Part shown: positions 1 through 34,535 of the stretch, piece by piece | Numbering within the stretch: position 1 is the stretch's first letter | Layout: each line of letters begins with the position of its first letter | IMG/VR virus record: IMGVR_UViG_3300044681_000147 | Span: 1-34,535 of that record | DNA: 34,535 nucleotides | Strand: one strand, 5' to 3' | From: a virus | Made by a program: the position numbers and the translations under genes | Notes under the pieces: model-generated | Database searches by the model: none | What the model saw: the letters and a program-made list of their open reading frames with translations, nothing else | What the model was told of the DNA's origin: nothing

Positions 1-279
1 TGGGTGAAACAGTTCGAAGATCAACGTGACCTTCTCTTGAAGTTTATCTCAAACTTTTTGGGGGAGAGTCTTCCAGACGATCTTGATTTGAATAATTGTG
101 ATGTTAGGATTGGTGGGTTTTTACCGCAACATATCAAACGAAACCCTAAAGAGAAAGGCGCTGCTACTGAAACTACCATTGTGGATATTGATGGTAACAA
201 GTGTCCTTTTGAGTATGGTGCTGGTGGGCCTGTTTGTCTAAGTCTAGGTCACCCTCCCGTTGCCGGTGTACATTATTAA
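1..279 (+). CDS. C-terminal part of an unknown plus-strand protein (truncated by window start)
   Basis: The reading frame is open from the first base (TGG GTG AAA...) and ends at TAA 277-279. The GTG at position 4 is therefore probably internal and the true start lies outside the window. The visible 92 residues have a hydrophobic/acidic helix-like stretch near the start (FISNFLGESLPDDLDL), three cysteines, and a Gly/Pro-rich end (YGAGGPVC, GHPPVAGVHY). I do not recognise the family. It is the only plus-strand gene I support here, so it marks the edge of the minus-strand late block and is transcribed towards it. A strong hairpin with T-tracts follows 6 bases after the stop. No function is proposed. 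Confidence 0.6.
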   Translation, partial: WVKQFEDQRDLLLKFISNFLGESLPDDLDLNNCDVRIGGFLPQHIKRNPKEKGAATETTIVDIDGNKCPFEYGAGGPVCLSLGHPPVAGVHY

Positions 280-285
280 AAAATA

Positions 286-305
286 GGGGGCTTACGCCCC
301 CTTTT
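286..305. terminator. Bidirectional intrinsic terminator between convergent genes
   Basis: The stem pairs GGGGGC (286-291) with GCCCCC (296-301) around a TTAC loop. Reading plus, it is followed by TTTT (302-305). Reading minus, it is followed by TATTTTTT (complement of 278-285). It can thus end the plus-strand gene that stops at 279 and also any minus-strand transcript that passes the capsid-gene terminator. Confidence 0.8.
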
Positions 306-385
306 CATACTCCAACTTCCACACCAACACCTCCACGGCGTATGTGGTTTTCTAGTACTTGTAATTTGTATATTGATTGTGCCAT
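305..385 (-). CDS. Possible 26-residue small protein downstream of gene 23 (doubtful)
   Basis: On the minus strand an ATG at 385-383 opens a 26-codon frame ending in TGA at 307-305, starting MAQSIYKLQVLENH and ending in a Gly/Val-rich tail. It fits exactly between the capsid-gene terminator and the convergent terminator. The upstream sequence (ATATAAGAT) is a poor ribosome-binding site. Expression would need read-through of the UUCG terminator. It may be a chance frame, and no family is recognised. Confidence 0.25.
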   Translation of the reverse strand: MAQSIYKLQVLENHIRRGGVGVEVGV

Positions 386-397
386 ATCTTATATATG

Positions 398-425
398 AAA
401 AAAAAGGGGAGACCGAAGTCTCCCC
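398..425 (-). terminator. UUCG-tetraloop terminator of the capsid gene transcript
   Basis: On the minus strand GGGGAGAC (425-418) pairs perfectly with GTCTCCCC (413-406) around the loop TTCG, closed by a C-G pair. Eight T residues follow (405-398). This is the extra-stable C(UUCG)G form that T4-type phages commonly use for intrinsic terminators. It lies about 30 bases after the gene 23 stop and ends the late head-gene operon. Confidence 0.92.
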
Positions 426-454
426 TAAAAATGTCTCTTACGAGATTCTTTTTA

Positions 455-1762
455 TTAGGTCAAGATGTTGTCCACACGGAAGATACGGTAGTACATGTTG
501 CTCTTAGCAGCAGCAAGACCATCAGCAGGAGTCGCACCCACGAACGGGTTAGAAGCCATACCGTAACGAGTCTTGAAACCAATCTTCGGCTGGAAGTCGT
601 TCTCACCAACGGCTTTGACCATTGTCAAAGGAACGTAAGGGCAGTAGAACACACCTGAGTCATAAGGGTTAGTACCCTTGTAACCAACAGTCACGTAATC
701 AGTGCTTGCATACGGATCGATGTAAACCTTGATACGACCATTCAGTGTACCAGCGAATGTGTTACCTGTGTCATCCACCTGAAGTGAAGTTGACATAGCA
801 GGAGTGTAGTCAAGCATACCAGAAGCAGCCAGAGCAGTTGCAACATCTGAAGAACAGATCACAACGTTACCCTTACCACGGCGGGTTTCTTTAGCAATGA
901 CGTTACATTCACGGTCAAGCTGAACAACCAGACCCTTGAACTTCTCAGCAGACCAACGGCCGTCAGCGTCTGAAGACAGGTTAAAGATACCCTGCTTCGT
1001 CACGTTAGCCTGAAGACAACCAGTCTTCGCCTGTGAGTTGATGGTGCGGATAACTTCACGGTTGATTTCCGCAAGGATTTCCGTTGACAGAATGTTCGCA
1101 AGTTCTGTCTCAGCGTCAAGACCGTGGATTGCCTTCAGGTCTTGAGCAAGTTCAAGCGAGTATTCTGCTTTCAGCGCACGAGACTTGGCAGTCACGGTTG
1201 CCTTTTCGATGGTGAAACCCATCTCATGGAAAGAAGAACCAGTGTTACCCAGAGCTTCAGCATCAGCGGTAGGCATACCACCAGCAGCGAGGTCAGTCAG
1301 ACGAACGCCAGCAGAGTCAACACCGTTCCAACCAGAAGCGTTGTCACTGTCGTGTGTACCAGCAGAATCGCCAGAGAACTGAGTTTCTGCTTCGTTGAAG
1401 AGAGCTTCACGGTTAGAAGTAGAACCACCACCGTAACGAGCCTTCAGAGCGAAGATAAGACCAGTAGGGCCAGACATAGGCTGAACACCACAAACGTCAT
1501 ATGCCATGAGGTTAGGCATAGCACGGCGAACGAGAGAGATCAGAATCGGATCCCAAGTTGCCTGTGAACTTGTGTTGTTAGCAGCGACTTCGGTGATGAA
1601 ACCAGACATCGCATTGCGCTCTTCACGAAGAGCACGTTCTTGGTTTTCAAGGATAGCAGCGGTAACTGCCTTTCTGTGGTGATCTTTAATAGAACCCGCA
1701 GACTCCTCGTTGAGCACGGGGCTCCACTTTTCGATCAAATGATCAAATGATTGAGTTGTCAT
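455..1762 (-). CDS. 23: Major capsid protein (gp23-like)
   Basis: This 435-residue protein sits directly after the scaffold gene and before a strong terminator, the T4 position of gene 23. It begins MTTQSFDHLIEKWSPVLNEE and has the gp23-type body: VRRAMPNLMAYDVCGVQPMSGP near residue 80, an EMGFTIEKATVTAKSRALKAE-type segment near residue 180, and a C-terminal MASNPFVG / MYYRIFRV region. It should form the hexamers of the icosahedral head around the gp22 core, its N-terminal segment being removed by the gp21 protease. A good ribosome-binding site (AAGGAA) precedes the ATG. No gene 24 vertex paralogue follows, so another gene or gp23 itself must fill the vertices. It is slightly shorter than T4 gp23 (521 residues), as in marine relatives. 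Confidence 0.95.
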   Translation of the reverse strand: MTTQSFDHLIEKWSPVLNEESAGSIKDHHRKAVTAAILENQERALREERNAMSGFITEVAANNTSSQATWDPILISLVRRAMPNLMAYDVCGVQPMSGPTGLIFALKARYGGGSTSNREALFNEAETQFSGDSAGTHDSDNASGWNGVDSAGVRLTDLAAGGMPTADAEALGNTGSSFHEMGFTIEKATVTAKSRALKAEYSLELAQDLKAIHGLDAETELANILSTEILAEINREVIRTINSQAKTGCLQANVTKQGIFNLSSDADGRWSAEKFKGLVVQLDRECNVIAKETRRGKGNVVICSSDVATALAASGMLDYTPAMSTSLQVDDTGNTFAGTLNGRIKVYIDPYASTDYVTVGYKGTNPYDSGVFYCPYVPLTMVKAVGENDFQPKIGFKTRYGMASNPFVGATPADGLAAAKSNMYYRIFRVDNILT

Positions 1763-1774
1763 GTTAGATATTCC

Positions 1775-2821
1775 TTATTGCTTAGTAGTCTTTTTGATAG
1801 CAGCAAGATAAGATTCCATTACTGAGGAAACTTCGACTTCTGTGTCGGCTTCTTCGGCAGTGATATCGGTTCTAGCAGCCGGTGTTTCGGTCTTAAAGAA
1901 AGATTCTTTAATAGTTTGAACTTTAGATTTGAATGATTCAGAATCATCAAAATCCACGCCTTCAACTAAACCACGAAGTTTTTCAACCTGAGTTTCAGCC
2001 ATACCACGTGACGCTTCTGCAATAATTGCATTGCGCTTGTATGTCTCAAGTTCTTCAGACAGTTTAATCGACTCACCAGTTTGAGCGTTGAGTTTTTCTT
2101 CCAACTCTTCAACCTGTTCGGCAAGTTCGTCAACCAGATCAACCTTGGATTCCGGAACGTCAATGTAAGACTCTGTGAACAGGTCTTTCATCTTGTTCAT
2201 AAAGGTTTCTGCGATTTCAGTACGGAGACCGTTCTGAATTGCAACCTTGTTATCTTCCATCCAAGTCTCAACAACGTAGTTGAGGTAGCTATCAACTTTC
2301 TGCACCATGTCGCTCTTAATATTTGCGACTTCCTCAGAGAGTTCCTCCTTATACTGTTCTTCCAAGCGGGAAACTTCTTCCGATAACTTGGTCTTAACAG
2401 CCGCTTCGAAAATTACAGCAGTTTTAGCTTTGAACTCATCACTGAGTGTAGCTTCAGACTCGACCAATGCGTCCAACTCGGCAGTAGTGTCAACAGTCGT
2501 TTCCACGATTGCATCTTCTTCTGCTTCAATGTCTTCGCCCATCATCTTGCTGTATGCACCTTTTAACTCTTCCTTTTTCATTGCGTTGAGTTTGCCGTAC
2601 ATAGCATTGATCATACCTGCTTTTGTTTTCGGAACAGGAGCTTGTGATTTTACAGCATCAGCGGCCGCATCAACCGAAGCGATAGAATCAGGTTCCGTAA
2701 CGGCGCCTTGATCTTTCTTCGGAGCAGATGCTTTAGGAGCAGATGCTTCATCGAGAGTCTCTTCCACGATTTCGTTAATTTCTTCATCGTGGAGTTCTTC
2801 GACTTGTTTTACGTCAGTCAT
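1775..2821 (-). CDS. 22: Prohead core scaffold protein (gp22-like)
   Basis: A 348-residue, strongly acidic, almost entirely helical protein. An Ala/Lys/Pro/Glu-rich N-terminal part (about 1-75) is followed by a KAGMINAMYGKLNAMKKEEL segment, then long Glu/Lys coiled-coil stretches (about 110-310) including VDELAEQVEELEEKLN. It ends SYLAAIKKTTKQ. This composition and its place between the protease and capsid genes identify the main scaffold of the prohead core, which is degraded by gp21 on maturation. It is longer than T4 gp22 (269 residues), mostly through the N-terminal extension. The ATG is preceded by AAGGAG. Thirteen bases separate its stop from gene 23, so translation is probably coupled within the operon. 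Confidence 0.9.
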   Translation of the reverse strand: MTDVKQVEELHDEEINEIVEETLDEASAPKASAPKKDQGAVTEPDSIASVDAAADAVKSQAPVPKTKAGMINAMYGKLNAMKKEELKGAYSKMMGEDIEAEEDAIVETTVDTTAELDALVESEATLSDEFKAKTAVIFEAAVKTKLSEEVSRLEEQYKEELSEEVANIKSDMVQKVDSYLNYVVETWMEDNKVAIQNGLRTEIAETFMNKMKDLFTESYIDVPESKVDLVDELAEQVEELEEKLNAQTGESIKLSEELETYKRNAIIAEASRGMAETQVEKLRGLVEGVDFDDSESFKSKVQTIKESFFKTETPAARTDITAEEADTEVEVSSVMESYLAAIKKTTKQ

Positions 2822-2831
2822 ATGTAACTCC

Positions 2832-3491
2832 TTACAATTGTGATTTAATTAACGAGAGGAAATTTTTAAACTCTCGAATTTGCACATCAGATCGATATGC
2901 TTTCGGAGCAGTTTTAATTTCAGTCTCCATTTTCTCAATTACCTGAGCTTCTAAAATGCCGTTATTCCAAACCCAATCAACACCTTCCATGATTCCATTA
3001 ACAAATGCATCCGGTGCAGATGGGTCTTGTACGATGTCAACCGTACTAAGAATAAAGTCTTCTTTGACGTACATTGCGCCATTTCTTTGCTCAAGGCTAC
3101 CCATACCACGAGTTGACACGCCTAGTTGAACACCGCCTTCTAGGAGACCTTTTACGATCTTACCCATAGGAGTATCAAGAATTTGTGCCTTTCCTACCAC
3201 ATCATTGCCTTCAAAACGAAGGTCTGTGATGAGGTGAGAAACTTTATCAAGGTTAACAGTAGGGCCTTCAGGGTGATTCAATTCACCAACGGCACGCTTC
3301 TTGCTAACCTGTTCAGTAACGTACTTGTTTACCGCACTCTCCATAATGGCTTTAGGATAAACACGTCCGTTTCTATTCTTCTTGTCCGCCTGTGCGAACA
3401 CGCCTTCAATGGTGAACTTCTTGCCACCATCTTCTTTGGCTTCTACAATACATTGTAGATCGTTTTCTACGTATTCGCTAATTAACTTCAT
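2832..3491 (-). CDS. 21: Prohead maturation protease (gp21-like)
   Basis: This 219-residue protein has the motifs of the T4 prohead protease family (herpesvirus-protease-like fold): GELNHPEG around residues 69-76, with H73 as the likely catalytic His, and LGVSTRGMGSL around 123-133, with S126 as the likely nucleophile. It should sit in the prohead core, self-activate, and cleave scaffold, capsid and core proteins before packaging. The start is fixed by a 4-base ATGA overlap with the stop of the preceding small gene, indicating translational coupling. The C-terminal segment (FKNFLSLIKSQL) is typical of self-processed tails. Confidence 0.93.
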   Translation of the reverse strand: MKLISEYVENDLQCIVEAKEDGGKKFTIEGVFAQADKKNRNGRVYPKAIMESAVNKYVTEQVSKKRAVGELNHPEGPTVNLDKVSHLITDLRFEGNDVVGKAQILDTPMGKIVKGLLEGGVQLGVSTRGMGSLEQRNGAMYVKEDFILSTVDIVQDPSAPDAFVNGIMEGVDWVWNNGILEAQVIEKMETEIKTAPKAYRSDVQIREFKNFLSLIKSQL

Positions 3492-3691
3492 GTTAATTCC
3501 TTGACAATAGTCTCAACAGACTTCTGTGCTTCTTTCTGAGATTTGAAGGTATCTAATTTATCACCGTCAACATATGCGGTGAAACCCTTCGCATCTTTAG
3601 TAATTACTACGGGAATCTTATTAATCTTCTTATTGAAAACAATATCTCCGGAAACCTTTTTAGCTTCCCGTATCTGATTAAATGTTTTCAT
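3488..3691 (-). CDS. Small basic protein at the gene 68 position
   Basis: A 67-residue, Lys-rich protein (MKTFNQIREAKKVSGD..., ending VETIVKELT). It lies between the gp67-like gene and gene 21, where T4 carries gene 68, a prohead core protein of 141 residues. The length is only half of T4 gp68 and I see no clear sequence match, so the assignment is positional. A late promoter box lies 26 bases upstream of the ATG and AGGGA serves as ribosome-binding site. Its TGA overlaps the gene 21 start as ATGA. A role in core assembly is an inference. Confidence 0.6.
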   Translation of the reverse strand: MKTFNQIREAKKVSGDIVFNKKINKIPVVITKDAKGFTAYVDGDKLDTFKSQKEAQKSVETIVKELT

Positions 3692-3716
3692 ACTAAGTTT
3701 TCCCTGTTGTACATAT

Positions 3717-3724
3717 TATTTATA
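3717..3724 (-). promoter_or_regulatory. T4-type late promoter (TATAAATA)
   Basis: The minus strand reads TATAAATA exactly, the consensus of the T4 late promoter recognised by sigma gp55 with gp33 and the gp45 clamp. It sits 26 bases before the start of the gene at 3691, in the only real gap between gp67-like and gp68-position genes. It would boost protease, scaffold and capsid expression. Confidence 0.8.
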
Positions 3725-3737
3725 CAAATTAAATTTT

Positions 3738-4019
3738 TTAAACGTCTTCTTCTTCAGATTCTTCATCATCAAGGTCGAATTCTTCCTGATCATCATCGTC
3801 ATCATCAGAGAAGAAGTCATCGTCTTCGATAGACAGGTCATCGTCCGAATTAAAAATTGTGGCCGCAACCGCCGCCTTTTCGGCATCAAGACGGTCATTC
3901 ATTTTCACACTCATGATCTCATCAAAATGCGCTTTCGCTTTGTTAAAGTCCCCTGTACGTAACAGGTCAATGAATTCCTGATTTACGGAAGCGGGGATAT
4001 CTAAATTTTCTTCACTCAT
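3738..4019 (-). CDS. 67: Acidic prohead core protein (gp67-like)
   Basis: A 93-residue protein. Its first ~60 residues look helical (NQEFIDLLRTGDFNKAKAHFDEIM), followed by an intensely acidic tail (DDDDDQEEFDLDDEESEEE). T4 gp67 is an 80-residue acidic core protein encoded immediately after portal gene 20, and this gene is in the same place. It probably helps shape the scaffold core and is degraded by gp21. One base separates it from the gene 20 stop. The match rests on position, size and charge. Confidence 0.75.
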   Translation of the reverse strand: MSEENLDIPASVNQEFIDLLRTGDFNKAKAHFDEIMSVKMNDRLDAEKAAVAATIFNSDDDLSIEDDDFFSDDDDDDQEEFDLDDEESEEEDV

Positions 4020-4020
4020 A

Positions 4021-5535
4021 TTATGCTCCTATTTCATCTTGAGGTTCTTGGTCTCCACCGCCTTTTTCATTTTCGGATTCGACCTCTTTTCTCATTTGTT
4101 CAATGTCATCATCAGACATCATCATGACATTCTTCATTACCCACTCACGTGAGAAATATTCACCAACATACTGAGAAATCTGATCCATTGTCTGGAGTCT
4201 TTCTCTTAATAGTTCGGCATCTTTTAATTCTGTGAAATGATTATCACGAATAAAGTCAATCGCAATATCATTCTTCCAATCTTCCCAATCTTCCTCTGTA
4301 CAAATACCCTTAATGATTAACTGCTTCTTAAGGATACCCAAGAACATCATGGAGAATCTTCTACGGAGTCTATCAACAAACTTCTGGAACTTAACCTCAT
4401 CTCTACTGATTTCAGTAGAACGACCAAGGGAGAACTGTGCCTCTTGTTCAAGTCTATTAATAGGTACGTTCAAAGAACGGTAAAGTTTCTTCTGGAAGTA
4501 AATGATATCATCAATCTGTCCAAGGTTCTCACCGCCAGGCAGTGTAGAAATCTCAGTACCACGACCACCTTCTCTACGAGGTAACCAGAAATCTTCCAAC
4601 ATGGCCATGTGTTTACGATCATCTTTAATCTGACCAGTATTGGCATCATAGACCAACTTATTTCTATAACGAGACATGATGTCTTTCATGTGTTGTTCTG
4701 CCTTACCAGTAGGCAAGTTACCAACATCGATATAGAAAATTCTTCTCTCAGGCGCACGTGCGAGACGGTAGATAACCAGAGAGTCTTCCATCATCCTTAA
4801 TTGGTTGACGGGCTTAATTGCTTTATGTAAGTAAGAGATCACTCTCTTACGTGATGTATCAAGTAAACCTGAAGTCACATACGAAACAGAATCAGGGGAA
4901 AGTTTAATCCCTTGGTTTGCACCAGCCTTTTCTTGATAGATGTAAAACTCGTTGACAGAATCAACAATCTTTGCATCTGTCTTTTGATCCTTTTTGTATT
5001 TGACCTCTTTAACTTTACGAATCTTAGACGAATCTACAGGACGAATCTCCTGAATACCAGCCTTAGGATTACTTTCGTTAACTACGAGGTGATGTACTAA
5101 ACGTCCATCGACATACCAAGAACGGAACATATCGTGTGCGTTATCTTGGAAATTCAACATAGAACAGATACCATCAAACTCGTCAGTGATCAACTTCTTG
5201 ATCTTATCTGAAGTGTCTACATGGTCTAGAATCAGTTCTACAGAGGCTTCCAAGTCAGAAGCACTAATAGATTCGTTTACGATATCTTCAATTGCAGCAT
5301 CCACTTCAGGATGTTCTGCGATACCACGATATTTCTTAATGAGTTCGGCATTATCCTTGGCTTCGTTACCTTCCATGTCAACATACTGACCGAAGTAAGC
5401 TCCGGAAGCAGTGACATAGCCAGCACCATCGTCATCCTGTTTAGGAACGATGGATGGTAACTTTTCCTTTTCTTCTTGTTTTTGGACTCTTTTAATCTCA
5501 AAACCAAAAAGTTTTAATCCGTTATTCTCTGCCAT
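4021..5535 (-). CDS. 20: Portal vertex protein (gp20-like)
   Basis: This 504-residue protein (T4 gp20: 524) is the dodecameric portal at the DNA-entry vertex. Recognisable gp20 segments include an early YRGIAEHPEVDAAIEDIVNE region (~70-90), RLARAPERRIFYIDVGNLP (~260-280), a FWLPRREGGRGTEISTLPGG block (~315-335) and a helical ...FSLGRSTEISRDEVKFQKFV region (~370-390). It nucleates prohead assembly and docks the gp17 motor and later the neck. It is preceded by a conspicuous hairpin (5559-5592) separating it from gene 19, and followed after one base by the gp67-like gene. Confidence 0.96.
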   Translation of the reverse strand: MAENNGLKLFGFEIKRVQKQEEKEKLPSIVPKQDDDGAGYVTASGAYFGQYVDMEGNEAKDNAELIKKYRGIAEHPEVDAAIEDIVNESISASDLEASVELILDHVDTSDKIKKLITDEFDGICSMLNFQDNAHDMFRSWYVDGRLVHHLVVNESNPKAGIQEIRPVDSSKIRKVKEVKYKKDQKTDAKIVDSVNEFYIYQEKAGANQGIKLSPDSVSYVTSGLLDTSRKRVISYLHKAIKPVNQLRMMEDSLVIYRLARAPERRIFYIDVGNLPTGKAEQHMKDIMSRYRNKLVYDANTGQIKDDRKHMAMLEDFWLPRREGGRGTEISTLPGGENLGQIDDIIYFQKKLYRSLNVPINRLEQEAQFSLGRSTEISRDEVKFQKFVDRLRRRFSMMFLGILKKQLIIKGICTEEDWEDWKNDIAIDFIRDNHFTELKDAELLRERLQTMDQISQYVGEYFSREWVMKNVMMMSDDDIEQMRKEVESENEKGGGDQEPQDEIGA

Positions 5536-5558
5536 ATAATCCAGACTCTTCTAAAATA

Positions 5559-5592
5559 GTATAGTACGGGGAGTTTCCCCCCCGTACTGTAT
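5559..5592 (-). terminator. GC-rich hairpin between genes 19 and 20: terminator or 5'-leader stem
   Basis: On the minus strand AGTACGGGG (5588-5580) pairs perfectly with CCCCGTACT (5571-5563), and the stem extends outward by about four pairs including two G-U. Only TTTT within CTATTTTAG follows, a weak T-tract. A one-mismatch late box, TATAAGTA (5599-5592), sits immediately upstream. A transcript from it would begin inside the 5' arm and still form a shorter 5'-terminal stem, which could stabilise gene 20 mRNA instead of terminating. Confidence 0.55.
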
Positions 5593-5605
5593 ACTTATAA
5601 CACCA

Positions 5606-6133
5606 TTAAGAAGTGGTGTTTGACTCCCAGTATTGAACTTGGAATTCACAAGTGAATTCTTCAATTGCGTCAACAGTTTCATAACTCACATCGATTGCAG
5701 CCACGTTGGTGGGGAAACAACCACGGAAGTTATATCTCTTAACTGTCGAACCATCCTTGTCCAACTGTTCAACGATCAGGTCAGCCTGATAGTCAACAGG
5801 GTTGGTGAGACCAGTGTTTGCTTGGTGAGCGTTGATACCGTTCATCCAAGTTTCCAAAGCATTACGGATTTGGAAATCTGTGTCGTTGATTACAGTTACC
5901 GTCCACGATTCAAATGTACGGTCACCAGCAATCTTCAACTGTCTACCACGGAAAGGAATCTCAATAACGTTCATTACTGAGGCAGGCAACTGAGCCGCTT
6001 TACAAAGGAATGATGTGAGTTCCACATCACCCCCAGCATAGGCGGGAAAGTTAACAGTCGCCTTGAAGAGGTTAGCACGTGCGCCACCGCCTCTTAACTT
6101 TGACTTAAAGTCATCTACTCCTAAAATTGCCAT
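5606..6133 (-). CDS. 19: Tail tube protein (gp19-like)
   Basis: A 175-residue protein (T4 gp19: 163) directly downstream of the sheath gene. It has the T4-like tube pattern: N-terminal VDDFKSKLRGGGARANLFKA (about 6-25), IPFRGRQLKIAGDRTFESWT near residue 60-80, and an IRNALETWMNGINAH segment near 95. It should form stacked hexamers of the inner tail tube inside the gp18 sheath. The gene is 19 bases downstream of gene 18, and a strong hairpin follows its stop. Confidence 0.93.
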   Translation of the reverse strand: MAILGVDDFKSKLRGGGARANLFKATVNFPAYAGGDVELTSFLCKAAQLPASVMNVIEIPFRGRQLKIAGDRTFESWTVTVINDTDFQIRNALETWMNGINAHQANTGLTNPVDYQADLIVEQLDKDGSTVKRYNFRGCFPTNVAAIDVSYETVDAIEEFTCEFQVQYWESNTTS

Positions 6134-6152
6134 TTCTTATGCTCCTGTTATC

Positions 6153-7991
6153 TTAGACCGCACCAACAACTTCATCAAACTGTACGCCTGTTCTAACAGC
6201 AACAAAGTTAAGTGTCACATAGTTAATTGAACGTGCGGGTTTGATAAAGATTGAAGCGACAAATTCGTTTCTATCAACCACGGCAGGCGTGTTGTTCGTT
6301 TCGTCACAAACGACACGGAAGTCCGTGATACCTCTACGACCTCTAACTTCACGCAACAGGGGTTCAACAATGTTCGTGAATTCAGCACGAGTAAACTCAT
6401 CGTTGAATTCGAACAGGATGTTCTTGGCAGCGGCAGCGATTGAACGCTCCAGTGCAAGGAACAATCTGCGAACGTTGATTCTGTCGAATGCAGAAGGTCT
6501 ATTCTCATGGGTCTTATCCCCGTAGAGAACAATTGCAGCGCCAGGAATATTGGCAATCGGGTTAACACCCGCCTTATACAATGTGTCTCTCTGAGTCTTG
6601 TTAGGAGCAACCGCAAGATCGGTAACACCGACATAGTTGCCTCTACGTTGACCCGCAGGAGAATACCAAGGAGCAGCTACAGCATCAGTTGCGGCCATAA
6701 GACCAGCGGTTGATGAGGCAGCAGGGATGTAGACATACTTATCATTGTACTTATCGAAAACCTTGAGGTAGTTGTTATCGACAATCAAGTACGATGAGTT
6801 GGTTAAACTATTTGCAAACGAAACCGCATTAGTAACAGCAGTCGAGGAAGCGACACCAACTGTTTCTGTGCGCTTAGGTGAAGTCACCACCACACAGTCT
6901 TTACGTGTTGTCATTGCAATACCGTTCATATCGTTGACGATTGTAACAGCGTCACTATCAGCAACGGAACCTTGACCAACCGGAGAGATTAAGAAATCTA
7001 CTGTAACATTTTCTGTGTCTTCGAAGAGATCGAAGGCATTCGCAATATTACCGGCTGAGAAATCATCATCATCAGCACCATTTGAAAGTTTAATGGTTGC
7101 TGCGTCATCCGAGTTCCAAGCTACCCAAGCAGAAGTTCCTGTTGCGTAGTCTGTTGCAGAATCAACGTCCGGAGTATTACCCCAGTATTGACCAATACCT
7201 TTACCACCAGACAGTGCGGAAGAGAATGCAGAGTCACCATCGAAGAAACCAGACATTCTAATGTAGTTAGAACGTTGGTTGATAGCTTCTACCACATACT
7301 GTGGTTCGCCTTCGTTTGTGACAGCACCTTTAGCAACTGAAAGGTGAGGGAATGTTTCTAACACTGATCCAGGCGTTCCTGAGAATGCACCAGTACGGTC
7401 AATCACCGCAACGTGGATTTCATCATTCGATCCGCTTCTAGCAGAAGCCCAAGAACTGGTAGTCGGAGCTCTATCGAAAGAACCCGCATAGTTCCAAGAA
7501 TCGAAATAATCACCACCACTATTGGCGGGGCAGAAACTTACTGAAAGAGCGTTACCTAATGCGCCAGGGTATCTTGCGATAAATGCACCTGAGTTATTAG
7601 TAGAAGCATTCAATGAACTCTGAACGGTTGTCTCAAAGTGACTCGTGTTCTTAATAGTGATAGAGTCACCCGAATCAGATGTGTTAACATCTGCAGCATA
7701 TCCTGAGTGAGCGTTTGTACCACCATTGTTACCACGAACAACGTAAAGAGAGTTTGAATATTTTAAGAAGTATGCGGCAGACAAAAAATCTGTCGCAGTA
7801 TCTTCGTTGGGAGCGGCGAAAACTTGCACTAGACCAGCTTCATCTGCGACTAGTGTGCGTTCTTCAGCGGGGCCCCAACGAAACTTACCTACAAAAGCAC
7901 CAGTAGAAGTTGTGACATTAGGAGCGTATCCTGAGAGGTCAATTTCTCTAACGGAGATTGCAGGAGAAGCAGACGGTGTGGTTAATGCCAT
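6153..7991 (-). CDS. 18: Contractile tail sheath protein (gp18-like)
   Basis: A 612-residue sheath subunit (T4 gp18: 659). The N-terminus has the sheath hallmark SPAISVREIDLSGYAPNVTT followed by GAFVGKFRWGPAEE. The middle is a variable Ser/Asp/Asn-rich beta region (about 90-330). The C-terminal part has the conserved YTGV-type NYVGVTDLAVAPNKTQRD region, then INVRRLFLALERSIAAAA and the terminal FIKPARSINYVTLNFVAVRT strand. It polymerises around the gp19 tube and contracts at infection. A consensus late promoter lies 66 bases upstream, and AAAGGAAAA precedes the ATG. Confidence 0.96.
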   Translation of the reverse strand: MALTTPSASPAISVREIDLSGYAPNVTTSTGAFVGKFRWGPAEERTLVADEAGLVQVFAAPNEDTATDFLSAAYFLKYSNSLYVVRGNNGGTNAHSGYAADVNTSDSGDSITIKNTSHFETTVQSSLNASTNNSGAFIARYPGALGNALSVSFCPANSGGDYFDSWNYAGSFDRAPTTSSWASARSGSNDEIHVAVIDRTGAFSGTPGSVLETFPHLSVAKGAVTNEGEPQYVVEAINQRSNYIRMSGFFDGDSAFSSALSGGKGIGQYWGNTPDVDSATDYATGTSAWVAWNSDDAATIKLSNGADDDDFSAGNIANAFDLFEDTENVTVDFLISPVGQGSVADSDAVTIVNDMNGIAMTTRKDCVVVTSPKRTETVGVASSTAVTNAVSFANSLTNSSYLIVDNNYLKVFDKYNDKYVYIPAASSTAGLMAATDAVAAPWYSPAGQRRGNYVGVTDLAVAPNKTQRDTLYKAGVNPIANIPGAAIVLYGDKTHENRPSAFDRINVRRLFLALERSIAAAAKNILFEFNDEFTRAEFTNIVEPLLREVRGRRGITDFRVVCDETNNTPAVVDRNEFVASIFIKPARSINYVTLNFVAVRTGVQFDEVVGAV

Positions 7992-8056
7992 GACTGTTTT
8001 CCTTTTTTCGTTTACAAATTATAAGTTTAACATGATACGGTTTTGTTCAATACATT

Positions 8057-8064
8057 TATTTATA
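8057..8064 (-). promoter_or_regulatory. T4-type late promoter (TATAAATA) for genes 18-19
   Basis: An exact TATAAATA on the minus strand lies in the 89-base gap between the terminase and sheath genes, the largest gap in the head/tail block. The leader to the sheath ATG is about 60 bases, with an A-rich stretch ending in AAGGAAAACAGTC before the ATG. It fits the need for abundant sheath and tube protein. Confidence 0.82.
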
Positions 8065-8080
8065 AAAAGCGTTATTTTCA

Positions 8081-9682
8081 CTAAAAATCATCCTGTCTCC
8101 ATATCTGCCAATCATCACTTATAACAGGTTCTTCTATCAGTCCAGCCAATCCATCATCAACAAATCCGAATGGTGGAACATCATCTTCAATCTGTTTCAT
8201 TCTCTCATCAAACAACATCTGTTTAAGATTGATATCTGTCATGTCCGCAAAGAACTGTGTGGACACAAAATACCCAAACATGACTAGATTCATCATTAGG
8301 TCATCATGGTTTCCTTCTGAAGCCTCGTATGACTGACCCTTTGCAACAAACGTGGATATCTCAAGGATTGTATTCTCATCCACAATATCCAGTTTATGGT
8401 TCTCTAGAATATCCTTGATTGCAGAACACCCAAGTCGTTTCACCTTTCGGTTCATCTCAATACCAATACCAGAGGCCTTTACTGCACTAGTAAGGTGAAC
8501 ATTTTCATATTCTAAGTCATGATATAAACCATTACATACAACACCACCCTGATCATTTGATTCAATTACAACATAAGCGTTATTGTAGAGAGTTGAATAC
8601 TTATAGATAATGTTAGGAAAGAGAATTGGAGAGATAGTATTACAGCGATAAACCGCAACCTGTTTAAATGGTTGGACTGATATATCGATTACCGTAAAGG
8701 TAGAATAATCCTGCCCTCTTCCCTTTGATACATCAACCATAGTGATGTATTCATGATCCTTTATAGGATTAGTATAGACTAGAAAATCACCACCCTCTAG
8801 AACTTCTTTCGGGGGTTGAGCTCGCAGCGCTAACAATGTTTCAGCGTTGATAAGTGTGTCGCCCGTCCCAAAAAATGTGTTACCAAATTCCTGATCAAAC
8901 TGCAACTGTGATGTGTTGGAGATGGTTTGTTTCTTCCATTCCTCATCACGGCCTGGAACGTCCCACCAGTTTACGGTGAATGGTTTGTATTCGTTGGTTC
9001 CTTGGACTGCCCCTTCCCAAACCTTGTGGAAAGTGTTCCCGATACCATTTGCCGTAGACGTGATAATGACTTTTGTATCTTTACCTGCTGAGACAACAGG
9101 ATAGGTTGAAGTATAGAATTCAGCAGCCCGTTCAACAAAAGCAAACTCATCAAGAAAAAGAAGGTTAACAGACATACCACGTATAGAACTGCCACTGGTG
9201 GCAGCAGCAATAATGCGACTGTTGTTGGAAAATTCGATGCTACCTTTGTTGAGTGCTTTGCAGCCTGGCTGCAAAAAGAAAGGAAGGTTTTCAAGAGCGA
9301 GCGTAACACGTGCTAACATTTCCCTCGCAGTAGAACCCTTGTTTGCAAGTACTGCGATGGTTTTCTCACTATGAAAACAAGCATACCACAAAAGGTAGAC
9401 CACCGAGGAGATTGATTTACCGGACTGTCTACACGCAAGGACAATTGAGAATCTGTTAGAATTAAAATGGCTGAACATCTTTTCTTGATATTCATACAAA
9501 TTAAAGTTGACAAGTCCTTTGTCAAGTGATATAATCTTAACATAGGTTCTAGCGAAGTATGCTGGGTCTCGCATACACTTCTGGTATTCGGATACCTTAT
9601 GAGCATCCCACTCTTCGTTAACACCATCTCGTTTAACGTTAGGGTTACCGAGGTAACTATTCTTCTCGTTCTGGTTGAACAT
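8081..9682 (-). CDS. 17: Terminase large subunit, packaging ATPase-nuclease (gp17-like)
   Basis: This is the 533-residue DNA-packaging motor (T4 gp17: 610). The ATPase domain shows a Walker A ACRQSGKS (83-90), Walker B LLFLDE (174-179) and coupling motif TSTANG (208-213). The C-terminal RNase H-like nuclease shows MVDVSKGRGQDYS (315-327; D317 probable metal ligand), VIESNDQGG (372-380) and NHDDLMMNLVMFGY near residue 465. A TTG codon at 9685 is in frame just upstream, but the ATG at 9682 is preferred because AAGGTGAT lies correctly spaced before it. The start lies inside the end of gene 16 (26-base overlap), so the two subunits are translationally linked. Confidence 0.96.
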   Translation of the reverse strand: MFNQNEKNSYLGNPNVKRDGVNEEWDAHKVSEYQKCMRDPAYFARTYVKIISLDKGLVNFNLYEYQEKMFSHFNSNRFSIVLACRQSGKSISSVVYLLWYACFHSEKTIAVLANKGSTAREMLARVTLALENLPFFLQPGCKALNKGSIEFSNNSRIIAAATSGSSIRGMSVNLLFLDEFAFVERAAEFYTSTYPVVSAGKDTKVIITSTANGIGNTFHKVWEGAVQGTNEYKPFTVNWWDVPGRDEEWKKQTISNTSQLQFDQEFGNTFFGTGDTLINAETLLALRAQPPKEVLEGGDFLVYTNPIKDHEYITMVDVSKGRGQDYSTFTVIDISVQPFKQVAVYRCNTISPILFPNIIYKYSTLYNNAYVVIESNDQGGVVCNGLYHDLEYENVHLTSAVKASGIGIEMNRKVKRLGCSAIKDILENHKLDIVDENTILEISTFVAKGQSYEASEGNHDDLMMNLVMFGYFVSTQFFADMTDINLKQMLFDERMKQIEDDVPPFGFVDDGLAGLIEEPVISDDWQIWRQDDF

Positions 9683-10010
9683 CAATCACCTTAGCTTCAT
9701 TCTGTAAAAATCTTTGTAAGTCTGTGGTTGAGCCAATGAACAGGTTATTGTTTGTTGTTCCTGTGCCTTGTGCAGGAACATCTGCCTTGTTGATATCTTT
9801 CTTCTTCTTATTCAAGTCCATCAACTTATCGTTAATATCTGCCATGTTTTTCATCATACCAGATAATACTTCAAATGCACGGGGGTGTTCACTCTGTCGA
9901 GCAACCTCCATCATAAGTTCCATAGCGTCACGACCTTTCTCTAGGAGATCGTAATACGTCTCCCTAGAATAATCATAATCACTTTTTACATTATCATCAT
10001 CAGACTTCAT
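9657..10010 (-). CDS. 16: Terminase small subunit (gp16-like)
   Basis: A 117-residue helical, charged protein just upstream of and overlapping the large terminase gene, the T4 position of gene 16 (164 residues in T4). The central helices (YYDLLEKGRDAMELMMEVAR and HPRAFEVLSGMMKNMADIND) match the coiled-coil oligomerisation core of the family. The C-terminal part has a Lys-rich stretch and an acidic end. It would form the ring that recognises viral DNA and stimulates the gp17 ATPase. Two bases separate it from gene 15. Confidence 0.88.
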   Translation of the reverse strand: MKSDDDNVKSDYDYSRETYYDLLEKGRDAMELMMEVARQSEHPRAFEVLSGMMKNMADINDKLMDLNKKKKDINKADVPAQGTGTTNNNLFIGSTTDLQRFLQNEAKVIDVQPEREE

Positions 10011-10012
10011 AA

Positions 10013-10783
10013 CTATCCAGCACTATCCAGATATTGAATGTTAAACCCATAATCACTGTCTGGACTTACATTGATTGGGTCTGGTGTAATATTTATGTTG
10101 TGAATAAAATGGTCACTATCCGCACCCATGAGGTACAGATTATTATTGACTTCACGAATGATACCGTATTCAGCCTGTGGCCCATAGAAAGCAATTTTCA
10201 TGGTGAACTGTAAATCGTAAACGATGGTTCTTCTCTGTTCTACAGGCCCATCATAGGTGTCAGAAAATGTCACACCCGTAAGAATAATAGGGACATCTTC
10301 CTTGATGTCAACTTCATCCATAAATGGTTTCACAGTAACGGAGTACTGAGGATTGAAGTAGGGAATGATTTGTTCTACAATCTGAAGTGCATCGTCTTGA
10401 GACTTTGCATATATGCTCAGTTGGAACATAATATCATAAGGGACAGCCGTATAGAACTTCTGTCTTTTATTGTCTGAAGTACCCGCAAGAGAAAATGTGT
10501 TTACCTTAGGCAACTGTCTCTGAGGGTCATACATCATCTGAACAATTTCAAATGACATACGGGGGAGTTTCACGGCCACTCTACGTTCCGCATCTTCCCC
10601 ATTCTGCATTGCATCAAGTCGTTCGATAAATTGTCTACGAGGAGCATACGAAAGAGGAACTTTAATCTGAGATAAAATTCCACCCGAAGCATCTTCTCTG
10701 AGAACAAAGATGTTGTTGAACATCGATCCAAAGACCGAAACAGCTGTTCGAACTCTCTTGTTATAAAACCAAGTACCAAACAT
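10013..10783 (-). CDS. 15: Tail terminator / sheath stabiliser (gp15-like)
   Basis: A 256-residue protein (T4 gp15: 272) starting MFGTWFYNKRVRTAVSVFGSMF, the typical gp15 start. PRMSFEIVQMMYDPQRQLPK follows around residue 74-93, and a conserved DIMFQLSIYAKSQDDALQIVEQI region around 118-140. It caps the tail tube and sheath as a hexamer and joins the tail to the neck. Its ATG shares one base with the gene 14 stop (TAATG), showing coupling. Gene order 13-14-15-16-17 matches T4. Confidence 0.94.
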   Translation of the reverse strand: MFGTWFYNKRVRTAVSVFGSMFNNIFVLREDASGGILSQIKVPLSYAPRRQFIERLDAMQNGEDAERRVAVKLPRMSFEIVQMMYDPQRQLPKVNTFSLAGTSDNKRQKFYTAVPYDIMFQLSIYAKSQDDALQIVEQIIPYFNPQYSVTVKPFMDEVDIKEDVPIILTGVTFSDTYDGPVEQRRTIVYDLQFTMKIAFYGPQAEYGIIREVNNNLYLMGADSDHFIHNINITPDPINVSPDSDYGFNIQYLDSAG

Positions 10784-12513
10784 TATGAAATATCTCCAAA
10801 GGGATTGCTTTCTGAGAAGTCTAGGAAGTCAGCCTCAAAGTTATCAAAAATAGTATTCTGATAAGTTGTTTGAATTGCCTGAACTTCCGCAACAGCAGAG
10901 GTCACCCAAGACTTAGTACCAGAAGTTGTTCTCTTGTCTGTTTGGAACTCATGGAATTTACCATCCGTAGAACCAACATGAGCAACTTGTAATATTCTAT
11001 CCGAATCTGACCAACGAGTAACTTCACCCGATATAGTATATGTATCATAAACCTGAGTAATTGTATCACCCACCTCAAAGTTTTCACCAGAAACGGGAGA
11101 AGAAATTGTAACGGTAGGTGTGGACATATAGTTGAAACCAGCGTTCACAATAGTATAACCTACAAATTCTCCGTTGGCAACTGTTGCGGTAACTGTAGGT
11201 TTAGTTCCGTCTGCATGTTCTAATAGAGAAGTCAGTGAGTCACTATCAAAGGCCGCAGTAGGAACAGAAATGGTGTCTGAGTCATCAACGTATCTGTCTG
11301 CAAGAACCGTGTTCTCTGATCCAACTGAAATCTTAATCTCATCAAGGTAACCGTTGATACCACCCCATTCAACACCATCAAGTTCACGTGCAGAAACAGC
11401 ACCAATAGAATATGAACCACTAATGAAATCTCCAACGTTTGGTAACGTGTAGTTTCCAACTCTCGTTCCATCAATGAACACGTACATTCTATCACTATCG
11501 ACACCAATACCAACATGATGCCAAGAACCAATTCCAAGGTTAGTTTCAGCAAGGGCCTGAACACTATCACCTTCGTTATCACCACGAGAATAGTACAGAC
11601 CACCACCAGAACCAACACCGATCATTAATTGATTAGTAGCATCGGTTTGACCGCCGCCAATAAGGAATAATGATCCTTTGTCTGTAGGATAGGCGTCAAC
11701 TTTAACAAACATCTCAACAAAACCATTATTAGAAATTAGTTTGAGATTGTCTGCTTCGATACCTCTACCAATATTCATATTGATCGAGTTGTATCCGAAT
11801 TTCTTGACAGATTGTGTAGTAAAATCTGAGAAAGAAAACTCTACACGTCCATCACTATCATACCCGTGGCCAGGATGTGTGATTGTCAATTCAGTCAATT
11901 CACCCTGTGTTCCAATAGTCGCAGTTGCTGCGGCTACAGAACCCGTAGTATCATTGGGATGCATGGTTAATGCGTATTGGTATGCACCCTCATATTCGAT
12001 AACATCAACATCATCGATACCAGTATCAAAGTCTTCATCACTGTATTCAAAGAGTTCACACTGGAGTCTGAATGTGGGAAGTTGGCTGAGTTGATAGAAA
12101 GGAGTTTCCGTTTCCACCTTAGTGATTTGCCAGATAGATTTTGCAAGAGGCAGATAAATGACATCACCTTCACGTGGACGGAACTTCTGAGAATCTAGGT
12201 AATTGCCAATAAGGTTCTTCCAACGTCTACGTGCAACAATAAAGGTAGCTTGGTCACGTAACTCAATACCGAATTTCGTAAACAAGTCACCCTCGCCTTG
12301 CCAACCTTCAGTATTTTCAACATACATTTCCACCTTGTACGCATCAGTAAAACGTGACGGTACATCGTCAAGAAAGATAGTATCCTTGTTGACAATTTCT
12401 CTTGGAATGTAATATACGTCCTGACCGTAAAACTTTAAAGATTCAATTACCAAATCTTCATATAAGTTTTGTTCTGAACGTACACTTTGACTGATATACG
12501 GATTAGTTGGCAT
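10783..12513 (-). CDS. 14: Neck protein gp14-like, enlarged by a LamG domain
   Basis: A 576-residue protein between genes 13 and 15; T4 gp14 has 256. Residues 1-180 are clearly gp14-like (NLYEDLVIESLKFYGQDVYYIPREIV, FRPREGDVIYLPLAKSIWQITKVE), as is the end (FEVGDTITQVYD..., DNFEADFLDFSESNPFGDI). Between them sit a Gly-Tyr beta repeat (~190-230, THPGHGYDSDG), a laminin-G/concanavalin-A-like domain (~240-408) and a second copy of the beta repeat (~438-475, NAGFNYMSTPTVTI). The gp14 part should join the neck between portal and tail. The LamG part could display a sugar-binding surface at the collar. Nothing suggests a frameshift: the frame is continuous and the C-terminal gp14 part is intact. ATG lies 4 bases after the gene 13 stop. 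Confidence 0.92.
   Translation of the reverse strand: MPTNPYISQSVRSEQNLYEDLVIESLKFYGQDVYYIPREIVNKDTIFLDDVPSRFTDAYKVEMYVENTEGWQGEGDLFTKFGIELRDQATFIVARRRWKNLIGNYLDSQKFRPREGDVIYLPLAKSIWQITKVETETPFYQLSQLPTFRLQCELFEYSDEDFDTGIDDVDVIEYEGAYQYALTMHPNDTTGSVAAATATIGTQGELTELTITHPGHGYDSDGRVEFSFSDFTTQSVKKFGYNSINMNIGRGIEADNLKLISNNGFVEMFVKVDAYPTDKGSLFLIGGGQTDATNQLMIGVGSGGGLYYSRGDNEGDSVQALAETNLGIGSWHHVGIGVDSDRMYVFIDGTRVGNYTLPNVGDFISGSYSIGAVSARELDGVEWGGINGYLDEIKISVGSENTVLADRYVDDSDTISVPTAAFDSDSLTSLLEHADGTKPTVTATVANGEFVGYTIVNAGFNYMSTPTVTISSPVSGENFEVGDTITQVYDTYTISGEVTRWSDSDRILQVAHVGSTDGKFHEFQTDKRTTSGTKSWVTSAVAEVQAIQTTYQNTIFDNFEADFLDFSESNPFGDIS
11290..11796 (-). other. LamG / concanavalin-A-like domain inside gp14
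   Basis: Protein-level domain at about residues 240-408 of the gene 14 product. Diagnostic features are the strand pairs FVEMFVKVDAYPTDKGSLFLI and NQLMIGVGSGGGLYY, and especially GSWHHVGIGVDSDRMYVFIDG (about 329-349). The last is the W-H-H-V...Y-V-D-G core of LamG-type sandwiches. It ends with INGYLDEIKIS, another family hallmark. Such domains bind glycans or proteins. Confidence 0.82.
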
Positions 12514-12517
12514 TATA

Positions 12518-13285
12518 TTATCCTATAAAGAACATAGGGCCAATATCTTCTTCTTCCCTGAACTTGGTTAAGATTCTATCGATATCGGTTTGTGCATCTT
12601 CATAGATTTGTCTACCACTAATGGTGACACCGCCAGGAAGTTGCATCCCTTCAAATTTTAACAGGTTTTGTCCCCACTGTTTCTTAATTAAGGCTATCGT
12701 ATATTCCTTGAGGAACTTGTGGTTCCATAGAGAATTATAGTCTGAGTTTGAACCAGCGTTTGGATTACGCATACCATAAACCTCAAACACAAGATAATCC
12801 CCTACCTTTAATTTATCCGCAGAAATATTAAAGTTGATTCTGTCGTACTGTCGATCAAAACGAATAATCGGTTGACCCGTCAATCTCATATCAATAAGAG
12901 ACAGATGTTGTTGCATTTGATCGTAGTAGGCAAGATCACTTAAAATACCACCACTTGCCAAATCGGTAATTGTATAACGCATGAATTGCCATGCATCACT
13001 GAACCAACCAGTGTTGGCACCCGTGTATGACATAGGAAGCATTCTAACAACAGTAATTAAAGGTTCTGAAAAACTAATGTATTGGTTGTCTATATCAGTC
13101 TGTGTCAATTGATGAGACAGATAGAACCTTTTACTACCGTCCGGATGATATTCACGGAACCATTGAAGGCCTTCGTCAACCCTATCTTCCAATTGTTCAT
13201 CATCAATATTAATTTCAACAACAGGATGACCTAAAGCACGAAGGCAATAGTCTATAAATTCATCTCTAGTATTAGGTAATGCCAT
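12518..13285 (-). CDS. 13: Neck protein (gp13-like)
   Basis: A 255-residue protein (T4 gp13: 309) starting MALPNTRDEFIDYCLRALGH and continuing VVEINIDDEQLEDRVDEGLQWF, the characteristic gp13 head-completion start. The C-terminal part has YTIALIKKQWGQNLLKFEG and LPGGVTISGRQIYEDA (~195-230). It forms the adaptor ring under the portal with gp14, closing the filled head and accepting the tail. AAGGAA precedes the start. It is 10 bases downstream of the large fiber gene. Confidence 0.94.
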   Translation of the reverse strand: MALPNTRDEFIDYCLRALGHPVVEINIDDEQLEDRVDEGLQWFREYHPDGSKRFYLSHQLTQTDIDNQYISFSEPLITVVRMLPMSYTGANTGWFSDAWQFMRYTITDLASGGILSDLAYYDQMQQHLSLIDMRLTGQPIIRFDRQYDRINFNISADKLKVGDYLVFEVYGMRNPNAGSNSDYNSLWNHKFLKEYTIALIKKQWGQNLLKFEGMQLPGGVTISGRQIYEDAQTDIDRILTKFREEEDIGPMFFIG

Positions 13286-13295
13286 GTGTTATTCC

Positions 13296-16200
13296 TTAAT
13301 TCAACAAGGTTCCTGCCGAGTTGTAAACATTGATTCTATAGTAAGAACCGTGTTGACCATCTAATAAGTCAGCATCCAATCCAGAGGTTGCACCATCCAC
13401 AGTCTTGATTGCAGTCAAGAGTTCGTTTGCAGTAGAGTATGTCTCACTGAACGAGAACTGACCAGTTCCGCTGTTGTAGGACAAGTCACCAGATGCAGAG
13501 AAAAGTCCTCTAATCTGACCAGATGTTCTGTCCGAATCTGTGTAAGACATAACACCAGTGTTTGGATCATAGGACAAATTACCACCCGCACTGATTGCCG
13601 CTCTTGCTCTTGCATCTGTGTAGTACTTATTAGTACCTTCAGGTAGATCATCTGTCTTAAGGTGACTGATACCATCACTATCAATTACAGCGGTAAGTTG
13701 TACGTTACCACTTCCGTCAAATGATACCGCAGAAGCTGTCACGTCTCCAGTGATAGAGAAGTTACGTCCAGTTGCAAGTGTCGTTGCTGTTCCAGCATTA
13801 CCTGTCACATTACCTGTCACATTACCTATCAGTGCAGCAGTAATCGTACCCGCAGAGAAGTTACCACTTGCATCACGTGCAACAATTGCAGAAGCAGTGT
13901 TCGCATTCGTTGCAGTAGTCGCAGAGTTCTGTACCTTACCCGCAGTCGAGATCGTTGCAAGTTTGGTGTCTGCAATCGCAGCAGATGCATTGATGTCTGC
14001 GTTGACAATGGCTCCTGCGGTGATCGAAGTCGAGATGGTAATATTCTGACTACCATTGAACGACACACCACTACCAGTGATGTCACCTGAGATACCAATT
14101 GTTCTTCCGGTTTCAAGAAGTGTTGCAGTGTCCGCATTACCTGTTACGTTACCTATAACATTACCTTCTAGCGTACCTAATTTCAATGTACCGAGTGTTG
14201 CGGAGTCTAGTGAAATATCACCTTCTGGTTCTGGGTCATACTCTTCTACTAGAGTGAATTTCTCTTCAGATGCATCGAAGAACATACCTATGTGAGTATA
14301 CCCAACACCCGATGTACCAGTGTTTCTGTTAGAGAACCAACCAGTATCTACGTTTACGGGACTTGCAGAACCTTTCCACGTGTCTCCGGATGTGTGACCT
14401 GTTGTCGCAACAAACTCAACTTTGATACCATAGTTTAGTTCTTGTTCACTACCAGTGATTGCAACACCTGTGGCTTCCGGAGACGCTGAATCTGCGAAAC
14501 CCCATTCGAAGGTATCTGTACCACCAGTTCCGTCAATCTTTACGTAGAACTTCTGGTTAGTTGCAGTTCCCTTATAGTGACCTTTCAATGTCGCATCGTC
14601 AAGACCTGAACCAGTAAATGTAGTGTTTGCTTCACCAATAGTATCACCGGCGTTCAAGTAGTTGAACGCACCACCGATTGAGATGTTCTCTGTTGCGGCA
14701 ATTGTCTGCGTACCCAATACAGTTAGGTTACCGCCAACTGTTACGTCTTGGTCAAAACGTGCATCGCCTGTAGTACGAGTTACTTCGAATGAGTGATCTA
14801 CGATATTTACAAGAATCGAACCACCGCCTCCAGCTGAGTCCGCAGTAAGAACATAACCCAAGTCTACCGCAAAGTATGGATATGTCGGTGCTACCGTTGA
14901 GAATGTACCTGGCGTAGTACCTACGTGTACTTTGTCACCCGCAGAGAATGCAGATGTGTCTACGTTGTTCACAACACCCTTGGTGGTCACATAACCGTAT
15001 GAACCATTCGCAATGTCATGTGTCGCAAGACCAATAGCATGTACTTTATTAGCATCGGTAGCATCTGCCAGTTCGATGGTTGGAGTATTACTTTGAACAC
15101 CATTTACATGAACAGGTTGACCATTGTTGATTTGAGAACCAGAGTTATTGTATACACGAACCCAATCTTCTTGACCAATCTGCATTGTGATGTCAGGTAC
15201 ATCATTCTTGAATGCAATTGCACCATTTGCAGAATCGTAGAAGATTGTACCTTCTGCATATTCTGGAACAGTACCGTCAAATGTAATCGCTTTGGTTGTT
15301 ACTTTACCTACCGCCTCTAGTTCACCCGATGTCTTGACCTTACCTGAGAATCTTGCACGAGTCCAGTGTTCACGCACAGGGTTGATAAAGATAGCACCAT
15401 CGTTCGAGTCAGCAATAACAACCGTACCCAACTCAAATGGATATCCACTATCGGGGCCAATGGCATGCTTTACCCAACCACCTTGTTGTACGTTACAGAT
15501 ATATGCACGGTCACCCACCGAGAATGGGCCACCTGTGGTTTGACGGATCGTGTCAATACCACGAACGATACCTTGAGTGGTAATGTAACCATGCGCTCCG
15601 TCCGGTATATCTTGTGTTGCCATACCGATAGGGCCAGAGATAGGAGTATTCGCAAGAGTCTTTTCTACTGTAGGTGAACCGTCTGAGTGTGCCCCTACAA
15701 ATCGAATCGTACTACCGTTTTGAATCGTCTCGCCAGTGTCGTTGTATACGTAAACAACTTCTTCCTGACCGATGTTGATCGCAACGTCTGTGTTACCTTC
15801 TTTGGTTCTTGGAATGAAAGTAAGACCTTTGGCACCATCCGAGTCAAAGTATAGTTCGCCACCAACAAGACTTGCGTCTGGTTTAGGCGCACTTGTTCTT
15901 CGTGTCAGTACAATGTTGTCCAGTGCCGCAGAGTCCGCAGTAACTTTACCAAACTGTACGTCATCTGTCGTACCAACAGACTGTGCAATCGCAATCGAAC
16001 CGTTTGTAATTGTGACACCCGTACCGCCCGAGAAGTGAGCACGAGTTTCAGCTGCAGAAGGCCCTGTGTACGTGATTGTACCTGTACCTGCATTATAGGA
16101 CAGCGAACCATCACCACCCGCATCAGTGACAGAGATGGCGTTTTTCGCATCACTATCCGCACGTGCTGTGGTGTAGTATAAGTTGTTACCTTCAGAAAGG

Positions 16201-17639
16201 TCAGTAGTTGACTTACCAGTAAATGCAGTATCAAACCTTGCTTGTGTATAGTAAAGGTTAGAACCTTCGGCAAGATTACTTGTTGTAAACGGATCAAGGG
16301 TGACTGTAGTATTGTAACTATTTCCGTCTGTAGTGGCAATAGTAAGGTTGCCACCCACACTATCAAATGTTATACTAGAAACAGCATCAATGGATACTGT
16401 ACCGGCACTATCAATCTGTCCCTGTGCATTAACTGTGAATACAGGGATAGCAGTTGTAGAACCGTATGTGCCATTGGTGACACCGGAGTTCGTGATAGAG
16501 AATACACCAGAAGCACTATCGTATGTAAGACCAGTACCACCAACAAAGTGGGCTCTAGTCTCTGTAGCGGATGCACCAATGAAAGTAAATCTACCTGTAT
16601 CTGAGTCATAGGTTAATGACCCATCACCACCATTCTGTTGAAGACCCAAGGCATTACGAGCCCTAAGTTCTGTGAAGTAGAGATTGGTGTTGCCTTCCAA
16701 TAAAGCGTTTGTGGTCTTACCACCAAAATCAGAATCAAATCTTGATGAAAGGTAATATAAGTTTGTACCTTCTGCAACATCCGTTGTTGTTTTGGTTGCA
16801 AGTCTAGCGTCAAATCTTGCTTCTGTGTAGTAGAGATTAGTACCCTCATCAAGATTTGATGTTGTTTTTTCATTAAATGCGCTATCAAATCTTCCCTGTG
16901 TGTAATACAGATTATTACCTTCAGTTAAATCTGAAGTTGTATTGTCACCAAAATCACTATCAAAACGAGCAGTCGTATAGTAAAGGTTATTACCTTCAGT
17001 CAGATTGTCTGTTGTTTTGGTTGCAAGACGAGCATCGAAGTCACTATCTACACGCCCTTGGGTGTAGTATAAGTTTGCGCCTTCGGTTAAATCTGCTGTA
17101 GTAAACGGAGCAAGGGTGATGTCTGCCGTAAATGTTGCAGCATCAGCTGTGGTAATAGTTAGTTTACCATTGATGGGGTCGTAACCAAATGAGTCTACAG
17201 TGGCGGGAGTTACCGTTGAAATTGTGGTGATTTGCCCTTGCGAGTCAACAGTTAGTACGGGAACGAGTACAGTACTGCCGTATTGGCCGGGCGTGACACC
17301 AGTTGCGGTAATCTCAATGATACCTGTGTTCGCATTATAGGTAATACCTGTCCCAGCAGAGATTGCATTTTTTGCATCTGAATCTGCTCTGGATGACTGG
17401 TAATAAAGATTTGTATTTCCTTCTGCAAAAGCATCGGTAGTAAAAGTGTTAGAATCACCAAGTGCAATTGATTGACTATTGACGGTTATCGCATAATTCT
17501 CTAATTTAGAATTAGGAATTGTTGGAAGATTGATAAGATCAATCTCACCATCAGAGCCTGCAAGTTGTGACCTATCGTCTTTTACGAAACCAGATGCCGT
17601 CAACAGACTGGACAGATATCTAGCTTTTGATTGTGCCAT
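13296..17639 (-). CDS. Giant tail-fiber protein with tandem EGxNLYY repeats
   Basis: A 1447-residue Ser/Thr/Asp/Gly-rich beta protein. Residues ~70-345 carry repeated EG(N)NLYYTxxRFDSxF units of about 25 residues, recurring near 470-500 and near 1375. The middle holds two related ~170-residue domains, each beginning (I)GQE-x-V-x-VYN and containing HGYITTQGIVRG or YGYVTTKGVVNN. The last third has fiber-type repeats (GNVTGNADTATLLETGR, GISGDITGSGVSFNGSQN) like those in T4 gp37/lambda side-tail-fiber shafts. It ends INVYNSAGTLLN, nearly the same as the fiber-like protein at 30153-33149. It is probably a trimeric long tail fiber subunit. Which T4 fiber gene it replaces is unclear. A late promoter and 5' hairpin lie upstream; AAAGGGAA is the ribosome site. 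Confidence 0.82.
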   Translation of the reverse strand: MAQSKARYLSSLLTASGFVKDDRSQLAGSDGEIDLINLPTIPNSKLENYAITVNSQSIALGDSNTFTTDAFAEGNTNLYYQSSRADSDAKNAISAGTGITYNANTGIIEITATGVTPGQYGSTVLVPVLTVDSQGQITTISTVTPATVDSFGYDPINGKLTITTADAATFTADITLAPFTTADLTEGANLYYTQGRVDSDFDARLATKTTDNLTEGNNLYYTTARFDSDFGDNTTSDLTEGNNLYYTQGRFDSAFNEKTTSNLDEGTNLYYTEARFDARLATKTTTDVAEGTNLYYLSSRFDSDFGGKTTNALLEGNTNLYFTELRARNALGLQQNGGDGSLTYDSDTGRFTFIGASATETRAHFVGGTGLTYDSASGVFSITNSGVTNGTYGSTTAIPVFTVNAQGQIDSAGTVSIDAVSSITFDSVGGNLTIATTDGNSYNTTVTLDPFTTSNLAEGSNLYYTQARFDTAFTGKSTTDLSEGNNLYYTTARADSDAKNAISVTDAGGDGSLSYNAGTGTITYTGPSAAETRAHFSGGTGVTITNGSIAIAQSVGTTDDVQFGKVTADSAALDNIVLTRRTSAPKPDASLVGGELYFDSDGAKGLTFIPRTKEGNTDVAINIGQEEVVYVYNDTGETIQNGSTIRFVGAHSDGSPTVEKTLANTPISGPIGMATQDIPDGAHGYITTQGIVRGIDTIRQTTGGPFSVGDRAYICNVQQGGWVKHAIGPDSGYPFELGTVVIADSNDGAIFINPVREHWTRARFSGKVKTSGELEAVGKVTTKAITFDGTVPEYAEGTIFYDSANGAIAFKNDVPDITMQIGQEDWVRVYNNSGSQINNGQPVHVNGVQSNTPTIELADATDANKVHAIGLATHDIANGSYGYVTTKGVVNNVDTSAFSAGDKVHVGTTPGTFSTVAPTYPYFAVDLGYVLTADSAGGGGSILVNIVDHSFEVTRTTGDARFDQDVTVGGNLTVLGTQTIAATENISIGGAFNYLNAGDTIGEANTTFTGSGLDDATLKGHYKGTATNQKFYVKIDGTGGTDTFEWGFADSASPEATGVAITGSEQELNYGIKVEFVATTGHTSGDTWKGSASPVNVDTGWFSNRNTGTSGVGYTHIGMFFDASEEKFTLVEEYDPEPEGDISLDSATLGTLKLGTLEGNVIGNVTGNADTATLLETGRTIGISGDITGSGVSFNGSQNITISTSITAGAIVNADINASAAIADTKLATISTAGKVQNSATTATNANTASAIVARDASGNFSAGTITAALIGNVTGNVTGNAGTATTLATGRNFSITGDVTASAVSFDGSGNVQLTAVIDSDGISHLKTDDLPEGTNKYYTDARARAAISAGGNLSYDPNTGVMSYTDSDRTSGQIRGLFSASGDLSYNSGTGQFSFSETYSTANELLTAIKTVDGATSGLDADLLDGQHGSYYRINVYNSAGTLLN
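16640..17110 (-). repeat. 75-bp tandem repeats coding EGxNLYYTxxRFDS units
   Basis: About six diverged copies of a ~25-residue unit follow each other in the fiber gene: D-L-T-E-G-N-N-L-Y-Y-T-x-x-R-F-D-S-x-F then a K-T-T linker. Copies differ mostly at silent and linker positions, so the register is kept by selection on protein. Extra isolated copies lie near 17400, 16190-16260 and 13600. Confidence 0.8.
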
Positions 17640-17664
17640 TAGACGTTCCCTTTAAACTCATTTG

Positions 17665-17681
17665 TGTTGGATACCCCAACA
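17665..17681 (-). promoter_or_regulatory. Stem-loop at the 5' end of the fiber-gene late transcript
   Basis: TGTTGG (17681-17676 read minus) pairs with CCAACA (17670-17665) around a 5-base loop GGTAT. If transcription begins about six bases after the late box (17690-17697), this stem starts only a few bases from the 5' end of the mRNA, where it could slow decay. No T-tract follows, so termination is unlikely. Confidence 0.5.
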
Positions 17682-17689
17682 TTCTATTC

Positions 17690-17697
17690 TATTTATA
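17690..17697 (-). promoter_or_regulatory. T4-type late promoter (TATAAATA) for the giant fiber gene
   Basis: An exact TATAAATA on the minus strand lies in the 58-base gap between two fiber genes, about 50 bases upstream of the ATG at 17639. It abuts the stop codon of the preceding gene. Confidence 0.82.
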
Positions 17698-19056
17698 CTA
17701 AATGAAATATTGTCCCGTTATATTCAGGCGGCCACTTGAATTAGATGCAAGAGTTACTGCACCATTATTTCCAGCTCCGTCTTCTGTTTCAACGAGAATC
17801 TCGTTAGTGTTTGCCATCAACCTTGCCAACAAACTATCTCCATCAGTATACGTTAATCCACCATCTGTGGCCACCGAAAATACATAATGTTGACCCGAAG
17901 AATCTTCTGAGGTGTAGGGCATACCTGTCACCTTAATATCTCCTGATCCTGTGTGACTACTCCAAACAAGTTGTAACGTGAACTGAACGGTATCTCCGAT
18001 TCTTGTGTAACGTCCAACCTGTGTCGAGTATGTCGCTGATCCAGCCGTAGAAGAACCTTCCACCACTGGAGTAAAACTACCCTTCTTAAATTCTTCCATC
18101 AAGTAATTGCTTGATGTACCACCAACATAAATGCCTGCATCAACTTTAACGTCTTCATAGGAAGGTCTGGTTGTTACTTGTGGGTACGAGTTAATCTGTA
18201 CTTCATCAGTATCACTCAGTCCAACCGTGAACGTAATACTTGTTCCGTTAACAGCAGTGTAGTCCGTATCAGGACTCATCAACACACCGTTGTTGAATAC
18301 CTTAATAGAACCGACTGTATATTTTAATGTGTTGCCTTCTGTATCAACTCCAGACAACACAGTCTGTCCTTCACTTGGTGTGAAGAAATATTCACTAAAT
18401 GTCGAGGAAGATGTGTCGAATTGGGGAAAGGCGAAGATTTGTAGAAAATCTCCCGCAGTGGCTCCCGCAGTTAAAACAACACTAGTTCCATTTGTCGCTG
18501 TATAGTCTATGTTGGGATCAAGTAATACACCGTTATTGTAAACTTGAATTTTTCCAACCGCATAACTTAATGTTCTGGTATTGTTATCAAGACCAGTAAA
18601 TGTTGTTTGTAGAGCCGTTGCAGTATAGTTGAATTCAAGGATTTGAATGTCATCAGTAATACTAACGATCTGAACTTTATCAGATGAATCGACTCCACTT
18701 GTAAGTGTAATAGACGTGTTGTCGCTATCAACGGAATAGTCTTGATTGGGATCAAGAAGAATACCGTTGAGATACAAATCTATTAAAGCCGGCGTTACCA
18801 TTAGGTCAACGCCGTTATCGTCCGCACCAGTAAATACCGTCTGACCAGAATCTCCAGAATAATAATATTCTATAAGAGATGTTGTGGTCTGAGTTGGGTT
18901 AACCGTGACAATGGATTCTGTTCCACCGACACTCTTCTTGATGAACATCCGTCCATCATATGTGTTAATCGCAACTTCGCCCAGTTCCAGCTGGTCTACA
19001 GTTGGTATTTTACCCGCTACGGCACTTCTTTTAAGCCGAAACGTAGTATTTGACAT
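17698..19056 (-). CDS. Fiber protein with three beta repeats and a putative receptor-binding tip
   Basis: A 452-residue protein. The N-terminal ~55 residues (FRLKRSAVAGKIPTVDQLELGEVAINTYDGRMFIKK) are the virion-attachment module common to phage fibers, with ELGEVAINTYDG as its signature. Three tandem ~75-residue beta domains follow (about 62-300), each containing a K-V/I-x-NNGVLLDPNxDY-type hairpin. The last ~130 residues (GSFTPVVEGSS..., YSTQVGRYTRIGDTVQFTLQLVW, LNITGQYFI) resemble the C-terminal beta-sandwich tip of many phage fibers, likely the host-contact domain. AAGGATG lies before the start. It is a good candidate for a short host-range-determining fiber. The assignment is by pattern, not by a known homologue. 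Confidence 0.78.
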   Translation of the reverse strand: MSNTTFRLKRSAVAGKIPTVDQLELGEVAINTYDGRMFIKKSVGGTESIVTVNPTQTTTSLIEYYYSGDSGQTVFTGADDNGVDLMVTPALIDLYLNGILLDPNQDYSVDSDNTSITLTSGVDSSDKVQIVSITDDIQILEFNYTATALQTTFTGLDNNTRTLSYAVGKIQVYNNGVLLDPNIDYTATNGTSVVLTAGATAGDFLQIFAFPQFDTSSSTFSEYFFTPSEGQTVLSGVDTEGNTLKYTVGSIKVFNNGVLMSPDTDYTAVNGTSITFTVGLSDTDEVQINSYPQVTTRPSYEDVKVDAGIYVGGTSSNYLMEEFKKGSFTPVVEGSSTAGSATYSTQVGRYTRIGDTVQFTLQLVWSSHTGSGDIKVTGMPYTSEDSSGQHYVFSVATDGGLTYTDGDSLLARLMANTNEILVETEDGAGNNGAVTLASNSSGRLNITGQYFI

Positions 19057-19069
19057 TTGTCATCCTTCA

Positions 19070-19102
19070 ATCCAATATTGGATATGGAACCCTATAGAGG
19101 GT
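19070..19102 (-). other. Palindrome plus small stem-loop in a fiber intergenic gap
   Basis: The gap between two fiber genes holds a perfect 14-base palindrome ATCCAATATTGGAT (19070-19083) and a 5-bp stem ACCCT/AGGGT with loop ATAG (19089-19102). Neither is followed by a T-tract on the minus strand. They may be mRNA processing or stability elements, or chance. Confidence 0.35.
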
Positions 19103-19104
19103 CT

Positions 19105-21084
19105 TTAATATGTACCACCATCTAATTGGTAAACCGTTACCGCACCAGACGTGACAGTAAATTGGTCAGAATCAAATGATGCAACGCCAGGGTTAGTAAC
19201 CGTGGCAAGTTCTGCTGCGATGGTAAGTTCATTTGTACCATCGTTATACGTAAGATCAATACCTTCACCAGCAGTAAGAAGGTTTGCTACTTCACTATCC
19301 ACCAACTGTTCAAAGGTGACACCATCAATATATAATTGACCAGTGACATCTAAGGGTTTGTTGGTTGTCCACTTATCACCCGCTGCGTTATATGTAATTT
19401 CTGCATTAGCACCGGCAATAAGAATACCAGCACCGTCAGCCTCACCGGCTGTGGTTGCACTATCCGCAAGAGTGATCTTAAGATCGTTAACAGAAAGTTC
19501 TGTTGAATTGATGGTTGTTGTTGTACCCTGAACTGTGAGGTTACCAAGGATATACACATCCCCAGAGTCACCCACCGGATTAGGATCAAGATACAGGATA
19601 CCGTTAGCAGAAGTTGTGCTAATCGTGTTACCATCAATTTTTACATTATCGACTTCAAGAGAAGTCAGTCCTGTGACATCTGTAATTGTGTCACCAAGGT
19701 TTACTGTAGTATCACCAATAACTACAGTAGAGTTAGCGAGTTGGTTGTTGTCAACACCACCAGCCGCAATAGAAACGTGTCCATTTGAGACTGAGAAATC
19801 GTTGTTATCAAAAGAAGCAACACCCTTATTATTAGAGTCAGCATCTTCACCATCGACTGTGATGATCTGACCAGAGTGTGTTACGTTGATACCTTCCCCA
19901 CCAAAAATGGCAAAGGTGTGACTGCTAGGAGAAAATGATCCCGTGTCTGTCTGAATAGACTTAAGAACCGTGTCTACAAGTGAAACTTCACCAGCATTAA
20001 CAACAAAGTCAGCTGATATGAATTGTGCAACACCCTTTGCATCAGAATCCGCATTAGCAGCGGTAATCGTTACTGTAGTACCAGAACCAGAAGTAGAAAT
20101 ACCCTGAGAAGAAGTACCTACAATATTAAACGTGTGGTTCGAAGGTGTTACAGAACTTCCATCAGTACCAACAACTTTCGCTACTGCATCGACTAGATTG
20201 ATATGACCAGCAGCAGTTGTGAAGTCTGAAGAATCAAAAGAAGCCGCACCCTTAACCGTAGTAGTAGCATTCTCAAGATTGAATGTAAATGTGTTTGATG
20301 CTGAATCAAGATCAAGAGTGATGTTACCTGTTGCAGCGAGAGTTACAGCAGAGTCTAAAATAGAAATCGCATGATCGTTAATTGTAAGGGTAGTCGCAAC
20401 CGCAACAGTACTAGCAGCGGTGAGTTGACCACGATCATTGACGGTGAATGTAGGAATCTCTGTTGCAGAACCATAACTACCAGCAGTAACGCCAGAAGAA
20501 TCGATGGTGTATGTTACGGTATCATCGGTTACGTTTGATGTTAACCCAGGCCCGCCTGCGAAGGTAAGAACTCCAGACACAGAAGAGAAAACATCTGAGT
20601 CTGACTGATCATCTGCGATACTGAAAGACACCGCAGCAATTTGACCATCAACATATGCCTTAGTTACCGCATCACTATCTAAAAGTGGGGTTGCTAGATT
20701 GATAATGCGAGAACCATTAGCATTGATGATGTTGTTGGCTGGAGTGAAATTCAAACCACCTGTTGTTGTAGAAATATAATTGCCATTAAGGTCAATATTG
20801 TCTACAATCAAATGATCCAACTTGGAGTTGGAGTCTGCGATTAATGCAGTATTTGCAGTTAGTGTTCCAAAAGGAGCAACACCCTCACCGCCTAATAGGT
20901 CAACGTAATATTTACCACCAACCACGGTATGGTTAGCAGCATCACCATTGGTCTCTGTTCCAGTACCAACATACAAACGGTCACCACCGGCACCATTATA
21001 ATATGAATACGCTAACTCGCCTTGAGCTAGCGTGCTGGGATTCCCACTAGTCCCAGAACGTTTTATTCTAATAATCGATGCCAT
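19105..21084 (-). CDS. Fiber/tail structural protein with N-terminal attachment module
   Basis: A 659-residue beta-rich protein. It starts IIRIKRSGTSGNPSTLAQGELAYSYYNG, the same attachment-type module as in the neighbouring fiber. After that come collagen-free, Ser/Asp-rich repeats of the form G-x-A-S-F-D-S-x-x-F-x-V/T-x-x-G-x-V/I-x-L-V/I (around residues 275-430 and again at the end), separated by T-I-x-G-x-G/D beta segments. It ends VYQLDGGTY, a short Gly-Gly-x-Tyr end shared with the next upstream gene product. This probably is a trimeric fiber or a baseplate-attached adaptor. Its ATG overlaps the previous stop by one base (TGATG), so the two are translated together. Confidence 0.72.
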   Translation of the reverse strand: MASIIRIKRSGTSGNPSTLAQGELAYSYYNGAGGDRLYVGTGTETNGDAANHTVVGGKYYVDLLGGEGVAPFGTLTANTALIADSNSKLDHLIVDNIDLNGNYISTTTGGLNFTPANNIINANGSRIINLATPLLDSDAVTKAYVDGQIAAVSFSIADDQSDSDVFSSVSGVLTFAGGPGLTSNVTDDTVTYTIDSSGVTAGSYGSATEIPTFTVNDRGQLTAASTVAVATTLTINDHAISILDSAVTLAATGNITLDLDSASNTFTFNLENATTTVKGAASFDSSDFTTAAGHINLVDAVAKVVGTDGSSVTPSNHTFNIVGTSSQGISTSGSGTTVTITAANADSDAKGVAQFISADFVVNAGEVSLVDTVLKSIQTDTGSFSPSSHTFAIFGGEGINVTHSGQIITVDGEDADSNNKGVASFDNNDFSVSNGHVSIAAGGVDNNQLANSTVVIGDTTVNLGDTITDVTGLTSLEVDNVKIDGNTISTTSANGILYLDPNPVGDSGDVYILGNLTVQGTTTTINSTELSVNDLKITLADSATTAGEADGAGILIAGANAEITYNAAGDKWTTNKPLDVTGQLYIDGVTFEQLVDSEVANLLTAGEGIDLTYNDGTNELTIAAELATVTNPGVASFDSDQFTVTSGAVTVYQLDGGTY

Positions 21085-21455
21085 CAGTATTGGCCTCCGT
21101 TAATTGTTTGTTCTTGCAGTAATGTACTTGCTTCGAAATTCTCTGTTGTTGTATTGTAAATTAAAATACTTCCGTTAACTTTGGTCGTAGTATCTACTCC
21201 AGCCAACTCATTAATAGAAGTACTTCCACCTACAGATTGTGCTGTCCACAATCCTTCTGTAGCATTCCAAACAAGCGAATCACCATCTTCTTTTCCGGAA
21301 GTATCAATTCCACGAATCTCGTCAATACTGACAATCCTTGGATCGATTTTTCTTACGGGTTTACCGACTGTTACTTTCTTAACAATAGTAACATTCTTTG
21401 TAGCCACATTGTCTACATTGATAGTGTTACCATCGGTTCTAACTCTTATCGCCAT
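21084..21455 (-). CDS. Small fiber-associated protein ending GGxY
   Basis: A 123-residue protein. The basic N-terminal third (KNVTIVKKVTVGKPVRKIDPR) is followed by two copies of an E-I/L-x-G-V/I-D-T-S/T-x-K-x-D/N-G-x-x-L/I-V/I-x-N beta-hairpin unit (about 47-70 and 79-105). The unit GKEDGDSLVWNATEGLWTAQ is common in phage fiber shafts. It ends TINGGQY. It is coupled to the next gene (one-base stop/start overlap) and follows a small protein after 6 bases, so it is likely a short fiber or connector. No specific name is justified. Confidence 0.6.
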   Translation of the reverse strand: MAIRVRTDGNTINVDNVATKNVTIVKKVTVGKPVRKIDPRIVSIDEIRGIDTSGKEDGDSLVWNATEGLWTAQSVGGSTSINELAGVDTTTKVNGSILIYNTTTENFEASTLLQEQTINGGQY

Positions 21456-21461
21456 TAATCG

Positions 21462-21821
21462 TCACCTTGTAACAGACGGTGAAACTTGAATCTTTCCTTG
21501 TAGTACTCTTTCAACAATGGTATTATCGCTCGAGTCCTGATAGGAAATTTCAACGTCATAGACGTATCTGCCCCTAGAACTCAGAGCATCAGTTTGTGCA
21601 TTTGTGAGGGAAAGGATTAAGACCCCATCGGTTGCAGGGTCAGCGATAGTGGCAGTGAAGTCCACGACTTCATCACTATCCGTAGAATTGTAATTTCTTT
21701 TCATCTTAGCGGCCGCACTGTGTCCAGTCAAATCTTTAACGGAACCGTCTTGTTCCACAAGATTTAACTCAATCGCAACGTCTGCGCCTTGATCTATAGT
21801 TAGGTCTTCGTAATGTGCCAT
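21462..21821 (-). CDS. Ig-like small tail/baseplate protein
   Basis: A 119-residue protein with an immunoglobulin-like beta pattern: DLTIDQGADVAIELNLVEQDG, then VKDLTGHSAAAKMKRNYNS, FTATIADPATDGVLILSLT and GRYVYDVEISY. This resembles the N-terminal domain of upper-baseplate/fiber-adaptor proteins of several phages, an observation of pattern only. The start codon and its GGAA ribosome site lie inside the 3' arm of an 18-bp hairpin that spans the late promoter (21821-21882), implying a strict late-only translation control. It is first in a short operon with the next two genes. Confidence 0.65.
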   Translation of the reverse strand: MAHYEDLTIDQGADVAIELNLVEQDGSVKDLTGHSAAAKMKRNYNSTDSDEVVDFTATIADPATDGVLILSLTNAQTDALSSRGRYVYDVEISYQDSSDNTIVERVLQGKIQVSPSVTR

Positions 21822-21882
21822 TCCCAGTTTCCAACTTAGTGAATACTATCATGTTTTATTTATATAAACCGGAAACTGGAAA
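21821..21882 (-). promoter_or_regulatory. RBS-sequestering hairpin with the late promoter inside its loop
   Basis: On the minus strand the 18 bases TTTCCAGTTTCCGGTTTA (21882-21865) can pair along their whole length with TAAGTTGGAAACTGGGAA (21838-21821), with four G-U pairs and no mismatch. The 3' arm contains the GGAA ribosome site and the A of the ATG at 21821. The 26-base loop contains the TATAAATA box. RNA coming from upstream genes would hide the start, while RNA starting at the late promoter lacks the 5' arm. T4 uses this arrangement for genes e, soc and 49. Confidence 0.8.
21857..21864 (-). promoter_or_regulatory. T4-type late promoter (TATAAATA) inside the hairpin loop
   Basis: An exact TATAAATA on the minus strand, 36 bases before the ATG at 21821 and directly after the 5' arm of the hairpin. 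The expected start of transcription is near 21850, downstream of that arm. Confidence 0.82.
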
Positions 21883-21888
21883 AATGAT

Positions 21889-22596
21889 TTATTCGGAACT
21901 AATTTCGTACACTAGGTCTTCTTGAAGGTCTTCTGAAGTTTCTCTCCAATCCCAAATAAATGAGACGGTCAATCTCCAGCAATCGGTCTGAGCTGCATGA
22001 TACAAAAGTTTATCTCTTTCGTGATAACCACCAAAATATCCCGCTTTACATTGCCAACCTTTTACATCCTCAAGAGTGACAATCTGTCCGTTATCTGGAT
22101 TGCGATATTTAAAGTGACCTTCTCCCGTTTCAGACCACGTGCAGATAAGGTTGTATGCAAAAGCGTTTGCATTGTTGTGCCATGAGATATATCCGCCCGG
22201 AGGATAGAAACAGAATAGAGCCGCATTTTTCGCACCAAGAAAATTAACCAACTTGGTATTGCACTCTACAATTCTATTCATCAATTTCAGACGATAATCA
22301 GGATTGTTTTTTCTGGCATAGTCTGAAAAACGATTGTGATCCATCTGGTGCGGTTTAAAACCATAACCAACTAAATGATCAGGGAACCCTTCATGTTTAT
22401 CTCCACTATCAACGATATATCTGAGATAGTCTGTAGACATCCACTTCTCACGGGTCTCTCTATCATTCTCATTTTCACAATGAAGATGGTTGTTTTTAAC
22501 AAAATCTTCAATATCATCGGTAAGAATTTTTCTACAATCTTCCAGAAGTTCCAAGAATTCTGGATTCTTGATAGGAATATCTTTCATTTGACTCAT
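21889..22596 (-). CDS. 2OG-Fe(II) oxygenase, Asp/Asn beta-hydroxylase-like
   Basis: A 235-residue protein with a double-stranded beta-helix core in its second half. Visible motif: FCFYPPGGYISWHNNANAF (128-146) with H140 as first iron ligand, then H200 (LLYHAAQTD) as second, and R208 (WRLTVSF) as probable 2-oxoglutarate anchor. The usual acidic ligand of H-x-D/E is replaced by Asn (H140-N-N142). Aspartyl beta-hydroxylases also work without the carboxylate ligand, so this does not imply inactivity. It would use 2-oxoglutarate and O2 to hydroxylate a protein side chain. Its ATG overlaps the glycosyltransferase stop by 4 bases. It is last in a three-gene early-type cassette. Confidence 0.72.
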   Translation of the reverse strand: MSQMKDIPIKNPEFLELLEDCRKILTDDIEDFVKNNHLHCENENDRETREKWMSTDYLRYIVDSGDKHEGFPDHLVGYGFKPHQMDHNRFSDYARKNNPDYRLKLMNRIVECNTKLVNFLGAKNAALFCFYPPGGYISWHNNANAFAYNLICTWSETGEGHFKYRNPDNGQIVTLEDVKGWQCKAGYFGGYHERDKLLYHAAQTDCWRLTVSFIWDWRETSEDLQEDLVYEISSE

Positions 22597-23321
22597 AAAA
22601 TATAACCGTCTTTATTCAATCCACAGGAGTAATGTCTAACAATAACTTCGCCTTCAGGTCTGGTAAGAGCCCAGTTCCAAGCATTATAATAATTCCACCG
22701 AAGATCGTCATCAAAGATTCCAATCTTAAGGTCTTTATATTTCGGTTCTTTCTCAGTTAACCACCACAAGGAGAATTGATCCCATGAACGGAGACTTTCC
22801 CCATAACCATCGGGCCACCATTCACGATCCATTTGTCTACGAGTGAGTTCCCACCAATCATCCATAAACTCACGAACGATAGGTTTGGTCATATCATAGA
22901 GACAGACACCCCCACACAACCAAAACTTATCCTTACCGTATGGAGTATCGAATTCCCACTCAGCATAGGAATAACTTCTTTCCTTGGTAAGTTCCGTAAA
23001 GACCATATCATGATCTTTCATCTCATCCCAAACTTTTGCGATGTCTTCATGTTCAACTTCCATGTCGGCATCAAGATACATGGTGATGTCATAGGGAGTT
23101 TTAGCCATCCCCCAAAGTTTAGCACGGTAATGATCATTACACCAAATAACTTGATCAAAGATATCACGATGAGTTTCTTCGAACATCCACTCTTCACAGA
23201 AAAGAGTGATCTTTGCATCTTCGTAATAGTCTAGAATAGACTCAGCAAGATTGATTGCGTATCGATAGAAGTTAATCTTACGAGAGGCAACAATTACAAA
23301 ACCCTTACTCTTCTCCGACAC
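22593..23321 (-). CDS. Glycosyltransferase, GT-A fold, DxD-containing
   Basis: A 242-residue protein with a Rossmann-like start (GFVIVASRKINFYRYAINLAESI), strand ITLFCEE and MYLDADMEVEH (81-91). The last contains the D84-A-D86 metal/nucleotide-sugar motif of GT-A enzymes. A later WLCGGVCLYD (~134-143) and SWDQFSLWWL (~178-187) resemble the acceptor-side segments of glycogenin/GT8-like families, and VRHYSCGLNKDG closes the protein. It has no membrane segment, so it acts in the cytoplasm. The acceptor could be host surface precursors, phage DNA or a virion protein. The neighbouring hydroxylase and sequon-rich repeat proteins favour the last. It overlaps the upstream gene by 17 bases. Confidence 0.78.
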   Translation of the reverse strand: MSEKSKGFVIVASRKINFYRYAINLAESILDYYEDAKITLFCEEWMFEETHRDIFDQVIWCNDHYRAKLWGMAKTPYDITMYLDADMEVEHEDIAKVWDEMKDHDMVFTELTKERSYSYAEWEFDTPYGKDKFWLCGGVCLYDMTKPIVREFMDDWWELTRRQMDREWWPDGYGESLRSWDQFSLWWLTEKEPKYKDLKIGIFDDDLRWNYYNAWNWALTRPEGEVIVRHYSCGLNKDGYIL

Positions 23322-23778
23322 TCTCAGTTTCCTCTACTTTTTTCAATTCATCCATAAGGATCATAATAGCATAAAGGTTTACTTCAACCTTATTCTTTGC
23401 TCTACGTAGTTTAGATTTAAGAGGACGGTTTTTAGAGTCTTTAATCTCAGGAACTTCGAAGGCTTCTAGTTTGTAATTGAAGAGTTCTTCCAACTTACGA
23501 GCTTTAGCGTGTTCAAGTTGTTTTTGTTTCTCTTCTTCAGACTCTCGTTTCTTACGGATATTTCGTTCATCCGTATTTGCATTGATGCTCTCTTCACCCA
23601 AAGCTTCCACAACTTCATTGAAGTCTGGATTTGGATTGCCATCTTTATCAGTCTTACGGAGTTTCATCACCTGTCGAGTGATTCTACCCACGTCATCTTC
23701 AATCTCAAGGATGCAGTTCAGCATTTGTTTTTCGCCGGTTTCCCAGAATGCATTATCCATCCATTTTCTATAACTCAT
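23305..23778 (-). CDS. Charged coiled-coil protein of unknown function, first in the cassette
   Basis: A 157-residue, Lys/Glu-rich, largely helical protein. A structured start (YRKWMDNAFWETGEKQMLNC) is followed by an RKTDKDGNPNPDFNE loop, a long charged coiled-coil (about 65-100, RNIRKKRESEEEKQKQLEHA), a second helical part and an acidic end. I do not recognise the family. AGGAG precedes the ATG. It is the first gene behind the near-consensus sigma-70 promoter and also has a late-like box (TATAAATT). It overlaps the glycosyltransferase gene by 17 bases. It may be an assembly partner for the modifying enzymes or unrelated. Confidence 0.65.
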   Translation of the reverse strand: MSYRKWMDNAFWETGEKQMLNCILEIEDDVGRITRQVMKLRKTDKDGNPNPDFNEVVEALGEESINANTDERNIRKKRESEEEKQKQLEHAKARKLEELFNYKLEAFEVPEIKDSKNRPLKSKLRRAKNKVEVNLYAIMILMDELKKVEETESVGEE

Positions 23779-23799
23779 TTCATCATCTCCTGTGTGCGA

Positions 23800-23807
23800 A
23801 ATTTATA
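23800..23807 (-). promoter_or_regulatory. Late-promoter-like box (TATAAATT)
   Basis: The minus strand reads TATAAATT, one base off the T4 late consensus, 22 bases before the ATG at 23778. Together with the sigma-70-type promoter just upstream it could give early and late expression of the cassette. The distance is short, so it may be fortuitous. Confidence 0.4.
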
Positions 23808-23825
23808 TTATATAGACATTCTATT

Positions 23826-23854
23826 AGTATATAACATTATGCAAAGTTTGTCAA
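23826..23854 (-). promoter_or_regulatory. Near-consensus host sigma-70 promoter
   Basis: On the minus strand TTGACA (23854-23849) is followed after exactly 17 bases by TATACT (23831-23826), matching 11 of 12 consensus bases with ideal spacing. Its -35 box begins 4 bases after the stop codon of the large repeat gene, and it points at the gene starting at 23778. It is the only such promoter I found; the other promoter boxes in this block are of T4 late type. Early transcription by unmodified host polymerase is likely. Confidence 0.78.
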
Positions 23855-23857
23855 GGA

Positions 23858-26800
23858 TCAAGCCGAACGCACGTATAATGTGTATGTCTGAATCGTTGAC
23901 GATATACTATCGATTGTTGTACCTGTATAGTTTCCTACAAACGTTCTTTGATAATTACCAAGGAACCCACGAGTATAGTCACCAATGAAGTCCCTTGCAT
24001 AGTTGCCCGTGTAATCTCCAAGGAAGTCCTGTGTCGATACACGAGTCGAGATACGAGAATAAGCTGAGTTTCTTGTTCTCGTGAAAGCCGAAGTTCTGGT
24101 ACGTGTAGAGTCTCGTGTCGAGTTGCGAGTATATTCGCCAACATAATCTCGTGCATAATTCCCTACGAAATCGCCAGCAAAATTAGTAACCCTATCACGT
24201 GAGTAGTTACCTTCAAAGTTACGAGTATAGTCCCCAGTATAATTACCAGTATAATCACCAAGGAATCCACGGGTGTAATCACCAATGAAGTTTCTTGAGT
24301 AATTGCCAATGAAATTACCAGCGAAGGTATTTGTACTGTTTCGTGTATACTCACCAAGGAACCCACGAGTATAATCACCAACGAAGTTCTGTGTAGTAGT
24401 ACGTTGACTAACACGAGTATATGTTGACGATCTGGCTCTGGTGTAGTTAGAAGTTCTGGTACGTGAATATGCAGAGTATCTTGTTCTCAAAGAAACTCTG
24501 GTGTAGTTACCAGTGTAGTTACCAGTGTAGTCACCAAGGAACCCACGAGTATAGTCGCCAATGTAGTCGCCAGCAAATCCACGTGTGTAGTTACCAGTAT
24601 AGTCTCCAGCAAATCCTCTGGTATAATCGCCAATAAAGGTTCTTGAATAATTACCAACGAAGTTCCTTGCATAATTCGAATAACGAGTTCTGGTTGATGT
24701 TCTGGTATAGGCTGACACTCTTGTACGTGTTGATGTACGTGTCGAAGTTCTGGTGTAGTCGCCTGTACCAACATAATCACCAACATAATCTGTGGTGGTA
24801 TTTGTAAAATCACCCGTATACACGCCAGCGTAGTTACTTACTCTGGTATAGTTCGCTGAATAATCGGTAGTCGCATTAGTATAGTCGCCTACGAAATTAC
24901 CAGCGTAATATAAAGTACGAGAATAATTCAAAGTATAATCGGCTTCACCAGCATAATCGCCCACGAAATTACCAGCGTAATAACCTACACGAGTATAGTC
25001 TCCCAGATAATAGAGAGTACGTGTGTAGTTACCTGTGTAGTATAATGTGTTTGCATAGTCACCAGTGTAGTAAACTGTTCCACTATAGTCACCAGTGTAG
25101 TATACGGTTCCACTATAGTCACCAGTGTAGTATACGGTTCCGCCATAGTCACCCAGATAATACAGAGTAGCAGCAACATAGTCACCAGTGTAATAGACCG
25201 CACGTGCGTATGAATTAGTGATCGCACGGGCCACACTTCTACTAAACCAAGAACCATATGGAGGTGGTGTTGACCTAACATACCAAGAATTTCGTGTATA
25301 GTATAGAGTTCTGGTATAATACGCTGCGCCAATCCTAGTACGTTGATAGTTTGTACCAGCAACAGTTCTAGTACGAGTATAGTTTACTCCAAGTGCTCTA
25401 TTACGAGTATAGTTTACTGCGGCTGCTCTAGCACGAGTATAGTTTACTCCGACTGCTCTATCACGTGTGTAGGTTACACCAACTGCTCTAGCACGAGTGT
25501 AGTCTCCGGTTCCAGTTGTTGTTCTTTGATAGTTGAGTGTTCGGGTACTGGTACGTGTAGAAGTTCTCGTATAGTTGGCAGGCCCAATATAGTTACCAAG
25601 ATAATTGGCAGTTGGGGTTGAGGTTCTAGTAGAAGTTCTCGTATAGTTGCCAGGCCCAATATAGTTACCAACGAACCCTAATGTTCTTGTATAATCCCCA
25701 GTGAAGTTCGTGGTATAGTTGCCAGGCCCAATGTAGTTACCGGCATAATTGGTTGTGGCATTTGTGTAGTTACCAAGGAAGTTACCGGCATAATCTCCCA
25801 CATAGTTACGGGAATAATTCCCAACATAGTCACCAGCGAATCCTCTAGCATAGTTAGAAGTTCTAGTACGACTGTATGCTGAGACTCTAGCCCTAGTATA
25901 ATTTGAATAACGAGTTCTAGTACTAACACGAGTATAAGCAGAAATTCGTGTACGAGTACTTGTTCTAGTATAATTAGAAGTCCTAGTTACCTGAGAGTTT
26001 AATAACGATACTCGTGTGTAGTTACCAGTATAGTTGCCAGCAAATCCTCTGGCATAATCACCAAGGAACCCACGAGTATAATCGCCTGTAAATGTTCTCG
26101 CATAGTTACCAGTATAGTCACCAAGATAACTAGACACACGTGTACGAGTATAATTGGATACACGGTTTCGACTGTAATTGCCGATGAAGTCACCCACAAA
26201 GTTTGTGACTCTATCTCTTGAATATGTTGAATTACGAGTTCTAGAATAGTTCGATATTCTTGTACGTTGTGAATTTCTCTGACTATCTCTAGTATAATTT
26301 GATGTACGTGTTCTAGCGTAATTGCCGATAAAGTTACCGGCAAAGTCAGTTACCCTATTTCTAGTGAAAGTTGAGACTCGTGTTCTAGAATAGTTTCCGA
26401 TATAATCGCCAATATAATTGCCGGCATAATCACGAGCGTAATTACCAATAAAGTCTCTGGTATAATTACCAGTGTAATCGCCAGCATAATTCGAAGTACG
26501 AGTCCTCTGCGAAACTCTGGTATATGTTGAACCACGAGTTCTGCTGTAAGTCGAAGTTCTTGTGCGAGTATATGCAGAATTTCTATTACGGGTATAGTTA
26601 GTTTCGACCGTTGTCTTTTTTGTATCTGTGGCCGTTCCAACCGCAGTCCAAGTACCGGCATCGGTTGGAGCTCCTTGTGATGCTGACCGCAGTTGATATG
26701 ATCCGATATTTCCAGACGTTGCTCTTAAGTTACGAACAAACGCACCAATGGTATCAGAGATATCACTATCCAACATTTCTTTAAGATCACCACCGTCCAG

Positions 26801-27370
26801 TCCTACTGGACGAACGGTTGTTGGAGCAGTCATTGCTGTTCTTTGATAAATGTTATAATTTACTGTAGTCCCATCTGTTTGGGTATCAGAAAAAACATTA
26901 GAAAGAGCAACACCATAATCTGCGCCAGGCGAAGAACTACCTAAACGATAGATGCCAGGATATGAGGATGTTGCAATTCTAGAATTGATTCTTGTTGCCA
27001 ATGATTGCATATCAGCATCAGGCATTTCATAGAAACTTGGAGTACCACCACCATCAGTGTTATATCCAATAGGACGTAATGCACCAGCAGAAGGAGATTC
27101 TGTTCCAGCCTTCTGATAAACTGTTGTGGTTGTAGAACCAGACGTGATAGCAGTGGCGGGGTGAGTACCCACCGCTTGATTGTAAAACGTGTTTACGTAT
27201 GTACCAATAGATGTATTACCTGTGGCGGTAAGAGTTATATCACTCACACCTGTTGTTGCGGCAAGGTTATCCTTACCGACAACATAAGCAATATAGTTCT
27301 CTTCCGAGGTGGTCATCTCTTTGAGATCACCATTCACCCCAGATAATTTTAACGGTGTATTAGAAGACAT
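23858..27370 (-). CDS. Giant tetrapeptide-repeat virion-associated protein A
   Basis: 1170 residues. The N-terminal cap (~1-255) is a soluble-looking domain with NTSIGTYVNTFYNQAVGTHP and two YQ-type modules (TVYQKAGTESP, YNIYQRTA), ending GTWTAVGTATDTKK. Residues ~256-1145 are built almost wholly of four-residue units [G/R/S]-[N/D/T]-[Y/F/R]-[T/S/A/I], as in GNYTGDYTRDFIGNYA. This gives a Tyr/Arg/Asn/Thr/Gly composition nearly free of Lys, His, Met and Cys. A central island (near residues 680-720, YVRSTPPPYGSWFSRSV) breaks the repeat. The end TYTLYVRSA is shared with the paralogue. GGAG precedes the ATG. Its place among fiber genes suggests a virion fiber or surface protein; it is not proven. 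I know no established function for such repeats. Confidence 0.75.
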   Translation of the reverse strand: MSSNTPLKLSGVNGDLKEMTTSEENYIAYVVGKDNLAATTGVSDITLTATGNTSIGTYVNTFYNQAVGTHPATAITSGSTTTTVYQKAGTESPSAGALRPIGYNTDGGGTPSFYEMPDADMQSLATRINSRIATSSYPGIYRLGSSSPGADYGVALSNVFSDTQTDGTTVNYNIYQRTAMTAPTTVRPVGLDGGDLKEMLDSDISDTIGAFVRNLRATSGNIGSYQLRSASQGAPTDAGTWTAVGTATDTKKTTVETNYTRNRNSAYTRTRTSTYSRTRGSTYTRVSQRTRTSNYAGDYTGNYTRDFIGNYARDYAGNYIGDYIGNYSRTRVSTFTRNRVTDFAGNFIGNYARTRTSNYTRDSQRNSQRTRISNYSRTRNSTYSRDRVTNFVGDFIGNYSRNRVSNYTRTRVSSYLGDYTGNYARTFTGDYTRGFLGDYARGFAGNYTGNYTRVSLLNSQVTRTSNYTRTSTRTRISAYTRVSTRTRYSNYTRARVSAYSRTRTSNYARGFAGDYVGNYSRNYVGDYAGNFLGNYTNATTNYAGNYIGPGNYTTNFTGDYTRTLGFVGNYIGPGNYTRTSTRTSTPTANYLGNYIGPANYTRTSTRTSTRTLNYQRTTTGTGDYTRARAVGVTYTRDRAVGVNYTRARAAAVNYTRNRALGVNYTRTRTVAGTNYQRTRIGAAYYTRTLYYTRNSWYVRSTPPPYGSWFSRSVARAITNSYARAVYYTGDYVAATLYYLGDYGGTVYYTGDYSGTVYYTGDYSGTVYYTGDYANTLYYTGNYTRTLYYLGDYTRVGYYAGNFVGDYAGEADYTLNYSRTLYYAGNFVGDYTNATTDYSANYTRVSNYAGVYTGDFTNTTTDYVGDYVGTGDYTRTSTRTSTRTRVSAYTRTSTRTRYSNYARNFVGNYSRTFIGDYTRGFAGDYTGNYTRGFAGDYIGDYTRGFLGDYTGNYTGNYTRVSLRTRYSAYSRTRTSNYTRARSSTYTRVSQRTTTQNFVGDYTRGFLGEYTRNSTNTFAGNFIGNYSRNFIGDYTRGFLGDYTGNYTGDYTRNFEGNYSRDRVTNFAGDFVGNYARDYVGEYTRNSTRDSTRTRTSAFTRTRNSAYSRISTRVSTQDFLGDYTGNYARDFIGDYTRGFLGNYQRTFVGNYTGTTIDSISSTIQTYTLYVRSA
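23930..26605 (-). repeat. 12-bp (4-codon) repeat tract A
   Basis: Some 220 units of 12 bases in register with codons, for example minus-strand GGTAACTACACT-type and GGTGACTATACT-type words and CGT/AGA-rich alternatives. Synonymous sites vary widely between units while the amino-acid pattern holds, so the tract is maintained by protein selection and not by fresh slippage. Exceptions are local near-identical 30-base units near 25051-25170. Confidence 0.85.
25051..25170 (-). repeat. 30-bp tandem repeat coding a 10-residue YYTGDYSGTV unit
   Basis: Two back-to-back identical 30-base copies (25081-25110 and 25111-25140) are flanked by diverged copies on both sides. Each codes for the decapeptide YYTGDYSGTV (circularly permuted), so the four-residue register is replaced here by ten. 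The identity points to a recent duplication. Confidence 0.85.
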
Positions 27371-27393
27371 AATTTACTCCAAATCCTTACGAG

Positions 27394-27401
27394 TATTTAT
27401 G
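27394..27401 (-). promoter_or_regulatory. Late-promoter variant (CATAAATA)
   Basis: The minus strand reads CATAAATA, one base from the T4 late consensus. It overlaps the stop codon of one repeat-protein gene, 24 bases before the ATG of the next at 27370. Position is right for a promoter of repeat protein A. Confidence 0.5.
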
Positions 27402-30135
27402 CATATCTAACATACAAGGTATATGTTTCAATCGTTTCTATTCCCGACCCAATAGTGGTTCCAATATAATTTCCTACGAACCCACGGTTATAATCCCCCG
27501 TGAAGGTTCTACTGTAGTTCCCGACATAGTTACCAAGAAACTCTCCAGTATAATTTCCTACATATTCACCGATAAAACTAGAAGTTCTTGTTCTAGAATA
27601 TGAAGACACTCTGTCTCTACTGAAATGGCTCAGTCTGGTATAATCTACTAAAGTTATCCCGTCCGTTCCGATATAATTACCAATATATCCCTGCAAACTA
27701 TTTCTGGTGTATTCCCCGATATAGTTACGAGAATAGTTTCCGATAAAGTCTAGAGATGATGTACGTGTTGAAGTTCTGGTGTATGCAGAATTTCTATCCC
27801 TAGTGTATGTAGATGCTCTATTTCTAGTAAAAATGGAATCTCTTGTTCTGGTAAATGTCCGTGAATAATTACCAGTAAAGTCTCTACTGTAATTGCGAGA
27901 ATAATCACCCGCAAAATCTCGTGTAAAGTTTCTTGAATAATTACCAATAAAGTCTCTACTGAAATCAGCTGAGGTGAAATCACGATTATAGGACGAAACC
28001 CTAGTTCTTTGAAAGTACCTAGTGTAGTTACCAGTGTAATTGCCAGCAAAGTCTCTACTGTAATTAGAGGTTCTAGTTTGAGTACGCAATCTCTGATAAC
28101 TTCTTAAATAGTTACCAACAAAGTCCCCAATATAGTTACCAACAAAGTTCCCAATATAATCGCCAAGATAACCACGTTGATAATTTGAAGTTCTGGTTCT
28201 ATTGAAATTTCTAGAATAATTAGAATTTCTTGTTCTGGTGAAATTTGCAGTGTACCAAGTTGTTACGGGAGTATTTACGGCACTATCACGGGTGAAATTC
28301 CCAGTTGAAGTACGGTATCTTGGGAATGGTTCCCCGCCTGCCCAACGAACATAAGCCCAGTTAACATACCAAACAGCTCGTTGATAGTCCCCAGTATAGT
28401 ATGTTGTGTAAGTTTGGGTTCTTGAATAAGCCAAAGGCGTAGTAGACGATCTAGTCCTAGTGAAATTCAACCACTCGCTGTGCCAATAGACGTTCCAACC
28501 GCCGGCGATTCGATAATATGTTGACACACGAGCATAATCTCCCGTATAATCGATAGCCATATTACGATTGTAATCGCCAATAAACCCTCTAGAGTAATTA
28601 CGAGAATACTCACCAAGAAAATCTCTAGAGAAATTAGAAATTCTAGTACGTTGAAAGTTAGTATTACGGTCTCTTGTGAAAGCCGAAGTTCTTGTTTTAA
28701 GAATTTCTCTCGAATAATCGCCAGTATAGTTACCCGCAAAATCTCTAGAGTAATTACTTGTTCTTGTACGTGTTGATGTACGAGTATAATTACGAGCATA
28801 ATTGCCGATAAAATCTCTAGAATAACCAGAGGTTCTTGTTCTATTATAATTCGAAGTTCTTGTTCGTGTATAATTTCTAGAATAATTAGAAATTCTAGTT
28901 CTAGTGAAAGCCCTAGAATAGTTTGAACCTCGTGTTCTAGTGTAAGCAGAATTTCGATCTAGAGTAAATGTTGCAGTATAGTTACCAGAAAAAGTTCTGG
29001 AATAATCGCCCGTGAAGTCTCTAGTATAGTTACCAGTGTAATCGCCAGCATAATTACTTGTTCTGGTACGTGTAAACGCACGAGCATAATTGCCCGCATA
29101 GTTTCCTATGTAATTACCAACATAGTTCCCTTCAAAACTTCTGGTGTAGTTACCAATATAGTCTCTAGCGTAATTACCCGCATAATCCCCAGCAAATGCA
29201 CTTGATCGTGTACGAGTGTAATCCATCGAATAGGTTGACGATCTATTGCGATAATATGTCGAAACACGTGTACGAGTGTAATCAACTTCAGATGTTGATC
29301 TTTTCTTGTTGGTTGCAGTTCCGACAGCTCTCCAAGTACCGGCATCGGTTGGAGCTCCATCGGTGCTTGATCTTAATTGATAAGAACCAACGTTTCCTGA
29401 TATTGCACGTCTTGTCTTTGCACGTTGACCCAAGGTAAATTTAATCGCACGATCCGTCATCGTGGTGATACCTTGGAATGTTACACCATCACTGGAATCT
29501 CTTTGAATGCAAGCAAGATTTGCAACAGTACCATCACTGTCTACAATAGAAGATGGAGCGGCTTGATTTTCTCTTCTCCAAATATGATAGTTTACATCAG
29601 TATCTTCCGTTACGGTATCCGTGAAAACGTTATTGATGTACTTTGAGTAATCTGCGCCAGGAGATGCAGAACCCAGTTTAAATTGACCGATATAATCGGA
29701 CAGAGAGATACGTCCATTTAACCTATCGACCAGAACATTCATGTCCGAGTCTGCCATTTCGTAGACACCCTCAGACCCAATACTTGTAGGCCCATCCGTG
29801 GTAGGATTGAAGTATCCAATAGGTTTATGGAAGTCAGAATCGGATTCGTCTGCTGTACCAGCAATCTGATACAGTGTGGTTGTTACTGACCCAGACGTAA
29901 TCGAAGAGGCAGGATGGGTTCCTACCGCTTGATTATAAAACGTGTTTACATATGAACCAATAGACGTGTTTCCTGTAGATGTGAGTGTAAGGTTACCCAC
30001 ATCACCAGAATCAGATTCGACAAAGTGTGTACCGATCAAATATGATAGGTAGTTTTCTTCTGTTGAACCGAGTCTTTTTAAATGGCCTTGATCCGGAGAA
30101 TGTAACTTTAATGGCTTACTCTTCGCAATTGGCAT
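27397..30135 (-). CDS. Giant tetrapeptide-repeat virion-associated protein B (paralogue of A)
   Basis: 912 residues with the same plan as its downstream neighbour. The cap (~1-280) begins KSKPLKLHSPDQGHLKRLGS and contains NTSIGSYVNTFYNQAVGTHP and GNVGSYQLRSSTDGAPTDAG. A tetrapeptide-repeat body follows (~282-885; GNYIGNYAGNYARAFTRTRT and similar), then a Trp-rich island in the centre (YRIAGGWNVYWHSEWLNF, YVNWAYVRWAGGEPFPRY). The end is TYTLYVRYA. The body is Arg-richer and shorter than in protein A, so the two differ mainly in repeat number and island. AAGGATAGG precedes the ATG. Same reading as for A: probably a virion fiber/surface protein, function unknown. Confidence 0.75.
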   Translation of the reverse strand: MPIAKSKPLKLHSPDQGHLKRLGSTEENYLSYLIGTHFVESDSGDVGNLTLTSTGNTSIGSYVNTFYNQAVGTHPASSITSGSVTTTLYQIAGTADESDSDFHKPIGYFNPTTDGPTSIGSEGVYEMADSDMNVLVDRLNGRISLSDYIGQFKLGSASPGADYSKYINNVFTDTVTEDTDVNYHIWRRENQAAPSSIVDSDGTVANLACIQRDSSDGVTFQGITTMTDRAIKFTLGQRAKTRRAISGNVGSYQLRSSTDGAPTDAGTWRAVGTATNKKRSTSEVDYTRTRVSTYYRNRSSTYSMDYTRTRSSAFAGDYAGNYARDYIGNYTRSFEGNYVGNYIGNYAGNYARAFTRTRTSNYAGDYTGNYTRDFTGDYSRTFSGNYTATFTLDRNSAYTRTRGSNYSRAFTRTRISNYSRNYTRTRTSNYNRTRTSGYSRDFIGNYARNYTRTSTRTRTSNYSRDFAGNYTGDYSREILKTRTSAFTRDRNTNFQRTRISNFSRDFLGEYSRNYSRGFIGDYNRNMAIDYTGDYARVSTYYRIAGGWNVYWHSEWLNFTRTRSSTTPLAYSRTQTYTTYYTGDYQRAVWYVNWAYVRWAGGEPFPRYRTSTGNFTRDSAVNTPVTTWYTANFTRTRNSNYSRNFNRTRTSNYQRGYLGDYIGNFVGNYIGDFVGNYLRSYQRLRTQTRTSNYSRDFAGNYTGNYTRYFQRTRVSSYNRDFTSADFSRDFIGNYSRNFTRDFAGDYSRNYSRDFTGNYSRTFTRTRDSIFTRNRASTYTRDRNSAYTRTSTRTSSLDFIGNYSRNYIGEYTRNSLQGYIGNYIGTDGITLVDYTRLSHFSRDRVSSYSRTRTSSFIGEYVGNYTGEFLGNYVGNYSRTFTGDYNRGFVGNYIGTTIGSGIETIETYTLYVRYA
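27480..29290 (-). repeat. 12-bp (4-codon) repeat tract B
   Basis: About 150 four-codon units of the same consensus as tract A, interrupted around 28230-28550 by non-repeat sequence coding the Trp-rich island. As in A, units differ mainly at synonymous positions. Confidence 0.85.
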
Positions 30136-30152
30136 TACTACCTATCCTTACG

Positions 30153-33149
30153 TTATGTATTTAACAGAGTGCCATTTTCGTCATAAATGTTAATCACTCT
30201 ACTGGCAAGATGGTTTAAGGCCGACACGATACTTGATGTTGCGCCCGCACTATCAAAGAATGCTGCAAGGTTTGACAATGAACCAATTCTACTGTCCAGA
30301 GTCCCCGCACTGTCTTGTAAGTCTACAAGATCGGCGGCAAGAGCATTCAGTGCAGTGATGTGGGTAGTCTTCGCACCAGCAAAGTATACATCCAAATCTT
30401 GCAAAGAACCAATCGAATCGTGTAGTTCATTAATAGCAGCGGTAAGGTTTGTTGCTTTAGTAGCAAGAGCGCCTGCCGTTGCCCCAATGAAACCTTCATT
30501 GGAATCCATCTCACTTTCAAGGGTATTTAGTCTCCCCGCATGAGAGACTAATTTAGTAGCATCAGAGTCTAACTGACTGTGCAATTCATTAATAGCACCA
30601 CCCAAGTGATTAGATGTTGTGTCGAGTGTAGTACCCTGTACGATGTTTCCGACAAATGTTGCTTTTGCAGCCGAGTCAAACGTAATGTGGTTTGCATTTC
30701 TGTTCTGGATGATGAGGTCACCACCAGAGTTTCTTAATGCACCAAACTGTGTACCATCATCTTTGAGGTAGATATAAGCCCCACCAGCATCAAGAGTGAT
30801 AGTAGAAGAAACATCAAGGTTCAACACACCAGTTCTTGAAATGGTTGTGCCACCCATTGTAAGGTTGCCACCTGTGGTTACTGTACCACCAGTCGTTACG
30901 TTTGCACCAGAGAATGTCAGTGCAGTAGTCGTACCAGACTTGACGATCAAGTTGCCAGAGGTATTTGACAACGCACCGTATTGTGTACCATTGTCCTTAA
31001 GTAATACGTCAGCTCCATCAGCATCAAGAATAATATCGGTATCAGCATCAATAGTGAAGTCGCCTGTACTCTTAACTGAACCCGCAAAGGTAACAGAGGC
31101 ATCAGAACTATCGCCTGTCATTACCGTGGTAGAACCTGTTTTTACAACAAGGTTTCCACTACTGTTTGTCAATGCACCGTATTGTGTACCGGCATCTTTT
31201 AGAAGAACATCAGCACCATCTGCATCAAGAATGATATCACCCGCAACATCAACTGTCAAGTTGCCTGAAGGTACATCAATCTCTTTATTTGTTCCTGCAA
31301 TGAACTGGAACTGTGTAGTGCCTCCATCGTTCAGGTAAACATTACCACCGTCTGCATCAAGAGTAATGTTTGAGGCCACATCAACTGTCAAGTTGCCCGA
31401 AGGTACATCGATCTCTTTGTTGGCTCCTGCAATAAACTGGAATTGAGTTGTACCACCATCCTTAAGATAGGTGTTACCACCATCAGCATCCAACGTGACA
31501 TCACCTGAGACATCAACGGTTAAATGACCAGTTCTAGAAATTGTTCCGTTCGAATTGAAATCGTATGACGCACTATCTGCATCTTTGAAGGTAACGTTTC
31601 CGCCATCAGCGTCAAGGATAATGTCACCACCAGCATCCAGTTTGATTGCTGAAGATGCATTAACTCTTACATCACCGGAATTCGCATTTACTTCTACACC
31701 ATCACCAGCAGTGATAGTTGCAGAATCTCCGGATGTAATGGATGCTGTTGTACCTGTTGTGACATCATAAGTTGTTCCGGCTGAAATACCATATGATCCA
31801 GTCGCACTGTCAAGAACATTTCCATTTACGGTTGTTGTTAAGTTACCTGTAACATCTAAAGTATTAGTAGTACCAAGTCCATATTCTAACCTTGCGACAC
31901 CACCATCTTTGAAATCGATATTCGCACCATCTGCATCTAACACAATGTTAGCGGATGCATCAATGGTTACTGTTCCAGTTCTGGCAATAGTACCTGAATT
32001 GAATGTGAAGTTTGTGGTAGCCCCATCCTTGAAGTAGATGTTGTTTCCATCTGCGTCAAGAGTGATGTTTCCCGAAATGTCGAGAACTAAATCACCTGTA
32101 CGTGAGACTGTACCATCTGTGTTAAACTGATAGTCTGTAGTACCTCCATCATTGAAGTACCAGTTACCACCATCAGCATCAAGGATGATATTTCTTGCGG
32201 CATCTACGACAAAATCACCAACTAAAACATTGACAGATGCTGAATCGCCTGTTATAATAATAGCTGAGTCAGCGGAGAGAGAATATACCCCATTCGTGAC
32301 AACAGTATAATCGCCAGTTACCGATTCACTATAGAATCCAGATACGGTCTCTGTGAGGTTACCTGTAACATCTAATGTGTTGGATGCACCTAAGCCATAT
32401 GCAAAACGTGTAGTACCCGCACCTTTTAAATCTACATTTAAAGTACCAGCATCTAATACGATATCACCAGAAACATCATATGTCAAGTTTCCGGTTACTG
32501 TTGTAGTATTGGTTGCACCAAGGGCATAGTTGAAACGAGTTGTTCCGTTACCTTTTACGATAAGGTCATTGCCACCGGCATCCAGAGTGATGTCGCCTAC
32601 CGCATCAACAGTATATGCACCCGTTGTGGTGAGAGTAGTTGCGAGAGAAGAACCAAGTGTTAATGTTGCATGAGTAGCGGAGTCTTTCTTGAAGACAACA
32701 TCACCACCATCAACATTGATTTCTAAATCACCACCACCATCGAAGGTGAAGTTGGTTGCAGTGTTAATCTTTTTAGTAGAGGCATCAAAGACGGCCTCAA
32801 TCTCATTGATGGCATCTTTAATTGTATTTGAAACAACATTAAGTGAGTTTGAGTCACCACCGATAAAAGCATCGATAGCATTGATTGCACCAACAAGACC
32901 ACCATCACGGACTGCATTGATTGCATAGGAGGTGTAGTTAAGATCATTCTTAACGTCACCACCCCCCGCACCGTGAAGGTCAGAGTCGAGTTCGTTTAAA
33001 GCACTAACTAAGTCAGCTGAGTCTGACCTCTGACTATTACGTGTAGTAGTAGTCAATAAATCAGGATCACCAACGTTATTAGAGATAGTGTTAATATTAT
33101 CTCTAAGTGTCTTAACCGTATCTGTAATTGCTGTAATCGGGCGTGCCAT
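30153..33149 (-). CDS. Repetitive fiber-like structural protein (DADGGN repeats)
   Basis: 998 residues. The start (MARPITAITDTVKTLRDNIN) has a helical segment with NALNELDSDL-type coiled pieces to ~120. Residues ~125-790 repeat a ~35-45-residue beta unit containing D-I-T/I-L-D-A-D-G-G/A-N/D-V/I-x-x-K/N-D-G/A-G-T (for example GDIILDADGADVLLKDAGTQ). The C-terminal ~200 residues return to coiled-coil-like helices (AINELHSQLDSDATKL, HAGRLNTLESEMDSNE). It ends RVINIYDENGTLLNT, matching the giant fiber end. The architecture (helix, beta-repeat shaft, helix) suggests an elongated trimeric fiber. A possible late promoter lies 150 bases upstream within the preceding small gene. Confidence 0.78.
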   Translation of the reverse strand: MARPITAITDTVKTLRDNINTISNNVGDPDLLTTTTRNSQRSDSADLVSALNELDSDLHGAGGGDVKNDLNYTSYAINAVRDGGLVGAINAIDAFIGGDSNSLNVVSNTIKDAINEIEAVFDASTKKINTATNFTFDGGGDLEINVDGGDVVFKKDSATHATLTLGSSLATTLTTTGAYTVDAVGDITLDAGGNDLIVKGNGTTRFNYALGATNTTTVTGNLTYDVSGDIVLDAGTLNVDLKGAGTTRFAYGLGASNTLDVTGNLTETVSGFYSESVTGDYTVVTNGVYSLSADSAIIITGDSASVNVLVGDFVVDAARNIILDADGGNWYFNDGGTTDYQFNTDGTVSRTGDLVLDISGNITLDADGNNIYFKDGATTNFTFNSGTIARTGTVTIDASANIVLDADGANIDFKDGGVARLEYGLGTTNTLDVTGNLTTTVNGNVLDSATGSYGISAGTTYDVTTGTTASITSGDSATITAGDGVEVNANSGDVRVNASSAIKLDAGGDIILDADGGNVTFKDADSASYDFNSNGTISRTGHLTVDVSGDVTLDADGGNTYLKDGGTTQFQFIAGANKEIDVPSGNLTVDVASNITLDADGGNVYLNDGGTTQFQFIAGTNKEIDVPSGNLTVDVAGDIILDADGADVLLKDAGTQYGALTNSSGNLVVKTGSTTVMTGDSSDASVTFAGSVKSTGDFTIDADTDIILDADGADVLLKDNGTQYGALSNTSGNLIVKSGTTTALTFSGANVTTGGTVTTGGNLTMGGTTISRTGVLNLDVSSTITLDAGGAYIYLKDDGTQFGALRNSGGDLIIQNRNANHITFDSAAKATFVGNIVQGTTLDTTSNHLGGAINELHSQLDSDATKLVSHAGRLNTLESEMDSNEGFIGATAGALATKATNLTAAINELHDSIGSLQDLDVYFAGAKTTHITALNALAADLVDLQDSAGTLDSRIGSLSNLAAFFDSAGATSSIVSALNHLASRVINIYDENGTLLNT
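31246..31510 (-). repeat. 132-bp tandem duplication in the fiber-like gene
   Basis: Two adjacent copies of a 44-residue unit starting IDVPSGNLTVDVA and containing DGGTTQFQFIAG lie at about 31246-31377 and 31378-31509 with high DNA similarity, well above that of the other repeats in this gene. This indicates a recent in-frame duplication. Confidence 0.75.
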
Positions 33150-33377
33150 TTAAATCTTCTCTACTAATTGTGTGAGGAGAGACTTTATTTCATTCATCTC
33201 TCCCTCCAAGGTTTTTACAGTTTCGACAAGTTGTTTGTGTTCCTGCTTCCGCAGTTGACTTTCTTGTCTTCTTTTCTGTACTTGTTTAATGTCTTCTTTA
33301 TTTATATTAACTACAACACCACTGGAATTTTTGTAGAGGCCATCATGACCATCAATCTTCATCAAATTTTCGTCCAT
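33150..33377 (-). CDS. Small coiled-coil protein between structural genes
   Basis: A 75-residue protein. The start MDENLMKIDGHDGLYKNSSGVVVNIN looks like a short beta module (K-x-x-x-S-G-V-V-V-N). The rest is a continuous Lys/Gln/Glu coiled coil (about 28-75). AAGGG precedes the ATG, and its stop abuts the next gene's start. Its size and position suggest a small virion or assembly factor. It is not otherwise recognised. Confidence 0.65.
   Translation of the reverse strand: MDENLMKIDGHDGLYKNSSGVVVNINKEDIKQVQKRRQESQLRKQEHKQLVETVKTLEGEMNEIKSLLTQLVEKI
33299..33306 (-). promoter_or_regulatory. T4-type late promoter box within a small gene
   Basis: An exact TATAAATA on the minus strand, but inside the coding sequence of the small coiled-coil gene, about 150 bases before the large fiber-like gene. 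The Asn-Ile-Asn-Lys codons could create it by chance, but an internal promoter for the fiber-like gene is plausible. Confidence 0.45.
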
Positions 33378-33387
33378 AATAATACCC

Positions 33388-34535
33388 TTAAATTACAGCA
33401 ATGCACCTCAAGTCTCTAATCACAGGAACCTTAGCACTATTGGTTGATTTGAAAACAATCTTCACTTGGAACTTACGGTAAGCTGTTAAGTCCGCACCTT
33501 CCAAGTTGTTCACGTCACCGAAACCACCAATAGTATAACGGTACTCACGGAAAATCTTGGGGTTAGCATCCGAAGGTAATACGTCATCACACACAGCCAA
33601 TGACCACGGAATTGTAGACAATGCAGTTTCAGCTTGAGTTGTCTTGTAATAAACATCGAAATCTGTTGAAGGATGTTTATTTGCAGCAAGAATAATCTTT
33701 AATCCAATAGCATCTTGTTCCAGCGTCACAGGAATAGTAACGTGTTTTGCAAGATGTGAACCCATGAACGGATGTGTTTCATCTGAGAATGTAATTGGAT
33801 TGTTGAATCCATTAGATGAAGCAGAATCCTGTTTATCGATCAAGTTACCAACCAGTGTAAGACCCGCACGTTGCAAGTCAATAACAGGAGAAACTCTACT
33901 ATCTGTAGTCTTCATGTTCATCTGAATGATTGCAGACTTGGGATATGCATACACACCCAATTCATCAGCCTCATTAAGTCTGTTAGCAATCATACGAGGA
34001 GATTCAAAATCAAAGTTAGTTCCATTCTTCAGAGGACGGAATGCTGTATCAAGACTGAAACGTCCCGAAGCAGAATCCGCTAATGAAGACTGTGATAGGA
34101 ACTTACCTGACATAGAAACATCTGTGGTCTCTGGTTTCATAAATGTGATTGTAGGACACACACGTTCGAATGTCATGTTAGTGTGTGCAGTACACTTACC
34201 ACCACCAAATCTACCATCAAGATTTGCAGAAGAATCGGCGGCAAACTGGAATGCTGTACCATCCACACGAGTAACAATTCTTTCACCCATAATGTCAGAA
34301 CCAAGAATGCCATTGTAAGTTGTGGCTGAGTCAAGACCATAAATTCTAGTCTTGTCACCGTATCTCAGACCGTGGTTCTTGTTAATAACAGTAATTGTGT
34401 TGCTTCCGTTATAACTACGGAAGGGGTCTTTAGTAAGAACAAGAGGCGGAACATTAACGTTCTCAAGGTAAGCATTACCCTGATTAACGAACTCACAACG
34501 AGTGATCTTAAATGCAAGGTCTTCGTCCTGAGAAG
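33388..34535 (-). CDS. C-terminal part of a baseplate/tail structural protein (cut by window end)
   Basis: The frame stays open from the window edge to the stop at 33388, so about 381 C-terminal residues are seen and the ATG at 34290 is internal. Near the edge it has a beta module NTITVINKNHGLRYGDKTRI followed by YNGILGSDIMGERIVTRVDG, the H-G-L...G-D...Y-N-G-I pattern often seen in baseplate-wedge and fiber proteins of marine T4-like phages. The end is AYRKFQVKIVFKSTNSAKVP then VIRDLRCIAVI. Position (upstream of fibers and gene 13) fits a baseplate wedge protein (gene 7-10 region in T4), but I cannot name which. Confidence 0.6.
   Translation of the reverse strand, partial: SQDEDLAFKITRCEFVNQGNAYLENVNVPPLVLTKDPFRSYNGSNTITVINKNHGLRYGDKTRIYGLDSATTYNGILGSDIMGERIVTRVDGTAFQFAADSSANLDGRFGGGKCTAHTNMTFERVCPTITFMKPETTDVSMSGKFLSQSSLADSASGRFSLDTAFRPLKNGTNFDFESPRMIANRLNEADELGVYAYPKSAIIQMNMKTTDSRVSPVIDLQRAGLTLVGNLIDKQDSASSNGFNNPITFSDETHPFMGSHLAKHVTIPVTLEQDAIGLKIILAANKHPSTDFDVYYKTTQAETALSTIPWSLAVCDDVLPSDANPKIFREYRYTIGGFGDVNNLEGADLTAYRKFQVKIVFKSTNSAKVPVIRDLRCIAVI

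Follow-up and report, generated by a model that had tools for sequence, protein, structure and literature searches.

A LamG domain between two Gly-Tyr repeats in the neck protein gp14 of a T4-like phage, at an insertion site that is modular among relatives

In phage T4, the neck protein gp14 (PF11649) forms a hexameric ring on the gp13 dodecamer, as described in the accessible parts of a preprint (PMC12270204). The same parts report that residues 178–256 of gp14 are disordered before tail attachment and bind gp15 afterwards, that domain III of gp13 holds the fibritin whiskers, and that gp14 recruits host Hfq as a second gate (PMC12270204). Host recognition by T4-like phages has been studied at the tail tip. 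Here, we analyse a gp14 of an uncultured T4-like phage that shares with T4 gp14 its core sequence, the gene order 13-14-15-16-17 and a C-terminal arm toward gp15, whereas approximately 290 residues are added within the arm; T4 gp14, at 256 aa, contains neither repeats nor LamG. The gene lies in the window, which is the whole stretch of 34,535 nucleotides analysed (IMG/VR record IMGVR_UViG_3300044681_000147, positions 1 to 34,535). Its features around the neck are as follows:

10013..10783, minus: gene 15, tail sheath stabiliser (PF16724, E 9.7e-65)
10783..12513, minus: gene 14, neck/head-closure protein gp14, 576 aa (open reading frame; Pfam, PHROG and PDB matches)
10786..11070, minus: gp14 C-terminal domain and tail, residues 482–576, common to LamG-free relatives and equivalent to the end of the T4 arm that docks gp15 (alignments)
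11092..11196, minus: Gly-Tyr repeat unit 2, residues 440–474 (repeat profile)
11206..11817, minus: LamG/concanavalin-A-like domain, residues ~233–436, Pfam core 261–395 (Pfam, model and fold matches)
11860..11937, minus: Gly-Tyr repeat unit 1, residues 193–218 (repeat profile)
11965..12513, minus: gp14 conserved core, residues 1–183, comprising the T4-type barrel and the start of the C-terminal arm (PF11649 and T4 gp14 matches)
12518..13285, minus: gene 13, neck protein gp13, 255 aa, partner ring of gp14
13296..17639, minus: fibre-like structural protein, 1447 aa, at the position of the T4 whisker gene wac (phrog_697)

Gene 14 starts with ATG and reads from 12513 to 10783, and the plus strand of this interval is full of stops. 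The earlier note on this DNA had placed one gp14 reading frame correctly at 10783–12513, with the strand to be corrected to minus, and had rightly put its length at more than twice that of T4 gp14. Residues 4–163 match PF11649 (E 1.4e-33), T4 gp14 (PDB 9mkb/9lu4) aligns to residues 4–164 (E 3.4e-26), and the PHROG 'head closure Hc2' covers residues 1–575 (E 6e-91). The genes on the same strand encode gp13, gp15, the small and large terminase, tail sheath, tail tube, portal, protease, scaffold and major capsid protein, and the region is therefore a T4-type structural block, in which the gene order 13-14-15-16-17 is present. By large terminase, the nearest named phage is Phage C48C1 (78% identity), whose gp14 of 292 aa has no insert. 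The predicted RNA fold at the gene 13/14 junction is unremarkable (z –0.97).

Several observations concern the neighbouring proteins and the end of gp14. Between matching ends, the window gp13 (12518–13285, minus) is 52 residues shorter than T4 gp13, a deficit close to the size of the fibritin-binding domain III, with an ambiguous alignment near that domain. The 1447-aa fibre ends in a motif, LDGQ.GSYYRINVYN..G.L.N, that recurs upstream of gp13 in many relatives with and without LamG. In addition, marine gp14 has a small C-terminal beta domain (window 10873–11076, minus, residues 480–547) for which T4 has no counterpart. Three of 20 members of this domain give weak matches to LSM12, an Sm-fold family (best E 3.8e-4), and a PDB profile search with the domain gave no support for an Sm-like fold. 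Hfq is itself an Sm-fold hexamer, and the notion that the beta domain is a built-in Sm-like ring is speculative.

The residues added to the arm contain a domain of the LamG type. Pfam assigns PF13385 (Laminin_G_3) to residues 261–395 (E 1.3e-9, 38.8 bits versus a curated cut-off of 27.6). The AlphaFold2 model, built from a 38-sequence alignment, is confident for residues ~178–545, with a mean pLDDT of 72–95 per 10-residue block across residues 181–540, and its pLDDT is below 50 for nearly all of residues 1–177 of the core. Structural comparison by VIA-align matches residues 233–461 to LamG and pentraxin structures, of which the LamG region of PAPP-A ranks first (Z 16.0, rmsd 3.0, 177 residues aligned), followed by a putative carbohydrate-binding protein of Bacteroides (4dqa, Z 15.3), PTX3 (15.2), laminin alpha2 LG4-5 (14.3) and NanB sialidase (13.4). 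The fold check thus agrees with the concanavalin-A/LamG sandwich proposed from the sequence in the earlier note; the domain does lie at the residues named there, 240–408, and is wider, spanning about 233–436. A profile of 17 gp14 LamG domains finds its best PDB sequence match in domain 4 of the arabinanase AbnA (5hon, E 1.8e-6), which according to its structure title was solved with arabino-oligosaccharide. LamG signature positions, such as H333, G371, G388, D391 and E392, are kept in all 23 LamG-class proteins.

Searches with single domains return few matches. The window LamG alone, scanned against IMG/VR, matched only the near twin of the window, and tblastn with the LamG of L031, a relative with a longer gp14, found no match in the named phages. 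By tblastn against 50,697 phage records, the window LamG matched 11 records. None of these matches falls in gp14, and the top-scoring ones are baseplate proteins (gp7) from phages of Prochlorococcus and Synechococcus, including that of P-HM2 (E 3e-4, 27% identity). An assembly artefact is ruled out as the origin of the LamG-bearing gp14, which recurs on many separately assembled contigs, some longer than 100 kb (L010, 115 kb; L020, 122 kb; L040, 144 kb; L095, 116 kb).

Each flank of the LamG domain carries a Gly-Tyr repeat. The repeat profile was made from 12 units of three LamG-free cyanophage gp14s (L002, P-TIM68; L003, S-8S56; L004, P-HM2) and scores 21.1 bits at unit 1 and 12.3 bits at unit 2, as compared with a best score of 4.0 bits in 200 shuffles of the window gp14, which rules out a chance match. 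The presence of one repeat copy on either side, as first noticed by eye, is thereby borne out, and their description as a split beta repeat is not: each unit forms its own strands in the AlphaFold2 model, and LamG therefore sits between two whole units.

Comparison with relatives reveals the same site without the domain. Our core-based set consists of the 80 IMG/VR loci that are nearest by gp14 core (query residues 1–183) among the matches listed, and it describes the nearest relatives rather than T4-like phages at large. LamG is present in 25 of these 80 nearest listed loci, two repeats without LamG in four (L103, L106, L151 and L153, with a gp14 of 372 aa) and neither in 50, while in one (L154) gp14 stops at 200 aa. 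In the alignment, gp14 of L103 and L106 runs from repeat 1 straight into repeat 2 where the window has LamG, and in the gp14-core tree these two are the sister group of the LamG-bearing L025 and L026 (support 100/98). The four LamG-free proteins with adjacent repeats support the earlier suggestion that the domain had entered as if between two repeats. The comparison with close relatives that had been proposed alongside it shows, from the 80 nearest listed loci and from 16 named phages, that the insertion is not routine in all of them.

The named phages are a picked set, mostly from the top of the similarity list and not random: T4, HTVC008M, Melnitz-3, C48C1, metaG-MbCM1, S-SZBM1, S-BM1, S-CAM9, MED4-213, S-PRM1, S-B43, S-H38, ACG-2014a, P-TIM68, S-8S56 and P-HM2. 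None of their 16 gp14s matches the gp14-LamG profile. Gly-Tyr units occur at the gp14 insertion site in 10 of the 16, with 2–8 units each, and are absent from the other six; three of the 10 (P-TIM68, S-8S56 and P-HM2) are the training set of the repeat profile and hence not independent. Two candidates for a longer gene 14 were rejected in this set. The 2409-aa 'gp14 neck protein' of metaG-MbCM1 (BFVD) is not gene 14, as the gene between 13 and 15 encodes 308 aa without LamG, and in HTVC008M the 1016-aa protein named 'head closure Hc2' is encoded in a group of baseplate genes, gene 14 proper encoding 290 aa, again without LamG. The large proteins at NC_019443 80956–88185 and NC_020484 33435–36485 are accordingly misnamed gp14 neck protein or head closure Hc2, possibly through shared repeats.

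Among relatives, the gp14 site is modular and holds nothing, at least two repeats, LamG, LamG with a cupredoxin, or these with a further nested stretch. The lengths of the inserts fall into steps, from a linker of 9–19 aa through repeat arrays of 165–350 aa and LamG inserts of 290–302 aa to LamG plus cupredoxin at 397–414 aa and 547–590 aa where the nested stretch is also present. In a second set of 80 loci, ordered by their resemblance to the complete LamG protein and hence biased toward LamG, 25 gp14s are of LamG size (L006–L030), 16 are longer (L031–L045 and L050, of which L042 runs off its contig) and 39 are short; L011, L017, L035, L037, L048, L051–L055 and L083 belong to this set as well as to the core-based one. 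The gp14-LamG profile, trained on 17 gp14 LamG domains, recovers all 21 LamG-signature proteins among the relatives read; L093, L095, L096, L102, L105, L110, L112 and L113 are matches that do not copy a training row, and one extra match (L140, E 0.03) is doubtful.

The 397–414 aa class has about 108 aa extra after LamG. In L031–L045 and L050 (gp14 of 678–872 aa), a cupredoxin lies between LamG and the second repeat, for example at L039:6255–6578. Searched singly, the segment of L039 exceeds the Copper-bind cut-off (21.4 bits versus 21.2, E 3.4e-4), and those of L031, L038, L041 and L043 score below it. A profile of five segments matches PDB cupredoxins, namely nitrite reductase (E 2.4e-4) and auracyanin A (4.3e-4) and, more weakly, plastocyanin, rusticyanin and amicyanin. 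H56, C90, H95 and M98 are invariant in five of five segments, and we take them to fit type-1 copper ligands. In L038, L041 and L043, a further beta-rich stretch of about 150 aa is nested in the cupredoxin, following its first strands and preceding the histidine (L043:6372–6800; L041:6486–6870). The stretches of L043 and L041 have no Pfam match, and that of L043 is modelled with low to moderate confidence.

The gp14-core tree retains 93 of 155 sequences, with insert columns excluded; L042, L047 and L030 (open or broken) and identical copies were dropped from the first tree, and L104, L154, L002, L004 and identical copies also from the 93-core tree. On the latter, the presence or absence of LamG requires at least five changes, to which the tree assigns no direction of gain or loss, and the four insert states together require nine. 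A mosaic gp13/gp14 was observed at L012:1883–2400, with residues 1–80 like the C48C1 clade and the rest nearly as L007; it looks like a recombinant or a chimeric assembly on a single 4.6-kb contig. Such frequent switching, the sharing of one site by several different domains and the fast divergence of the cassette would fit a LamG that is a tolerated passenger, with the repeats as a permissive loop in which beta domains accumulate through recombination and have little selected function, if any. Pairwise identity across 17 LamG-class proteins averages 82% in the core and 65% in the C-terminal domain, as compared with 30% in repeat 1, 34% in LamG and 38% in repeat 2, and faster divergence can be relaxed constraint. 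The substitution pattern argues the other way. Between the window and L006, dN/dS is 0.01 for the core and 0.08 for LamG, and, of the nine pairs that yield a LamG value, eight lie between 0.07 and 0.55: L014–L015, 0.55; L028–L029, 0.32; L017–L020, 0.26; L025–L026, 0.15, on very few changes; window–L007, 0.10; L016–L019, 0.08, with saturated dS; and L031–L033, 0.07. The ninth pair, L034–L037, gives 1.14 on very few changes; L007–L011 yields no value, and several dS values among the pairs are saturated. The cassette thus evolves much more quickly than the core, for the most part under purifying selection, from which it follows that LamG is kept as a folded domain yet changes fast. Together with the signature positions kept throughout the LamG class and the retention of about 200 aa over many independent phages, this renders a mere passenger distinctly unlikely.

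The insert aligns at about residues 206–215 of T4 gp14, i.e., in the gp15-docking arm, and, because DNA passes through the interior of the ring, it should lie outward; arguing from T4, we infer that six gp14 inserts project outward at the head–tail joint. An insertion into the very arm that becomes ordered on gp15 at T4 tail joining could also mean that the cassette works inside assembly, by helping gp14 to find gp15 or by controlling the genome gate. We consider this very improbable: the adjoining gp15 is an ordinary PF16724 match, relatives with the 9–19 aa linker alone must assemble without the cassette, and the divergence pattern is that of a variable surface part.

Protein binding is common among LamG domains. 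The domain could instead be a structural or docking part that stabilises the joint or holds fibres to the neck, standing in for the fibritin whiskers of T4. In T4 the gene order is wac-13-14-15, and the window has the fibre-like gene in the wac position; a Pfam scan of 20 proteins of the window, a 34.5-kb fragment, found no Wac/fibritin family, and cyanomyoviruses as a group are reported to be without wac in the part of the source available (PMC2984593). The pairing is nevertheless not exclusive, as the C-terminal motif of the fibre adjoins, among others, the LamG-free gp14 of L046 (290 aa) as well as that of the window. Nor does LamG appear to be needed as compensation for a short gp13, which measures about 250–290 aa in almost every locus of each class (59 loci tabulated) and equally long in LamG-free relatives; near domain III, moreover, the gp13 alignment is ambiguous. 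The high divergence of LamG is also ill-suited to a fixed internal interface. A docking or whisker-like role ranks next after adhesion, and we regard it as unlikely.

The C-terminal arm of the window gp14, a subunit of the neck closure, bears a cassette of Gly-Tyr repeat, LamG and Gly-Tyr repeat. For its function we favour weak surface or glycan adhesion from a six-copy neck collar, a reading that we think has an even chance of being right. The earlier note had suggested weak glycan adhesion or a whisker-like sensing role, and both are proposals at this stage. Six outward LamG copies would form a small collar at the head–tail joint and may give the virion a weak, reversible hold on polysaccharide or other material at the surface of the host or of nearby particles, which could lengthen the encounter before the tail fibres and baseplate make committing contact; the Gly-Tyr repeats would serve as spacer and tolerated insertion point. 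Fraser is said to have proposed weak surface binding in 2006 for the Ig-like domains of tailed phages. Against a needed adhesion role stand the 50 of 80 nearest listed loci without LamG or repeats, and the cassette is therefore dispensable in the lineage. More broadly, and tentatively, since we doubt it somewhat more than we credit it, the gp14 arm may serve marine T4-like phages in general as an exchangeable display site at the neck, with nested insertions whose six mounted copies tune the outside contacts of the virion (glycans, particles, copper/redox) and leave the receptor-binding tail untouched. The nesting would place repeats in the arm, LamG between repeats, a cupredoxin with a full type-1 copper site behind LamG and, in some phages, the beta-rich stretch inside the cupredoxin. 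If the gp14 ring is such a plug-in site for binding domains, the neck would be a second, overlooked place of phage adaptation. Pairs with and without LamG, such as L025 and L103, allow a direct test of what one domain does, and gp14 illustrates how an essential, tightly packed virion protein gains domains without breakage, via a repeat spacer.

We compared the window gp14 with several known systems. Cyanophage gp14s (S-CAM9, S-PRM1, P-TIM68, S-8S56, P-HM2 and others) have the same insertion site and repeat family; theirs are 2–8 consecutive repeats without LamG, whereas the window has LamG between two. The gp7 of Prochlorococcus phage P-HM2 likewise carries a LamG-type domain on a T4-like marine virion, at the baseplate and, in the stretch read, without Gly-Tyr repeats, whereas the window LamG is at the neck. 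The contrast between collar and tail tip drawn in the earlier note is weakened in part by this distantly similar LamG in a baseplate wedge protein. In lactococcal 936-type phages, the neck passage structures differ through exchange of domains, some of them containing carbohydrate-binding domains, according to the accessible portions of two papers (PMC4759559, PMC10684548); they resemble the cassette as neck appendages that vary between close relatives and differ in being a separate gene product, the window domain lying inside gp14 rather than in a gene of its own. Anabaena phage A-1(L) shows a carbohydrate-binding module from the neck, as proposed for the window gp14, but on the separate fibre proteins gp80–gp82 rather than within gp14, and its module at the neck-fibre tip failed to bind the host, as far as the available text states (PMC10966104), which cautions against presuming primary receptor binding. 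Ig-like decoration domains, e.g., of T5/DT57C, are likewise accessory beta domains on conserved virion proteins, with another fold and other carriers, as described in the accessible part of the source (PMC10713586). Among the openly licensed PMC papers, in the parts available, we found no publication on LamG in a gp14 neck protein. The gp14 family, the LamG domain and domain shuffling at phage necks are already known; as far as the literature was searched, three things are new: a LamG domain within the closure ring of T4 type, relatives that show the site empty, and insertions nested step by step that include a cupredoxin.

Follow-up and report, generated by a model that had tools for sequence, protein, structure and literature searches.

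A hairpin over the start of a tail-fibre operon

The window analysed here, a stretch of 34,535 nucleotides of viral DNA, carries on its minus strand a tail-fibre operon immediately downstream of a small gene cassette, which raises the question of how the fibre genes might be kept off until late transcription when RNA may reach them from further upstream. Eighteen consecutive minus-strand pairs (14 Watson-Crick and 4 G.U) join positions 21882-21865 with 21838-21821, exactly as a sequence-only reading of this DNA had claimed. The 5' arm (21865..21882; RNA UUUCCAGUUUCCGGUUUA, TTTCCAGTTTCCGGTTTA in coding sense) and the 3' arm (21821..21838; RNA UAAGUUGGAAACUGGGAA) enclose a 26-nt loop (21839..21864), which opens with the T4-type late promoter box TATAAATA (21864-21857), directly abutting the 5' arm, so that the box lies in the loop as that reading had it. 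The outer 12 pairs of the stem are strong and the inner six are weak (two G.U, one U.G and three A-U). Both the ribosome site and the start codon are involved, also as claimed: the 3' arm covers the SD-like motifs TGGA and GGGA, which are weak (at 8 nt and at 0, respectively), and its last base, 21821, is the A of the ATG. The box is placed such that the predicted late RNA, which probably starts near 21851, would lack the 5' arm, and the fold calculation confirmed that RNA starting at about 21850 is unable to form the hairpin. No Rfam covariance model matched positions 17000-28000 of the window at E<=1.

The guarded gene (21462..21821, minus strand) encodes a 119-aa LtfC-like protein (L-shaped tail fibre assembly; phrog_1084, E 6e-21; phrog_3304, E 7e-17), with a match to PF23926 that was below the cut-off. 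It is followed on the same strand, after a gap of 6 nt, by a gene for a small protein (21084..21455), by that of a 659-aa structural protein whose start overlaps the preceding stop (19105..21084; phrog_15769, phrog_697), and by a tail fibre gene (17698..19056; phrog_38058, phrog_17885). The operon had been described as one of fibre and baseplate genes; the fibre part of this description stands, with LtfC-like and fibre-type genes, and a baseplate role of the genes directly downstream would be putative. Elsewhere in the window, two perfect (12/12) sigma-70 promoter matches at 28521-28550 and 32230-32258, both on the plus strand, lie antisense inside large structural genes and possibly reflect antisense RNA or chance.

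An early-type cassette upstream

The cassette, flanked by large structural genes, is read in the order U3-U2-U1 on the minus strand. U3 (23305..23778), the conserved first gene, encodes 157 aa of unassigned function. U2 (22593..23321) is a predicted GT-A glycosyltransferase with a DxD motif (AlphaFold2 pLDDT 90.7), with Foldseek matches to glycogenin/LgtC (E 8e-9 to 3e-8) and a match to PF00535 (E 0.001) that fell below the cut-off. U1 (21889..22596) has a predicted 2-oxoglutarate/Fe(II)-oxygenase fold (pLDDT 94.8); its best Foldseek matches were bacterial prolyl-4-hydroxylase and AlkB at E about 1e-6, but with TM scores of only 0.3-0.4, and no match was found in Pfam. The U1 stop lies 6 nt from the 5' arm, and ribosomes terminating there could melt the outer part of that arm.

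A sigma-70-type promoter, recognised by sequence match (TTGACA-17-TATACT, 23826..23854, minus strand), precedes U3. In near relatives of the window both hexamers are retained and the spacer has diverged. C48C1, a complete relative, is annotated with a late sigma factor, a late regulator and a sliding clamp, and there TTGACA-17-TATAAT precedes the genes for DNA polymerase, clamp, methyltransferase and late sigma factor; the window, at 34.5 kb, is a fragment that does not include this region. Because this counterpart consensus precedes replication and late-sigma genes, the cassette promoter is, as far as promoter sequence can tell, of the early/replication type, in agreement with the earlier description of an early-type cassette, and would place an early or middle transcription unit upstream of the LtfC-like gene.

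The motif CTATATAC upstream of the cassette was also considered as a promoter class and was dropped, as it is not enriched in C48C1. In loci L074-L131, the region upstream of U3 holds a sigma-70 box, an intrinsic terminator within ~10 nt and then CTATATAC before the cassette, an arrangement that looks like an attenuator or boundary element. Given a terminator ~10 nt after the sigma-70 box, the sister-clade cassette promoter may yield a short RNA only.

Predicted opening of the start site

The cost of opening the start region was calculated for read-through RNA and for late RNA, the latter taken to begin 6 nt after the box. For the window these costs were 16.3 and 6.5 kcal/mol, respectively, close to the means of the hairpin group (17.5 and 6.1), compared with 7.7 and 5.0 at cassette loci without the hairpin. 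The same calculation gave 15.9 and 0.4 for T4 gene e, so that by calculation the lock on read-through RNA equals that of gene e in strength and the late form is less open here. On these costs, of the same order as for gene e, read-through RNA is predicted to be shut and late RNA open.

We consider it very probable that the hairpin is a T4-type late-gene translation lock at the fibre operon. RNA from upstream, either made from the sigma-70 promoter at 23854 and running through the glycosyltransferase/oxygenase cassette or due to late read-through, would contain both arms and fold, closing off the LtfC-like gene's ribosome site and start codon. Late RNA starting at TATAAATA would lack the 5' arm, because late transcription begins inside the loop, and would be translated. 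Such a lock would keep the tail-fibre operon silent until late transcription sets in and would permit an early-expressed cassette within a late gene cluster. The DNA itself shows that the arms pair, that they have evolved as coding-strand RNA, where the hairpin lies and that it co-occurs with a separate promoter or terminator of the cassette; from this we infer the ends of the transcripts, real read-through and a block of translation. The mechanism proposed in the sequence-only reading is well supported at this level, by pairing, covariation and predicted opening costs.

Distribution of the hairpin among relatives

A search with the guarded protein as query gave 49 loci plus phage C48C1, and an exact TATAAATA was present upstream of the guarded gene in all 50; in the enlarged locus set it was present in all except L086. 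The window's own arm sequence is confined to near relatives. An alignment of the glycosyltransferase U2, blind to leader and hairpin, collected 80 additional loci; a protein-pattern search with U1 only found none, its single-sequence patterns being too strict. Most of the U2-collected loci have unrelated arms that form another inverted repeat around the same TATAAATA, as in L105 (AAACCTCAAGATGT/ACATCTTGGGGTTT), L114 (GGCCTCAGATTGT/ACAATCTGAGGTTT) and L102 (AACCTTGAACTGT/ACAGTTCAGGGTT). The mean stem z was -2.13 in 66 distinct cassette leaders versus -0.25 in 18 leaders without cassette (p 0.0013) and -0.66 in 38 other TATAAATA-led genes, where pairing is weaker (p 7e-4). Among the nearest cultured relatives by guarded gene, P-HM1, ACG-2014f and Pelagibacter phage Mosig have neither box nor stem, and Melnitz-1 has the box and lacks the stem.

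Several lineages without cassette (L018-L021, L024, L028, L039 and L041-L049) share CGAGTTACTTAGYATCG, a motif conserved in the leader and placed between TATAAATA and the LtfC-like ATG. A photosystem gene, sought as a host marker, was found in 0 of 16 related records, and a cyanobacterial host is not supported.

Two further leaders with TATAAATA were noted. In C48C1 (L133:30983-31034, gene start 81032), L141 and L142, TATAAATA lies in a hairpin hiding GGAGAGAG, a similar second switch in which the arms differ and pairing is retained in two relatives; the gene that follows encodes an 89-aa membrane/coiled-coil protein, possibly spanin-like. A holin-like gene (phrog_689/phrog_937) in C48C1 (L133:18380-18510, gene start 68507) and L144-L146 has TATAAATA ~90-120 nt upstream within a long structured leader; C48C1 and L144 show the enclosing stem clearly, L145 and L146 less so.

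With cut-offs for hairpin and promoter that were set after inspection of the data, a promoter and/or intrinsic terminator upstream of the cassette was found at 42/42 distinct loci with the hairpin versus 1/24 without. The corresponding Fisher value of 7e-17 overstates the evidence, since the relatives are not independent and the hairpin needs few changes on the U2 tree. It requires two there, the carriers being the window's clade of 6, a clade of 35/35 and L070, which has the hairpin with a terminator only. An honest count, as read from the tree, would be about two or three concordant origins or events with one exception, L038, which has the promoter without the hairpin.

This distribution bears on the possibility that the hairpin insulates the operon from read-through of every kind, chiefly from a late promoter near 27401 (CATAAATA at 27401-27394) before the gene for a 1170-aa protein, and that it sets the ratio of fibre proteins rather than their timing. 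Such RNA could well arrive, as no terminator was found on the minus strand between the 1170-aa gene and the LtfC-like gene. However, the hairpin follows the cassette promoter or terminator and not the late read-through that would be common to all lineages, and the sister-clade terminator would already stop read-through from the preceding gene, which makes this explanation rather unlikely.

The inverted repeat could also be an intrinsic terminator that halts upstream transcripts and is escaped by loop-started RNA without the 5' arm, so that insulation would take place at RNA synthesis with the same outcome as a translation lock. In some relatives a T-run does follow the stem (7 of 8 positions in L105, L109 and L112, and 6 of 8 in L001), and in these few the stem could also terminate transcription. 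No T-run is present, however, in the window (best 3/8) or at most hairpin loci, the 26-nt loop is long, and the stem overlies the start codon or SD-like motifs; as the function of the hairpin in general, termination seems improbable.

Selection on RNA pairing

The 66 cassette leaders, which were not selected for the hairpin, were submitted to an arm-swap test in which 3' arms were exchanged between phages. Their own arms paired at a mean of -14.8 kcal/mol versus -9.0 kcal/mol after swapping, and none of the 20,000 permutations was as low (p<=5e-5); the same p was obtained with 29 non-redundant leaders (-13.4 versus -8.0 kcal/mol). On LtfC leaders without cassette, the test was not significant (p 0.066). 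Covariation, which the sequence-only reading had named as a check on the hairpin, was thus found: the arms are wholly different between lineages yet complementary, and within the sister clade double compensatory changes occur at 6/12 pairs (14 cells, 0/500 shuffles). Stem pairing stands at 93.5% in the window's clade, and the changes there are one-sided and pairing-preserving only, with none on both sides. The pairing therefore appears to be conserved by selection as RNA, on one-sided changes only in the window's own clade.

Stem mismatches were G.U in 53 cases versus A.C in 17 (p 2e-5), and the sense strand folded 2.5 kcal better than the antisense strand (p 5e-5). Because G.U exceeds A.C and the sense strand folds better, selection would seem to act on coding-strand RNA, which points away from a DNA operator. 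A DNA-level dyad, that is, a regulator binding site for the late promoter, would fit arms that closely flank the promoter box, but besides this asymmetry the arm sequences are wholly different between lineages and the spacing of the 3' arm tracks the start codon, so that we hold this explanation to be highly improbable.

In the window alone, the hairpin is less striking. Its duplex energy of -20.1 was matched by 38 of 10,000 dinucleotide shuffles and reached at 17 of 701 coding-strand ATG positions. The 111-nt stretch proposed earlier for folding (RNA 21900 to 21790) was no better than its shuffles (z -1.0, 27/200); the 74-nt hairpin did stand out (z -2.8, 3/200). On single-sequence evidence alone the hairpin is suggestive, and the comparative evidence from the relatives puts it well beyond what chance would be expected to give. 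An inverted repeat arisen by chance is hardly credible: pairing as good as that of the arms is reached at 1.9% of random placements in the window and further 12-nt inverted repeats are present, but the arm-swap results and compensatory changes across relatives contradict it.

Comparison with known systems

A hairpin that hides the ribosome-binding site of a late gene has been described for T4 e, soc, 49 and I-TevI (PMC3014915), the first three being the precedent that the sequence-only reading had invoked, and further cases are I-TevII/III, segB and mobE (PMC2988022). In the part of that gene-e survey drawn on here, cyanophages are mentioned solely as lacking gene e (PMC3014915), and the part of a cyanophage review used here covers late promoters and mentions no hairpins (PMC2984593). 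The present data would extend to a tail-fibre operon of abundant uncultured Kyanoviridae-like phages a classic T4 mechanism whose known cases are mostly lysis genes and homing endonucleases. They also offer a natural experiment, in which presence or absence of the lock goes with whether the upstream genes have their own promoter or terminator, and a testable rule for how T4-like phages accommodate early-expressed accessory genes in late clusters. It is conceivable, and we propose it tentatively, that the lock is a recurrent translational insulator: when an accessory cassette in a late cluster gains an early promoter, a promoter-in-loop hairpin would evolve at the junction downstream of it, on more than one occasion and from unrelated sequences, and the same phages would reuse it at further genes, spanin-like and holin-like ones among them.

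The closest likeness is to the T4 gene e leader, in which the 5' arm lies upstream of or at the late promoter, the 3' arm lies on SD/AUG, and early RNA is locked and late RNA open (PMC3014915); the read-through opening costs computed above are similar. T4, however, guards lysis with a stem of ~8-9 pairs and two late boxes, and its lock is experimentally proven, whereas here a fibre operon would be guarded by an 18-pair stem and the lock is predicted from sequence. The soc and gene 49 leaders are likewise cited in PMC3014915 as structures that sequester the RBS of late genes in early transcripts; with our simple arm measure the soc structure does not emerge, and its geometry therefore differs. 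In T4 I-TevI and in Aeh1 mobE/T4 segB, the position of the late promoter likewise deprives late RNA of the 5' strand of the RBS-hiding hairpin (PMC2988022), but these hairpins guard homing endonucleases inserted in early or middle units, whereas the hairpin described here would guard a structural operon downstream of an inserted early-type cassette. Judged by the defining features that the DNA of the window and its relatives shows, the proposed switch belongs to the known class of T4 e, I-TevI and mobE; its new elements are a fibre operon as the guarded unit, arms that covary in dozens of leaders and a link with a cassette predicted to be transcribed on its own.

Follow-up and report, generated by a model that had tools for sequence, protein, structure and literature searches.

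The window, a virus record of 34.5 kb (34,535 nucleotides), carries T4-like phage head and tail genes; PHROG matches were obtained for capsid, protease, portal, tube, sheath, terminase, baseplate, and fiber proteins. Two complete open reading frames (ORFs) on its minus strand encode protein A (positions 23858 to 27370; 1,170 amino acids [aa]) and protein B (positions 27397 to 30135; 912 aa). The original prediction described two giant proteins composed of four-residue units over about 890 and 600 residues, and the tetrad regions that we delimited agree with these figures (A, approximately residues 259 to 1150, 892 aa; B, approximately residues 286 to 892, 607 aa). The upstream gene (30153 to 33149) encodes a 998-aa repetitive protein with a VgrG-like DUF2345 match; this gene adjoins the tetrad genes in two-copy loci and is absent from most single-copy loci.

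Loci of this type contain one tetrad gene or two in tandem, with conserved neighbors (Table 1). A 75-aa structural protein is encoded upstream, and a 157-aa protein, a glycosyltransferase-like protein, an oxygenase-like protein, and a fiber-assembly protein follow downstream in that order. The oxygenase-like protein had no profile match. The glycosyltransferase-like and oxygenase-like genes come after the tetrad genes in almost all loci of sufficient length, and their products may modify the fiber, a suggestion that we regard as speculative. The tail-fiber setting of the original prediction was borne out by synteny, as the tetrad genes lie among baseplate and fiber genes together with an assembly factor.

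TABLE 1 Features of the tetrad genes and their downstream neighbors in the window
Feature	Positions	Strand	Basis
Tail-fiber assembly protein (T5 L-shaped-fiber type)	21462..21821	-	phrog_3304, E = 7e-17; synteny
Oxygenase-like protein, WHxN...H...R	21889..22596	-	Conservation pattern
Glycosyltransferase-like protein, conserved DxD	22593..23321	-	Weak Glycos_transf_2 match below cutoff; synteny and motif
Conserved 157-aa neighbor, possible assembly factor	23305..23778	-	Adjoins tetrad genes in all loci that extend this far
Protein A C-terminal strand (TIQTYTLYVRSA), predicted to close the base module 3 hairpin	23861..23920	-	Kept in all complete members; AF2 models of relatives
Protein A return arm, residues 721 to 1150, complements outgoing arm	23921..25210	-	Register score +145
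Protein A tip, residues 688 to 720 (RNSWYVRSTPPPYGSWFSRSV)	25211..25309	-	Longest non-tetrad stretch, centered at 0.51 of repeat region
Protein A outgoing arm, residues 259 to 687, tetrads	25310..26596	-	Tetrad HMM; mirror alignment, one register over 259 to 535
Protein A base domain, residues 1 to 258	26597..27370	-	Sequence alignment; AF2 of paralogue B high confidence there
Protein B C-terminal strand (ETIETYTLYVRYA), predicted closing strand	27400..27459	-	AF2 strand 882 to 910, pLDDT 84 to 96
Protein B return arm, residues 629 to 892	27460..28251	-	Segment scores above other registers
Protein B looped-out unpaired stretch, residues 815 to 840 (YIGTDGITLVDYTRLSHF region)	27616..27693	-	Register shift of ~20, pairing resumes past it
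Protein B tip, residues 528 to 628, Trp/Pro-rich (GGWNVYWHSEW...WYVNWAYVRWAGGEPFPRY)	28252..28554	-	Longest non-tetrad stretch, centered at 0.52
Protein B outgoing arm, residues 286 to 527	28555..29280	-	Mirror alignment, three segments
Protein B base domain, residues 1 to 285	29281..30135	-	AF2, mostly pLDDT >=80; sequence alignment

Autocorrelation revealed a period-4 signal far above chance in both proteins. At lag 4, the z scores relative to 300 shuffles were 10.6 (identity) and 13.8 (aromatic to aromatic) for protein A and 7.4 and 13.1 for protein B, consistent with the predicted aromatic residue at nearly every fourth position. The signal recurred at lags 8, 12, 16, 20, and 24, and family-wide it persisted to lag 60. 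In 48 nonredundant members, 58% of approximately 8,000 aromatic-to-aromatic gaps were exactly 4 residues and 78% were multiples of 4; Lys, His, Met, and Cys, expected to be nearly absent, made up 0.22, 0.21, 0.13, and 0.01% of the repeat regions, respectively. A hidden Markov model (HMM) trained on the family learned the tetrad G/R/S - N/T/D - Y/F/R/S - T/A/V/S (positions 1 to 4), close to the unit [G/R/S]-[N/D/T]-[Y/F/R]-[T/S/A/I] read earlier from the two proteins, and assigned 86% of repeat-region residues to it (approximately 9,100 complete tetrads). Runs without a phase slip reached up to 678 residues. The slips were nearly always of 2 residues (among gaps between [GRS][ND][YF] motifs, 2,897 were 0 modulo 4, 233 were 2 modulo 4, and 62 were odd), as a strand would require if it is extended and its side chains point alternately to either face. 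The best lag differed among proteins (8, 12, 24, or 28), and a constant count of tetrads in each solenoid turn was therefore rejected. At the DNA level, GNY was spelled by nine different 9-mers in the protein A gene, and third codon positions varied most between relatives; such diversified copies and third-position changes indicate selection on the protein pattern. The proteins of the family grow and shrink by tetrad duplication (12-nucleotide-based DNA repeats).

Proteins A and B are members of a large family from marine phages; using a profile of the N-terminal domain, we found at least 135 relatives among IMG/VR contigs. Phage C48C1 (Kyanoviridae) was the sole carrier among 50,697 phage records; its CDS0201 (WJE88074.1, OQ984149), a 10-kb gene for a protein of approximately 3,350 aa, is annotated as a "hypothetical protein." In agreement with the claim that the repeat belongs to no described family, proteins A and B had no useful match in Pfam, PHROG, NCBIfam, or PDB sequence searches. 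The base domain had no Pfam, PDB, or fold match, and a Foldseek search with the two AF2 models described below gave no match below an E value of approximately 1. Nothing relevant was found in the literature on tetrapeptide solenoids, Tyr-rich fibers, or phage C48C1. A scan of a genome collection with a repeat-only query yielded one true relative, L100, whose contig had been binned with a Sphingobacteriales MAG. The remaining matches that were inspected (Gastranaerophilales, Alphaproteobacteria, and others) were unrelated autotransporter-like repeats of the form GGAIYN...NFIGNYA and were discarded. Many unrelated autotransporter-like proteins with GGAIYN...GDFIGNYA repeats are present in Gastranaerophilales and Alphaproteobacteria MAGs (L101 to L166).

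Every complete member that was parsed followed a common plan, with a conserved base domain, hundreds of tetrad residues, and a C-terminal strand, and the C terminus of all complete members was ETYTLYVRxA or a close variant. The base domain comprises three homologous beta-hairpin modules, with a helix after each of the first two. An AF2 model of protein B (single chain, alignment of 33 sequences) folded the base domain at high confidence as three related modules. In this model, the C-terminal strand was predicted to partner strand 268 to 294 of module 3, where modules 1 and 2 have their own second strand, a pairing deduced from the AF2 secondary structure and the module alignment rather than from coordinates. 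The C-terminal strand again closed the base in an AF2 model of a short relative. As the C-terminal strand would thus complete the module 3 hairpin, the tetrads would be an insertion in the hairpin loop. The paired base strands of protein B ran on into the starts of the arms in the model; the arms of both modeled proteins had pLDDT values of approximately 20 to 30 and no structure. We do not take this low confidence as support for any arrangement of the arms, and it need not count against pairing, as a monomer run with a shallow alignment could miss a trimeric fiber.

The two halves of the repeat region proved to be complementary when read in opposite directions. We set the register from the conserved base alone and then tested it along the arms. 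At the base-anchored offset, the Gly/Arg blocks of opposite arms were anticorrelated (mean r = -0.50, versus approximately ±0.1 elsewhere), with Gly-rich blocks on one arm opposing Arg-rich blocks on the other, and r was below -0.4 at the predicted offset in 31 of 42 proteins. The conditional mutual information, given tetrad phase, also peaked at the base-anchored register (0.166 versus approximately 0.033). In this register, positions 1 and 3 lie opposite each other, position 2 lies opposite position 2, and position 4 lies opposite position 4. Approximately one-quarter of the 42 proteins lacked the global register, and most of these contain inserts; L068 and L096 are built of other repeats, and L010 is an unexplained exception. 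In L096 (729 to 2843 and 4122 to 6635), the shared base and C-terminal strand accompany 22-residue NFLGVTPANYSGVRP units. In L068 (7992 to 12263), which also has the shared base and C-terminal strand, one arm (GDFTGDF) is Gly/Phe rich and nearly devoid of Arg and Ser, and the other (NPDAINYTRSS) is Ser/Thr/Asn rich.

Pair counts at this register (4,282 pairs from 25 proteins, which share ancestry) disclosed a marked side-chain preference. The favored pairs were R1:Y3 (1,399 observed, 772 expected), G1:R3 (760, 301), and S1:F3 (406, 127), whereas R1:R3 (4, 293) and R1:S3 (1, 114) were nearly forbidden. Arg is thus paired with Tyr, Gly with Arg or Ser, and Ser/Thr with Phe rather than Tyr. At the level of whole tetrads, the classes GxY:RxR (690 observed, 214 expected), RxF:SxY (362, 47), and GxF:TxF (130, 14) were enriched, and RxR:RxR (0, 66), RxF:RxR (0, 80), and GxY:SxY (1, 126) were depleted; facing classes shared 1.73 of 3.14 bits. 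Controls offset by 24 or 40 residues were flat. Replacing the return arm with that of an unrelated member reduced the information from 0.649 to 0.016 bits, indicating that the match is specific to a protein's own arms. The information at the best register was about the same as that 2 residues off, so that direct and diagonal partners are indistinguishable.

Proteins A and B were scored with pair scores trained without them, using ungapped, phase-aware comparisons with offset controls. A gapped mirror alignment had been tried and was replaced by these scores, as protein B performed no better in it than with foreign arms. In protein A, residues 259 to 535 lay opposite residues 1150 to 874 in a single register over 277 residues, with i + j equal to approximately 1407 to 1408 for mirrored residues counted from Met. 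This register, which was the one predicted from other proteins, far outscored 30 other registers (-159 ± 44; maximum, -65). Protein B paired in three segments, with approximately 26 residues looped out of the return arm near the base; segment scores were +24.2 (versus -40 ± 16 at other registers) and +28.1 (versus -36 ± 17). Near the base of protein B, the sum from the AF2 pairing (268 + 910 = 1178) matched that of the sequence register (286 + 892 = 1178). In larger members, the return arm contains inserted domains of approximately 150 to 340 residues that loop out, with the pairing taken up again on their far side. Phage C48C1 CDS0201 resembles A and B in its base domain, tetrads, C-terminal strand, and neighbors, and its arms pair once inserts are looped out; it differs in being a single 10-kb gene rather than two, and its return arm carries several inserted globular domains. 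A segment of approximately 70 residues in the C48C1 gene (L020, 13995 to 24038) is duplicated almost exactly.

In most of 42 nonredundant complete proteins, the longest non-tetrad stretch lay at approximately 0.50 of the repeat region. This central tip was found for repeat regions of 342 to 3,047 residues, even where it was only 4 to 9 residues long, and was enriched in Trp, Pro, Tyr-Tyr, and Lys/His/Met/Cys. The tip of protein A is bounded on both sides by the end of the mirror alignment, and the tip of protein B is unpaired in it. Identity between relatives fell from base to tip along both arms (0.81, 0.70, 0.55, and 0.52 for A versus L021; 0.90, 0.89, 0.83, and 0.36 for L055 versus L048), as expected of a fiber with a host-contacting tip in mid-chain.

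Irregularities of the repeat were also mirrored. Phase slips had a counterpart on the other arm within 5 residues in 76 of 120 cases, versus 13 ± 5 for rotated positions. Between protein A and L021, indels occurred at matching distances from the base on the two arms (-3 at 296/309, -6 at 388/398, +4 at 420/421, and -1 at 431/438). In 226 comparisons of relatives, which are nonindependent because of common ancestry, 1,589 of 1,869 indels were mirrored (versus 1,052 ± 24), and 446 were mirrored with equal size and sign (versus 119 ± 12). Double substitutions at mirrored positions were enriched too weakly to serve as proof of pairing (ratio of 1.07 versus 0.78 to 0.99) and were set aside. Both the 2-residue phase slips and the mirroring about the middle of each protein had been missed in the original prediction.

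The repeat, central tip, register, code, mirrored slips and indels, base-to-tip divergence, and conserved neighborhood, all established at the level of sequence, lead us to propose that each protein is very likely a giant antiparallel out-and-back structure, namely, a tail fiber whose base holds both chain ends and whose fast-evolving tip lies in mid-chain. The base domain would keep the two ends together, and the outgoing tetrad arm would lead away from the phage to the tip, where the chain would turn. The return arm would then run back in register beside the outgoing arm and lead into the C-terminal strand, which completes the base domain. If the strand is extended, tetrad positions 1 and 3 would share one face, with positions 2 and 4 on the opposite one; the position 1/3 face would carry the inter-arm code, in which GxY is opposite RxR or RxS, RxF is opposite SxY, GxF is opposite TxF or TxY, and RxR never faces RxR. 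We infer that the arms are adjacent beta-strands along the fiber axis. By analogy with T4 gp37, three chains would form a six-stranded needle, in which the partner of an arm may be the arm of a neighboring subunit, and the paired face (Tyr, Arg, and Phe with Gly and Ser) would point inward. At 2.5 to 3.3 Å per residue, protein A (approximately 430 residues per arm) would give a thin fiber of approximately 110 to 140 nm; that of protein B would measure 60 to 90 nm. In the virion, the base would be attached and the variable tip would contact the host.

The T4 gp37 receptor-binding needle, reportedly described by Bartual et al. in 2010, is the closest known counterpart of the proposed structure. 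In gp37, domain D11 (residues 882 to 1009) is inserted in D10 (residues 811 to 881 and 1010 to 1026), with stem arms at residues 882 to 931 and 960 to 1009 and a tip at residues 932 to 959 (PMC6957217). Three chains contribute six antiparallel strands to the needle (PMC9659904), and the small size of Gly921 is needed to accommodate Phe970, which packs on it from another subunit (PMC6957217). The sum of these two positions (1891) falls on the mirror register of gp37, and none of its seven HxH motifs was opposite another His around that register. The tetrad family shares with gp37 a base domain that is interrupted by the shaft and tip and finishes with the C-terminal strand of the protein, two equal arms flanking a central tip, and a complementarity of bulky and small residues between arms in mirror register, which the tetrad code exhibits and gp37 shows as the same tendency. 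Unlike the 50-residue arms of gp37, those of the tetrad family have approximately 130 to 1,000 residues, being about 3 to 20 times longer, and Y/R/G/F/S tetrads replace the HxH-iron core (His, 0.21% of repeat regions). A comparison of the tetrad base-domain profile with gp37 was not significant, and no collar (D10) domain was found by Pfam or PDB fold matching. With the HxH-iron core, the collar, and sequence likeness all missing, the tetrad proteins are considered gp37-like in topology and not members of the gp37 family. The closing strand of T4 gp37 (FNYIVRLA, residues 1010 to 1026) resembles the C termini of A and B (TYTLYVRTA), which may reflect chance or deep ancestry.

Other phage fiber shafts, such as the triple beta-helices of T4 gp5 and gp12, beta-spirals, and collagen-like and coiled-coil shafts, are likewise repetitive, elongated, and encoded in tail-fiber loci. 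In these shafts the chain runs from base to tip once, whereas the tetrad chain would run out and back, with its tip in mid-chain. A stronger proposal, to which we give slightly less than even confidence, is that these proteins represent a new class of fiber, in which a chain recognizes itself through a tetrad side-chain code (GxY:RxR, GxY:RxS, RxF:SxY, and GxF:TxF/TxY) that can be read from sequence and that would set fiber length, branches, and tip in the manner of a nucleic acid duplex. RxR would then do what HxH does in gp37, with anions perhaps caged along the axis where gp37 has iron; the idea that RxR triplets around the axis hold anions is speculative.

The pairing could be real without forming a simple ladder of adjacent strands, if the arms fold separately (e.g., as two side-by-side antiparallel beta-solenoids or coiled ribbons) or if the contacts are between molecules. 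We consider this unlikely. The statistics give in-register antiparallel proximity rather than strand geometry, the two best offsets are 2 residues apart, AF2 left the arms without structure, and the Gly921-Phe970 contact of gp37 is itself between subunits (PMC6957217). However, the 2-residue parity of the slips favors extended adjacent strands, as do the residue-level register over 277 residues of protein A and the continuation of the paired AF2 base strands into the arms.

The beta-solenoid with a four-residue step, akin to pentapeptide repeats, that was first suggested for these proteins now appears very improbable. As in the pentapeptide-repeat (Rfr) solenoids, the repeat is short and strict, and Asn/Asp precedes an aromatic or hydrophobic residue and Ser/Thr; multiples of 4 prevail, and no constant coil period of greater length emerged. 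The tetrads differ in having a period of 4 instead of 5, a 2-residue parity, antiparallel-complementary halves, and Arg at the core-equivalent position, so that RxR tetrads would put Arg in the core; no Pfam match to pentapeptide or other solenoid families was obtained. A solenoid of this kind predicts neither a base-anchored mirror register nor a central tip nor mirrored indels. The amyloid-like fiber raised at the same time fares no better, since it does not predict pairing of the halves in a fixed register, nearly forbidden pairs, a central tip, or mirrored indels.

Just as remote are an intrinsically disordered region of Tyr/Arg "stickers," also among the early suggestions, and a polymer that forms condensates. 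Low complexity, a composition rich in Tyr, Arg, Gly, Asn, and Ser, and low AF2 confidence in the arms would suit either; stickers need no register, yet the fixed base-anchored register, the near absence of Arg opposite Arg, and the mirrored slips and indels demand defined pairing. Least probable of all is that the mirror pattern is a structurally meaningless by-product of inverted duplication or a composition gradient, for although these proteins do change in length by tetrad duplication, inverted DNA does not give reversed protein sequence, single-residue registers are beyond the reach of a gradient, the relation between the arms is one of complementarity and not of similarity, and the signal is lost at offsets of 24 to 40 residues and with unrelated partner arms.

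If the out-and-back reading is right, a widespread, unannotated family of marine phage proteins builds fibers by out-and-back self-pairing with a readable code, in which protein halves are complementary over hundreds of residues and some pairs are almost disallowed. Annotators would then look for the host-contacting part in mid-chain and not at the chain end, and paired insertions would account for the lengthening and shortening of the fibers. The code would also offer a rule set for the design of long protein fibers, and the T4 gp37 needle would change from a 128-residue special case to an example of a general and far longer architecture. On our best reading, the fibers would share the topology of the gp37 needle and differ from it in their length, their unrelated sequence, and a Tyr/Arg/Gly/Phe code in place of His and iron.

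In one metagenomic population (L002, 2676 to 6201, and L025), an A-type gene is interrupted by an in-frame stop (986 + 188 aa), and its close relatives read through this position.
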